Assembly (NCBI GenBank): GCA_024663395.1 | Contig: JANFAH010000023.1 | Span: 930,001 to 994,000, forward strand | Direction: 5' to 3' | DNA length: 64,000 nt | Origin: Pisolithus tinctorius | Lineage: Eukaryota; Basidiomycota; Agaricomycetes; Boletales; Pisolithaceae | Shown here: piece by piece, positions 1-64,000 of the stretch | Numbering within the stretch: position 1 is the stretch's first letter | Layout of the letters: the number at the start of each line of letters is the position of its first letter | Notes under the pieces: generated by a model | Seen by the model: the letters and a program-made list of their open reading frames with translations, nothing else | Databases searched by the model: none | What the model was told of the DNA's origin: nothing | Program-made: the position numbers and the translations under genes

Positions 1-3000
1 GTGTACGGACAAGTGAACCTAGAGTGCAGTTGAGAGGTATGTATATTCACAGTGATTTTTCTCTCTTACCCGTCCTTTTGGGTTACCGAACACATGTCAC
101 TTGACATGGGATGCGTTAATACCAGCGCATCCGTGGGTATAGGTACGTCTGGTAGAACCGTACTTACGGTATATTGCTAAACATCCATGATTGAACGCCT
201 AATTGTGTGGTTGCAGCGACCATAGCAGCCACTACCTATACCCAAACATGAAACACCCCATCAAAAAGTACAATCTCGGGTTAGACGACTTACCTGACAC
301 CAGAACATTTTACGCGGAGGAATTTTCATATAATGGCCAAGCTTGAAGTCCGATGCAAAAGTCAGCGCTTGTGTCATTGTCTGCGTGGCGAACGGTGTCT
401 GATCAGCAAGGAGATGATCACTTCGAGAGCCTACTACATACGATATATCCCCACGTCTTGAACATCATCATTGCGATTGGTCGACCTGGTAGTGCGTATC
501 TGGAATCATGAGTGAGTGGCTTGCCCTGTTAGGAGATTATCACCACTGCTTTACCCTACGATTAGCTCCGTAATAACACTAAGGAGTGATAAGTGCCCTG
601 GCAAAGAACTCAAATGAACTACCCACTTAAGACCAACTTGCTGGTTCGTTATCGCCTGTATCATCCCGCAAGGTATGACATAGGTAAACGCTGCGATGGA
701 GCACTTGAATTAGAGACGCAAACAAATATAAATCCTGTTTGGCATACTTACCGATGAGCAGCGCTACCACGAACGCCCACACAGGTAAATGCGTCGGCCA
801 CAACTCGAAGCTGATAACTCCCAAGGCAAACATCACCACGAACAAGATAAGATACCACCAATCCGGAACTTAGGGGAGGAAGGGGTGAAACATGCCGATG
901 ATTAGGGTCAAATACATTTCAAATACGGGGGTGTGCAGTGTCGTCAATATTCCCTACCTTGCGGGTACAGACTCATAAGACGAGCGTGGATATCGGGTTG
1001 TTCCGCCAGTGATCGCCGAGCTTGCATCATGATTTGTTTCCGAAAATACAAGAATGTGTGGGTCAAGGTTGCTAGTCAAAGTCAATTTTAGCATTTCCAG
1101 AAGAAGGATTTCATTACACACCCGTAATTGTTGCAAAGGCTAAGCTGATAGACAATTAGCGGGTCGACGACCTCATGTTGCTCGTACATACGTACCCATA
1201 AGACATGGCAAAACAGGTCCTTCAGTCGCTTTAGCACCGAGGGAAGAGTTGAAAAGCTATAAACTCATACGACATGAAAAGCGGGCTGTACGCGTCGTAA
1301 GCCGCCTCGTCGAAGATGATCTGGTTCGTCAATACTCGGGTGACATTGTACGGCTGTCCCAAGTTATCGTATACCAGTCGCGACTGTATTCTACCAGCCC
1401 AGTCAGCCAGGCCGGGAACAGGGAAGCAATAGAGATTCATTACTCACGGCATATAAAGTGAATCCCACGTGTTCGTGAACTAATAGACAGCATGAGCTCG
1501 AACGTCTGACTTAACAGCTGTGAATAAGTACGAACGTATAGTATGGGGGTCGCGATCCCTACCACAGCGTGGGTAAGAGGGTAAGATATTCAGGGGAATG
1601 AATGCCCCACGCACAGTAGAAGATAACAAAACCCATCAAAACATTTGCTGCTGCCCACCCTGACCAAATCAGTGAGTTCACCAAACAGAAAACACTTGCG
1701 TGCAAACGAGCATACATGGTGTGGCCAGAGGTGACCCAATGTACCTGTCGAAGATTCTGATGGGTACAGGCGGCAGAGGGACCAGATAAACACGCACGCG
1801 ATCTGGGCCCAGTCGAAGGTAACAATAGACATTCCCTTGTTCTGGCGTCAGGAGCCGGAACTGCGTAGCCTGGACAATAGGTGTCACGTACCATACCATG
1901 CACGTAGCTTATCGCCCGTGAGATCAGACAAAGAGGTTGGAATTCTTCGAGGAGACCTACCCGAACAGTTGGGCAATCACTACCAAGATGCATGGTATCA
2001 CGATTAGAAATGGAACGGATAATAGTTACATACCTGCATTATCTGGCCATATCCAAGTCACCCATGAAAAATATGACAGTGCTTGGACTAGTTTGACCCA
2101 ACGTTAGACTCGACGCCAAGGTCCAGAGTAGTTCGCCTTACACAAGTATCCTGGGAAGAAGTCTAAAAGCGGCGAGTATTTAGGATGGAACATACTTAAA
2201 ACCCGAACGATACGATTCCCAACAGGAACTTACACCATACGAACGCGACCAGAAACGCATGCAGGAAGAAACGCCCTCGACTCAGGCCGCCCAGTTGTCC
2301 CGCGCCGGCGTATTGTTGTGAATGAAGCGTGTTGAACAGTGCGCATGTGACGAGAGACGACGGCCATATCATGCTGGGCGGCGACACGAGAAATCGACGA
2401 GCGATACCGCCGGCAGAGAACCCTATCAGTTGGGTAGACACTACCAGGAACCATTGATCTGTTATGGAGGGAGAAACCTAATCAGCGAAGGGAACACACA
2501 GTTTGAATGAGCGGGATCGAACAGCTGAAACTGAAGATTTGATTATAGTATACACGTTGTACAGCAATGATGTCGGTCTAGGGCGGTGCATGTAAGCGTG
2601 GTTCGTCATCGCATGGGGAAGACTTACCGCGTAAGCTGACTGTGCTCCAACGGAAGCCATTATCTGTGTGGTGAAGCATAACTGGAGTTTAGGACATGCA
2701 CCAAGCGGAAAGAGAGGAAGAGAGAGAGAGAGAGCTGACGGTTATTAGCACATGCTCCTTCATGGAGAAGGGACCAGGATTTAGTGATACACCGAATATT
2801 CGTATTCGTGGCATATATCGGGCCCATAGTTTTCCCATTGGAAAGGACAACAGTTGTGGAACGAAAGAGCTGATAGCGACGGAAGGGTATCGGTAAAACA
2901 TGAACTGGTTCAGGCCGGACGTGATGACCGCCCATGCCAAGCCGAGTACCCAAGTTCGTAGTGTCACGGCAGGTATGGATGGGTCATCAGTGTTAGCTAC

Positions 3001-3355
3001 CGCAGCGCGGACCTCTGGATACGGTGAATCGTCATCGAGCTCATCTGGGTCGTCGATGTCGAGGTTGGGGTCGTCGAAGTCGGATGAATAGTGTGACTGG
3101 AAAACATGTCATGGGCACACGTTCAGTCGAGTGTACTACTCCGTATGACTTACGGTAAGATGTGAATCTGCAAAGTATCAAGCATGTGCGATACTAAAGA
3201 CGTCATGTGGGGTGCCTACCTGGGCTCAGCGATCGTCCTCGCTGCTGCAACTCCTTCTCCTCGTCATCTGAGGGACCGAGCGAGAGCTTTCCCTCTGCAT
3301 CCAACCTCTGTAGCGGGTATTCTTGCGCGTTCCCGTATTCGTACTCGTCGGGCAT
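1..3355 (-). CDS. OPT-family oligopeptide transporter (3' end outside window)
   Basis: Polytopic plasma-membrane transporter of the fungal OPT family, which takes up small peptides with protons. The predicted start is ATG at 3355 (MPDEYEYGN...). An acidic cytosolic N-terminus leads to the family segment [13 protein letters not shown] (about 3000-3050). Further family blocks are [65 protein letters not shown] (across an intron), [10 protein letters not shown] and [16 protein letters not shown]. The last exon seen encodes [15 protein letters not shown]. The gene has well over ten short introns, and the junctions I tested stay in frame, so it looks intact. Exon 2 is only 14 nt (3154-3167) and is needed to keep phase. 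The C-terminal third lies left of position 1. The family assignment is secure; the substrate is not known. Confidence 0.93.
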
Positions 3356-3644
3356 TAAGGACGTCTTGCGGAGGGTTATGGGTTGGGCACTGGGCCGCAG
3401 ACGCCTATATTACTTGGTCCAAGGAAATGGCAGCAAGTGAGAAAGTTTTGGTACCTGACCATCTCATAAGCTTGGGACCTGAAAGCTGGGTCTGACAAGA
3501 TGCCGAACATGTACAGGTCTATGTATAACATTTATATTGGGCAGTGGTCCCAACCCTTACACATGTTGGCATCCCAACAAGTCTAAGAACAGGTATTTGA
3601 TAGTGTCGTTAGAACGGAAACCCCCCATGACTGGGAGCCTAACT
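3356..3644. promoter_or_regulatory. Intergenic region upstream of the OPT gene
   Basis: About 290 bases between the stop of ORC5 and the start of the OPT gene, both on the minus strand. It must hold the ORC5 terminator and the OPT promoter. An AT-rich stretch near 3520-3540 could serve as a TATA-like element on the minus strand, but I see no clear motif and no further gene. Confidence 0.35.
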
Positions 3645-5514
3645 CTACGCGGGATCCCACATTAAATCATTCAGCGACGGTATCCCAACGTCTTTGGCAA
3701 GCGCCAACGCTACCTCGTATGATATTCCACACTTGAACATAGGTGGCCCATCCAACTTCTCCATCGGACTCATCCGGTGCAAGGCCCTCATGAACGCGAG
3801 CTCCGTGACCTAGAACATCGTTAGCATGTTTACAGGGTACATGCAGGATTGTCACTTGCAGCAGCGTAGACATGTATTCGGCCAATCTCCATATCCGTGT
3901 ATTCCCCTGGTAGCACGAATCGATGGTCGAATGGCCACGAGTCAAGGTCATGTTCCTCTAGCAAGGACCCAAGAATTGCTAGTAGCCGGTCAAGCGGGAA
4001 CGCAGAAGGACCCAGCAGTCTTTGGGAAACCTGCCAATGCCAATCCTTACGTTAATGTCCGCTGAAGCCAGGGACGATGGGTCGGACCTACAGCGGAATT
4101 TTTGTTTGAACCCCCCTTTGTTGACGACGTATTCTTACGTCGTCTTTTCTTCCGCTCTGACGTGCCTCTGCCGAACATTCTCATGTCGCTCTTCGCCGGA
4201 TTAGTCGATGCCAAGAACGCTGCAATGAGAATGAACTTAGATATCCGAGGCAAATTTGCTGTCCTGGGATTCGATGTCCTTGCTTTCTGTCTCTCGTTCC
4301 CAGGTTGTACCTCAGGCAGACCGTCCGTGGGATCGTAGTCGTTCTCCGAGGCCCAGTCTGCGGCATTCGTCAGACGCGGGTAGAGCGCCTCCAATGCACG
4401 AGTAAATGACGATGAGAAGTATTTGAACAACCGCAAACGACCGTCCGTGTTTGGCAGCTGGATGTCAAGTTCGTGGTCCCCGTTTGAGTGATCGCCGTCT
4501 TGTTGCCAGACTACTGGTTTGACGAAACCAGGCCAACGTGCTGCAGCGATGTATTGAAGCTCGATGGGATCGTTCGTGTAGAGAGAGACGGTCCCATATA
4601 TCATTTCCGCGTAGTGCTCGTAGAACGATAACAAGCCTGGATGGTAGGTCATGCTTGGCTCCCCAGACGACGCGAGGGCCTCGGATGTTTCCCGGAATGC
4701 GGATACAAGTCGTTGAATAATGTCTAGAAAACTGTTTTTGAACTTGAGCACTCCGGACTTCCTCAACATTCATACCTGGTTTCGTCAATGGCTCGACATC
4801 CAGAAAGTAGGGGTCCGGTGCAGCCCCAAGTGGTGGTCGGAGATCCTCCCAACGCATAGATGACAACAAGATGACATTAACCCTGACACGTGCCTGCAAA
4901 AAACAGGTTAATTAACGGCGCCATCAGGTAAGGGTGAGATATGGCAACGTCGAAATGCCATGCGTGGGAGGAGGACTGTGACTGACCAATTCAGCCAAAC
5001 GCGAGAGGGGAACGATGAGTTCGGGTAGATTCTCACACAATCTTTCGGGACGTTCGATAAAGATAACCATGGAGGGTTCTTCAATGAGAGATGTCTTGCC
5101 TTTGCCCTTGTCCCTAATCGGCAAGTTGGTTCCATGTTCCGCAGAGAGTCTTCTGAGACCGTGAAGAAAACTGTCGATGCCATCGTTATATTTCACGCCG
5201 TCATCTCCCGGCCACGTCTGACATCCACTTTCCCATGAGGGCTCCCACCCAGCGAGAGCGTTGAGGACGGTATCGTAGAAAACGCGTGCATGAAAGCAGG
5301 CGACTGCGTTAACGCGAGCATAGCGTATTGGAGGAAAGTGTGAGTCCTGCGGAATGTCGCGGAATACGGCGTCCACGACAGACGCGGTGATGCGCGGATT
5401 GTTTGGGTCGGAAATGCAGATGAACGGTGGCAGACACGCAGACGCGAGCGTGCAGAGGTGGCCAATGAAATGCGCGTAGCCGGGATGCAAGTCATCCATG
5501 CTTAGGTAATCCAT
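3645..5514 (-). CDS. ORC5: Origin recognition complex subunit 5
   Basis: Subunit of the six-protein complex that marks replication origins and loads the MCM helicase in the nucleus. Five exons fit in phase: 5514-4987, 4893-4776, 4723-4092, 4030-3872 and 3809-3645, giving about 533 residues, the usual size for fungal ORC5. The N-terminal half carries the ATPase-like part (IFIERPERL, then VRVNVILLSS and DPYFLDVEPLTKP). The C-terminal half has the ORC5-specific blocks RISKFILIAAFLASTNP, DMRMFGRG with a basic KKRRRK run, QRLLGPSAFPLDRLLAILG and PMFKCGISYEVALALAKD, ending LNDLMWDPA. I saw no canonical Walker A GxxxxGKT. The start ATG at 5514 gives MDYLSMDDLHPG; an in-frame upstream ATG (5601) would overlap the divergent gene, so the shorter start is preferred. 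Confidence 0.93.
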
Positions 5515-5572
5515 TGCACCGGGGTTTGGTCCTGTATAAGCACAGCCACCTCCACCTGCAGCACTGACCGCC
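5515..5572. promoter_or_regulatory. 58-bp divergent promoter between ORC5 and the CIR-domain gene
   Basis: Only 58 bases separate the chosen start codons of two divergently read, intact genes. Both core promoters and both 5' leaders must lie here or reach into the neighbouring coding sequence. I see no clear TATA box. Confidence 0.5.
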
Positions 5573-6540
5573 ATGGGGAAGCTGAACATTGCACACCACA
5601 AATCTTATCACCCTTACCGGAGGGACAACATCGAGCGTGTACGAAAAGATGAAGAGGAGGCAGCAAGACAAGAGGCAGAGAAAGAGAGCAAGATGGCGGT
5701 GGCGGATGCTGAAGCCAGACTTGGCGTTCTACGAGAACGTGCAGGGCTAGGAGCGGCAGGCGAGAAGGGGAAAGGGAAGGCGGTCGACGGGGGAACGAAT
5801 GCCCTTACTTCGGCTACAGGTACTGGAATCGGAACTGGGAAACACATCAACCTCTTTGAGGACCTGGAACAGGTACGCTCCAGCGTTTGGGTTACAGTGC
5901 TGAAATTTAATGGCCCGATTAGCAAGAACTCATAATATCCGCACGAGCCAACAAGAAGACGACACAGTCTGAGCTCGAGAAAGGCGTACCTCTCGCGCCC
6001 AGCGCAAAGGACCTGAACCCTTGGTACGCTGACAAACGAGCCAGCAAACGGACCGAGGCAGAGAACGAAAACGATCAGGATGAGAAGAGGTCAGAATGTC
6101 TGTTTTAAAAGTTTTGGAATAATTTTGACGCTTTGTTGTAAACCAGAATGCGGGATATGGCCTTTAAGACAATAAACGATCCCCTCACTGCGATAACTCA
6201 ACAACTGGCAGCCCGCTCGTCATCGTCGAATGACACTCATTCCTTGCCTCCCAACAATCGCTCAAGAAACAAACGCTTCCCACGTAATCCGGACCCTCTC
6301 CCACCTCCTCCACCGCAACCGAAACCACTAGATCCCACGAGCGAACGTCGTCGGCGCGAATCATCAGAACGGGAGCGTGCGCTCGCTCTTATTCGTAAAA
6401 AGAAACGAGAAATGGCAGGCAGCGAAACTCCGAGTACCGTGCATGGTGGAATGGATGGTGGTTATGGCGACGTATTTAATCGGCGAGAGGTGGATGAGGC
6501 TCACGCGCAGAGGGACCGGTGGAGAAAGAGGCATTGGTAG
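5573..6540 (+). CDS. CIR N-terminal domain protein (LENG1/CIR1-like)
   Basis: Small, charged, probably nuclear protein with the CBF1-interacting corepressor (CIR) N-terminal domain, found in CIR1 and LENG1-type proteins linked to transcription and splicing. The hallmark N-terminus MGKLNIAHHKSYHPYRRDNI is followed by an acidic/basic coiled-coil stretch rich in Glu, Lys and Ala, then HINLFEDLEQ. Three exons fit in phase: 5573-5872, 5923-6089 and 6147-6540, giving 286 residues. Exon 2 encodes ELEKGVPLAPSAKDLNPWY, also conserved in LENG1-like proteins. The tail is proline- and arginine-rich (PLPPPPPQPKPLDP, then RRRRESSERERAL). The function is inferred from the domain only. Confidence 0.88.
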
Positions 6541-6854
6541 AGCCGTAGTTGGGGGAATTCTACGCCCTTCCTCGGCCAATATAAGATCTTCCTCGTGTCC
6601 AAGTTCTGCAAGTTACCACCCAGCTACCAGGGAACAAACCTTCGGAGTCGTCTTCCTTCAACTCACGCACGCCCCACTGTTCCGTCTGGCCTGCAGATTG
6701 AATCCTCCCGATCATCTCCTCGACACATAGTTGACGTCGACTCCACGGGTGGTCCTTATTTAAGACAACGTATGGTAGCTGAGTTGGAGTCACTAAGTCT
6801 ACAGTTCGGTGCTCAACAAGACTTTCAACGTGTCTGCAACCATTTTGTACATTA
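6541..6854. other. Convergent intergenic region
   Basis: Tail-to-tail space between the CIR-domain gene (+) and the AIM9-like gene (-). Short open frames on both strands look like chance. It should contain both transcription terminators; no distinct motif seen. Confidence 0.4.
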
Positions 6855-8347
6855 TTAGTAGTCGTCTTCCGGCAAAGCGACTCCCGGATGTAACCTTGCC
6901 CAAGTAAACCTCTTATCCACCCACTCCTCCATACCTTCCGAAGCCCAACAAGAAACTTGGAGTGATAGCCACAATCTAAAATGTCGGAAGAGCTTTCCTT
7001 GCTCATATAATACACTCCACTCCCTGCTATCCATGACCTTGCAAAAGATCTCGCGCAATCTTTCCCTATCTTCCGCAGGGCCGCCTTCATAGCCACCTTC
7101 TTGATCATCCGGATCCTGTATCCATGCAGGTATAACGGCGCACTCCCAGAGAGGTGCGATGGTCGCTCCTTCGAAATCAATGAGACTCGTCACATCTCCG
7201 GATTTCTCGTCGATCTGTTAGGCAATTATGGTTATTCCCAGGCAAAGATGTGTTAGATACAAATGCGCGTACCATAATATTCGACAAGCGGAAATCGTCG
7301 AGGTGTATTGAAAATGGTTTCGTCGGTGTACTTATCGCTCCACCAGGCTGATTATTCCCCGGATAGACGGAGCACAATTCAAGAGCCTTGCAAAGAATAC
7401 GTTCCCCAAGTTCAAGTCGACTGGCAGCCGCCTCTTGATCTGCCTCCTGTTCCCCCAGCTCAGACAAAATTATAGAACGATGGTGGGAGAGAACATGGAG
7501 TTCGGCGTGAAGGAAGCTTTGAAGATAGTCAGAGGTATTTGAAAAAGGCCCTCGGTATTGAGAAAGCTCGGTGTGTAATGGAGGCCCGGCCTTAGGCACA
7601 CGAACAATACCGTCGGCTGCACAATAGAAGGGTACACTAACGATTGGGCCGACATAGACATCATCTTCTGGGGGGGAAGAAAGATAGAGGGCTCCTGCGC
7701 GATCGAAGCGCAACTCAAACATGACCTTGAGGTACTCTGCAACTTGCGATACAACACGTTCTTTCACGCTCATCGAGAGGGTGTCCCATTTTGTGTTAGC
7801 TGAAATACCTGGTACCTTGACCCCGAGGTTATACAAAACAGAAGATATCGAGTTTAGTGGACTGACTTTTTGCATGATCATATACTCTGCTCCGACAGGG
7901 TTGGAAGCATCCGAATTCCACGCGTAAACCAGAGGAACGGGGATCTGAGTTTGTGAAGCAAGGTATTTGAGAGTCGCAACCTACTCGTGCGCAAGACATC
8001 AGCCAAAAAATGTGATAAAATTTGCGAATAAAGTTCCGCCGACCTCTGACTCTAGCTTGTCCTTCGGAAAGGCAGGGGCTGCGACACGGACGACGCCAAG
8101 TGATGTTCCATCCTCCTGATGAACATCGTACACCTATAGTGAAGAAGAAAGTCACTGCACGTGTTCAGATCATCACATGCGAGGGTCTCGTATCAACCTT
8201 ATGATAACCACCCTCCGCTAACTTCTGAAGATTACAAGCCTTGCCGAAGTGGGAGTTGACCGCAACCCCTAACTGATAAAGGCTGAATGTGTCAGGGTCC
8301 GCCTCACCGTCGTAAGAAAACGTCGATACTGTATCGTCTTCAGCCAT
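6855..8347 (-). CDS. AIM9/aminoglycoside-phosphotransferase-like kinase-fold protein
   Basis: Member of the fungal protein-kinase-like group with an APH (phosphotransferase) fold, as in mitochondrial protein AIM9. Five exons fit in phase: 8347-8198, 8133-8044, 7980-7867, 7815-7273 and 7214-6855 (418 residues). Visible parts are a nucleotide-loop-like EGGYHKVYDVHQEDG, VVRVAAPAFP with the expected strand, hinge YMIMQKV, catalytic-loop-like HLDDFRLSNIM (His-x-Asp...Asn) and metal-binding LIDFEGATIAPLWECA (DFE in place of DFG). The C-terminus is helical and Trp-rich. The 51-nt segment 7816-7866 is treated as an intron because MIMQKVPG then fits the family, but it is also open in frame. The substrate is unknown. 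Confidence 0.85.
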
Positions 8348-8546
8348 TGCAAGATCATACAGGTGGACAATGTTCAGAGTGGCGCCAGTGTGTAAATATT
8401 GGCACGAGACTTTGTCTAGATCTAGATGTAATCAAACTGTGGATATATAAGCTAGACTGCGATAATAGTTGGTAACAGTCCACATACTACCCATACACGT
8501 TTTTCCAAGGATTGGACAAAATGTTAGAAAGAAAGCAAAGGACATA
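8348..8546. other. Short intergenic region
   Basis: About 200 bases between the start of the AIM9-like gene and the stop of the next minus-strand gene. AT-rich; a TATATAA-like run lies near 8441-8449. No gene seen. Confidence 0.3.
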
Positions 8547-9175
8547 TTAGCGAATAGCCCCCACTTCACCCAACACAACTATTTGTACATGTCCCGCAAA
8601 GACAATAGCAACTAAGGTAGCGCCACGGGTGATATCTAGAAAGAAAGAAAGGAATGTATGAGAAAATACCTGCATTAGGGTTTCTTCGCGAGGCTTCCGC
8701 TATCTTCCTGCACTCAGAGCGCCTCTCGATTTCATAGCAAACAAAGTCATTGTGCCTGACGACCTGCGCCACCTCAGACTTCGTGTACGCGGTAATTTTG
8801 CCACCTGGACATACAACGGAGCAGTTCTTGCAGTAATCGTCCTGTTGAATTCTTCTGGTTGATTTTCCACGTCTGTAGTGGTGTGTTTACGGGGGTGCAA
8901 GGCACGGTGGGTTCCAGAGCAGAGCACAGGAAGGGTGGAAATATGTACTGAAGTGTGGACAGGAATCATATCTAGGCGCGGTTGCGGCCATCAACCAGAT
9001 TACCAACTTGGTACGGTCAGTTGGGCTTCCTCAGAAAGTGGCGTGATCATGTGCAACGACTTCGACCAACGGATCTCGGATCAGGAGACTCGTGAAGTAT
9101 AGCCACGGTCTCATTTAACTTGCTCGTTCACCGGAAGCTCGTCAGCCATTTTGGCGGTCATAGAGCAGGCTTGTT
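8547..9175 (-). CDS. Small unknown protein with paired cysteines (exon map partly resolved)
   Basis: I do not recognise the family. The best-supported part is an exon near 8682-8850 encoding DDYCKNCSVVCPGGKITAY, a segment with the core RHNDFVCYEIERRSEC, and RRNPNAD. It is joined through a ~35-nt intron to a last exon encoding ITRGATLVAIVFAGHVQIVV and ending at TAA 8547-8549. The C-x2-C...C spacing suggests a small metal-binding or disulfide unit; the last segment is hydrophobic. A candidate first exon starts with ATG near 9174 (MTAKMADELPVNEQ), but I could not join it in frame with certainty. The coding look of the last two exons is good; the start and function are unknown. Confidence 0.45.
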
Positions 9176-9659
9176 GATGAGGAGGTTTAGCGGGCTAAGG
9201 GATAAGCAGGAGGTAGGAACTTCACCTTCATTGGTATCGGGACCACTCCACATTACGTTCGCCACCACGTATTTTTTCATGTGCGACTCTGTACCGGTCA
9301 ATATGACAGAAATACATAATACGATGTGCAACCCACCTCGTTGCCTTGTGCATTTAAGTAAGGAGCATTGGTTACCTTCCCATCATGGAAGCAGCCTTTG
9401 CATCTGTGGGTTAGAACAACCACACAACTTTGGAAAAAGAGGCTATATAGCGCCCTCTGGGGTTCCTAGCGATGGCCTCGTCATTCTCCGGAAGAATCCG
9501 CTATGCAAGTATGTGTGCCAAGATTGGGTGCAGAAGCAAACCTACGGAAGACATGGACATTCACCTCTCTGGAAAAAAAACTTGCGCCAAATAATCACAC
9601 AGCTGAAAAGTCGAAAGCCTTTCAAAATTTAAGGGTTAAGTAACAACCTCATAAGACGA
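9176..9659. other. Intergenic stretch with an unexplained plus-strand ORF
   Basis: A 170-codon open frame (9120-9632, plus) covers most of this stretch. It has no recognisable domain, no signal peptide and an unusual composition rich in His, Cys and Ser, so it may be chance. Otherwise I see nothing here; it should contain the promoter of the small unknown gene to its left and the terminator of the RBR gene to its right. Confidence 0.3.
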
Positions 9660-11490
9660 CTAGATGAGCTCAAATGCCTCTATTGGCTGCCAATCATCCT
9701 CTCCACTCGGCACAAAATCGAATAATTTCGAAAAACAACTCGTTCCAGGTGTCGAAAAATGTTGATACGGATTCGTCGCTGAAATCTTGTGTCCACAGCG
9801 GTAACAGAAGTGCGTCCTGCACCTCAAACAAGTCATCTGTGGAAGAGATGGTGGTAGGACGATCGTACACCGAATCAAATGACGTACGTGATTGCAACCC
9901 ATGCTCTTCTCCACGCGCAATGCACACCCAGGACATTCTGTCGTGCTCGATTCCAACCATTTGCGATTCTTTTCTTCCTCTTGGTGTTGTCGTACCAGAC
10001 GTTGCACACTTGTTCGACTGTAACGCCGCTCGAGGGTAATTCGCTCATGTTCCGAAGCCGCAAGATATGCAAGGACGATCTTGGATGTTACGGGAAGTGG
10101 ACATGGTGTGTGCGGGCCATGCCTGAAAATATTATGTACTGTAATGTAGCATAAGTTGAAGGATGCGACTGTAGGAAAGACGCACCATGTCCGTTTACAA
10201 AAAGAGCAGAAAGAGTATCCACATGAGTGACACTCCCGAAGTCGTGCCCACCCTGATTCGTCGTCCTCTGTAGTTGACGCCGTCTTTTCCCTCGGGACGG
10301 GCTCCTGACAGTATTCCATCGGGCAGTGGACCGTTGTAGGATCTAACATTCTTGCTTCATATCATTCATTTCCAACGGGTAATCAATCGCACATACCTCT
10401 TTCCAAGTCCCGCTTCCTTCTGAGCCATTGCCATCGCTTCACTTCCTCCTCAGACAGTACCGCCCTTACTTCGTCTTCTGTTGCTTCGCGGAACTCGCCG
10501 CCGCTCTCACAGCCCACTTCCGGACAACCGACCATACCGACCTCTCCTTCTCGTATATGTAAACCCCACATTTCTACCAGGCATGCTTTGCAGAATACAT
10601 GACCGCATCCTAGGTGCAGACAATACACACCCTTTCTTGATGTAAGACATATCCCACATGGGTAAGACATCTGTGCGAACGTCTTGTACTGCTGCCCTGT
10701 TGCATGTGCACGTAGCAGGGGTACTAAAAGCGCAGGACTCGGGTGCGGTATGCTAATGGAAAGACGGACGACCATAGCCGTCAGCAAGAAATTGAACGTG
10801 AATTAGCCACCATAGGTGCGCTTAACGCACCCTATGCGTCCATCCTGACCAGCTAACCCAATCGAAGTGAGAAATTCACCGTTCCGTATCCACTCGACCC
10901 ATGTGTAGAGTATGCCAGTACCTCCCCCAGAGACTGCATCTCCACCCATATCTGCCCACATCTCCATCATCTGCCTCCTCATCTCCTCCATCATCCTCGG
11001 CGGCACCCATCCCGAGACTGCCCGTATTGCGGCGAGCTCAGCAGGAGAGTGCGTGGGGTACGAGGGTGAGAGGATGATGTCGAGGAGAAGAGGAGGTAGA
11101 TTGGAGAGGGAGACGGATATGGGGGAAATAGTTGATGCTGAATTACATGTACGCTTATACTCGGCGGCTGTCGAATCTAGCAATACTGGCTGGAGAGGGA
11201 TCGCAGGACCACTGGTCGTGTTGTACAACTCGTGCGGTATGGGAACGATCTCAATTTGTCTTTCGGTGTCAAGTTCGACGGGTACCTCAAGCCTGACAGT
11301 TCCATTGGATTTCGAGGTGCAAATGGTCGGGTGAATGGACTACACACAAGGTGGGTGGCGGGTGTGTCAACAAAGTACAGACACTCACCTGAAGCACTTC
11401 CCATTCTTCTGCTTGTAATTCGCGACAACATTCTAGATCGTCGTCGGAATACGACGATGAGCTGATGTCCTGCAGTGAGGTTGCTGTCAT
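9660..11490 (-). CDS. RWD-RING-IBR (RBR) E3 ubiquitin ligase, RNF14/ARA54-like
   Basis: Ubiquitin ligase of the RING-between-RING type with an N-terminal RWD domain. Six exons fit in phase: 11490-11389, 11339-10831, 10752-10397, 10342-10186, 10122-9888 and 9836-9660 (511 residues). The RWD part includes CRELQAEEWEVLQSIHPT and VRLEVPVELDTERQIEI. RING1 starts CGICLTSRKGVYCLHLGCGH and continues VFCKACLVEMW. The IBR region holds HCPMEYCQEPVP, ECHSCGYSFCSFCKRTWH. RING2 contains ECPGCALRVEKSMGCNHMTC, whose MGCNH cysteine is the expected catalytic thioester residue in RBR ligases, followed by CRTHFCYRCGHKI. Domain order and length match RNF14-type enzymes. The substrate cannot be told from sequence. 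Confidence 0.92.
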
Positions 11491-11601
11491 GTTTGTAGTT
11501 GTCTTGGAAGTTGTGAGAGCCGGCAAAAAAAAAACAACAACTTGTTGCATCCACGTTCCACTCTAGGAGGCACTGCACCGCAATCTACCCCTCTTCAATA
11601 T

Positions 11602-12069
11602 ATGCCGACCGTTAAAGTAACAGCCGGATATATCATCGAACAACATGTCATGAAAGAACGAACTTCTGGCTGACATGGAGGTACCATGGACACCAGAGGA
11701 TGAAGAACTCTCAAACTTAGACCCGGAGGGAAGAGAGGTCACAACTGTGGATCCCGTCGTTAGAAAGGTCGGCTTATGGATGGTGTGCAGTCTAACCCCC
11801 GAACTCCTCGAATCTTATGTTTGTTCGCCATTACAATCTCTTACAGCACTCGCGCTAATATCAATATCCTTTAGACTATCTTCTCGATGCCCACGTGGGT
11901 TACGATTCCTGCGCCTTCTTTGTGCTCACGCGCTGGGAGTTTGTTAGCACACGTGAAGAAGCCTACGAGAGGTTGCACCAATACGAATCGGATAGGGCCG
12001 CAAGACAGAGGTTCATGGAAGTATTTGGCAGAGGCGTCTAAGAAACTCATGAAGTTTGCAACGCGGTAA
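11602..12069 (+). pseudogene. Orphan tandem family P, copy 1
   Basis: First of five related, degenerate ORFs. A conserved N-terminus (MPTVKV) is followed by an acidic stretch with GREVTTVDPVVRKV, a central region broken by a probable intron, and a C-terminal helix-like part reading EFVSTREEAYERLHQYESD and RAARQRFMEVFGRG, then MKFATR before the stop. The pieces lie in different frames, so either introns or mutations separate them. I do not recognise the family and assign no function. This copy is CpG-rich, unlike copies 3-5. Confidence 0.5.
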
Positions 12070-12589
12070 TATCAGACATTGGATGACATTGGCCTTTGAC
12101 CTTCGCCAAGCCGGTCGCTGGCGGAATGGCACTACCAATAGTAGGTGCTACACTCCGAGCGCTGTCCTAATTACTAGTCCCATTCCTTCTCTCCTCGCAT
12201 CAGTTCACTGTGTTGGCGCCGATAATAAGCTGGCAAATGGATTGTTGTGTAGTTGCTGAGGTCCACATGGCGAGCCCGCTGTTCACAGCTTTCTTCGTTT
12301 CCATGGCCAAAGTCTTGCAAATCCTTCCTAAAATACGTACCAGTGCATTAAGGAATAAAACTGGTGCCGCAGCAATACTTCGCAGGATCCGGGGAAGTGC
12401 ACACCGATCGAGATACACCTTCGGTTTCGATGCCCGGGGTGTGTGTTTGCTGCAGGACTTCCAATGATTGCTAAGGTAACTTCCGCTGTTGTATCACCCG
12501 TCTCGGGGCTGGGCTTATTTGCATTATAAGCAAAACAACATTGACTCGGTCTGCTTCCTTTCATTGCCACTTCTACTGTTTTCCTCCGC
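12070..12589. other. Spacer between P copies 1 and 2
   Basis: About 520 bases separating two copies of the orphan family. No additional gene recognised. Confidence 0.3.
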
Positions 12590-13088
12590 AAAGCTGTCCT
12601 GACCGTTGGATGTTCGGAAGAGCCAGCCAAGATGTAACGAACTTCTGGTCGACCCAAAGGAGTTCGACGACTCAGACTCAGACTCGGAGGGACGAGAGGT
12701 CACAACTGTAAATCCCGCTGTTATTATGGCTGATAGATGGAAGATACGTCTAACCCCGGAGCAACGAGCTGGAACGTCTCCAATCATATGTTTGTTCACC
12801 GTTACAATCTCCATTGGCACTTGCGCGCTCATATCCTTCGATATCTACCTTACAGACCTTCGTGATGCCAGTGTCGGTTACGACACTTGCACCTTCTTGG
12901 TGCTCACGCGCTTCGCCTATGTTAGTTTGCATGAAGAAATCCAAGAGAAGTTGTGCGAGTCCGAATCGGATAGGGTTGCAAAGCGGAGATTCATGGGAAT
13001 ATTTGGTGGAGGCATCCAGGACAGTCATATGAAGTTTGCAGCGGAACGGTATCGTACTGTGGATGATCTTCGCCGAGCCCGTCGTTGA
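12590..13088 (+). CDS. Orphan tandem family P, copy 2 (best preserved)
   Basis: The longest uninterrupted copy. It reads ELLVDPKEFDDSDSDSEGRE, then VTTVNPAV and RWKIRLTPEQ, a less conserved middle that in the other copies looks intronic, and then HEEIQEKLCESESDRVAKRR followed by FMGIFGGGIQDSHMKFAAER and a stop (13086-13088). The acidic Asp/Ser run and the amphipathic C-terminal block recur in all copies. The N-terminal MPTVKV equivalent has lost its ATG here. Possibly still coding; function unknown. Confidence 0.45.
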
Positions 13089-13887
13089 AGAGCCTGGCGT
13101 CACCGATGGTGACTGGTGCAGTCCCAGAGCTGTCTTAATATTAGTCCCGGTCAATCCACTACGCCATCGGCGTACTTGCAAGTATTACAGACAGGCTGGG
13201 CCCGTCGCCGGTCACGCTCGCAAACTTCACGCCATTGCTTGGGGTTGCGGGATCAATGCCAGAGGGAGGGAAGATATAGGACTTGGGTAATAACAAAGTT
13301 TTAATCCTTTACCGATTCACCACTCATGTCTATCACTGAGCTACTGGCAGGCCAAAACATCCACATCGTGCTTGCGTGCTCCTCAAACATAGAGAAAGTA
13401 GGTCCTTTGAAGTTCGTTGGCTGATAAAGTCGGTCTGAGACTCGAGATTCCATTCCTCTTCCCACTGTCTGCTAGGTCCGTATGGAGGAGGCTTTCCTCT
13501 ACCAATCTGATCGAGCATGTATGCTACCCACTGTCTCTAGTGATTGAGGCCAAGGTTAAGCGTTGAAGGACAAAACTATGATGGCGCCTGTTGATATCCG
13601 TGGAGCGCTGGAGGTACCAACGCGTTTCTGGGCACAGCTTCGAGATAGGGCAAGATCGAAGGCTTGCTACAAAACACCTCAGTTGGATCGAGCAGGCGCA
13701 CAGTAAGCGGTATAAGACATTGTTCAAATGCGTCTTCCAGGCAGCCCAAACACAACATTTCAAGTTGCAACCAAGTTTTCAGTCATTCTTCCAACCTGAA
13801 ATTTAGGACGTGTACTGATACATAAGTACTCCATCGATACGCGATGGCGGAGGGGAATTACGTTGCCCTGTTTCTTACATTATCCCA
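13089..13887. other. Unassigned region
   Basis: Short overlapping open frames occur on both strands (for example 13333-13518 and 13576-13770 minus, 13591-13806 plus). None shows a domain that I recognise. Possibly the remains of a gene; no feature can be supported. Confidence 0.3.
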
Positions 13888-14935
13888 TTGCAGTGCAACA
13901 GGAACCGTTATAATGGTTGCGGAGCAGCTCAACAACTAGCAACCTTCGCGCATGTTGCTTCGAAAACGTCTTCTCAATCTAATCGTCCTCTGTGTATCTG
14001 TTTCAGCTGCGTCCGTGCGACTGTTTATGACCAAGTTATCAGCGCGAACTTCCCAGACCCGGCCATCCTTGTCACACCCAGTGTAACATACACGTATGCA
14101 ATTAGCTCCGGCAACATTGATATACAAGTTGCAACATCATATGATAATAGAAGGACGTCGATGTGGACACTGCTATATGGGGTGGATGCTCTCCCGGACG
14201 TTGATCTGTGGGCAACTGTCGGTTTTCCAAGGGCACTAGACGTTATCGACCGAGGAAATGGCAACTTCGTCATGTGCACGGGACACCTTTTCCCGTCGTC
14301 GCACCAGATGCTCACGTACTTTCATGCAGACTATACTGCCGAGTCTCCCTCGCAGGACACACACTGCGCTGGATCTGCAACTTCAACAAACCCTGTAGGT
14401 CCCTACACACCACAGGTTCAACCCATTGCTCGCCAGACACTGTGCGGTAGTTCCATTGAGCTAGCTGGGTTCCAGGATGTCGATGGCCAATTCTATATTG
14501 TTTACAAAGTCGACGGGAGCAGCCTTGGCGGGCGAGGTCCCGTGGAAATGCAAGTGAATAATACTCCACGCCGATTATGCTGCAGGTGATGGAGGCGGAC
14601 GCACTTACACCGACGGGAAACCCTGTCCAGATGCTGGACCACAGCCCACAGGATGGTCCGTTGATCGAACCGCCTATACTCATCCTGCACAACGGGACGT
14701 GAGTTTTGATCTGGAACCGAGATTACACAAACCATTGGGTACTTTATTCGTACCCGAGGTCGCCACCTTGGCCGCACAGTTCTGGACCATCTTGTGGTTA
14801 CACTCGCGAGCTTGCTGTCTGGGACAAAGGGCTGGGTAAATCTGCTAGATCATATGCACCCCAAGTATGTCGCAGTACAACTACAAAATGCGATTATAAC
14901 AGTGAAAGAGAAGAGAACCTCGTAGTTCAATAAAG
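13888..14935 (+). pseudogene. Glycoside hydrolase family 43-like gene, broken
   Basis: GH43 enzymes are secreted five-bladed beta-propeller arabinanases and xylosidases. A signal-peptide-like start is seen at 13952 (MLLRKRLLNLIVLCVSVSAA), but it lies in a different frame from the catalytic part. That part shows the general-base region NFPDPAILV, the second acidic motif near LDVIDRGNGNFVM (usually WAPDV), HCAGSATSTNPVGPYTP, GFQDVDGQFYIVYKVDG and, after a second frame change near 14560, LIEPPILILHNGT with the likely catalytic Glu. Directly after NGT is an in-frame TGA (14700-14702), and VLIWNRDYTNHWVLYSY continues beyond it. Two frame changes and a stop make it very probably a pseudogene. Confidence 0.72.
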
Positions 14936-14941
14936 AGTAGC

Positions 14942-17556
14942 TCAACGATTAAACGAGTGCGAATTGTCAGCAACGGTAAACCACTTATCGTCTCGCTCCA
15001 GATCCCCAGGTCGAATGTTGGCAAGGTCCTTGGTAATGCCTCGGTCGTCAACCACACTCATCCCAAGTAAAGAAACGATCTCGTCGAGGACGGCGTCGCG
15101 ACCCGGGATTATATAGTCTCGACTCATGATCTGCTCGCGAGCCTCGCGCTGTATTGCTGACTGATAGTATGCGTTGAGAGCCAAACCAATGGCTCCACGG
15201 GAAAGCTTCTTTTCGTTGTTGTTGGCAGTGAGTGCGAACAATATCTCCAAGATGTGGACCAGATCGACAACATAAGCCATGAACTTGCGATGCACGTCCG
15301 GTCTAAGGAGAGAGTTTACTCGTAGGAAATGCCGAATATAATGTCACCCACAGTCGCTGATATATCTCGTGAACCCATTGTACAAGACCCAGTCCCGCTT
15401 TAAACGGCAGAACTATAGGCAGAGCAAGCAAGATGGGAGCTCCTGACCTTGGTGTGTGACTCCTCATAAGTGTGATGTAGTGGCGGCTTACACAGTAACA
15501 CTTACTCGCATGTGTTTTTGGTACTATCAGCGCGAGGGAGACGCGGCGCCGACGAATCAATGGTCCCCACTAGGTTTATCATCAGTTCTCGAAATTCAGT
15601 GCTATAGAGATACTACGGGACAGGCGTCATTTAGTAGATCACTGCGGCGGTGATTGAGACACTCACTTGAGATGGGTCATTGAAATTCCAGACGGACACA
15701 AGGTCAGTATGAATAACAGCAAGGCATTCAAGAATCGTATGATTGCCAAAATTGGCACCAGAAGTCAGTGCACTCCAATATCCTTCAAAACATGAGTATC
15801 AATGTTTCACATAGTTGCCAACCATACACGGTCGCTTACTCTGCTTGCCAACACTATATGAGAATACGACTTCAGGTCGTGGTATGGAAACAAGTGAGCG
15901 CAACTTACGTTATCGATCCCTCAATTTTCAACCTTGGCGAGACTCTCTGTGCCATTTGGGTCACGACCGAAACCGGGGATGGTGTGCCCAGCTGGGACCC
16001 GAAAGTCGCGATGACCTTCTCATGGGTGAGCTCAATCAGTTCCTTAATCCCTTGTTTATGCTCGCCGCCCTCTAACAACATAGTAGTTGGACCGTGGAGC
16101 GAAGTCAAAGTGAATTAAACCTACCGCAGCTAACTGTGAGATGTGCTAGGTTTGGGTTTGCGGTGAACTCTTGGATGGGCTTGATGCAATGCTTTTCTAA
16201 GTACTCTTCTGCAGCTAAGCCAAGGTTGGCAACTCTCTGCAGTTGCAAGCTGACCAGAAGCCTGTCATATTTCGTGAATACCACTATGGTGGGAACTAAC
16301 GGCAGTCAAGGGGTTGGAAGATATGACAAAAGTGCTGATTTGCTTACTGTCCCCGATAACACCCATATCTTCTCGCAAGAGTCTCTCTGCGCTTTTTTCC
16401 ATAAGCCGTTCGCCTTGATGTACGAGGGGCGTTCGGAAGCACAGCCTATGGGTATAACCGTCCGTCAGGGTCTTCATGATCATCTTGGATTGGCTTACCA
16501 GACCGCATGCAATTGATCTTTGATATGTGGCTGATGTTTACGGTTTTCTACGAACGTCTTCACATCGCTATAGTTGTTGCGTTCCGCCGGTTCGAAGCCC
16601 TTGCTGTCATGTAAGACAAACCGGTCGTTCTGCGGCGAGGTCAGTCCTTTCTCAATATCAGCTTCTCCCGGCTTGTCATCCTCGGCGACCTGGGAATTTC
16701 ATGAACAAAGAACATGCACATGTTCTCGGTTACTCAACCGCCTGCTCGATTCCAAAGGCTTGGCCAATAAGTGTAGATTTCCCGACACCAGACTGAAATG
16801 ATATCGTCGTTAAAAATAAACTCTGCGGCGCCGGCCAGTGTTCACTACCTGCCCGATTACCAATACCCGAAAACTAGCGTAGAAATGAGAGATATTTGTG
16901 CAGTGGTAGGTTGAACATACTCACCGAGGGCACTCATTAAGGAGGTCCTCAGTGGTAGGACGAAGGTCACCAGTATTCGGTGGCGCAGACATTACATTCT
17001 GTAGATGCTCCATCAGAACCTTGGAGGCTCCATCCAATTGCACGTACGACCGGGGTGCTACTGGGTGAGAGTCCAATAATGATGCCCAACTTGTTGCGCG
17101 TTATCTGAAACTCTACGGGCGTTTAAATGGAACGCGGAAGAAGGGGCTAGTTCATCCTCTGACTTACTCTGCTCTGGCAAATTAGACAGCATATCCTTGA
17201 CTTTGATTCGGACGACCTTAACGGCCGGAATGAATTTAGAATACCACGTTTTCCTATGAACGGATAAAGAGAGGGCTTCGCCTTCAACGGTACTATTGGG
17301 TACGAAGAACTTCAGGAGCGGTAAGCGTGTCAAACAGACACTCTTACAGAGGCTGAGGGAAGTCTTCCCGAAAGAGGCTTTTACTCTGTGATCGAATACT
17401 GCGTCGACAACCGGGGAGGATTAACTCGATAAATTCAATATCATCCTCCCCATTCTGCAGCTCAATATCTGCCTCATCGGCGTCAGTCTTCAGAATCTTG
17501 GGGAATGGAAATTTCGAACGTCGTACATGAGATTCGCAGAGGCTGAGCTACGGACA
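14942..17556 (-). CDS. G-domain-containing P-loop GTPase (fungal HSR1-like family)
   Basis: Soluble GTP-binding protein of a family expanded in agaricomycetes. An N-terminal C2-like part (VDAVFDHRVKASFGK, LLKFFVPNSTVEGEALSLSV) precedes the G domain. G1 is RVLVIGQA joined over an intron to SGVGKSTLIG (about 16750-16860), G3 is FVLHDSKGFEPAE (16570-16610) and G4 is VVFTKYDRLL (about 16260). The C-terminal helical region contains LKIEG, VHTDLVSVWNFNDPSQ-like and TEFRELMINLV segments, then RKFMAYVVDLVHILEILFAL. Many ~50-nt introns. The proposed start (MSVAQPLRISC, 17556) is followed near 17490 by an apparent 4-nt frame break before DADEADIELQNGEDD, so the N-terminus is uncertain. It is the paralogue of the gene at 25,964-32,263. 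Confidence 0.8.
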
Positions 17557-17799
17557 TGGTTGGAGGTCAATGTGAGCCTTGGCACAGGGTTGCCTGGTGG
17601 CGGGTGGTCGAAGGAAACCGTTTAAGCCTATCAGGCCAGGCGGTAGACACGAGGCTGAGTGCATGTCAGGATAATAATGTACAGCCCGGCAAACTCGGGC
17701 CGGCGGTTGCTTATGTAAACTGGTCTCGGATTGCGAGTCATGCTTTACTTGGTCTTGGGTCTTCCTCTGCAAAGGACTGTTCCTTTTACATTACCCCTA
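17557..17799. other. Intergenic region between GTPase and P copy 3
   Basis: No gene recognised. CpG content is still normal here and drops sharply from about 17,830 onward. Confidence 0.3.
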
Positions 17800-18163
17800 C
17801 TCGTCCTGGTATTGAGAGGTAACCACTGTGAATACTGTCATTTGCAAGGTGAATAGGTGGACGACGCATTTAACCCCTAAGCAACAGGCTGGAACTCCCT
17901 GAATCTTATGTTTGTTCCCTGTTACCATCCCTAATGGCACTTGCATTCATACCCTTTGATATATGTTTTATAGATTATCTTTGTGATACCAATGTCATTA
18001 TGATTCTTGCATCTTTGTCCTCATGTGCTAGGAGTATGTTAGTACATGTGAAGAAGCCTACAAGAAGTTGCTCCAGTATGAATTGGATATTGCAGCAAGA
18101 CAGAGGTTCATGGAAGCATTGGGCGGAGGCATCCAGGAAAGTCATATGAAGTTTTTCACATAA
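17800..18163 (+). pseudogene. Orphan tandem family P, copy 3
   Basis: Retains EVTTVNTVICKVNRW, HLTPKQQ and the C-terminal EYVSTCEEAYKKLLQYELD followed by IAARQRFMEALGGGIQESHM. The N-terminus is lost and the parts lie in different frames. Strongly CpG-depleted compared with copies 1 and 2. Confidence 0.5.
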
Positions 18164-18481
18164 CTGTATCATATGGTGGATAACCTTCACCAAGCTGGTC
18201 AATGAAAGTGGGGCACTTCCTATGGTAGCTGCTACACCAAGGGTTGCCTTAATCTTATTCTAGTTTCCCTCTTGTGCATTGTTGTTTTTTTATTATAAAA
18301 ATAAGCAAGTGTGATTTCCTTGCATTCAGATATGTATGTGGTTTTGAACCTGTGAGCCAGGCACAGGCATCAATGACAGACTGCTGTGGAAGGCAAGGTT
18401 CAGTGATATTTTTTGATTGTTCTGAACTTGACCTTGGCAGATGCACAGTGTCATGTAAGCTTGAGTCACCCCTTCTTCAAC

Positions 18482-18885
18482 ATGTCCACTGTCAAAGTGG
18501 CAGTTGGATACAGAACAAGGAACTTCTGGTTGACATAGAGCCAAATGACAAGGTGGATGTCATTGATAAGGTTGCCATCTGGGGGATTAGAACTAACTCC
18601 CTGAGCAATGGGTTGGAACTTCTCTGATCCTGCATTTGTCCACCATTTCGATCTCTGATGGCATTTGTGCTCACATGCTTCAGTTTTCTACCTTAATAGG
18701 CTATGTTAATCCCAATGCTGGCTACTTGATTTCTCTGCTGTCATGCACTTCATCTCTGTTAGCTCACATGAAGAAATCTTCCAGGTAGTTGAGGGAGTAT
18801 GATCATGACATCACTGCAAAACAGAGGTCCATGCAAGTATTTGGCTGTGGCATCCAGGACAGCCATGTGAAGTTTGCAGTGAGAT
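18482..18885 (+). pseudogene. Orphan tandem family P, copy 4
   Basis: Starts with MSTVKVAVGYRTRNFWLT and a stop. The middle has decayed (VDVIDKVAIWGI-like). The C-terminal part is recognisable as ITAKQRSMQVFGCGIQDSHV. CpG-depleted and clearly non-functional. Confidence 0.45.
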
Positions 18886-18940
18886 CATGTTGTTCAATGA
18901 ACTGAGTTTGTGGTTGCCAAACACCCCACCCTCCTTCAGC

Positions 18941-19406
18941 ATGCTGACCATCAAAGTAGCTTGCAGATATCTCATCCAACTAGATGATATGAATGAATTC
19001 TTGGCCAACTTCAACAAACCAGATAACCCAGAGGAACTTGAGGACTCAGACTTGGACTACAGGGAAGGAGAGGCCATAACTGTGAATCCTGCTGCTAGAA
19101 AGGTGGATACATGGACAATACATCTAATCCCAGAGCAATGAGTTGGAACTCCTTGGATCTTATGTTTGTTCACCATCACCACTAGTGGCACTTGAAAACT
19201 CATGTCTCTCAACCCAGATTACCTTCAAGATGCCAATGTCAGGTTTGCTTCTTGTGCCTTTTTTGTCCTCATGCGCATGTTAGCTCATGTGAAGAAATCT
19301 ACAAGAAGTTGTGCAAGTTCAAGTTGGATAGGGCTGCAAGACAGAGAGGTTCATAGAAGTCTTTGGCAGAGGGATCCAAGAAAGTCATATGAAGTTAGCA
19401 ATGTGA
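18941..19406 (+). pseudogene. Orphan tandem family P, copy 5
   Basis: The first half reads cleanly: MLTIKVACRYLIQ, EELEDSDLDYREGEAITV, NPAARKVDTW, IPEQ then stop. The second half (HVKKSTRSC / RAARQRG-like) is frameshifted. CpG-depleted. The spacing to copy 4 is about 460 bases. Confidence 0.5.
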
Positions 19407-19599
19407 TGACATCATTTGTTGACTGAATGTGACTGAGTTGGTAGTTGGTAATGAATGAAAGAGTGGCACTACCCAACGTAGTAGTATGCTGTCTTTCGAG
19501 CTACATTTTTTTTTCTCTCACGGCAATCTCACCTGGGCATATGTAGCTGTACAAGTAGCTGTATGTAGTTTCTTTTTTGGTCGAACTATGTTCTGAGCT

Positions 19600-22500
19600 A
19601 TGCACACCCGCTTCACTATCCACGCTCTCGTCCGCCTTCTCAAGGCCCCCACAGACCCACCTTCACCAGATGGACCATTCAAAATCGACATCGCGAATGA
19701 TGTTTGGTCGGATACGTCGTTTGGTGCTGTGAAAACGGCCGAAGTTCTTGTCGAATGGCTGCTGGCCTCTCTCGCACGCGATGGAAGGAGCTCCATATCA
19801 AATCCTAAATATTGGTTGCTGCTACAGCAGACACTCTCGTCTTCCGTGTCCTCTGCTCGCCCCTGGAGATCCTGGCTCCTGCCGCTAATCTATCGTAACA
19901 ATCTTGCAGGAATTGTCAAGGAGCTTATCTCCCTTTCACACGTCCCCGACGTCGATCTTGGCGGTGTATATGCACCTGCGCGTGTCGTGCTTGCGACATT
20001 ATGGCCCTGGGCTGAGAAAAGAGCTGGCATGGATGCTCTGATGGAATGCCTCACAGCCGTATTGGGCGTTTCTGTGCCTTGGAACGTGAGTGGGAAATCA
20101 GCTGTACTTGAGGATGCGCTCTCTCAGACAGAATATTCAGGATGATTTGGCGTGGATATGTATCATGGTAGTCGAATCATACAGGGAGGCGCTTGGGAAA
20201 TTCGGGAACAAGAAGAAGGTGATCTTCCTACATTCTGCCTTCTGTTTGTTTTCCGTGCCAATTTACACACACTAGCTATACACTATCTTCCTTTCGACAC
20301 ACATGCTCCATTGGACTCGTGCCCTTTCGCCCTTTATAGCTTCTCAGTCGCTGAATGCACAACCAAGCCAAGAAGACCCGTCGTCGAAAACCCCGAAACA
20401 ACTTCATGACACTCTTTACTATGCAGGTATCGAGACGCTATTCTCCGTCGAAGGTCTCAGGCAGCCCCTCGATACGTTATTGGATGCACTTTCGCGCGTG
20501 TGCACAGACCATCATGGCCTTTCCCTCCTGCCATTCCTTTTTGCTGCCCGTCTTTGTGCAGTAAATCGCCACCGCACAACGCTTTTCCCCTCTTCCTCCG
20601 GGTCGGCATCTCCTGCCCTGGCCGTTCGTGAGGCCGTGCGCGCTGATGCAATGGAGGTTTGGGAATCCTGTTGGAAGGTTCTTTTACGCGATACCGTAAC
20701 GGTGGACTCCGGACCACAAAGGACGGACGCATGGATGGCGCTGGTAGGGATCTTGGACGTGATCGAAAAGGAGCGCCTGTATACCCCGCACACAACTGTT
20801 GGGTCAGGCAATCGGAACACGGTTCCCGGTCGTGATGCGGAGTCTGCTTTGATAGAAGCGAGGGAGCTTGCGCTGGTCACAGTCGAGCGCGCTGGTCAAG
20901 TTTGTAACTCGAATGACGTGTCGGTCGTGACTCTGGCAATAGATGTTCTCGACGTACTGGTAAGAGTTGAGTATGAACTGATAGGCAGCGAGACGCGGAG
21001 GTTACTGGGCGCTATTGTTAGTGTAAGTAGTAGTAAAATACGTCTTGGTGCACCTCGCAGACTGACTTTCTTCGATTTTTTTAGTTGGCACGCCCGCTCT
21101 CCATGCGGACAGCGGATGCGATTGAGCGACTACTTTCGGACCTTCTCGAGTATCACACCAAGACCCGCACGGTACACATCTACATCCTCACGCTTCTTAC
21201 TGCCCTCTCTTCACTCAGCCTGCCCGAGTCGGTCTCCTCGCAATCTCTCCCTATACCACCGCATGACGTGATGTTCAGTCCACTTCGGACACACCTTTCG
21301 TTGCTCGCTAGAGCTCTCCGTACGGCTTTGACTCCTGTACAATCTGTAGAATTGGGGCCGGCTGTTTTGGAAGAACTTACGCGGGTGTGGAAAGCATACA
21401 CTGCTGAAAGAGGTCCAAGTCGACGCGGCGGTAAGCGACGAAAAACTGACGAAGGGGAGGAGATACCAACAAAAGGACACGATGATGACGATGGCACGCT
21501 GCGGTCGAAGTGCCACTCGTTAGCAGTTGGATTTGCTTATGTTGCCCGCGTGTCCGGCGCCGTTCTCGCGAGCCTCCCCCCGTATGCGTATGTCCCCGAC
21601 ACTCAGAATCAACGAGTCCCGTGGGACGAGGTTGGGAAGCTGGGGTGGGATATCGCCTGGGAGTGTATGCGACACGGACGAGGTGAGTCGCAAGAAGTAG
21701 CTCCCCAACGCGAAGACGAAAGGAAGAGAAAGAGGCGCAAGAAGCGGCAACGCGAAAGGGAGCGGCAGGGTCCTGATATGCAGGGTTTGGATGACGTCGT
21801 CGCTTCTGCTGCGTTGCGATGTCTATATGATGTCCGCGCTCGATTGATACGAGTTGCGAGCGCGCCAATGCCTGTGACGCTAGGCCCAAGTGACGTATTG
21901 GGAAGCGATGAAATCGAGGAGTTGCTGGGCGTCGCCGGGGACGATGGCACGTTTGCAGAATTAGTACTAGAAATCGTGCGTATGCCGTGCGTTACTATTC
22001 CTTTCTTTGTACTAACTGTATCCACACATGTACAGGTCAGGACACTCTTCGCGCAAGTTTCCCAAACGCGCGGCTCCCAACATGCTCAAGCTGGTGTCAT
22101 TACCAAGACGAGCATCGATATTTTGACTCGCCACTTCTCCCCTCAAAGTCGATGGTGCGGCTCTTCAGCAGCGCTTACACGGGAAAACTTAGGCGTTGCC
22201 CTACTTTACGTACTAGCTGATCGGTGGATAGGTGTCATCGAGTGCGTTCCTTCGATTGCCCCAGATTCGTATCTCATCGGAAACGTTGCCCTACTGTAAT
22301 ATTCAGTGCAGCCGCTCCGGAAGAGGTGCTCCAGAGGTTCATCTGCCTTCTCTTGACCATTCGATTAGAACTTCCATTTGGAACTACCAACGAACTTCAC
22401 GGGCAGCTGGGTTCACACCACGACATCTCACCCCGCGACATTCTTCTCCTTGTTCTGAGGAATGCACAGTTCTGGGAGTTGCCCAATATGCGAGGTGCGT

Positions 22501-25059
22501 TTCCAGTTGGTTGGCCGTTCCGTCAAATAATTTCTTGCATTTATCCTTCGGTTCTGCAGGTGCCTTCCTGTCGTTTGCATTAAAGCAGACTTCCCTTCTG
22601 TCCTCATCTTGCTTCCTTCCTGGGTCTACTGGGACTAACGGACTTGACAAACTTGAGCTTTTACGTGCAAGTGAAGTTTACACCCTTCTGATGTATGTAC
22701 CTCCCGAGTACTTCACCCGGGCCTCTCGCATGGAACTTGTGAAGAGAGCGGTAGGTGGTGACGTCGCCATATGCTCGGTACTTCAGGTCGTAAGTGGCGG
22801 CGGGACAGCGGATCGGAGTGACAGGAAGCACTTGGGGAAGGGAAAGGATATGGTTGATTCACCGCAAAAATCTGATGCTGGGTATGAGATGGACATGGTC
22901 GAAGAAGACGATTCTGGAGTGCGAATGCTCAGAGAACTCTGCGTCCACCATCTCACGGTATCCCGTGCCTTCCTGTATCGTATGGGCCAGTTTACGAACG
23001 CGCTGGATTGCACCGTGAGTTGGCGATTATCTTGTCGGATTCGCTTTCCATTTCCCAGTGATTGAACTTTATTAGACATCTCGTGCATACGTCGAACATT
23101 TACTCCAGTCACCATCCAAATTGGCCATGTCGCCAGATGCACTTACAAAAGAGACGTCAAATCTTGTCTCGTTTCACCTATTGTAAGTTTTTTACATGAA
23201 TTTCTGGCCTGGTACAATTACTGGTCATCCTAGTACTCTCCTCCGTGCTCAGAATTCCGAGGCATCAGCAGCGGTGGCCAGCATACTGAGTAGTCTTGTT
23301 GCTGCTCAACCATTCTCCGATACATTGTCGCAGGGATTATGGCAACACGTGCTTACCCGATCTGTTGTGTTCCGGCTCATTGAATGTCTAAGAGAACACC
23401 ATTCTCCAGGAAGGTGAAATTTACTTTTGGAAAGTTTGTCCAGTATTGCTTCTGACGTGCGTACGTAGCCTTGCGACAGTTGTTGTATCCGCACTGAGAA
23501 CACTGTACGAATCCTTTACACCCATCTTCGTCCCAGACGAGGGACAATCCAGAACCAGTGGCGCACTTGCATTGAGCGACCACGTTGAAGCTCGTTCTTA
23601 TGCGTTATCGTTTGGGCGGTGGCTAGGGATTGACAGTACGTAAAGCCATTGCTGAGCTGCGTGTATACTTGCTCAACTTTTGCAGTAACTGGTAGCGTTG
23701 CGCCGATAGGCATAAAATTAGCGACTGGGGTTATGCGAAGCCCACTGCGCGGTCCCTCGCTGCCGGTAGGTGCAGACCGTGCAACGATGTGTCCTCGTGT
23801 ACTGGCTCTGCTGTTCGAGGAGCTTCGATGTTTTCCCAATATTTCGGACTCGGCATACCTCGAGACAATCGCAGCACTGTATTCAATACATGGCACTGAG
23901 ATGGAAGGTAATCCGTTGTTCGACATCGGTTTCAGCTTTAAATATCTCACGCCATTGCTGTAGTGCGCGACGCCCTGGATATGCAAGTCACGAAGGCCAC
24001 AGCAGAACTGTCGGTAGACGGTTTTGCACGCCTGCTCAGTGTGATAGGAGAAGGAATCGAGGACCCTTGGCTTCCGGTGGGCCAATGCAAAAGCCTGATA
24101 CACCTCTCGACGATCTTGTTGCATGATACACCGCAAGGTCTGTATCAATCTCCTATTCTGATTATAAGTAGCAGGGTTCGGTAACGTGTCACCACAGGGA
24201 CTCTTAAGGTGGTCCAAGTATTCGTAACGCGCTGTCTCGATGCCTTCAACGATCAACCTCACCTATACGGAGGTTCAACGGAATTGAAAGAACACTATCT
24301 GGAACTGATCGCGAAGCATTGTTCTGACAGAGTGAGTGTCATCGCTCGAAACACTTTGGTCAATGTCATTCTTATATCCAATGGCAGCCCGCTGCTGTGC
24401 GTTCAGCCGACCTCGGAAACATCTGGTCTTTGCTCTGTAAAATCCTATCGGGGTCCACCGACCACGACACCGCCACCTCGTTTGCGACTTTTCACTGCAT
24501 CGTTTCTATAGCAGGCTCTCTCATTCGTCTGAGACGTGACATAGTTATTCATACGCTCCCGCATCTAGCCTTCGTCTTGCATCGTTTGCTGTTGATAATC
24601 AGGCGCATGCGCCCCCAGCTAGGCGCTAAGCAGAGTAAACTCGTCGCGGGAACACTTCCGTCTTGGATTTCACCATCCCAGCCGCTCGGCATTGCCGAAA
24701 GTCGTGCTCTTAGTCGACTTCTCACCTCACTCACCGTCAAAACCGTCCCTCATACGCACACAACACAACATACCGCGATTGCCGCCGAAACACAAAAAGC
24801 TGAATCGCTGGCAAAGCCTTTCGCAAAGCATGTAGGACACGTCCTCTTGGCATACATCGACTCTATGAACAACCCGTTGTGTATCCTAACACCGGATATA
24901 CGACGAGAACTCGAGCCTGGGCTATTCTCATTATGTGAAATGCTTGGCGAGTACAATCGAGATGCTCTGATGGTCTCTGCACTGGATTCCGGCGGCAAGA
25001 CTCTCATGAAGTCGCTCTGGAGGGAGTATGAGAAGCAGCGATATGTAGGGAAGGGGTAA
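19600..25059 (+). CDS. URB2: Urb2/Npa2-family ribosome biogenesis protein
   Basis: Large nucleolar protein needed for early 60S pre-rRNA processing in yeast. Fourteen exons fit in phase: 19600-20085, 20132-20218, 20276-21022, 21085-21975, 22036-22231, 22312-22494, 22560-23014, 23076-23182, 23234-23413, 23469-23635, 23686-23907, 23964-24137, 24198-24331 and 24388-25059, about 1566 residues. Diagnostic is the Urb2/Npa2 C-terminal domain: FAKHVGHVLLAYIDSMN, RRELEPGLFSLCEMLGEYNR, DALMVSALDSGGK and LWREYEKQRYVGKG at the very end. The N-terminus LLKAPTDPPSPDGPFKI fits fungal Urb2. A Lys/Arg-rich nuclear-localisation-like stretch lies near 21715-21770. The gene is intact and CpG-normal. Confidence 0.92.
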
Positions 25060-25963
25060 CACGATATGTATTTGTGGCCTTGGAAATGTCTTCGCCTCTC
25101 AGCGAGCAACAAAATCGTCCGTCAAGGGAGGGAGCACCGAGGCGTATGTTCTAAAAGCTAATCTATTCAAGTTTAGTTGGAAAAGCCTACGTAGTGGCAT
25201 ATTACAAGTGACTAAGGCATGGAGATGAATAAGTGTCCCGTTAGATAGTTATGCAAATTTTATAAGAGGTTCTGCAACTTCCATGGCTATCCGTTGGAGT
25301 CACACACAGCGCGAAGGATAGGATCTCAACTGGTGGAGGTAAGGGAGGGTAAGGCGGTAGCCAGAACGCAGCACTCACTGGTGATGCATTTTGGAGACGG
25401 AGCTTGGGTCACGTACTGTGGAAAGGAGCGAAGAGACATGTTGCTTGTGGATTTCCCAACTGCACGACCGAGTATTGTGGAAGAATGTTTTTGGAAACTA
25501 GATCCTCGAGGGAGGAGATGGGGAAGCCCTACTGTGCTACGGTGTCTGGTGTGAAGGACGGGGCGAGCATGGAAACACAAAGCCGCTGAGAAGATCGGTA
25601 GTACGTTTCACCAGGGGCACAACCAGTGCACCTATCGAGCTGGCTTGGTACCGCGGAGAGTATCGGATGAGGCCCCCCGGCATTGCTATGACTCAAGCAA
25701 TCGAGAGAGCAAAAGATGACCAATGGTCGAGTCTTATACATCACTGGAACGCGGTCGGACGACGAGGACGGTCCAACCGCAACTTCGTGGTCGTAGTTTA
25801 CACACGTGGGTCAGGCTGTGCACCACAGATAGGCACGTTGATTCAACGCAACTTGACTCCGCAGCCGTTTGTCCTTCGCACATCACCATCATCGTTCCCT
25901 ACAGTCGTAGCACGCTTACCGTTCAAGATATCCTAAGACCTGTTTGCTCTTCTTCACATCGCC
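25060..25963. other. Intergenic region between URB2 and second GTPase
   Basis: About 900 bases. Short open frames on both strands (25294-25554 plus, 25326-25580 minus) have no recognisable domain. It should hold the URB2 terminator and the GTPase promoter. Confidence 0.3.
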
Positions 25964-28900
25964 ATGGCGCCGTGCTCTCTTCGTTCCTGGTGGCGTTCGT
26001 TGCGGCGTTCTCAACCTCCGAGTAGCAGTGTTGGTGTGTTACCCCCCAGTGAAGCCGCTTCATCAGTTGTCCCGGACGCAGTCGTCCCAACACGGGCTTC
26101 AGATGATTGCTTAGATCCTACCGAGGTCAAAAAGCAGATTGATGGCATCCCTTCTCAAACCCCGAGTGGCAATGCTGGTGTGTTACTAGTTCCGATTCCA
26201 ACTGAAGCCACTCCTTCATATTACTTCGTATGCAGTTGTCTCTACACGGGCTTCAGACGATCGCTTAGATCCTACCGAGGCCAAAAAGCAGATTGATCGC
26301 ATCCCTTCTCAACCCCTCAGTCGCAGTGCTGGTATATTACTCCCCACTGAAGCCTCTCCTTCGGTTTCTCCGGATGCAGTCGTCCCTACGCGGGCCTCAG
26401 ACTATCGCTTAGATCCTACCGAGGCCAAAAAGCAGATTGATCGCATCCCTCGTTTTCGCATTCTTGTGATGGGCAGAGCAAATGCGGGTAAAACAACTAT
26501 TTTACAGCGGGTCTGTAACACTACGGATCAGCCTGAGATCTTCGACGGAAAAGGAAAGAAGGTACGTGTGGGTGTGTTATGTGCTTCGTACTTGTCAACA
26601 TGTCATTCTGCCAGGTTGATACTGGGGCGGTGCGGGGTTCACTGGGGGTAAGGCCACCGCATGAAATTACATGGTGTTCATGTCAAACTTATGCAGCGTG
26701 GCTACCATAACATTGAGGATGAGCTAGTGTTTAGAAGTAACCCGCACTTTGTGTTCCATGACTCTTGTGGATTCGAGGCGGGGAGCGAGGCAGAGTTTGA
26801 TGAGATGAAGAAGTTCGTCACAGATCAAGCTAAGGCCACTAAACTAGAGAGGAGAATACATGCAATTTGGTAGGGACATGTCTGGCTAGCATGCCTGGAA
26901 GTGCACTGACCTGGTCCTTGTATTTGATTTAGGTATTGCATTCCTTTGAATGAAAGCCATAGGATGGTGATGGCTGCTGAAAGGAAGTTCTTTAATGAGT
27001 GTGATTCAGGACATGGTATGTGTACACAAATATCATATCACACTTAGTGCAAAGATTGAGGATCCACACAGTTCCTGTGATTGTGCTACTAACAAAGGCA
27101 GACACCTTAAATCTTGATGCAGTTCAGGAGCTTATGAGAAGGGGATTAACTGTGGATGATGCAATGAAAGGGGCACCAGAGGTAGAAAAACAGCTGCAGA
27201 AGGGCTGTCTGGAAAAGATCAAAGGGTGGCTGGATGAACTGAAGTTTCCACCTCAAAACTACCTGATGCTCACTGGTAAGTAAGTCATGAATAAAAAAAA
27301 CTGTGGATTAACATGTGTCTCTCCAGGCATGGAACAGGAGAGTGCAGATTGTGGAGAGCTATTGAGGTGTACAGCAAATGCTTTGACAGAGGAAGGGCTG
27401 CAAGGACTGCTTATATCTTCACAGCAGTCAAACTTGGGACTGTGCATGGAATTTGCCATAATGGAGTGAGTGGTAAAAATCAAGTTCTACAGGGTACTGA
27501 CTACAGAAAGGACATTGAAAAAGACCATGAAACATGTGGCTGATCAGATTAAACTAGATGGCTTAGCATATGCCCTTGCATCATGGTTCCCATTTGTAAG
27601 CAACTGGTGTGTTGGAGGAATGAGAGGCTAATTAGGTGATAGGTGGTGTGTGAAATTCTGCAAGTGGAAGTATAACTAATGCTGAAAGTGATTGTTGCTG
27701 TTGTGCTTGACTGTGATTGACAGAATGTAAGTTGACTCATTGAATATGGTGGTGGATGCATGCTGACATGTTCACTCCCACCCTGGGATTGGGGTTCATA
27801 GCATGTGAGTGGAGTCATGGCAGATGGTATTGGATGCATGCTGACATATGCATTGCCACCCTTTGGGCTGGGGTTCATAGCAAGTGAGTAGAGACATGGT
27901 AGATGGTGGTGGATGTATGCTGACATGTTCACTCCCACCCTGTTGGACTGGGGTTCATAGAAAGTGAGTGGAGTCATGGCAGATGGTAGTGGATGCATGC
28001 TCATGTTCACTGCTACCCTGTTGGACTGGGGGTCATAGGTTGTGAGTGGAGTCTTGGCAGATGGTGGTGGATGCATGCTGACATGTTCACTCCCACCTTG
28101 TTGGACTGGGGTTCATAGAAAGTGAGTGGAGTCATGGCAGATGCTGGTGGATGAGTGCTGACATATTCATTCCCACCCTGTTGGACTGGGGTTCATAGGA
28201 TGTGAGTGGAGTCATGGCAGATGGTGGTGGATGCATGCTGACATGTTCGTTCCCACCCTGTTGGACTGGGGTTCATAGGGAGTGAGTGGAGTCATGGTAG
28301 ACAGTGGTAGATACATGCTCATGTTCACTCCCACCCTATTGGACTGGGGTTCATAGACAGTGAGTGGAGTCTTGGCAGATGGTGGTGAATGCATGCTGAC
28401 ATGTTCACTTCCACCCTGTTGGTCTGGGGTTCATAGATTGTGAGTGGAGTCTTGACAGATGGTTGTGGAGGCATGCTGACATGTTCACTTCTACCCTGTT
28501 GGACTGGGGTTCATAGATTGTGAGTGGGGTCTTGACCAATGGTGGGGGATGCATGCTGACATGTTCACTCCCACCCTGTTGGACTGGGGTTCATAGACAG
28601 TGAGTGGAGTCATGGCAGATGGTGGTGGATGCATGCTGACATATTCACTTCCACCCTGTTGGACTGGGGTTCACAGTATGTGAGTGGAGTCATGACAGAT
28701 GGTGGTGGATGCATGCTGACATGTTCACTCCCACCCTGCTGGATTGGGGTTCATAGGGAGTGAGTGGAGTCATGGCAGATGGTGGTGGATGCCTGTTGAC
28801 ATGTTCACTCCCACCCTGTTGGACTGGGGTTCATAGCTTGTGAGTGGAGTCATGGCAGATGTGAGTGGATGCCTGCTGACATGTTCACTCCCACCCTGTT

Positions 28901-31900
28901 GCACTGGGGTCCATAGCAAGTGAGTGGAGTCTTGCCAGATGGTTGTGGATACATGCTGACATATTCATTCCCACTCTGTTGGAGTGGGGTTCATAGGCAG
29001 TGAGTGGAGTCATGGCAGATGGTTGTGGATGCATGCTGACATGTTCATGTTCACTCCCACCCTGTTGGACTGGGTTTCATAGAGAGTGAGTGGAGTCATG
29101 GAAGATCATGGTGGATGCATGCTGACGTGCTCACTCCCACCTTGTTGGACTGGGGTTCATAGTATGTGAGTGGACTCATGGCAGGTGGTGGTGGATGCAT
29201 CCTGACATTTTCACTCCCACCCTGTTGGACTGGGGTTCATAGCTTGTGAGTGGAGTCATGGCAGATGGTGGTGGATGCATGCTGGCATGTTCACTCCCAC
29301 CCTGTTGGACTGGGGTTCATAGAAAGTGAGTGGAGTCATGGCAGATGGTAGTGGATGCATGCTCATGTTCACTGCCACCCTGTTGGACTGGGGTTCATAG
29401 GATGTGAGTGGAGTCTTGGCAGATGGTGGTGGATGCATGCTGACATGTTCACTCCCACCCTGTTGGACTGGGGTTCATAGCTTGTGAGTGGCATCATGGC
29501 AGATGGTGGTGGATGCATGCTGACATGTTCACTCCCAACCTGTTGGGCTGGGGTTCATAGATTGTGAGTGGAGTCATGGCAGATGGTGGTGGATGCATGC
29601 TGACATGTTCATTCCCACCCTGTTGGACTGGGGTTCATAGCAAGTGAGTGGAGTCATTGCAGATGGTGGTGGATACATGCTCATGTTCACTCCCACCCTG
29701 TTGGAATGGGGTTCATAGGATGTGAGTGGAGTCATGGCAGATGGTGGTGGATGCATGCTGACATGTCCACTCTCACCCTGTTGGACTGGGGTTCATAGCA
29801 AGTGAGTGGAGTCATGGCAGATGGTGGTGGATACATGCTCATGTTCACTCCCACCCTGTTGGAATGGGGTTTATAGGATGTGAGTGGAGTCATGGCAGAT
29901 GGTGGTGGATGCATGCTGACATGTCCACTCTCACCCTGTTGGACTGGGGTTCATAGAGGGTGAGTGGAGTCTTGGCTGATGGTAGTGAATGCATGCTGAC
30001 ATGTTCACTTCCACCCTGTTGGACTGGGGTTCATAGATTGTGAGTGGAGTCATGGCAGATGGTAGTGGATGCATGCTGACATATTCACTCCCACCCTATT
30101 GGACTGGGGTTCATAGTGGGTGAGTGGGGTCTTGGCAGATGGTGGTGGCTGCATGCTGACATGTTCACTCCCACCCTGTTGGACTGGGGTTTACAGTATG
30201 TGAGTGGGGCCATGGCAGATGCTGGTGGATGGTTGCTGACATGTCCACTCTCACCTTGTTGGAATGGGGTTCATAGGGAGTGAGTGGAGTCATGGCAGAT
30301 GGTAGTGGGTGCATGCTGACATGTTCACTCCCACCCTGTTGGACTGGGGTTCATAGGATGTGAGTGGAGTCATGGTAGATAGTGGTGGATGCATTCTGAC
30401 ATGTTCACTCCTGCCCTGTTTGGCTGGGGTTCATAGGATGTGAGTGGAGTCATGGCAGATGGTGGTGGATGCATGCTGACATGTTCACTTCCACCCTGTT
30501 GGACTGGGGTTCATAGTGGGTGAGTGGAGTCATGGCAGATGGTGATCAGTGCATGTTGACATGTTCACACCCACCCTGTTGAACTGGGGTTCACAGTATG
30601 TGAGTGGGGTCATGGCAGATGCTGGTGGATGTGTGCTGACATATTCATTCCCACCCTGTTGGACTGGGGTTCATAGGATGTGAGTAGAGTCATGGCAGAT
30701 GGTGGTGGATGCATGCTGACATGTTCACTCCCACCCTGTTGGACTGGGGTTCATAGGAAGTGAGTGGAGTGATGGCAGATGGTGGTGAATGCATGTTGAC
30801 ATGTTCACTCCCACCCTGTTTGTCTGGGGTTCATAGCATGTGAGTGGAGTCATGACAGCTGGTGATGGATGCATGCTGACATGTTCACTCCCACCCTGTT
30901 GGACTGGGGTTCACAGTGGGTGAGTGGAGTCATGGCAGATGGTGGTGGATGCATGCTGACATGTTCACTCCCACCCTGTTGGACTGGGGTTCATAGACAG
31001 TGAGCAGAGTCTTGGCAAATGGTGGTGGATGCATGCTGACATGCTCACTCCTGCCCTGTTTGACTGTGGTTCATAGCTTGTGAGTGGAGTCATGGCAGAT
31101 GGTGGTGGATGCATGCTGACTATATTCACTACTGCTTTGCTTGACTTGCATGCATAGAATGTGAGTGGATGGATGAAACATGGTAGCCCTGGATGGTTGC
31201 TGAATGTGATTTTCTCTTCTACCCCATTGCATCTGCATTCATAGCATGTGAGTTAAGTTGTGGCAGCATCTGCTGGGGCAATAGATACACTCATGATCCT
31301 TATTATTTCACTTTTGGCCTCTGGGTCTTAGAGAGTGAGTGTTGAGGAAATTCCCCATTTAGCATGCTTTTCACCAGGTCTTCTCATCAAACAGATGGTG
31401 ATCTTCATTACTGCATGTATCTCTGCTCTATTGTTGAGACAATGCATTAGGATGTAGGTGCAATCTTCTGATGGAGTATTCCTTTTTTCTTATTTATCCT
31501 GTATCTCTCTCAGCATGTTAGTTCTTGTAATTCCTCTAAAATCCTGACAAAGTTTAACCTGTTTCCAGAATGTATGGTTTTGTTCAACATCCCACTCTTA
31601 TTCATTGCCCATATGTTTTACAGTTGGTTTGTCACTCTTTTTCCCACTTCAACATTGGTTCCTGTTTACCTTGGTATCTTGTTAGGTGGTATGTTTCAAT
31701 CCCTTTCCCCTGCTTACTGTCTATGATGTGTTGAATTGATTGGTCACAGCAAAACATCAAACATGAAAGCAGTTACATCTCCATCCCTATGTTATCCATG
31801 TCAAGGCAGCCTTCCATGCTGGCAATTGCAGAACATGGCATTGGTAAATGATCTCTTTTGATGATGCTTCAATCTGAAGCTCATGATTACAGGTTGTGTA

Positions 31901-32263
31901 ATTGTCTTTGAATACTTATTTTTCCAGTTACAGGTGGTCAAGGATGGGGGTACTACACAGAAGGATTTGCAGCAGGATCTGACAGTGATTGTCAGCAAAT
32001 ATCAGAAATCAGGTGTCCAAAAGACTGTTATTGCACACATTGCAGAAGCCTTCCAGCAGCATGGTGACAGTGTGGATGATTTATGCCCCATGCTTGTAGG
32101 TATAGCACAGGCAAACCAGATGTGTAAGGCACATTCCTTACCACATTGGTGGAAGTCCTATCTGAATTGTCCACAGCAAAGACATTCCCAAAATGAAAAA
32201 AAGATAATCTCAACTCTTATGTGCTTCACTGTTCTTGTTTTTCCCTTGGTTTCCATCTGCTAA
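25964..32263 (+). CDS. G-domain-containing P-loop GTPase with single-codon exon array
   Basis: Paralogue of the minus-strand GTPase at 14.9-17.5 kb. G1 is RILVMGRANAGKTTI (about 26457-26500). After an intron come VDTGAVRGSLG and RGYHNIEDELVF; G3 is FVFHDSCGFEAGSE; then IHAIW and YCIPLNESHRMV; G4 is VIVLLTKADTL; then LQGLLISSQQSNLGLCMEFA and KTMKHVADQIKLDGLAYALA ending SWFPF at 27595 in phase 0. Next is the intron/codon array (27596-31749). Normal exons resume with QNIKHESSYISIPM (31750-31843), a ~50-nt intron, and GCVIVFEYLFFQLQVVKDGG, KDLQQDLTVIVSKYQKSGVQ, aligning with the paralogue's VHILEILFAL region. An in-frame TGA near 27467-27469 is either inside a 27-nt intron or a CGA-to-TGA mutation, and the N-terminal repeats are frameshifted. 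An alternative end uses an intron 32096-32267 and stops at 32279. Confidence 0.78.
26085..26455 (+). repeat. Three tandem ~135-bp repeats in the GTPase N-terminus
   Basis: Three copies encode versions of RASDDRLDPTEAKKQIDRIP separated by Pro/Ser-rich spacers. Copy 2 has one extra base near 26220-26255 compared with copies 1 and 3, so the upstream ATG at 25964 is out of frame with the G domain. Either translation starts elsewhere or the copy is mutated. Confidence 0.7.
27596..31749 (+). repeat. Tandem array of ~50 intron-like units separated by single triplets
   Basis: Core array 27,727-31,160, period 78-80 bp. Each unit starts GTGAGTGGAGTC, has a branch-like CTGAC near its middle, a pyrimidine-rich CACTCCCACCCTGTT and ends GGGGTTCATAG (or TTCACAG). 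Between the AG of one unit and the GTGAG of the next there are exactly three nucleotides, which vary: CAT, CAA, AAA, GTT, GAT, GGA, ACA, ATT, TAT, CTT, GCA, AGA, AGG, TGG, GAA, AAT. I count 45 in the repeat series, one before it (AAT, 27724-27726) and five after it in ordinary, diverged introns (GAT 31451, CAT 31514, AAT 31569, TTG 31624, GTG 31686). A possible further ATG lies at 31395. None is a stop codon. Units that lack GA in CTGAC explain the 78-bp periods. Confidence 0.9.
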
Positions 32264-33330
32264 CCAGTATGGAGATTGATTTGTAGCATCTCAATGCCTA
32301 CCAGTGTCTTTTTTGAAATCCCCTATTGCTATGGAGAATCCTGTGAAATTTGGAACCTGCTTGTTATTGTGTACATTCATGTCCTCTCTCTCATATAGTT
32401 CTATGCACCCTTCAAATTTGAGACCCAATTTCCTGCCATCAGAAGTTGGGAGTTTGAGCTGCCTTTGTATAACCCCATATAGATTGCTGGAATTTGGCAA
32501 CATATACAACAATCTCCAAAGTCCCATATACACCCAAACTGCCACCACAATGTCACATTTCTCACAAGTGTGTCCAGTGGTATTAACCTTTGAATCCCAA
32601 AACATCCATATGCATAATGTTATGAGTGGATATTTTCACCATTTATGGAGTTACTACTCTGAGAAGTTTTCAAAAAACAGACTGTTGATAAAGGCAGAAG
32701 ACCAATAGAGTCTATGTATAGTCACAAGTAAGAGTAGCATGTTGGGTATGGGACTCACAGCAAGCATTTTACAATTTTCTTTGCACAAACATGGGGAAAA
32801 GAGTCTTTTAAAAGATACTCTATTTTATCACATGCTCTCTGCTTAAACAACCAGAAATAATCTTATGTATTGAATGGCTTTTCTGACAGAAAACATGGCA
32901 CAGTAGATTTCCAATGTTTTGCTGGTGAAAAACAAGTACTATGACCCACCACCAAAAACCAAAAACAATCATCAAAAAAAATATTAGTACTCTTTTCTGC
33001 ATGTTATGTAATCAATTAATCAAATGTTGTACCATGAAATAATTTAAACACACTGGTCATTAGAGAACATGTGATGTTACATAGAACATCACAAGTAAAT
33101 GAGAAATGTTTTGTAAGTGATAATACTAATAAACCTCAACCAAGTCTTTCAATGTTGACCCACAAAACATCAGATTATTGGCTCAATGTTTACTTTATAA
33201 ACATGACATTTGAAACAATATTTGTTATGTGCAAAAACATGCTACTGAGATTCCATATTAACATGCTAAATATTTTCAATCAAATCACACCATTTTGTCT
33301 CCCAGAGAACATGGTAAATAAAGAGTGTAT
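32264..33330. other. CpG-poor region without recognised gene
   Basis: AT-rich and almost free of CpG. Open frames on both strands (for example 32291-32605 minus, 32304-32708 plus) show no family that I know. Probably decayed repeat DNA and the 3' flank of the GTPase gene. Confidence 0.3.
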
Positions 33331-33335
33331 TAAAG

Positions 33336-33922
33336 TGTTAAGTCTGGGTCTTTACTGGTCCAAAGCCGGTCTGGAGTCCAGTCAGGGGTCAGAGGGTAGT
33401 ATGAGGGGATAAGGGAATTGGACTATTGGACTTAGTGACTGATGGTGCAGCACTATTCCCTTGTGTGGGTTGTAGTCTGGTCAAGGAGCAGAGGACAGAG
33501 GATCAGGGAGACCAGGTTAAGACAAGAACTAGATTGATTTCAGACTGAGGCTACAACAGATTATCCTATGACTTAAATACTAGAAGTAACCTAAGTGTAA
33601 TGTAGCACTGGAGACTGGTCTGCACTGGTACAGTGATGATTAGTAAACATATTGGTAAGTAGTGTTACAAAGAATCTTATCAAGCAAAGACTATGAACAA
33701 GGGATTACTGGGAACCAGGGCAGGACATGTGGCTGGGCTGGGTGTTACACTGGCCTGGTACTAACTGAGGGGACAACTCGACTGGGCACTGCCTTGCAGT
33801 GCCACACAAGCTAGCATGTTTCTGGGTCAAAGGGATAAGGCCAGGACCAGGGCAAGGGTTGGATGGGACCAGTCAAGACTGGGGTAGAGCTGGTCTGGGG
33901 TGGTCTGGGCATGGTCATGACA
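33336..33922 (-). repeat. 3' LTR of element Y
   Basis: 587 bp with TG...CA ends: plus-strand TGTTAAGTCTGG at the left, GGTCATGACA at the right. The right 200 bp (33712-33922) repeat at 58081-58287, the remnant of the 5' LTR in the same orientation. Flanked on the left by the target duplication TAAAG. Confidence 0.85.
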
Positions 33923-33936
33923 GTATCCCCCTCTTG
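33923..33936 (-). other. Polypurine tract of element Y
   Basis: Read on the minus strand, AAGAGGGGGATAC lies directly before the LTR start TGTCATGACC, as expected for the plus-strand primer of a chromovirus. Confidence 0.8.
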
Positions 33937-34330
33937 GAGCCAAGCCCATGAGGCTCCAATTGTCACGACCATGTGTTCATTATAAGTCCCTATACACTCC
34001 ACACCCTTTTCCGCTGGTCAATCATCCACTCCACACCAACTCCACCCAGCTTCTGTTGGTTGCAGACCATCTCTGCTCCAACTGCTGTTGGACTTGTGTT
34101 GCCCTCCTACTGGACCGGGCAGACCGTTCTCCAAAGAGTCATGTGACCATCCTTTGGCCTTCTCCTTGACAGCGCACACACTGCATGGTCCAGTGCCTGG
34201 ACTGTTTCCTTTTTTGGATGTTCTATGTTACCCATTCATATGTCCTCCATCTACCCTTCATTTGTTGTCTAGGAAGTTTTATGAGTCTCTGTATGTCAGT
34301 TCCGATTCCGGTTACTGTACCTCTGTAACA

Positions 34331-34340
34331 GTATAAAAGC
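34331..34340 (+). promoter_or_regulatory. TATA box of the antisense gene in Y
   Basis: TATAAAAG on the plus strand about 420 bases upstream of the antisense ORF, inside the 3' untranslated part of element Y. It suggests the antisense gene has its own promoter. The long leader between them is CpG-poor and contains no other gene that I can support. Confidence 0.5.
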
Positions 34341-34741
34341 ATGTATCGTACTCTGCTGTTCTTCAGTACGAATATCAACTGAGTTCCTACTCCTTCTGAT
34401 TCCGTCCTCTGTCTGTCGGAGTTACCTCTGACCTTCTGTCTGTACTCTCCCTCTGAAATACGAGGGCTGAGATTGTGCAAGGGGGTAGTGCATGAGCTAA
34501 ACCTGACGCCCTCACTCTGCTCTGCCTTTACCTCAGCAGACTTCGTTCCTGCCACCACTCCGCCAGTTGGAGTCCTGTTCTTCCCTGTCAGACTTGCTTC
34601 TGAACCCTTCTCTAGACCTTATATAGTGTCGGAGTTGGTTGGAGTAGGCCTGGACTTGACACCAATGAGGACAATGCTGAGATTGAAAGTTTTGTGTCTG
34701 ACCTTGAAAACCGGTGGTCTTAAGACCAGTCCACCCCAGTT

Positions 34742-35825
34742 ATGGTCCTTCACTTCAACATGTCTATTCACCGGTCCAGAACACCCTATGATCAAGACCT
34801 ACTGCTTGACCTGACCCAGGTGATGAGCAAAGAGCTGCAGGTGGGCAGTGACAATGACGATGAGGCCATCTGGGGAAAGCTGGCTGAATACAAGAGGCAC
34901 AAGGTGAAGGTGCAGGAGGAAGCCTGGCTGGCTGAAGGAGCCCAGTTGGAGGCTGAGAGGCAGGGGCAAGCCCAGCTCAAAGAGGAGAGGGCATGTGCAG
35001 AGGCTGAGGCACAGAGAGTAGAGGCCACGTGCAAGGCTGAAGAAGCCAGAAAAGCGGAGGAGAGCCAGTGGGCAGATGCCCTGGTGGGTAGTTTGGCTGG
35101 GGCCAGTTCAAATGTGGAGGTGATGAACCCTTGGTGAGTGTTATCATGGCTACCACTGGTGTTTTCTTACTAACATTTTTACCAGTTGTCTTTGCTGTGC
35201 CCAGACAAACACCACCTGCCTTTGCAACACTGACAGCAAGAAGAAGTGCCTAGCATGCAACTGGTGCAACGAGCTCAAAGAGCACTGCTGGTGGCTGGTC
35301 GAAGGTGAGGCTGGTTCAGGTGTTGGGCCAGCTGGGGACAAGGGGAAGAGGAAGGCCGATGTGGCCTCCCCTCGCACCAGGGAGAAGAAGAAAAGATTGA
35401 GGTGGCCATCCACCAAAGTACTCAAGGGCACAGGTGACGAGGATGAAGATGTGGGCAAGGGACCATCGATGAAGAAGGCTGGTGAAGAGACTGGGGCTGG
35501 CCCTGTCACCAGTGATCAGATGGAGCATCTGATCAAAGCAGTGGAGTGTGTGGCTGACAATGTGGTCAGTCTGACAGTGGCCCAGTGGGAGGTCTTGAGA
35601 AATTTCTACTGGTTCACCCAGTCCTATGAGACCTACATTGAGGAACACTTCAGGTTCCTAGCACTGGACATGCCTTCAGACCAGGATACCACCAATGAGG
35701 AAGACTGGGATGCTGAGGGGCTCAACAAAGAGTTGGCTGGGCTGAGGGAGGAAGAAGAGGAAAGCCAGTCCTGGTCTGAGTCAGGTGGTCAGACTGGTGC
35801 TGGTTCTGCTGGTTCCCAGGTCTGA
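34742..35825 (+). CDS. Antisense cysteine-cluster/coiled-coil protein carried by element Y
   Basis: Two exons in phase: start ATG at 34742 or 34760, to 35133, and 35186-35825, about 337 residues. The N-terminal half is a Glu/Ala/Lys coiled coil (WLAEGAQLEAERQGQAQLKE). Exon 2 opens with a dense cysteine cluster: CCLCCAQTNTTCLC, then KKKCLACNWCNELKEHCWW, a likely zinc-binding unit. The C-terminal part is acidic (EEDWDAEGLNKELAGLREEE). It is read opposite to the retrotransposon's gag-pol and lies between the integrase and the 3' LTR. The reading frame is fully open although the surrounding element is decayed. Such proteins often accompany agaricomycete Gypsy elements, as far as I know, but their role is not established. 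Confidence 0.7.
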
Positions 35826-36007
35826 GGTCACACATGCATAGAGTACCATTTTTTCTTATGTGTATAGTTGCAAATGTCAATGCCCAGTTCTGGTTCTAAG
35901 GTGTGAAAGAAAGACAAATAAAAGAAAAGTAAGAGGAATCAAGACATAGTAACTATGAGATAGGAGAAACAGATAAGGGGAAAAGGACACTTGAGACCAG
36001 TTCTAGA

Positions 36008-36422
36008 TTATTTCTTGAAAGGACTGGGTTTGTCTGGGTACTGGTCATGATATTCTTGGATGAGTTCAGAGGCATTGTCCAGCTCTGTAGCTAATACCCA
36101 GGTGGTTTCTTCATCAGTTCCCTTGTAACCAGTCCACCAGACCAGGTACTGCAACCAACACTTTCTGCACCAGTTGACCTTCAAATCGAGTATCTCTGCT
36201 ACTTCAAATTCTAAGTCACTGTCGACATCTACTGGTGGGGGTGGAGGTTGAGTCCAGTTGGGTATGGTATTTGGGATGGCCAGTTCAAGCTGGGATACAT
36301 GGAAGACCAGGTGTACAGTGTGCATAGAGCCTGGTAAACACAGGGTGAATGAGTGAGAGCCAGCCTGGGCTATTATGGGATAGGGCCCAAGGTTCTTCTC
36401 ACTCAGTTTCTTGGAGGGCCAG
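36008..36422 (-). pseudogene. Integrase C-terminus and chromodomain of element Y
   Basis: Reads WPSKKLSEKNLGPYPIIAQA, HTVHLVFHVSQLELAIPNT, PPPPPVDVDSDLEFEVAEIL, then the chromodomain WLQYLVWWTGYKGTDEETTW with aromatic cage-type residues, ending at the stop 36008. Chromodomains direct integration to modified histones in chromoviruses. This is the C-terminal piece of the polyprotein whose remainder lies at 46473-49180; the two are separated by element X. Joining them over one copy of the original CCGG target restores the conserved LTRPSKKLSEK. Confidence 0.85.
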
Positions 36423-37077
36423 TGTAGGATAAGTCCAAGTAGCTGTATAATACGAGCTAGATGACTTAGATAACAACAATAAAAAATGAAGGGAACGAAT
36501 TGTTCATCCCAAGGGATTCTGGACCATCAGGACTAGAAGGTGGGACCCAGCACTTTGTAGCAGTAGTGATTTGTGACGTGCACAGCATGGTCCATGGAGT
36601 AGTACTGGCAATGCGAGCGGTGCAAGCGGTATACGTAGTTTGTGCACAGCAGAATGCGAGACATGCGGTGTAGACAAAGTGTAAAGGAAACTTGTGGTGA
36701 CCTTCCAAGTGCCAAAAGGTCCCATTCTGTACCTAAGTACAGGGCTGTATAGTCCGGACAAACCCGGAACCTAAGTAAGACAGGGTACAGTAAAGGAAAG
36801 CCATGTGACAGCATGTACACAGAAGACAGGCCAAAACAGAGGCTGAGGGTATACTACAAGCACTAAAGGAATAGAGACCGTGATAAGAGAAAGAGTCCAA
36901 GGAAAAACAACAACCGGAGCACAGCAGCCATGGGTATAGCATTGCGTGAGAGGGAGCGAGGGCATGGGAAGGTAGTGTGTGAATGATGGTGAATGCAAGA
37001 GGGGAGCGGACGTAACAGTAGTCACAGAATGGTTAATGATAGGGGCTTACACATCCAGGGAATGCAGATTCCTCACA
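36423..37077 (-). repeat. 3' LTR of element X (LTR A)
   Basis: 655 bp, plus-strand ends TGTAGGATAAGTCC and GCAGATTCCTCACA. Same orientation and near-identical to LTR B and solo LTR C. On the minus strand it begins with a short palindrome, AGGAAT...ATTCC. Confidence 0.88.
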
Positions 37078-37386
37078 CCTGCAGGGGACTTAGATGCTGA
37101 CCATCCCTGGTCAGCCACATGGCATGGAGGACATAAATAGCTTGCCATGTGGTGATGGCAATGGTGTGGTGCCAAGGGTTCGAGAATACTGGATGATTCC
37201 ATGTAGAAGCAAAGCAAGTGTGGAGCTGAGGAATGCGAGGAGACCGTTGAATGCCGTGTATAGGCATCCAGACCGATGACATAAGCGCCTCATGGCTGCT
37301 AAGTATGTAATTGTTAGTGCGTGGCTCAAACCTTCACATTGATTTGATTCTTTCCCCCCCCATCGACCATCTCCAACGTTCATACC

Positions 37387-38488
37387 ATGTCTGCAAACTG
37401 TGCCCCTCGACTGTCCCAACTCATCCATGCATTGACCCCAGACCCCACAGAGGCAGAGAAGGCTGCCTTGAGAGAGCAGATTGTGGCTGTGTCGGCAGGG
37501 CTCATTGCTGAGGCGAAATGTGTGCCTGATGATCGGGAGGACATGTGGGAAGAGAAAATGATATGGCTAAGGCGCTGGGAGGAGAAGATGGTAAGAGGCT
37601 GATTTGGTGATGTGGTCGTGCGGGTTGATGAGACCGCCGCAGGCAGCATTGATGCCCTTGGTCAAGTGAGGGAAGATGCTTGGGGTTTCCATGTGGGTTG
37701 ATGCAGCAGATGCTCCTGTGCTGGCCGAGGCCGATGATGTCTACAAGTGGTGGACTGTGGAGGAAGCCGAAGCACGTGCTAAGGCCGAACAAGACGTCCA
37801 GATGGGTGAGGAGACTGCAGAGGGGGTTGGTGACGAAGGCACAGGGGTGAAAATGTCCCATGTGGAGGTCCCTCAACCAGCTCACAAGGTAAGTGAGTCT
37901 AAGCAGTTTGCAACGTCGTGGAAACCCTGTGGATTTCCAGCATTTGCGACAGACCATTGCAGAGAGTGAGAACGAGGCAGGACCGAGGGTCACAATCCCA
38001 CCTGGGTCGGTTCTGCACAAGGTGCCATGCGCGAGGTGCTCAGTGAAGAACATGGTGTGTTTCGGTCTGGAGGGTCAAACATGCGATGGTTGCACACGTA
38101 TGAAGCAGGGGTGTGAGAAGGAGAAGTCAACGAAGGCCACCGGAAAGCAGGTGCAGGCCGGTGCATCAATTGGTAAGTGACAAGTGTGTTTCAACACGAC
38201 TGAGACTAATCTGCTGCAGTGCAATCCTCGAAGGCTCCTAAGGCTGGTCCATCCAAGCGGGCTCATGACGATGACGATGATGACATCATGGAGGTGGTCA
38301 AGAGCAGAACCCGCAGGAAGGGCAAGACCTCTGGGTGCAGCATGGTGAGCAACAAGACCACAACAGATCTCTCACAGGCTCTCGCAATGGTAAGGGCTGA
38401 GGCAGTGGCCGCACATGCAGCCAACCTTCGGTTGCAGGTGCACATCGAGCAGCTTGCAGAGGTGCTGGCAGAGCATGGGATCAAGTAG
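37387..38488 (+). CDS. Antisense cysteine-cluster protein carried by element X
   Basis: Multi-exon plus-strand gene. Exon 1 begins MSANCAPRLSQLIHALTPDP and ends near 37591 (WEEKM, then GTAAGAGG). Further coding pieces are VYKWWTVEEAEARAKAEQDV (about 37741-37800), the cysteine cluster VPCARCSVKNMVCFGLEGQT followed by CDGCTRMKQGCEKEK (38022-38130), and a last exon from about 38219 with an Asp-rich run, a basic stretch and a C-terminal leucine-rich helix ending at 38488. The C-x2-C...C...C-x2-C...C spacing resembles a zinc cluster. Some splice sites in the middle are uncertain. Position and design parallel the antisense gene of element Y, although the sequences differ. Confidence 0.65.
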
Positions 38489-39380
38489 GCTGTCGTGCAG
38501 TATGTACATTTGTTTCTGCATCACCTGTTGTACTGAGATCGTTCCGTGCCTTATGCACAGGAAAATACATTGTTCTGGCCTGTTCTGTGTGGTTGCAAAG
38601 CAGGGTACTGCGAGAGATTTCTGTCCACTCAGCAAGGAGCTGGCCCCGAATCAGCTGCAGTATTGTAGAGTGCATGGGGTACCGCCCGACTTGTCTTCTT
38701 TGTGTGACTTTTGACTTCTCTCAGCAGTATGTCCTCATGAAACAATCTTGATGGTAGGGTGTGACGAAACGTTGAAGAGAGAATGAAGGGTCTGTATATC
38801 GGGTAGCTGGGATGGTCTTTGTGTGTCAATTGTAAGGAGACAGAAGGAGAATTGAAAGAAAAACAGATCAAGGGGCGCATGCTGATTGTGCGATCGAAGA
38901 AGAAATGTGCAGAGTGGTTGCAAGTCTCTGTGGTGTAGAGTGGCTGAGGATGGTATCAGTGAGACTAGTAAGAGAGATAGGAGAGACAGTGTTTTGGCTA
39001 TATACTTATTCAGTGTTTTGTTATTTTTCTGGACAGTTTTGGACTTTTTGTAAGCGGTTTTTATGTTTTTTGAGCGAGGACTAGCTATCAGTAGAATCAC
39101 CGGATGAAACCCAGGGTGGAATAGAGGTCTCCGGACGAAACCAGGGTAAAACAGATAAAAGGAAATAAACTATGTCTGATATCAGGTGGATCAAGTGGTA
39201 TGCTGGTCACCCCTGCAGGGGACTTTGAATGCTGACTGTCCCCAGTCAGCATGGGAGAAGGAACAAGTGTAGTAGAAGAAGCTGTGGGGAGGCGGGCGAG
39301 GCTGCAGAAAGAGGGTGGGAGAAGAGGGCATGGGAGAATAGTGTGATGGACAAACTGTGGATACTGGAAAGGATGGATAG
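38489..39380. other. Non-coding part of element X between antisense gene and pol
   Basis: No gene recognised. It contains the likely terminator of the antisense gene. CCTGCAGGGGACTT-type sequences next to LTR A (37076) and at 39212 resemble each other, which may mark a further old duplication. Confidence 0.3.
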
Positions 39381-42300
39381 TCAGCTGTCCGCGGAAAAAG
39401 CCTCCACATCATCATCAGTGGGGTCATCCTCAGCATCCTCAAGGAGGCAGTCTAGTTCTTCATCATCCAACCCAGTAATGTGAGTCACAGTTGCACGGGT
39501 TTGAGACTGTGGGTGGTAGGGAAGTAAGTGGAATGCAGTGAAGCAGAGTTTGGAGATGGAGCCATCCAACTTGGCCAGCAGGTATGAGCCCCCAGTGGTC
39601 TGACGAAGGACGACCATGGGACCAGTGTACTGCGGCTTCATCTTCTGGTTCAGCTCTTTCTCTATGCAGGAGTTGTGAACAAGCATGAGGGTGCCAGGAG
39701 CAAAGTTATGGTCTTTAATGCGATGCTGAAAGGTGGCTTCAAACTGCTGGATAGACTGGAAGCGTGTGTGGAGGACATTGCCATGGACCTGGGCTAGGTC
39801 ATCCTGACACTTCTGTAGCTGGCACACATGCCAAGCTATCAGTTCTGTGGTAGTCAGCAGTGTTGCATCATCGCAGGATAGGGGTAAGAGGAAGGTGGCC
39901 TCAGCGAGATCAAATAGAAACAGTGGCTTGACACCATGTACCATGAAGTAAGGGGATAAACCTGTGGATTTCAAGATGGTGACCTGCTTGGCCCAGAACA
40001 CGGAGTGCGCAATGGTGTGCCAGCAGTGGTCGTTGTTTTCGCAGCTCTTCATGATAGCCTTGTGAACATCATAGTGGCGATGCTCCACAATGCCATTAGC
40101 CTGAGAGTTGTAAGGAGAGATATGGATGTGACAGATATGATATTGTGTGGCTAGGGCATCTAAGGCCTGGACAAATGTGGGACCATTGTCAGTGACAATT
40201 TTGGTGAGCGGACCCCAGTGACATAGAATGTCCTCGAAGATGAAGGACACAAGCATGGTACTATTTTCCGCGCACAACATGTGCCATTCGGGATATGAGG
40301 TGAGCGCGCAACAAGCCTGTACTATGTAGCAGTAGCTGCCGGCTTTGGGCATCAGCATCATGTCAATGTGAGCTTTATGAAACAGGCCCCCTATCATGGG
40401 CACAGTGGGGGGGATATGAAGCTTCTGCATCTGGCAGATCTGGCATTCATGACAAGTGCAGACATACCACTTCACATCCTCGACAAGAAGAGGCCACCAA
40501 AAGCGGAGGAGAAGGCATGTGTGGACCATGAAGACACCTTTGTGCCCGAGGTCGTCATGCGCTTCTTTGATGAGACAGTACTGCTTGGATTCATCGACAA
40601 CTAGCTGGTGCTGTCTGTGCAGTTCCCTGCACCATAAGTTGTCATCTAGGAGGAAGAAGCAACTAGCAGAATTGAAGAAAGATGAGTACTGCGCATCAGT
40701 AAGGTCAGGAGGTCGCTCACGGGTTGCGAGGAATGTGCAGATCACTTCTATCTTCGCTTCACATGCCTGGGCTTTCACGGACTGTGGGATGGCAGGGTCA
40801 TCAGGGGTATCGGAAGGGTTATTAGCACCAGCAGTCACAGAGAATGTGAGATAGAAGGATGCAGGTGGTGGGAGGCTCACCCGATGGTAAGTGGGTGGCG
40901 GTAGGGAATGGTGATCTTGACTGGAATGTGACATAGGAGGTGGGCAGTCATTGGCAACCTGTGTAGAGAAAGAGTAAAAATGGTCCAGCCAATCCTCATG
41001 GTCATCATCCTCGGGTGGGTCGAGCCCTGACCACAGACACCAGGACAAGCCATCAGGGCTGGCATGCCTGTCTGCGGGAACGTGGACGAGTTTGAACAAG
41101 AAAAGGAGGACACCAGCGATCCAGCGATTGATCGTCGCATTAGGCTGCAGATCTGGGTTATTTATCATGCCCTTAATATACTTTGCATCTACCTCCACAG
41201 TGAAGTTAGTGAGACTGAAGATGTATACGTGTACCATGTGCAACGCACGGAAGAGACCATACAACTCAAGCTTGGCCTGGGAGTAGCAGCTTTCCACTTC
41301 ATTGAGGGTGATGGATCCGAAGCGACTTGGGTACCATCTGCCATCTTCACCGAGCTGGTAGAGGATGTAGCCAACTGCAATGACCGATGTGTCTACTGCT
41401 AAAATTACTTTGCAACCACACTCGTAGTCAATCCTTCAGAGTGCGGGGGACTTTACAATTTCATCCTTGAGTTGTTGCATGGCAGCATGTTGCGCCTTGT
41501 CCCATGTGAATGGTACATCTTTCCACATGAGCATGACTAGCAGCTGTGTGACCTTGGCGAAGTCTTTGATGAAGATGTGTAGCACACCGCAGACACTGAG
41601 GAAACTGCAAACCTGAGTCAGGTTGCAGCACTCGGGCCAGTAACAGATCTTCTGCACTTTGCTTTCTTCAGGAATGCGACCTTCAAAGGTGCACTTGTGG
41701 CCAATGATCACAGTGGACAGAGTGGCTAGCACAAACTTCTTTGCCGAGACAGTGGCTCCAACATTCTGCAAATGCTGAAGGATATGGTTAACAACTATAC
41801 AGTGATTCCAGATAAATTTCTGAATCCCAGGATTCTCCAGGATAGTCTCATAGGAGCTGTCTGTGCGCTGATAGCAGGTGGTCTTGGATTTTATGGGGAC
41901 GTCATCTATGAAGGGCAGGGTATGACGCAGGATCTCATCCTGGAGAACAAATGCAGTATCTCCCTGGTATACCTGTACCACATTCGCATGACCTTGCAGC
42001 AGAGTAGTAAGCTGATGCAGTCCAAGGGGGGTACTGAAGGTGGTGAGGTCATGGGAATCGACGTGGAGTGCGCACTGGTCATACCTGGAGTAGAGGTCCA
42101 TCATCGCATACACCGTGTATCCAGCAAAGGATTCTGTGAGGTGTTCTATGAAGGGTGGAACGGACGCATCACAGATGGTCACTGCATTCAGGGGCTGTAA
42201 GTCATGCACAAGGTGAAGAGACTTTCCATCTTTCTTTACTATGCAGAACCAGCGAGAGCAGTAAGCTGCTGTAGAAGGTTCATACATGCTGGACTTGATG

Positions 42301-42992
42301 CAATCTTTAATCATGTCTATGACTTGGGCATGTATTGCGTTTGGGATGGGGATATTGCATTGGACCCAAGGTGTGTGCAGAATCGTAGGAATCTTTACTG
42401 GTGGAAAATAGTGTTTGTCTAGGTGTCTGCACTCTGTAATGTCCCAAGCGAATGCGAGCCCATGGACCGAAACGAGCCAAGTTACGAGTTTAAGTTCTTC
42501 TGGCCAAAGCCAATCTGCAGGATCAAGGTCAAGTTCTGCGGCCCATTCGGCAGTGAAGTGGATGCCCAGAGCGAAGTCTGGTGGATGGGTTGGGAGTGGT
42601 TGGAGACCAGCAAGCGGGTTGTCAGGCAGGCTGCACATGATGCAGTATTCTTCCACCATCGGGGCAGGTACCGTCCGAACCTTCTTGGCAACTGGCTGGT
42701 AAACAAGGGTGCGAACCGTGGGATCTAGTTGATAAATGCTGCCAAATGTGGCTATAGCAGAGGGGTTTAGTATTGTCTGAGTGGAGGAGAGGAAAGCGAA
42801 GGCAGGCAAGGGTATCCCAGTGGGTATGTTCTGCGGTACAGGTGCCACGGGTGAAGGGAAGTTTGTTGAAGTGAAGGCTAGTGATGATACTGTAGGACTG
42901 AGGAATGGATAACAGTGGCTAAATAGGAAACAGGACATCTTAGTAGGCTCTCCCTGACTGTTTGGTGGATCATCAATATTCAAAAACCCCAT
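39381..42992 (-). pseudogene. Pol of element X: reverse transcriptase, RNase H, integrase
   Basis: One reading frame of about 1200 codons with a single stop. Reverse transcriptase: KDGKSLHLVHDLQPLNAVTI, then LPFIDDVPIKS with FIDD at the catalytic site. RNase H-type connection: VILAVDTSVIAVGYILYQLG. Integrase: zinc-finger-like CHECQICQ, and the catalytic triad in HIDMMLMPK, VTDNGPTFVQALDAL and SQANGIVEHRHYDVHKA. The premature stop is TGA at 41436-41438, where the family has Arg, so it is a CGA-to-TGA change. Apart from this and the gag stop, the polyprotein is remarkably well preserved. Confidence 0.85.
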
Positions 42993-44014
42993 TCGACTAT
43001 ACTCTGGTGACTATGGCAGTGCTTGCCACATTTACAGCGCAGACAGCCCTCACGCCATGGGCGCGTGGGCAAAGTGTACTTGCAGCTGTCGTTTGGGTCT
43101 CGGAGAGTGATCTGCTGTCCACCATTGGGATAATCATTTGTTACCACACTCATAAGGCAAATGAACAGACGCCCAAGGAGCATGTCAAAGTTGGCATGTT
43201 CAATTACTTGAACCTGTAGCATGACTGGCCTGGCACCAAAGTCGAGTTTCAGGTTCTCTAGTATGCCTACAGTAGTGTCTTTAGACATGTTAGCAGACAT
43301 CATAGTCATGAGATGATTGCAGCGCAATGGGAGCCTGATCTTTTCCCAAACATGCCTGGGCATGGCAACGATTTCCGAACTGGAATCTAGTATGCAGTTG
43401 ATTGTGACGTCGGTCCCAGGGACCTTGGCTTCGATGCAGCAGAGTGGCAGAGTGTGGTGAGCTACGATGGAGCCATCATCACCACGGATAACGCAGTCTC
43501 CATATTTGCATGCAGTTCTTTGAGGATTGTGGCCAATCAGTTCATTCACTTGTACTCCTTCTTCATCATCACTACAAACTACCTCAATCTCATTTGTGGT
43601 GACACATTTCGCCATGGTGATGTCTCTGAACTGTTTGCGAAACTCTGGGGCTACTGCAAATAATTCTTTGACTGGCATGGCAATGCTGGTTTCGAGTACA
43701 TGCTCCATGATATGCTTGGGCATGGCTTCGTCTTCAAGAGGGAATGAGTAATGGTACTGGTTTTGATTGAAAGCTGCTGGGTACGGTGTCTGTGATGGAA
43801 CAATTGCCGCGGGAATGGGGTCCTTGTGCACGGGCGTTGGAGCTGGACTAGTTGGAGGAACATATGGTTTCATAGCAGTGGATGTTGGTGCAGGTGTAGA
43901 GGGCTCGGATGCCTGGCAAGCGGCACATGAACTTTGAACACCAGGGGAAATGATTTCCTCTTCAACAGTGGCTGTGCATGGGTCGACTTGTGGAGGGTTG
44001 GCAGGACATGCCAC
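42980..44014 (-). pseudogene. Protease region of element X
   Basis: Aspartic protease part: VTINCILDSSSEIVAMPRHV (DSSS where DSGS/DTGS is usual) and LGRLFICLM further on. The upstream part is Pro/Thr-rich. It overlaps the start of the RT frame by 13 bases in another frame, and the 5' side is joined to gag only through one or two frame changes near 44020-44200. Confidence 0.7.
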
Positions 44015-44174
44015 GGGTTGAGCTGTGATTTCGACTCCATCAAAGTGGGCTTTCCTTCCACAGGGAATGACTGCTCCCTATCTGCTTGGTAGGTAGCCCA
44101 AGCTTGAGCGACATATGCTTGGAAGTCAGGGTCAGCTAAGTCTGCAACAGGTTCATCTACATCTTGGATGGTGT

Positions 44175-45776
44175 TTAAGAAGGCAGAAGGCTGGATCTCC
44201 AACTGCACGTCAATTTTGGGATGAGCAACGCAGAAGAGGTTAGTGGTGCCTTGTGCGGAGCAGCAGGAGTCGCAGCACACGTGCTGGCCAGGTCTCTGTC
44301 AGCCATGACATGGTCAACAGCCTCTCTCAGTGAGTTACATTCAGGGAAACATGGGATTCGGCTCCTGTCCACCAGATAGAGATGGTTGTCTGTACCTCTC
44401 GTGATCTTACTGGCGCAGATATAAACTTCAACGAGTGCACACATCCTCATCCAGTGGTTGGGGTCTGCGCAGAGACTGCAGCTGGGTCTGCGTTGCTGTG
44501 GTGGAGGCTGCGTCTGGAAGTTGTATTCCTGTTTAACGACAGTACCAGAAGGTGGCACTTGCGGCATGTAAGCCAACGAGGGAGGTGCAGCTGGCAAGGC
44601 CACAGTACCCATCGTTGGTACTGCGCTATGAAGAGCAGATCCTGTCAGAAGGAACTTGGCGGCTTTGATGACTTCTGTGAGTGGGTATGGATCGTCAGGG
44701 TGGAGGTCAGTGCAGACTATGGAGAGTCGATGACGAATTCAGTCTGCGATGGCCCTCAGGAAGCCATTCAGGAACATGGAATCCCATTCTGTCTCTGCAA
44801 GCTTTTTAGTTTTAATGAGCAGGGCAGAAATCTTAGCGAATTTCTGCTGGTATTCTCCGAGGTCATCCTGGTTCCGCATAGGCTTGGACTGATATTCTTT
44901 GACGAGGTACTGCAAGTCTGCACGGCAGTAGCGGTCATCACCCTCACAGCCAGGGTACAAACCCTTAACAGCTACTACAAAGGCATCCCAGTCATCGGCC
45001 GTGGGAGTGGCTTCCAGAAGCATTTGCCAGACCTCAGCTTCTTCGAGGTCAGCATAGTGGATTGCAGCTCTGATCTTGCCACGGTCATCAAGAGCAGCGA
45101 GAGTACCAAGGAAGTCAATGTCTTCGAGGTAGCACGGAAGCTGTGTGGGAGAATCTCCACTAAATTTAGGTGAGTTTTGTGTACCATGGAGTGGCATCTG
45201 AAACTGAGGATTAGCCATTGGTGGGTTAACCTGTTGTGGCAGTGCCGGATTGGTAATGGGTGGAACAGGTATTGGTTGTGGGTGCGAAGTGGTTGGTATA
45301 GTGTGCAAGCAAGCTGGTAGAAGTGTTGGTGGGTTACTAATTGGCTGATGGGTGGTCTGTGACCGAGTGAGTGGTCGTGGCAGCGTGGCAGATGGAACTG
45401 AGAGTCTGGGTATAGATTCAGAGGTGTCAAAGAGATGGGCAAAAGAGGGCATTGGTGATGATGAATCAGATGATGTGATGGGTGTTAAAGGTGATGGTGG
45501 GGTTTTGGGCCTTCAGGGAGTCAAGTGGATAAAGCCACCGGGAAAATCAGGGGCAGTGAGATCTAGGTGATCCGACACAACAGATATCTGATCTGCCGAA
45601 ATATCAGGAGGAGTGATCATGGGTAGTACCCATGGAATGTCAGTGGGTAATTGCACGTGATCCGGTGTTACGGGTGAAACAGGGCAGAAAATGTTGGAGT
45701 CATCCGACAGGTTGAGATTGCGAAAGTGCAGGCATAAATTTTCTAGTTCAGTACGTTCGGCAGTGTGCCTGAGCAA
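44175..45776 (-). pseudogene. Gag of element X
   Basis: The capsid-like part starts near MPSFAHLFDTSESIPRL (45452), with an open extension to 45776. It includes KFSGDSPTQLPCYLEDIDFL, YADLEEAEVWQMLLEATPTA, a DDWDAF region and the zinc knuckle CSLCADPNHWMRMC near 44470. The in-frame TGA at 44739-44741 replaces Arg (IADRIRHRLS expected), again a CGA-to-TGA change. Confidence 0.75.
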
Positions 45777-45798
45777 CCTTCTGGAAGTGACAGCAGAA

Positions 45799-45819
45799 CC
45801 CCTCGCAGTGGGCTCCAGT
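45799..45819 (-). other. Primer-binding site of element X
   Basis: On the minus strand, ACTGGAGCCCACTGCGAGGG follows directly after the LTR end ...CCTACA. Starting with TGG two bases inside the LTR is typical for a site complementary to a tRNA 3' end. I cannot name the tRNA. Confidence 0.6.
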
Positions 45820-46472
45820 TGTAGGATAAGTCCAAGTAGCTGTATAATACGAGCTAGATGACTTAGATAACAACAATAAAAAATGAAGGGAACGAATTGT
45901 TCATCCCAAGGGATTCTGGACCATCAGGACTAGAAGGTGGGACCCAGCGCTTTGTAGCGGTAGTGATTTGTGACATGCGTGGCATGGTCTACAGAGTAGT
46001 ACTGGCAATGCAAGCGGTGCGAGCAGTATACGTAGTTTGTGTGCAGCAGAATGCGAGATGTGCAGTGTAGACAAAGTGTAAAGGAAACTCATGGTGACCT
46101 TCCAAGTGCCAAAAGGTCCCATTCTGTACCTAAGTACAGGGCTGTATAGTCCGGACAAACCCAGAACCTAAGTAAGACAGGGTACAGTAAAGGAAAGCCA
46201 TGCGACAGTGCATACACAGAAGACAGGCCAAAACAGAGGCCAAGGGTATACTACAAGCACTAAAGGAATAGAGACTGATAAGAGAAAGAGTCTGAGGAAA
46301 AACAACAACTGGAGCACAGCAGCCACAGGTATAGCATTGCACAAGAGGGAGCGAGGGCGTGGGAAGGTAGTGCATGAATGATGGTGAACGCAAGAGGGGA
46401 GTGGACATAACAGTAGTCATGGAACGGTTAATGATAGGGGCTTATGTGTCCAGGGAATGCGGATTCCTCACA
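45820..46472 (-). repeat. 5' LTR of element X (LTR B)
   Basis: 653 bp, near-identical to LTR A. Differences are mostly C/T and G/A, often at CpG in one copy. The right edge is followed by CTGG (target duplication half). Confidence 0.88.
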
Positions 46473-49180
46473 CTGGGTCAACTGGAAATACTTGGCTTTT
46501 ATGTAGACGCTGTCACCCACCTTGAAGTCTGGGGCTGGCATGTGCTTAGCATCTGCCAGTCCTTGGTAGCATTGCTGGGCAAGGGCCATTTCTTCATGTA
46601 GGTACTGGTGCAGTGAATCTAAGTCAACTGCATAATCATGAGCTCAGTTAGATGTGAGGTCACACTCAGGGAAGACTGATATATTAGGGTGGTAACCCTT
46701 ATTAGCAAAGAAGGGTGATACTCCAGTTGTAGCGCTGGGTGCATTGTTGTAAGCAAACTCAGCTAATGGTAGTAACTCAGCCCAGTTATCCTGTTGGTAG
46801 TTACAGTAGACCCAGAGATATTGTTCAAGGGTCTGGTTGGTGCACTCTGTCTGACCATCCCCCTCTGGGTGATACCTGGAGGTGAAGTGTAGATGCATGT
46901 CTAGAGCTTTACCTAGAGACTGGAAGAAGTGGGACACAAACTCTGATCCCTGGTCTGAGGTTACATGGGCCAGTACACTGTGCTTAGAGAACACGTGCAT
47001 GAGGAAGAGCTTGGCAAGCTCAGGGGCTGTGATGGTGTTGTGAGTAGGTATGAAGATGGCTTGCTTCAAAAGCTGGTTGACCATGATGAGGATGGTGGTA
47101 AAGCTGGTTGAGGCCAGGAGTTGCTCTATGAAATCCATCAAAATGGAATTCCATGGCCCCTCCAGCATGGGGAGCTGCTTGAGCAGGCTGTAAGGCCAGT
47201 GGCAGGGTACCTTGGCCTGAGCGCAGGTAGTACAAGACCAGACATAGTCCTTGACAAATGTCCTTAGGCTGGGCCAAGTGTATTTGCACTGGATGAGCTC
47301 TAGAGTTCTGTTCTGGCCGAAGTGGCCAGATAAAGGATGATCATGTTTAAACCTCAAGACACAAAGGTGAAGGTCATTAGAGTCCAGTACATAGATTCTT
47401 CCATCTAGATGGAGGAAGCTGGTGTCATCAACTGACCACCGGGAATCTGATGTGCCTGAGAACTGGACTTGGGTGACTGGGTCTGAGGGTAGGGCTGAGA
47501 GAATGTCATTATGCAACTTCTCCATGTCCATCAGTGCAACAGCATGTAGGTCCGGGTATTCAAGGTAGGTGGCATGCAGGGAGGTGGCTAGCTGTTCCTG
47601 TGTGAAGACCAGTCTGAGATTCTGTGGGTTGACCCAGGCATAATTGCTATCCCCCTCTTTGGGGTAGACATCCCATCATCTAGTTAGGGCATTGGGCTTA
47701 GCACTGAGTTTACCAAGTCTGAACCGGATAACCATATTGAATTGCGACAGAAACTCAGACCAGCATGCCTGGCACCAGGTTAATACCTTTGAGGTGGAGA
47801 AGTACTCCAGGTTCTTGTGATTGGTGACAATGTCAACTGGTACTGCAGCTCCTTCTAAGTAGTGCCACCATGTCTGGAATGCCTCAAAGATTGTGAGTAA
47901 TTCCTTATCATGGGTGTCATAATTTAGCTTTGGGGCTGTTAAGGTGTGAGAATAGAATGCAACTGGCTGGATTTGGCCATCACCACTGGTGATGGACAGG
48001 ATACTGGCTATGGCATAGTCAGAAGCATCAGTCTTGACAGTAATAGGAGCTTCTGGGGAAAAGTGAGTTAGGACCAGGGCAGTGGTGAAGGCCTGCTTGA
48101 GTTTGTTGAAAGACCAGCAGCACTCCTCAGAAAAATTCCAGGGAGCACCTTTGCATGTCAACTGGGTTAGAGGTACCACTATGTCTGAGTAGTTAAAAAT
48201 GAACCAGCAATAGAAATTGGTGAAGCCCAGGAAGGACTGAATGTCCTTTACCTTCCAGGGCTCAGGCCAGTCACAGATGGCTTTGACCTTTTCTGAGGAC
48301 ATGGTAAGGCCAGTTGGGGACAAGTGGTAACCCAAGTATTCCACAGAGTCCAAGTGGAATTCACACTTCTCCAGTTTGGCATACAGGCCATGCAACTGTA
48401 GCTGGCAAAGAACCTCCCAGACATGCTGCTTGTGTGATGACTCATCTCTGGAGTAGATTAAGATGTCATCAAGGTAGACGACAACACAGACATCTAGCAT
48501 ATCTGCAAAGATTGAGTTGACAAACTGCTGGAAGGTGGCTGGGGCATTGGTAAGGCCAAAAGGCATCACCAACCACTCATAAGACCCATAGTGCATTCTA
48601 AAGGCTGTTTTCCACTCATCACCAGGTGCAATCCAGATGAGATGGTATGCATGCCTTAAGTCAATCTTAGTGTAGATTTTGGTGTGACTAGGGGAGTCTA
48701 GTAGATCAGATATTAGTGGTAGGGGATACCAGTCTTTCTTGGTGAGCTTGTTAAGGCCCCAGAAGTCAACACATAACCAGAGTGAACCGTCCTTCTTCTT
48801 TACAAAGAGGACTGGTGCAGCATAGGGGGAAGAAGTGGGCTGGATGAAACTGGTAGTCAGGTTTTCATCAATGAAGGCCTGGAGAGCTTGCAGCTCGACT
48901 GGGGATAGCAAGTAGATGGTTCCTATGGGTGGTGTAGTACCCTCTTCCAGTTCGATCTTAAGATTGTACTCCCAGTGTGGGGGGAGAGTAGAAGCCTTGG
49001 CCTTGCTAAAGACATCAGCAAAGTCATGGTAGTCCTTTGGTACACCAGCCAGGTCTGGTGGAGGGCCAGTAGAAGTAGACTGGCCCAGGACTGGGTCCAA
49101 TGGGCATAGATGAAGTTGGAATTGGGTAGATCCCTCTAGTTTGCAAGCATGTACATATGCAGCTGCATTGATCAGGGCAA
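46473..49180 (-). pseudogene. Pol of element Y: reverse transcriptase, RNase H, integrase core
   Basis: Same frame throughout, interrupted by two CGA-to-TGA stops (47676-47678 and 46644-46646). RT: FVKKKDGSLWLCVDFWGLNK, YEWLVMPFGLTNAPATFQQF and the active site VVYLDDILIYS. RNase H: ITVKTDASDYAIASIL and NHKNLEYFSTSK. Integrase: HHCC zinc finger HPLSGHFGQNRTLELI...CTTCAQAKVPC, catalytic segments SILMDFIEQL, VTSDQGSEFVSHFFQSLGKA and HPEGDGQTECTNQTLEQYL. It continues after element X at 36422. Confidence 0.88.
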
Positions 49181-49191
49181 TAGGGGAGCTT

Positions 49192-49703
49192 TCAGGGGGT
49201 GAAAACCGGTGAGTTGACAGACAGTACAGATGGCACAGGGCCAGGGTTGGGTTGGTCAGGTAGACTGGGTTTGGGAAGACCAGTTAAGACTGGTGTGGCA
49301 GGGGGTGTTGACGGGGTTGGCATTCCTCCTGTAGATGTCCAGAAAGTTAGACTGCTCAATACCCAATCAATTGACAGATTGTAGTGGGTGAGCCAGTCAT
49401 GTCCAAGGACTATCTTACATTCAGAATCCAATGGGGCTAGAAACAGGGTTACCAGGGTGACATTGCTGGTCACAAATTGAACCGAAAGATCTACTGCTTG
49501 GGTGATAACAAAACTTGATGACCCATCAAAGAGCCAGAGTTGGATAGGGGACATGGGATAAGGGGCAAAAAAGTGTTGATTAACAAAATCTTTATCTATG
49601 AAGCTATGTGTGGAACTGGAGTCCACTAGAGTATGAAACTGGGGTAAACTGTGACTGACAATAGAGACATGGGGGGTTAACAAGTTTGGGTTAGAAAGAG
49701 CAG
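49192..49703 (-). pseudogene. Protease of element Y
   Basis: Reads ALSNPNLLTPHVSIVSHSLP, then FHTLVDSSSTHSFIDKDFV, in which DSSS replaces the usual DSGS, and CKIVLGHDWLTHYNLSIDW, the second conserved block. The left end shifts frame into the RT region. The right end is cut by insertion Z1; the original NASALSNPN is restored when Z1 and one GCAG copy are removed. Confidence 0.75.
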
Positions 49704-51561
49704 TGTGAGTCAAAGTGTGGAAAGGTGGTGAAAACCAACCAAAACCAACACCAAAGACAAGTATGAGTGAGTGGTGGTTTGCCTCTGCAGAACCTGGATG
49801 GCAGAGAAATCTAAATGTGGGGGAATTTCAATGGCAGGTGCTCCTAGCACAAGTCATTGACGAGTTATGCAAGAGCAGATGAATGAATGATGACTGGATG
49901 GGGGATGCTGAACAGAGTGAAGGTGTTCAGCCAAAAGGACTTCTTGGAATAATGGACTTTGATAAAATGTGCTCCTGGTACAAGTCATTGATGAGTTATG
50001 CAGGAGTGGAGGGATGACTAAGCAAGACTGCTGACTAAGAGGAAGCTTCAGATGATGAAGGATGGCAGATAGACTCTTCCAAATGAGCCTCAACTACCAA
50101 GTATATGAATGATTTCAGATAGACCCCTTTGTGGAGCCTCAACTGTTGATGATGAGATAGGCACTGAACTGACTGCTGAGTGAATGGCTTCTGATTGCTT
50201 GTGGATTGCTTCTGGGTAGCTAAGTACATGGGGGTTTATATACTGTGGGGGGGGCACAGCTTGTGACAAACAAGGCACAAACACTTGGTAAGTAATGAGT
50301 AAGGACTGAGTAATCATGATGAGTAAGTGAGAAATGAAAGGTAAGCAAGCAAAGAAGATTGGTAAGTATTGGCAATGAATGAGTCAAGGATAGTCAAAAT
50401 ATCACAGAATGAGTCAAATAGAATCAGAAACTGAGTAAGCACACTGATATCACATTAGGGGGTGGCAATGCAAGTTAGATCTCGGTGGAGACATCTCTAG
50501 ATCCAAAGATGGCATGACAGACAGTCAGTGTTTCCAGATAAGGAAGTATTAATTCCAGAATTGAAGGGCATGAGTCAGGCATCAAAGGGGGGCTAGGGTG
50601 TTAGGGGTCTGTGGGGCAACGGGAGCATACACGATCACATCTCCCACCCTTTCATCCTCTCAGTGAAGTTAACAAAAACTTCATGAATGGGGCTCTGATG
50701 GAGGAGGAGAAGGGGGCACATCTTCTGCTGGATCTTGCAGTAAGAAGGCAAGATGCACATCATACTCATCATGGATGTGATCAGGGAGGCTGGAGAACAG
50801 TAGACCATACTGCAGCTGTCACAATGCAGGGAGAATGATGGATGAGACTGGAATAAAGCCAGTGCAGGGAGCAGGGAGGAATGATCTGTATGCTTCATCA
50901 AGAGGGGAGACTGACATGACCACATAAGACCTTTCTAACTGAGTGACAGACCTGAGGCAACCAAAGAACGTCCTTCTGGAAGTCATACTGACAAGGAGAA
51001 CATGCTGACCAAGCTGCATGGGACAAGATGGGGCTGACAATGATGGGATGAACCAGGGGGCTTCAGGATGGAAGTTGGTGGGAACGCCTGGCAGATATAC
51101 ATAGCCATTGTCTCTGGCAAATGAGACAAGCAAGATGATTGATGAAGAGGCAGCCATGATTGATGGACTTAGCAAAATGAGTGTCTGATGGATGGAGTGC
51201 TGTAGAAATGCATAGGGTGCAAGGATCCTCTCCAAATTTGGAAGGAAGAATTGTGGGGCTGAGCACTTTAAGCAAGTGTGAGAACAGAGTTGATATCTTT
51301 GGAAATGGTGGAGATACGACGAAAACTGGAATGCCATACACAGGCACTAAAAACCTTTTAATGCACACTTAACTCACTTCCTCTTTTCTCTTTAGCACTG
51401 ACGACTCGTTCCTGTGTGAAGGATGACTGTTAATGTCCAGCAGTCTTTCTATGCATGAGGCCTTTAGTCTTCATCTGCATGCATGGGCATTGTGCACAAC
51501 TCATCAACGAGTTAGGCAGAGTCAGCTGTAACCATGTCCACAACACCTTTGGTGTGTGACA
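49704..51561 (-). mobile_element. Z1: ~1.86-kb LTR-like element
   Basis: Minus-strand ends TGTCACACACCAAAGGTG and TTTGACTCACA, flanked on both sides by GCAG (49700-49703 and 51562-51565). It contains a conserved ORF on the minus strand (51170-50819 region: SIILLVSFARDNGYVYLPGV, SRRTFFGCLRSVTQLERSYV, FIPVSSIIL) and near its other end a TATATAAACCCC box (about 50236 on the minus strand). Two further long copies (Z2, Z3) and a fragment (Z4) are in the window. It may be a large solo LTR or a non-autonomous LTR element. I do not recognise the protein. Confidence 0.72.
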
Positions 51562-51859
51562 GCAGATGCATTGAGATGAGCCTCTGTGGGTGCACAGCTG
51601 GAGTCAATGCAGCTCTCAGTCTGTGTGGAGTCCTGAGAGCTGCTACTTATTTTTTTGCCTTGGGGGCAGAGCCCAAGGTTGAGGCTGGTGCTGCCTCAGA
51701 GGTTGCCACAGTGTGAGCTTTGGCTTTGCTGGCTTTCTTGGGGCACTTATCTGTGAAATGTCTGGTTCCCCCACAGAACATACAGAGGTTATTGTCTCTA
51801 CAATGCTTGCACTCCTCCAGTGTCAACTTGCCATCCTTGCCCAGTTTGTTTGAGTCTGG
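51562..51859 (-). pseudogene. Gag zinc knuckle of element Y
   Basis: Reads LTLEECKHCRDNNLCMFCGG, TRHFTDKCPKKASKAKA: a C-x2-C-x4-H-x4-C nucleocapsid knuckle preceded by extra cysteines. Bounded by Z1 (left) and W2 (right). Confidence 0.75.
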
Positions 51860-52210
51860 TGTGAGGAAATATAAAAGTATGTGACGGTTGAGGATGGAGG
51901 ACCAGGATCTGAGAGGGAGTGAGTAGGACCAAAGGGGCTCCTATAGTCTGAGCAAAGAGTGTAGGGAGATAGGAAACTGTCTAGGGGAGTCTGGGGCAGT
52001 CTTTCTCTTGTTCTCATCTTTTGGGGGTAACTTGTCTATCTCTTAAAAACTTACAGTACCAACAAACTGTAAGTAAGTGCTGACTAAGCACATAAAAAGC
52101 GAACTATGGTACTCAAGTATAGTACCCACAACAGTAAGTAAGGAAACCATAAAACAAATAAAATAGAAATTAATACCCAATCCCATAGTAAGGAGATCTC
52201 TCTCCTTACA
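51860..52210 (-). repeat. Solo LTR W2
   Basis: 351 bp. On the minus strand it starts with the palindrome GTAAGGAG...CTCCTTAC and ends ...TTCCTCACA. Flanks are CTGG (51856-51859) and CCGG (52211-52214). Removing it with one CCGG copy restores TPKPDSNKLGKDG in Y gag. Confidence 0.8.
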
Positions 52211-52902
52211 CCGGCTTGGGTGTGTTAGAGCCAGTCTGACCAGTCGAGGTGGGTTTGGACTGAGGTTGGTTACCAGAGTTGCTATTTCTGGGGTTGTTGC
52301 CGGTCTTTGACTTCTCTTGACCAGACTTGGGCTGGTTGTTGTGACTGGGGTTGGGAGTAAACTTGCTACCAGAGGACAACCCCTGGTGCTTACTGGACTG
52401 CTGAATCTCCTCTTTGCACTCCCAGTAACATGTGTCAATCTCCTGAGCTAGGTGGCAAATCTCGTGAAGGGTTCTTGGTTTGCTGACTTGGCAGACCTCA
52501 TCTTTGATATGGTCAGGGAGACCAGTGTAGAAGAAGTGGCACAGAGCACCATCACCATATCCCTGGACTTGTGAGGCAAGCCAGTTGAATTCAACCACAT
52601 ACTTGTTGACCCAGTGATTATCTTTCATCTGGAGGTGGTCTGGAGGTGGTCTAGTTGGCTTTCAGCATCAGCCACTGGGTCATGAGGTCTGAAAGTGGTT
52701 TGAAGTTCTATGACAAACTCCTTCCAAGAGTCCATCCAGTAGGGCCAGTCCTCTGGGTCCTCAGTTCCAAGTAAGTCCAGTTCGAACCACTCAAGAGCCA
52801 TCCCTTTCAGGAATGACTGCACAAAAGTGACCTTGGCTTGATCACTTCAAAAGGCCCAGGGCTGGTCCCAGAAGTTAAGTTCACACTGGATAAGAAATGC
52901 AC
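52211..52902 (-). pseudogene. Capsid part of Y gag
   Basis: Reads CELNFWDQPWAF, then KVTFVQSFLKGMALEWFELD, AESQLDHLQ, KDNHWVNKYVVEFNWLASQV, GALCHFFYTGLPDHIKDEVC and an Asn/Pro/Ser/Gly-rich tail. An exact 11-bp tandem duplication (about 52630-52651) breaks the frame after LDHLQ. Confidence 0.82.
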
Positions 52903-53564
52903 TGTAGGATAAGTCCCAGTAGCTGTATAATATGAGCTAAATGGCTTAGATAACAACAATAAAAAATGAAGGGAACAAATTGTTCATCCCAAGGGATTCT
53001 GGACTGTCGAGACTAGAAGGTGAGACCCAGCGCTTTGTAGTGGTAGTGTTTCATGACATGCACAGCGTGGTCCATGGAATAGTACTGGTGATGCGAGCAG
53101 TGCGAGCAGTATATGTAGTTCATGCACAGCAGAATGCAAGACATGTGGTGTAGACAAAGCAGAAAAGAAACTCATGGTGACCTTCCAAGTGCCAAAAGGT
53201 ATCATTCTGTACCTAAGTACAGTGCTTTATAGTCTGGGAAAACCCAGAACCTAAGTAAGACAGGGTACAGTAAGAGAAAACCACACAACAGCATGTACAC
53301 ACAAGACAGGATGGGCCAGAACAGAGGCTGAGGGTATACTACCAACAAAAAGGGAACAGTGACTGTGTTAAAAGAAAGGGTCCAAAGGAAGGGGAAGCAG
53401 CTGAAGCACAGCAGCTGTGGGTATAGCATTGTGCAAGAGGGAGTGAGGACATGGGAAGGTAGCACATGAACAATGGTGAACGTGAGAGGGGAGTGGACAT
53501 AACAGTAGTCATGGAACAGTTAATGATAGGGGCTCATGCACCCAGGGAATGCAGATTCCTTACA
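52903..53564 (-). repeat. Solo LTR C of the X family
   Basis: 662 bp, same family and orientation as LTRs A and B. Flanks are GCAC (52899-52902) and GTGT (53565-53568), both explained by decay of one GCGC target. Restoring it gives the conserved KKLRAFLIQCELNF in Y gag. Confidence 0.82.
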
Positions 53565-53697
53565 GTGTGCAGCTTCTTTGGGTCTGTCCCATCAAAGGTG
53601 TCTGGTTCATGCAACTTGGTTCTGGAGGATGACTCAGAGCTGGTGCGAGCATTATGTGCAAGGAGCTCAATGGCTTTGGCAAGATTATCAAGCACGG
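53565..53697 (-). pseudogene. N-terminal Y gag fragment
   Basis: Reads DNLAKAIELLAHNARTSSES and EPDTFDGTDPKKLH, typical of chromovirus gag before the capsid domain. Bounded by LTR C and Z3. Confidence 0.75.
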
Positions 53698-55942
53698 TGT
53701 CACACACCAAAGGTGTTTGGTGAGGTGGACATGGATATAGCTAATAAATGGAGATGAAGACCATAGCCCTCATGTGAGGAAGGACAGCCAGAAATGCCAG
53801 CAGTCATCCCTTGCACAAGAATGAGTCATCAATGCCAAAGAAAAGAAAAGGAGAAAGCAAGTTAAGCACTGGTTAAAATTCTTAAGTGCTGTAAGTTAGG
53901 TATTAAGCGATCCTAGGGACTCCTAGGGATTGATGGAAAGGGTCTAGTTCGACCCAGAGGAGCTCTGTGCTTGGATCAGTGAAAAAGAGTCAAATGAGTG
54001 ACTGGAGTTGGTCAGAAGGAATGGAGTGATGAAAAGAGTGGAGGATTGCGTCTAGGGTCGTCTAGGGGTGCCTCCGAGAGGGCTTGTCGCAGTCTTTCGT
54101 TCGCAGTCTTTTATTTTTCGCTGTCTCGCAGTCTGGTTTCTCCTTTTTTTTTGTTGTGTACTGTAGACCTACACTAGTGCGCAAAAAATGCTGACTAAGC
54201 TACCAAAAATGCGCCACAAAGGTAGGCTAAGTATCACTAATGTAAATCAAAGCAAAAACACAATAGAAAAGATAAAATAATTAAATCACCTCAGTAGGGA
54301 GTACTTATTCCCTACAGCGCCCATGTACAGCATTCCAGTTTTCAACATATCTCCACCATTTCTGCAGATACAGAAACCATTCCCATGCTCACTTGTAGTG
54401 CTCAGCCACACGATCCTACCTTCCAAAATTGGAAAGGATCTGCGCACCCCACATGTTTCTACAGCACTCCCTCCAAAAGATGCTCATTTCACTAATTCTT
54501 CTGATATGGCTGCCTCCACATCAATCATTTTGCTTGTCCCCTTTGCTAGGGACCATGGCTACATATATCTACCAGGAGTTCCTACCAGCTTCCGTCCTGA
54601 AGCATCCTGGTACATCCCATCCTTGTCTGCCCCCTCCCAGCCCGTCCAGCTTGGACAGTGTGTTCTTCTTGTCAGTATGGCCTCTAGGAGGACATTCTTT
54701 GGTCGCCTCAGGTCTGTCATTCACTTGGAAAGGTCTTATGTGGTTGTTTTGGTCTCTCCAGTCCAAGAAGCATATGGATCCTTCCCCCCTGCTCCCTGCA
54801 ACATCTTCATACCAGTCTCATCCATCATTCTCCCAAAATTGTGACAGCTACAGTATAATCTACTGTTCTCCACTCTCCCTGATCGCATCCATGATGAGTA
54901 TGATGCACATCTTGCCTCCTTGTTGCAAGATACAGCAGAAGATGCTCCCCCTTCATCCTCTCTTCCAACAGAGCCTCATTCATGAAGTATCTATTTGCTT
55001 CACTGAGAGGATGGTTTGGGGGGGAAGGTTGCAATCCCCTATGCTCCTGTCACCCCACAGACCCCCAAAGCTTGACCCCTGTTGACATCTGACTCACCCT
55101 GTCCACTTTTGGATGTACTATATCGGCATCAGATCAGCACTGCCTCTCTATCATCCCACTTTGGCCCAAAGGAGATCTCTTTGAGATGTGACATGCACAG
55201 CCTCCCCTTAATGCAATTCCAGTGCACTTTCCCAGTTCCTGACATTACTTGACTCATACTTTGACATTCTGACTGTCTTTGACTCACCTGTTGCCAATAC
55301 TTACCAATCTTTTGACCTTGCTTACTGATTCTTCACTTTTTGGCTTACTTATCCTTACCAATGCTCACCAATGCTTTCTAAGACGATTACCCATCGCTTA
55401 CATTCCTTACTCATCGGTTACCAATCACTTACCAAGTGTTTGCACCTTGTTTTCCATAGGCAACACCCCTGTACTGTATGTAAATCACTGTACTTAGATA
55501 GCTAAAAGAAAAAGTCATCAGAGAGCCCCTCTTGCTCGCATTTTATCATCTCTCAGTAAATCATTCATCAGCTTCGATAGTTGAGACTTTATTAAGGGTC
55601 TAGCTATCATCTACTTCGCTTATTATCATCTATCATCAATCTACTTCGCTCCAAGTCCTCCCTGAGCTCAGTGCAGCTCAGGACATCAAATTAAGTCGCC
55701 ATCCATCCTTCTGTAGGCTGACAGCAGTCTACCCTATCACATTCTATTGCATTCCTGCTCCTTCTTCATCAGGAGCATCCCCAATCCTCAGCACTCATCT
55801 TTGAGTGTTATAGCTTGCAAAAACCCACCCAAATCGAAGGTTCTACCATCTAGGTACCACATAGGCACACCACCACTCACTCTTTTTGTCTTTTGTGTTG
55901 GTTTTGGTTGGTTTCCACCACTGAACCACACTTTGACTCACA
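53698..55942 (+). mobile_element. Z3: LTR-like element in plus orientation, containing W1
   Basis: Starts TGTCACACACCAAAGGTG and ends CACACTTTGACTCACA. Flanks are ACGG (53694-53697) and ATGG (55943-55946). Its ORF is the best preserved of the family (SIILLVPFARDHGYIYLPGV, PTSFRPEASWYIPSLSAPSQ, QCVLLVSMASRRTFFGRLRS, YGSFPPAPCNIFIPVSSII), followed in another frame by PDRIHDEYDAHLASLLQD. Opposite in orientation to Z1, Z2 and Z4. Confidence 0.72.
53890..54316 (-). repeat. Solo LTR W1 inside Z3
   Basis: 427 bp. On the minus strand it starts with the palindrome GTAGGGA...TCCCTAC. Flanks are GTGC (53886-53889) and GCGC (54317-54320), a CpG-decayed pair. Confidence 0.78.
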
Positions 55943-56266
55943 ATGGTTACACCAGGCTTGACATCATCCTCTGGGAGGGGTTCTTCATCATCATTGTCTG
56001 GGTCATCTCCTGGCCCATCATCACCAGGACCATCATCACCAGGATTGAAGTCATCTGGTTCGTCTGGGTCTGGTTCATCATCCAGATCATTAGTGGGTGC
56101 AAGAGGTTGATTAGGGATGGGGGTAGTGGATTTTCAGGCTGAGAAGCCCCTGAAGTTGTTGACTTCACTGGGTGACCTTCTGGCTGTCCCTAGGGACACC
56201 AGGGCAGTGGCATGGTGCAAGTCAACTGCTGAAGTGGAATCTGGGTTGGTGGTAGCACATGCCTGT
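55943..56266 (-). pseudogene. N-terminal acidic region of Y gag
   Basis: Minus strand: an Asp/Pro/Gly-rich stretch (GDDGPGDDGPGDDPDNDDEE, then PLPEDDVKPG) preceded by ATALVSLGTARRSPSEVNN, as in chromovirus gag N-termini. Cut on the right by Z2. Confidence 0.65.
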
Positions 56267-58080
56267 TGTGAGTCAAAGTGTGGAATGCTGGTGAAAACCA
56301 AACAAATCCAACACAAAAGACAAATAAGAGCAAGTGGTGGTTTGCCTCTGCAGAACCTGGAGTGCAGAAAAACCTAAATGTGGGGGAGACTTCAAGTGGA
56401 GGTGCTCCTGGCACAAGTCATCGATGAGTTATGCAAGAGCAGATGAATGAGTGATGACTGGATGGGTGATGCTGAACAGAGTGAAGGTGTTCAGCCGAAA
56501 GGACTTCTTGGAATAATGGACTTTGATAAAACATGCTCCTGGTGCAAGTCATTGATGAGTTATGCAGGAGTGGAGGGATGACTAAGCAAGACTGCTGACT
56601 AAGAGGAAGCTTCAGATAAATGATGGAGGTAGATAGACCCCTTCATAGAGCCTCAACTACCAATGATATAAATGAAGACAGATAGACTCTTCTGAATGAG
56701 CCTCAACTGTTGATGACAAGGTATGCACTGAACTGACTGCTGGATTCCTTGTTGGGTAGCTAAGTACATGGGGGTTTATATACTGTGGGGGGAGCACAGC
56801 TTGTGACAAACAAGGCACAAACACTTGGTAAGTAATGAGTAAGGACTGAGTAATCATGATGAGTAAGCAAGAAATGAAAAGTAAGCAAGCAAAGAAGATT
56901 GGTAAGTATTGGCAATGAATGAGTCAAGGACAGTCAAAATATCATAGAATGAGTCAACTGGAGTCAGAAACTGAGTAAGTGCACTGATATCACATTAGGG
57001 GGTGGTGATGCAAGTTAGATCTCAGCAGAGACATCTCTAGATCCAAAGATGGCATGACAGATGGATGGTGTTTCCAGACAAGGAAGTATTAATTCCAGAA
57101 TTGAAGGGCATGAGTCAGGTGTCAAAGGGGCTAGGGCATTGGGGGTCTGTGGGGCAATGGGAGCATATGCGATCATGTCTCCCACCCTTTCATCCTCTCA
57201 GTGAAGTTAACAAAAACTTCATGAACAGGGCTCTGATGGAGGAGGAGGAGAAGGGGGGACATCTTCTGCTGGATCTTGCAATAAGAAGGCAAGATGCACA
57301 TCATACTTGTCATGGATGCAATCAGGGAGGCTGGAGAACAGTAGATTATACTGCAGCTGTCACAATGTGGGAAGAATGATGGATAAGACTGGAATAAAGA
57401 TGGTGCAGGGAGCAGGGAAGAACAATCCATATGCTTCATCAACTGGGGAGACCAAAACGACTACATAAGACCTTTCTAGCTGAGTGACAGACCTGAGGTG
57501 ACCAAACTGACAAGGAGAACACACTGACCAAGCTGCATGGGATGAGATGGGGCTGACGATGACAGGATGAACCAGGGGGCTTCAGGATGGAAGCTGGTGG
57601 GAATGCCTGGCAGATATACATAGCCACTGTCTCTGGCAAATGAGACAAGCAAGATGATCAATGAAGAGGTGGCCATGATTGATGGACCTAGTGAAATGAG
57701 CATCTGATGGATGGAGTGCTGTAGAAATGCATAGGGTGCAAGGATCCTCTCCAAATTTGGATGGAAGAATCACAGGGCTGAGCACTTTAAGCGAGTGTGA
57801 GAACAGAGTCGATATCTTTGGAAATGGTGGAGATATGACGAAAACCAGAATGCTGTACACAGGTGCTAAAAACTTTTTAATGCACACTTAACTCACTTCC
57901 TCTTTTCTTTCTAGCACTGACAACTCATTCTTGTGTGAAGGATGACTGTTAATGTCCAGCAGTCTTTCTATGCATGAGGCCTTTAGTCTTCATCTGCATG
58001 CACAGGCATTACATGCAACTTGTCAATGAGTTAGGCAGAGTCAACTGTAACCATGTCCACAACACCTTTGGTGTGTGACA
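56267..58080 (-). mobile_element. Z2: LTR-like element
   Basis: About 1.8 kb, same family and orientation as Z1; ORF broken by frameshifts (YLPGIPTSFHPEAPWFIL). The flanks do not match (CTGT left, CCAG right). The 5' LTR remainder and leader of Y are missing here, so it probably marks a recombination between two Z copies with loss of the DNA between them. Confidence 0.68.
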
Positions 58081-58287
58081 CCAGGGCAGGACAAGTGGCT
58101 GGGCTGGGTGTTATGCCAGCCCAGTACTAACTGAGGGACAACTCGACTGGGCACTGCCTTGCAGTGCCACATGAGCTAGCACATTTCTGGGTCGAAGGGC
58201 TGAGGCCGGGACTGGGGCAAGGGTTGGATGGGACCAGTCAAGACCAGGGTAGAGCTGGTCTGGGGTGGTCTGGGCACGGTCATGACA
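58081..58287 (-). repeat. Remnant of the 5' LTR of element Y
   Basis: About 207 bp matching 33712-33922. Its outer end TGTCATGACC on the minus strand is followed by the target duplication TAAAG (58288-58292). Confidence 0.82.
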
Positions 58288-58292
58288 TAAAG

Positions 58293-59399
58293 TGTCCTGT
58301 TGTACCACAGAACATGATAAGTGGCATCTGTAACCATCAATGCTATCACTGCTTGTCCTTGCTCAACCACCCCATCACATGCTATCACATGATCTTATCT
58401 CATGGAATAAACCTCAGTCAGTCATGATGTGCCACCTGACTTTTTATACTTGAGTATTCTGTGTCCTTTGTTGTTTTTTCTTGCAATAACACATTGATGA
58501 CACACATTATAATGTTCTGTGGTAGAATAGGATAGTCCAAAATCTATGGTTGCCCTGACTGACTGGAGAAAGAGTAGCCTCTGATAGCACCCCCACCACT
58601 CATGAATGTCCTCAGTCCACTTTTGAAAGTGAAAGAGCACAAGGCAGTTCATGCAAGAAATGGGGAGTTCAGTGCTGTATTTGTGGTAGGCAGCTGTCTG
58701 ACAATAACTGAACAGCTCAGAACCTTCACAACACTTCTACCTATAACATGCTTACTTCACAGTTTATAATGCTCCAGGGTGGGATGGGATATTGATATTT
58801 TATTACACTATTTATTTATCATGTTCTGTGGTAGAGTTGTGGACAGACAAACCTGATGATTTTGACTCTGGATTCCCATGACTTTTTTGGGGGAAACTAA
58901 CACTTGATTCAGATGCTACAGGTGGAAATACATCAAAAAACAGTGGTCAAAAGTTTTTCCCATGACTTTTTATGGTGGCCAAAGTTTTGGTTAGATTGAA
59001 TGTGGTACTTAGGGTGTGGCAACATGTTATTGACCCTATATAAGGTAGGATTAAGAACCACTTCAATGAACATCATGGCTTTCTGTGAGAGCTGATGGAC
59101 ATCAGGACCCTTCTTGTATTCCTTGGGGCATCTGAGTGACTGCTTTCATTGGTCAGCACACTTTGCTTCTCTCAGAGGTAACCAAGTCTCACCAAAAGGG
59201 TCATCACCAGCACTAATGGCAAGGTTGACCAGCTGAGCACAGAGATCAGCCTCACCAACACCCATGACTTGGAATGTGGCATCATCATGTTCAAGCTCAT
59301 CCTCTGACTCACTGTCACTGGCTGTGAACTTCAAACTGTCAAGTACATTGGTGCATTTCCACTATGATACATTGCCTGTTTCAACAACAGCTGAGCTCT
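58293..59399. other. CpG-poor region without supported gene
   Basis: Right flank of element Y. A minus-strand frame at 59146-59334 is acidic (ASDSESEDELEHDD) but unrecognised. TTCTGTGGTAGA occurs near 58517 and 58825, which hints at another old repeat. Confidence 0.3.
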
Positions 59400-59904
59400 G
59401 GTTATGCAGACCAGTTGCTATTATCTTGCTGATGCAGGATTGCCATCAACTCCACAATTGCTTGTGCCATACTGTGGCCAACATTATCATCTGGCTGAGT
59501 GGGGCTGAGCAAACATCCAGTATGTACCAATACATCATCTGTACATTTGACTATCACTCATTCCCTACAGGCTGAAGGATGGAAAAGACCTCTTCAATCT
59601 TTGCCACACTATGCTTCAAAGCAATATTGAGCAAAACTTTGGAATTATAAAGTGACACTTCTGTGTCCTCACTCTCCTGCCCAAGTATAGCATGGCAGTC
59701 CAATCCTGTTTACCTGCTGCTGTGTGTTGCATTCATAATATCATCCACCTTCATGATCCTGATAATGTGGAATTCTGGATCCTGATGCAGACAATGAAGA
59801 TGATGGGCTGCTCCTGGTGCCTGAAGATGTTGATGTCAGAAGCCTGCAAGAAACTCTGTTGAATGCTGAGTCATGTAGGAAGATGAACACCTTGTGTGAC
59901 ATGA
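59400..59904 (+). pseudogene. Harbinger-like DDE transposase, 3' remnant
   Basis: Reads YYLADAGLPSTPQLLVPYCG and YHLAEWG-stop-AN (TGA where the family has Arg). After a probable 50-nt intron comes DLFNLCHTMLQSNIEQNFGI, then IK-stop-HFCVLT (again Arg lost), YSMAVQSCLPAAVCCIHNII and HDPD, and DVRSLQETLLNAESCRKMN in a shifted frame. This is the C-terminal half of the PIF/Harbinger nuclease family. The 5' half is not seen, and the right end runs into Z4. Confidence 0.72.
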
Positions 59905-60337
59905 TTGCAGTGCAAATCAATGAAGAGGTGGCCATTTCTGATGGACTTAGGTAAATGAGTGTCTGATGGATGGAGTGCTGTAGAAATGTGTAGGGTGCAA
60001 GGAGCCTTTTCAAATTCAGAAGGCAGGATCATGTGGCTGAGTACTTTAAGTGAGTGTGAGAACAGATTCAATGTCTTTGGAAATGGTGGAGATATGATGA
60101 AAACCAGAATGCCATACACAAGCACTAAAAACTTTTGATGGGTGCTTAACTTGCTTCCTCTTTTCTCTCTAGCACTGATGACTCATTCTTGTGCAAAGGG
60201 TGACTGCTAACATCCAGCAGTCTTTCTACACATGAGGGCTGTAGTCTTCATCTCCATTCATGGCTTTGTGTGCAACTCATCAATGAGTTAGGCAGAGTCA
60301 GCTGTAAACATGTCCACAACACCTTTGGTGTGTGACA
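59905..60337 (-). mobile_element. Z4: truncated Z element
   Basis: Only the first ~430 bases of the family (minus orientation, outer end TGTCACACACC at 60337). The right flank GCAC fits a decayed GCGC. It joins a Harbinger remnant to a Copia remnant, so sequence was lost on its left. Confidence 0.65.
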
Positions 60338-62403
60338 GCACTTTATGGGATCAAACAGGCTGCCTACTACTTCTATGAAACACTTCATGCTGAACTCAAG
60401 AGCCAAAGCTTCAAGCATAGCAAGGTGGATCATGCTGTAGGGAGCCGTATACTCCCTGAGGCTGGAACAGGAATCTGTCACTAAATTCCGCAGGCCTCTA
60501 CGACAAACCCGTTTCGGAATTTTTCGGAATTTTTTCCCGCTCGTGTCCTCACATTTCCTCCCAACCCCTGTCCCCTTCGGACTCTCTACCGACCTTCAGC
60601 GTGTCGCTCAGTCATCAAAACGCTGATCATTCAGTAGCCGTGCCATCGCTCAGCCACGTCACCAGTTGTCCGTGCCACTTACCTCTAAAAAACCCCGGTT
60701 TCCCCTGTCGCCCTAAATTCCGCAAGCTGGACTTCGTGCCAGTACGCTATGCTCTGCCCTCCTGTGCCACTCAGCTCCACCTCCCACTTGTACACATACT
60801 CTCATTCTGTTGGAAGATACCCCTTACCGTTGTCCCGTTCTTACTCTTGTCTACTACCCACCGGACTATTTCACGTGCATCTGTATTTCGCTGACGTCTG
60901 ACGTCCTTCCCTTTATTTTCCGGTCTTTTAGTTTTTCCGCCCCACCTTACTCCGACTCGTACCTACTTTCCCTGTACTATATAATTCCGCCATAGCGTCG
61001 GAAATAGGACACCCACCTTTTGGAGTCGCTATCTGTGTGTGTTCTGCGAGTTCGAGAGTTTCAAGAGTCTAAAGTGCGTATATAGAGTCTGCTGCGCCTT
61101 CAGTGTCCCCAGAGGTCTTCGTGTCTCCTGTGTCCTCCAGCCCTGCACACCTAATCCTGTGTCCCTTTTGCTTCGAATTCGCTCCTCTTGACGTGAAGCG
61201 ACCCCTCGGAATTTCATATACCCGTCTTGCTGTTCCTCATGCGTCTACATCTGCCCGGAATTAAATTCCGTGACTCTCGCTTGAATTTCCCCACCGCTTC
61301 TGAGCCCATTCTCAACCTCTCCTTCCACACAGTACCCCTTGGGACGATCCTAGGGAATTCTCCCTTCACCCTTCCTCTAGTCGCACGCTTCCCAGAAGTC
61401 GTGTCCCACAATGCAATTTTTGTCTTCTGTCAGCTTGAGGTCATCTGCATGGCTACTTGGTATGTTGATGATGGTCTGAGCAGCAGTAACAATGAACATT
61501 TTCTCACTGAGGTCAAACATTGCCTACATCTTTCTTTTGGAATCTTAGACATGGGACCTGTCACCAGGTACCTTGGTATTCAGTTTGAATGTGATCATCA
61601 TACTCACAAGCTCTGGCTTCATCAGGGAGAATATATTGTACATCTGCTGCAGGAGTATGACCTTGCAGACTGTCACCTGGTACACCTACCAATGGACCCT
61701 GTGCATCCCTTCCTCACTGACATTGAGGCCACCAAACTCATTGAGCCTGCTGACCTGAGGTCCCTCTATCTGAAACTCATAGGCAAGTTACTGTACCTCT
61801 CTGCCTGCACCCACCCCAAAATTTCCCTCACTGTTCAACTCCTTATGCTTTCTTGTCCCAGTGCACACCTACTTGCTGCTGCAAAACATGTTCTTCATTA
61901 TCTTGCAGGCATGGTCAGTTTTTGGCTTCATTATGGAGAACATACTTGCAGCCCTCTCTTATGTGGCTTCAGCAATGCAGACTGGGCAACAAACCCTGAG
62001 GATTGCATCTCTGTCACTGGTTACTGCTGGTTTTATTATGGGGGCATCATTGCCCACTCTTCTAAGAAGCAAACCATGTGGGTGCTGTCATCAACTGAGG
62101 CCAAGCACATGGCAGTCACCACACCTATTCAAGAGGGTCTCTAGATTAGGTCTTTTCTATCCTCTGTCAGGTCTCTACACCAATAATGCAGGGGCAATTG
62201 CCCTCTCCCAGGAGGCTGCCAATAACCATCACACAAAGCACATCAACATACACTATCACTTCTGCCATTCTCACATTGAGTCTGGAACCTTCCTCCTCAA
62301 GTGGCTCACATCCTCCCAGAATACTGCTGATGTTCTCACTAAGGCTCTCCCACATCCTTCTTTCTCTCATCATATGATGGGTCTCTCACTCATGTCCCAT
62401 TGA
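60338..62403 (+). pseudogene. Ty1/Copia pol remnant: reverse transcriptase and RNase H
   Basis: Starts within RT (ALYGIKQAAYYFYETLHAEL, KVDHA), is split by solo LTR V, and resumes with the active site ATWYVDDGLSSSN, RYLGIQFECDHHTHKLWLHQ, LIGKLLYLSACTHPKISLTV and NADWATNPEDCISVTGYCW. RNase H-like end: SSTEAKHMAVT, a TAG instead of Trp near 62142, then NNAGAIALSQEAANNHHTKH and NTADVLTKALPHPSFSHH. The 5' part (gag, integrase) is absent. Confidence 0.83.
60436..61410 (+). repeat. Young CpG-rich solo LTR V
   Basis: 975 bp, ends TGTAGGGAGCCG and GTGTCCCACA, starting with a palindrome AGGGAG...CTCCCT. Exact 4-bp duplication ATGC on both sides (60432-60435, 61411-61414). Possible TATA at 60979-60985 (ACTATATAA). 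It is full of CpG while the Copia sequence around it has almost none, so it is the youngest insertion here. Confidence 0.85.
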
Positions 62404-62572
62404 GGGGGCATTGGTTTGGTTTTCAACAGTCACTTTTCAGTCATTTTTCAGTATGCTTTTCTTTTCAGTTCTTCTTTTCTGCATGGGGAGCTCTCTTATG
62501 CATAATGGACATCACCACATGCTTTCATTTTCTTTCCTTTTTTCGTCTTCTTTCCATGTTCACATGTGTTCA

Positions 62573-62840
62573 GTTGAGGGGGCATGTTGGAGTCAATGGT
62601 CATGTGCCTGACACACTTGTATGTATAGAGTTGTTTACTTTAGTTTACACCTCAGTCATTGTGTCTATGATGCTGAGGTGAGTATGGTAACCCCCTGAGG
62701 ATGCATACACCTACTCATGTCATGCAGTGTGTCCAATAAGGTATTGTCAATGTAGTCATTGTGTCTATGACACTGAACATGTCCAATAAGTCTTACAACA
62801 TCCTGTATATACAATATATTGTGCAGAATAACACTTTCTT

Positions 62841-62875
<35 letters not shown>

Positions 62876-62883
62876 TCTTGACA
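62573..62883 (+). repeat. Copia polypurine tract and 3' LTR
   Basis: GTTGAGGGGGCA (62573-62585) precedes TGTTGGAGTCAATGG, a typical Copia LTR start. The LTR probably ends at ATCTTGACA (62883). It contains GTATATACAATATATT as a TATA-like segment. No second LTR or target duplication seen. Confidence 0.6.
62841..62875 (+). repeat. TAC trinucleotide microsatellite
   Basis: About eleven TAC units, inside the proposed Copia LTR. Confidence 0.95.
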
Positions 62884-63048
62884 ATTTCAACTTTTTTGAC
62901 TATTCTAAACTTAGTCTGTATTGGGTATGACCAGAAATAGCCATAATAGTCAAAATAGACAAATAATTCCATAAAAAACACAGTTAGTATTTGGTTAATT
63001 TCCTGATGCAATTTTATCACAAGTTATATGTATCCCCTCATTTCTTGC

Positions 63049-63203
63049 AGCAGCAGTATGATATTCCCTGTAACACATTTGACCCATCACATATTGCATC
63101 ATCTTCTAACCTAGACAGGCAGCCTAACTTCAGTAATGTAAATGATGCTCACTTGCCAGGACCCACTAGTACATACCACTATGAATACTACTCCAATACC
63201 TAG
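63049..63203 (+). CDS. Isolated last exon of an unknown protein
   Basis: After CTCATTTCTTGCAG, a frame QQYDIPCNTFDPSHIASSSN and LDRQPNFSNVNDAHL ends YYSNT-stop at 63203. It looks like a real terminal exon, but no upstream exon is visible before the Copia LTR. The gene may have been cut by the transposons. CpG-poor. Confidence 0.35.
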
Positions 63204-63788
63204 CTAGCAATTGAATGTAGTTATTAACACTGCTAATGAATGCCAAGTGGAGTAAGATTCAGCATGAGTGACCTTGTGTGACTGACATGACATTTTTGTG
63301 ACTGCCAGCTGCACTGTGAGGGATAATATAAACCCTATTGACAACTTTTCTTCTGATATAAGGACAATTAGAACAGTTAGAAACACTGCTGTTTCCCTGA
63401 TGTGGGATTCCATGGTCTGACCCAAATGGTCACCAATTTTCTCATGTTGCTTCACACCACAATGTACCAAGGCTTGAAAGGCACGACAACAAGTGTACCA
63501 CTGCCTGTCTATCAGTGTTCTGCCAGTCAATGAACACAGTTCACGATCAGTGACTGTGAATCACGGGAAAGTCACTGAATGTCAGTAAGGTATCCTCACT
63601 CATGACAACTGTCCATCATCATTCAATCCTTAGACATTTGGAGATAGTAATCATTGGTATGTCATACCGTATTTGAACCTTACAAGCCAGAGCAAATGGT
63701 AAAACAATCTCATAACAAGGTAAATTGAAAAAGAGTGATAACTCGTAAATGGAAACTGACAAGTCATAAATTCCAGAGCGAGTGTTCA
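63204..63788. other. Unassigned region
   Basis: No feature supported. CpG frequency returns to normal near 63,780. Confidence 0.3.
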
Positions 63789-64000
63789 TCAAACTGCAGT
63801 CGCACCGCTTGCCGTTCTACTGTGATCTGGGAAGGCGCCCGTGTGTCTCTGTGGTGCTGCGATCCTGAAAAACAGCGCCATTCAAATTTCAGACACTCTA
63901 CATACAACTACAAAACTTACGACTTGTTGACGATACTTTCCGAGCCGGTGTAGATAAGAAGGTCGTAGACCAACCCTCCAACTTGCATACCAAGAATGGG
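63789..64000 (-). CDS. Aquaporin/aquaglyceroporin, C-terminal part
   Basis: Two exons in phase: 64000-63921 and 63864-63789 (56-nt intron). The first encodes PILGMQVGGLVYDLLIYTGS followed by ESIVNKS, the last transmembrane helix and its exit in fungal major intrinsic proteins. The second is a short tail ending at TGA (63789-63791). The pore-forming part lies to the right of the window. Confidence 0.7.

Follow-up and report, generated by a model that had tools for sequence, protein, structure and literature searches.

A tandem array of predicted one-codon exons in a GTPase gene family of Pisolithus tinctorius

Can a protein segment be built one amino acid at a time from exons of three nucleotides? 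The question is raised by a GTPase gene in a 64,000-nt stretch of the Pisolithus tinctorius genome (assembly GCA_024663395.1, contig JANFAH010000023.1, positions 930,001 to 994,000 of the forward strand), here called the window. The gene was laid out as follows, in coordinates of the window:

25964-26177, 26236-26561, 26615-26647 and 26697-26869, + strand: upstream coding exons of the GTPase gene
26933-27015, 27072-27275, 27327-27465 and 27511-27595, + strand: upstream coding exons, continued, ending ...ASWFPF in phase 0
27596-27723, + strand: opening intron of the array region (length 128 nt; GTAAGC...GACAG)
27643-27645, + strand: possible extra triplet GTG, optional, inside the first intron
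27724-31688, + strand: array of 51 predicted single-codon exons between GT-AG introns, NHQKVKDGTIITYGLQARYLKDLIQDQDRIWYGDDWYDEHWTLNHRDHNLV
31395-31397, + strand: possible extra one-codon exon ATG in the 116-nt intron 31335-31450
31689-31749, + strand: last array intron, GTATGT...CACAG
31750-31843, + strand: downstream coding exon QNIKHESSYISIPMLSMSRQPSMLAIAEHGI(G), in a frame common to P0002, P0003 and P0005
31893-32260, + strand: next coding exon, (G)CVIVFEYLFFQLQVVKDGG..., resembling P0002, P0005 and P0121

The start of the annotated protein of this gene, P0001, was identical to the 419-aa spliced translation of the upstream exons; on comparison with it, a 27-nt or 41-nt intron preceding the last upstream exon was replaced by the intron 27466-27510. 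The exon 31893-32260 was open up to a TAA at 32261-32263. Both flanks of the array are in phase 0, as the first-pass annotation had proposed, and the QNIKH frame of the right exon is common to homologues, e.g., P0005 (QSIKHD). That annotation had also described full intron signals with exactly three bases between them, and with the optional triplets left out the region 27596-31749 indeed resolved into 52 GT...AG introns (4,001 nt) and 51 triplets (153 nt), the spacing from AG to GT being three bases every time. In their layout, very short and placed between GT-AG introns, the 51 triplets correspond to microexons. All 51 are sense codons, as had been claimed, and they are variable, though of 18 kinds and not about 16. 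Among 53 introns (the optional GTG counted), 34 had a length of 77 nt and 44 started with GTGAGT, while the diverged introns at the right end measured 52-116 nt. Use of the ATG at 31395-31397 would divide the 116-nt intron into 60+3+53, and its donor GTGATC is weak.

The variation is concentrated in the triplets. In 41 aligned units the three triplet columns had an entropy of 1.96, 1.74 and 1.35 bits versus at most 1.02 bits for every other column, and the AG ahead of the triplet and the GTGAG behind it did not vary in any of the 41. Across 820 pairs of units, the flanks differed at 10 % and the triplets at 67 % of the sites, which bears out the earlier description of highly similar units with variable triplets. 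The accompanying caveat, that a triplet is copied along with its unit, did not hold up well: in the 18 pairs with a flank difference below 2.6 % the triplets still differed at 63 % of the sites, and a common triplet was found in 17 % of these most similar pairs and in 5-9 % of the pairs in larger bins. Block duplication of several codons was rejected, with 5 repeated codon pairs versus 3.7 expected and no repeated triples. A chain of YAG-NNN-GTNNG junctions ran through 52 units in the array (optional GTG included) and through at most two elsewhere in the window on both strands. The diverged right tail (31244-31760), said to keep the pattern, presented a chain of six, versus at most two in 2,000 dinucleotide shuffles.

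Evidence for splicing was obtained from relatives of the window gene. In P0100, the protein of a contig of 1,695 nt, residues 424-466 match one for one an unbroken run of 43 AG-NNN-GT triplets at the locus L017, where these triplets span 3.4 kb with intervening introns of 75-83 nt. Shuffled peptides (200) gave runs of at most seven. The insert matched the L017 triplets in 43 of 44 residues; at position 44, P0100 has Q, L017 reads CGA and L018 reads CAA. By sequence L017 is a near copy of P0100 and not necessarily its source. Since the contig has 1,695 nt versus 3.4 kb, genomic DNA of the L017 locus is excluded. Judging from their length and missing introns, this contig and the lgn contigs are probably RNA-derived. 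A second case was P0004, the database model of a paralogue with 89 % identical DNA, in which nine of nine codons read at its own locus L045 (CAT CTT GTT GTT GAT GGA GGA CAA GGA) were used; of the eight introns separating these codons, five showed 100 % identity with the intron at 30920 of the window. Both proteins skip the place of the intron 27596-27723 whole (113 nt in L017, 128 nt in L045). The GTG at 27643-27645, suggested as an exon by truncated models, was weakened by the lack of a matching position in P0100 and P0004. P0100 ends within its array, so that only P0135 and database models show an array joined to its downstream exon; for P0135 no close locus was found in this genome, with exon matches listed up to 81 %.

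On account of the P0100 and P0004 matches, splicing of single-codon exons is very probable in this GTPase family. The claim that each codon is its own exon was in this way substantiated for a family member, over 43 codons, whereas for the window gene a transcript was searched for and none was found, so that its splicing is inferred; its loop, too, is likely assembled one amino acid at a time. Taken together, we hold with high confidence that the 51 window codons are one-codon exons of a fungal GTPase gene, joined by the removal of one intron after the other into a predicted loop. Each splicing step would add a single amino acid to this predicted flexible loop. The array introns may be recognised by intron definition, and each removal would ready the next donor in a stepwise, ratchet-like manner.

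Arrays were present in 28 of 28 stretches fetched around exons of the family, with 12-58 codons, some of them partial or near copies. Their introns had medians of 77-79 nt and all array exons were 3 nt long. The opposite strands of the fetched stretches presented 1-6 codons and 26 other control strands at most five. Eight automatic cut-outs (L009-L016) held array parts of 13-18 codons, and all except L014 overlap counted loci. A chance origin of the array is ruled out by column entropy, chain lengths, shuffles, family census and control strands. For codon counts, 18 of 29 arrays (the 28 fetched and the window) with 646 codons were used; dropped were L018 (decayed, three stops), the partial L020, L021 and L024, and the near copies L026, L028, L033, L037, L038, L040 and L043, and L045 (9 codons), added later, is in no count. 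Stops were absent where composition predicts 25.8, and the decayed copy L018 had three TGA triplets. No codon ended with C; CAG occurred four times, TAG never and AAG once, versus 53 GAG and 39 CAA. The avoidance of NAG is therefore not general. In the window, with the optional GTG included, codons ending with C numbered 0 of 52 in the array versus 110 of 573 in the rest of the gene (p=3.7e-5), and NAG codons 0 of 52 versus 62 of 573 (p=0.006).

Spliced triplets could still be the by-product of a selfish, introner-like tandem intron repeat that the gene tolerates, with a functionless loop. The introns are strongly alike both within and between loci, the length ranges from 15 to 58 codons among the 18 non-redundant arrays, and in the predicted structure of P0034 the residues 410-471, containing the insert, are modelled with low confidence as a loop that links two helices. 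However, neutral tolerance leaves the large difference of triplets versus flanks unaccounted for, and ten of the 18 arrays have the ending NLNEL in common. One of the two leucine codons in this ending is synonymously variable (CTT in six, CTG in four arrays), a pattern that fits translation of the one-codon exons under selection. We regard a merely tolerated repeat as unlikely.

If the codons are exons under selection, as we prefer to read them, selection may keep them readable, splice-compatible and varied, and whole units may be gained and lost via exchange between near-identical introns. The loci L032 and L033 agreed at all 2,095 sites compared and differed by one 82-nt unit. In near copies (11 pairs summed, some of which share a locus), 9 of 957 triplet sites versus 210 of 26,309 other sites had changed; near-copy triplets change no faster than other sites, and an active hypermutation of triplets is unsupported. 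That introns were inserted into a pre-existing ordinary exon is disfavoured, because array codons never end with C versus 19 % in the rest of the gene, and also because array lengths differ, in one pair by exactly one unit. A wider proposal, put forward tentatively and with somewhat less than even chances, is a codon-by-codon diversification in which dozens of GTPase genes draw on a common pool of intron-flanked codons, swapped in frame by intron recombination. If true, this would amount to exon shuffling in its most fine-grained form, and it might serve a recognition loop. The loop could be rebuilt residue by residue with the frame intact, and the arrays present a natural system in which it gains, loses or changes one residue without damage to the frame.

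A different use of the same exons would be for cells to skip different ones and to obtain many in-frame isoforms per gene. Any skipping preserves the frame, as all exons have one codon, and the strings after WFPY are short in P0063 and P0081. But P0081 resembles a retained intron past its string and P0063 simply ends, thus neither shows skipping, and P0100 has its first 43 codons without a skip. Regulated skipping is accordingly doubtful; the 43 consecutive units also set this family array apart from a Dscam-type mutually exclusive cluster with one exon per transcript.

The removal of the whole array as one intron, 4,154 nt in the window gene, had been raised in the first-pass annotation; the triplets would then be leftovers or rarely used. 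It agrees with phase 0 at both ends and with several database models that have no codons between the flanking exons, WFP(F/Y) being followed by the right exon in P0005, P0018, P0022, P0026, P0038, P0056 and P0087. However, P0100 is identical to P0087 up to the array except for one residue and the 5' end, and it has codons where the matching P0087 has none, so models free of array codons are poor evidence for a one-intron removal. P0038 differs by 56 residues at the array point from a later model that seems to represent the same gene. The absence of stops, the scarcity of CAG and TAG and the common NLNEL ending would also be unexpected in the interior of an intron. Excision as a single intron is thus highly improbable. 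A tandem satellite or assembly error unrelated to coding can be practically dismissed, in spite of the tandem repeat of period 80 called by Tandem Repeats Finder, with arrays beside family exons in 28 of 28 stretches, one of which has a transcript match.

Exons of one codon or less are reportedly present as single microexons in Arabidopsis and in Fusarium CYP621A. An excerpt on Drosophila homothorax (PMC7392893) describes a single exon of the 3-nt/1-nt microexon type that is spliced into the mRNA. Like the array triplets, these microexons have at most one codon, and they are spliced into mRNA; they are single exons, in contrast to the dozens in a row found here, which alternate with short introns of nearly the same sequence and recur in many members of one gene family. 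For the micro-exon genes of Schistosoma, an excerpt (PMC10526429) gives exons of 6-81 bp (3-81 in the abstract), mostly 15 bp, and introns of 0.1-5 kb. As far as that excerpt goes, both systems have many tiny exons, mostly multiples of three, in diverse genes that are hard for automatic annotation, but every array exon has 3 bp and the array introns are alike with about 77-79 nt. The long introns of Schistosoma have no counterpart in the window, where introns have 52-84 nt save one of 116 nt and one of 128 nt. Introner elements are near-identical intron copies that multiply; in the GTPase genes examined the copies differ in following one another in tandem with three bases between them, all at a single site of this family. 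In recursive splicing, intron pieces are removed stepwise and the donor lies next to the acceptor with no base left, whereas each step here would leave one codon. In the open-licence literature no report of such an array was found among the matches listed. One-codon exons have so far been known singly as rarities; here they seemingly occur by the dozen in many genes, at one protein segment. The arrays would put to the test the definition of a three-base exon, flanked by splice sites on both sides, by the spliceosome, and also whether the spliceosome acts stepwise.

The homologues indicated a blind spot of annotation: the WFP motif occurred in 89 of 145, and 71 of these 89 stop within 60 residues past it, four of the 71 being lgn contigs and the others database models. 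The window junction motif had 635 matches genome-wide and no match in viral contigs or in prokaryote genome contigs. With respect to the protein, the P-loop GTPase motifs G(R A N A G K)T T and L.TK.D were invariant or nearly so in 57 sequences. Pfam matches (Arf, MMR_HSR1, RsgA) were weak; among five proteins only P0135 clears the cut-offs and P0034 equals one. As regards IRG, septin and dynamin-like GTPases, solved structures gave no sequence match at E 0.001. The comparison with IRG/dynamin-like folds yielded matches mainly over model residues 132-411, the G domain.

Eight upstream exons of the window gene encode a G-domain protein whose last residues before the array, ...ASWFPF, end at 27595. 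Sequence parsing resolved the region from 27595 to 31749 into 51 triplets, the three bases between acceptor AG and donor GT, and 52 GT-AG introns. This count agrees with the approximately 50 single-codon units of the first-pass annotation, and the in-frame exon postulated behind them was recovered as well: it starts with QNIKH in a reading frame common to the homologues. The annotated protein P0001 (BKA82DRAFT_1001553) is identical to the translation of the window gene over its first 419 residues; its model runs into an array intron and terminates within the array (SWFPF-H-VSGVMADDGG...). The G domain resembles septins, IRG proteins, G-alpha and other GTPases, none of them set apart as closest. 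The N-terminal part is repetitive:
25964-26400, tandem repeats, period about 130 bp (DAVVPTRASD.RLDPTEAKKQIDRIP)
One of these repeats contains an intron built of repeat sequence, and the homologue P0006 has more copies of the repeat.

Among 41 aligned window units, the AG 5' and the GTGAG 3' of the triplet did not vary, and the triplet was by far the most variable part. The variable triplet in otherwise similar units, noted on first reading, was borne out by a mean per-site difference of 67 % in triplets versus 10 % in flanks; for the 18 closest of 820 unit pairs, with almost identical flanks, the triplets still differed by 63 %. The longest YAG-NNN-GTNNG chain comprised 52 members in the array versus at most 2 in the remainder of the window. 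The diverged right end, for which the same pattern had been claimed, yielded on its own a chain of 6, versus at most 2 in 2,000 shuffles.

Evidence for splicing came from a paralogue. Genomic stretch L017 (G000:C109:42500-50200) corresponds to gene P0087 of P. tinctorius Marx 270 (exon identity 92-98 %). Past the exon end SWFPNTK its triplets read DLPPYEQPQYQQQEGETREQWYERRYQEEQEQEQQHEQEYQEQ, 43 single-codon units with introns of 75-83 nt. Protein P0100 continues after SWFPNTK with exactly this 43-residue string; shuffled peptides reached runs of at most 7. P0100 is uninterrupted upstream at places where L017 has introns, and its source is a 1,695-nt contig tagged lgn, which we take to denote Logan assemblies of public reads. 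Since this contig is too short for 3.4 kb of array DNA, we read it as spliced RNA, inferring both the RNA origin of lgn contigs and the exact source copy of P0100. The P0087 model skips the array, but equals P0100 up to that point except for one residue and the 5' end; array-free models are thus weak evidence of skipping. Database searches found no transcript from the window gene. Over 905 bases the gene of P0004 (contig C41) shares 89 % identity with the window gene, and the P0004 model has HLVVDGGQG... after WFPF. In 851 bases read at this locus, these nine residues are nine single-codon units. Of the eight introns separating these units, five match the window intron at 30920 with 100 % identity. 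P0034 and P0038 are two models that apparently represent a single P. microcarpus gene; at the array position they differ by 56 residues, and their last residues differ as well. P0135 (519 aa, 1,703-nt contig) carries an insert at this position and continues into the C-terminal part. In the AlphaFold model of P0034 the insert falls within a low-confidence stretch, 410-471, between the helix ending the G domain and the C-terminal helical part; at a guess, it is a variable recognition or interaction loop.

Each of the 28 stretches retrieved near exons of the family in the 92.5-Mb assembly (window at G000:C23:930001-994000) held an array, some of these stretches being partial or near copies of one another; the arrays had 12-58 codons with a median intron of 79 nt. 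Chains were 1-6 long on the opposite strands and at most 5 on 26 other control strands, the chain of 5 lying at window 42601-52200 (+). The eight cut-outs L009-L016 also contain array parts, with L014 as the only further locus. The 906-base G-domain stretch of the window gene had 41 matches, 28 of them at >=84 % identity, with this stretch itself counted among the 28. The window-type junction motif had 635 exact genome matches versus 0 for the reversed control; among 100 matches listed, no triplet was a stop or ended in C. At G000:C6:2497599-2499257 (-) the junctions are spaced at multiples of 78 bp and the matches listed show few codon kinds (GAT, GCT, TTG, GGA, CAA), perhaps a young expansion.

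In 646 codons of 18 non-redundant arrays no stop occurred versus 25.8 expected, and the chain search that delimited the arrays imposed no penalty on stops. No codon ended in C; CAG occurred 4 times, TAG never, AAG once and GAG 53 times. A YAG triplet would create a second acceptor, and a C-ending triplet places C before the donor and forms a CpG. The CpG ratio of the window is 0.54, so mutation may contribute to the missing codons, but 41 CGN codons are still present. Ten of these arrays end in NLNEL, one in KLNEF (L035) and seven otherwise.

Near copies of arrays changed at triplets about as much as at other sites, with one clean unit loss or gain, while within a single array introns are alike and triplets unlike. 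Units and paralogues may undergo exchange or conversion via the introns, while selection would maintain codon variety. One near copy looks like a decaying one:
G000:C4:2501900-2509200, L018, a near copy of L017; three triplets of the L018 array are TGA
Two of the TGA triplets stand opposite CGA and one opposite CAA of L017, perhaps a result of CpG decay. The 44th and final insert residue is Q in P0100, CGA in L017 and CAA in L018.

Other features in the window were:
4047-4769, minus strand, ORF matching ORC5 (Pfam ORC5_C and ORC5_lid)
16486-16674, minus strand, related G-domain fragment
39381-49100, minus strand, and 61227-62144, plus strand, retrotransposon ORFs (reverse transcriptase, integrase, RNase H, protease; RVT_2)
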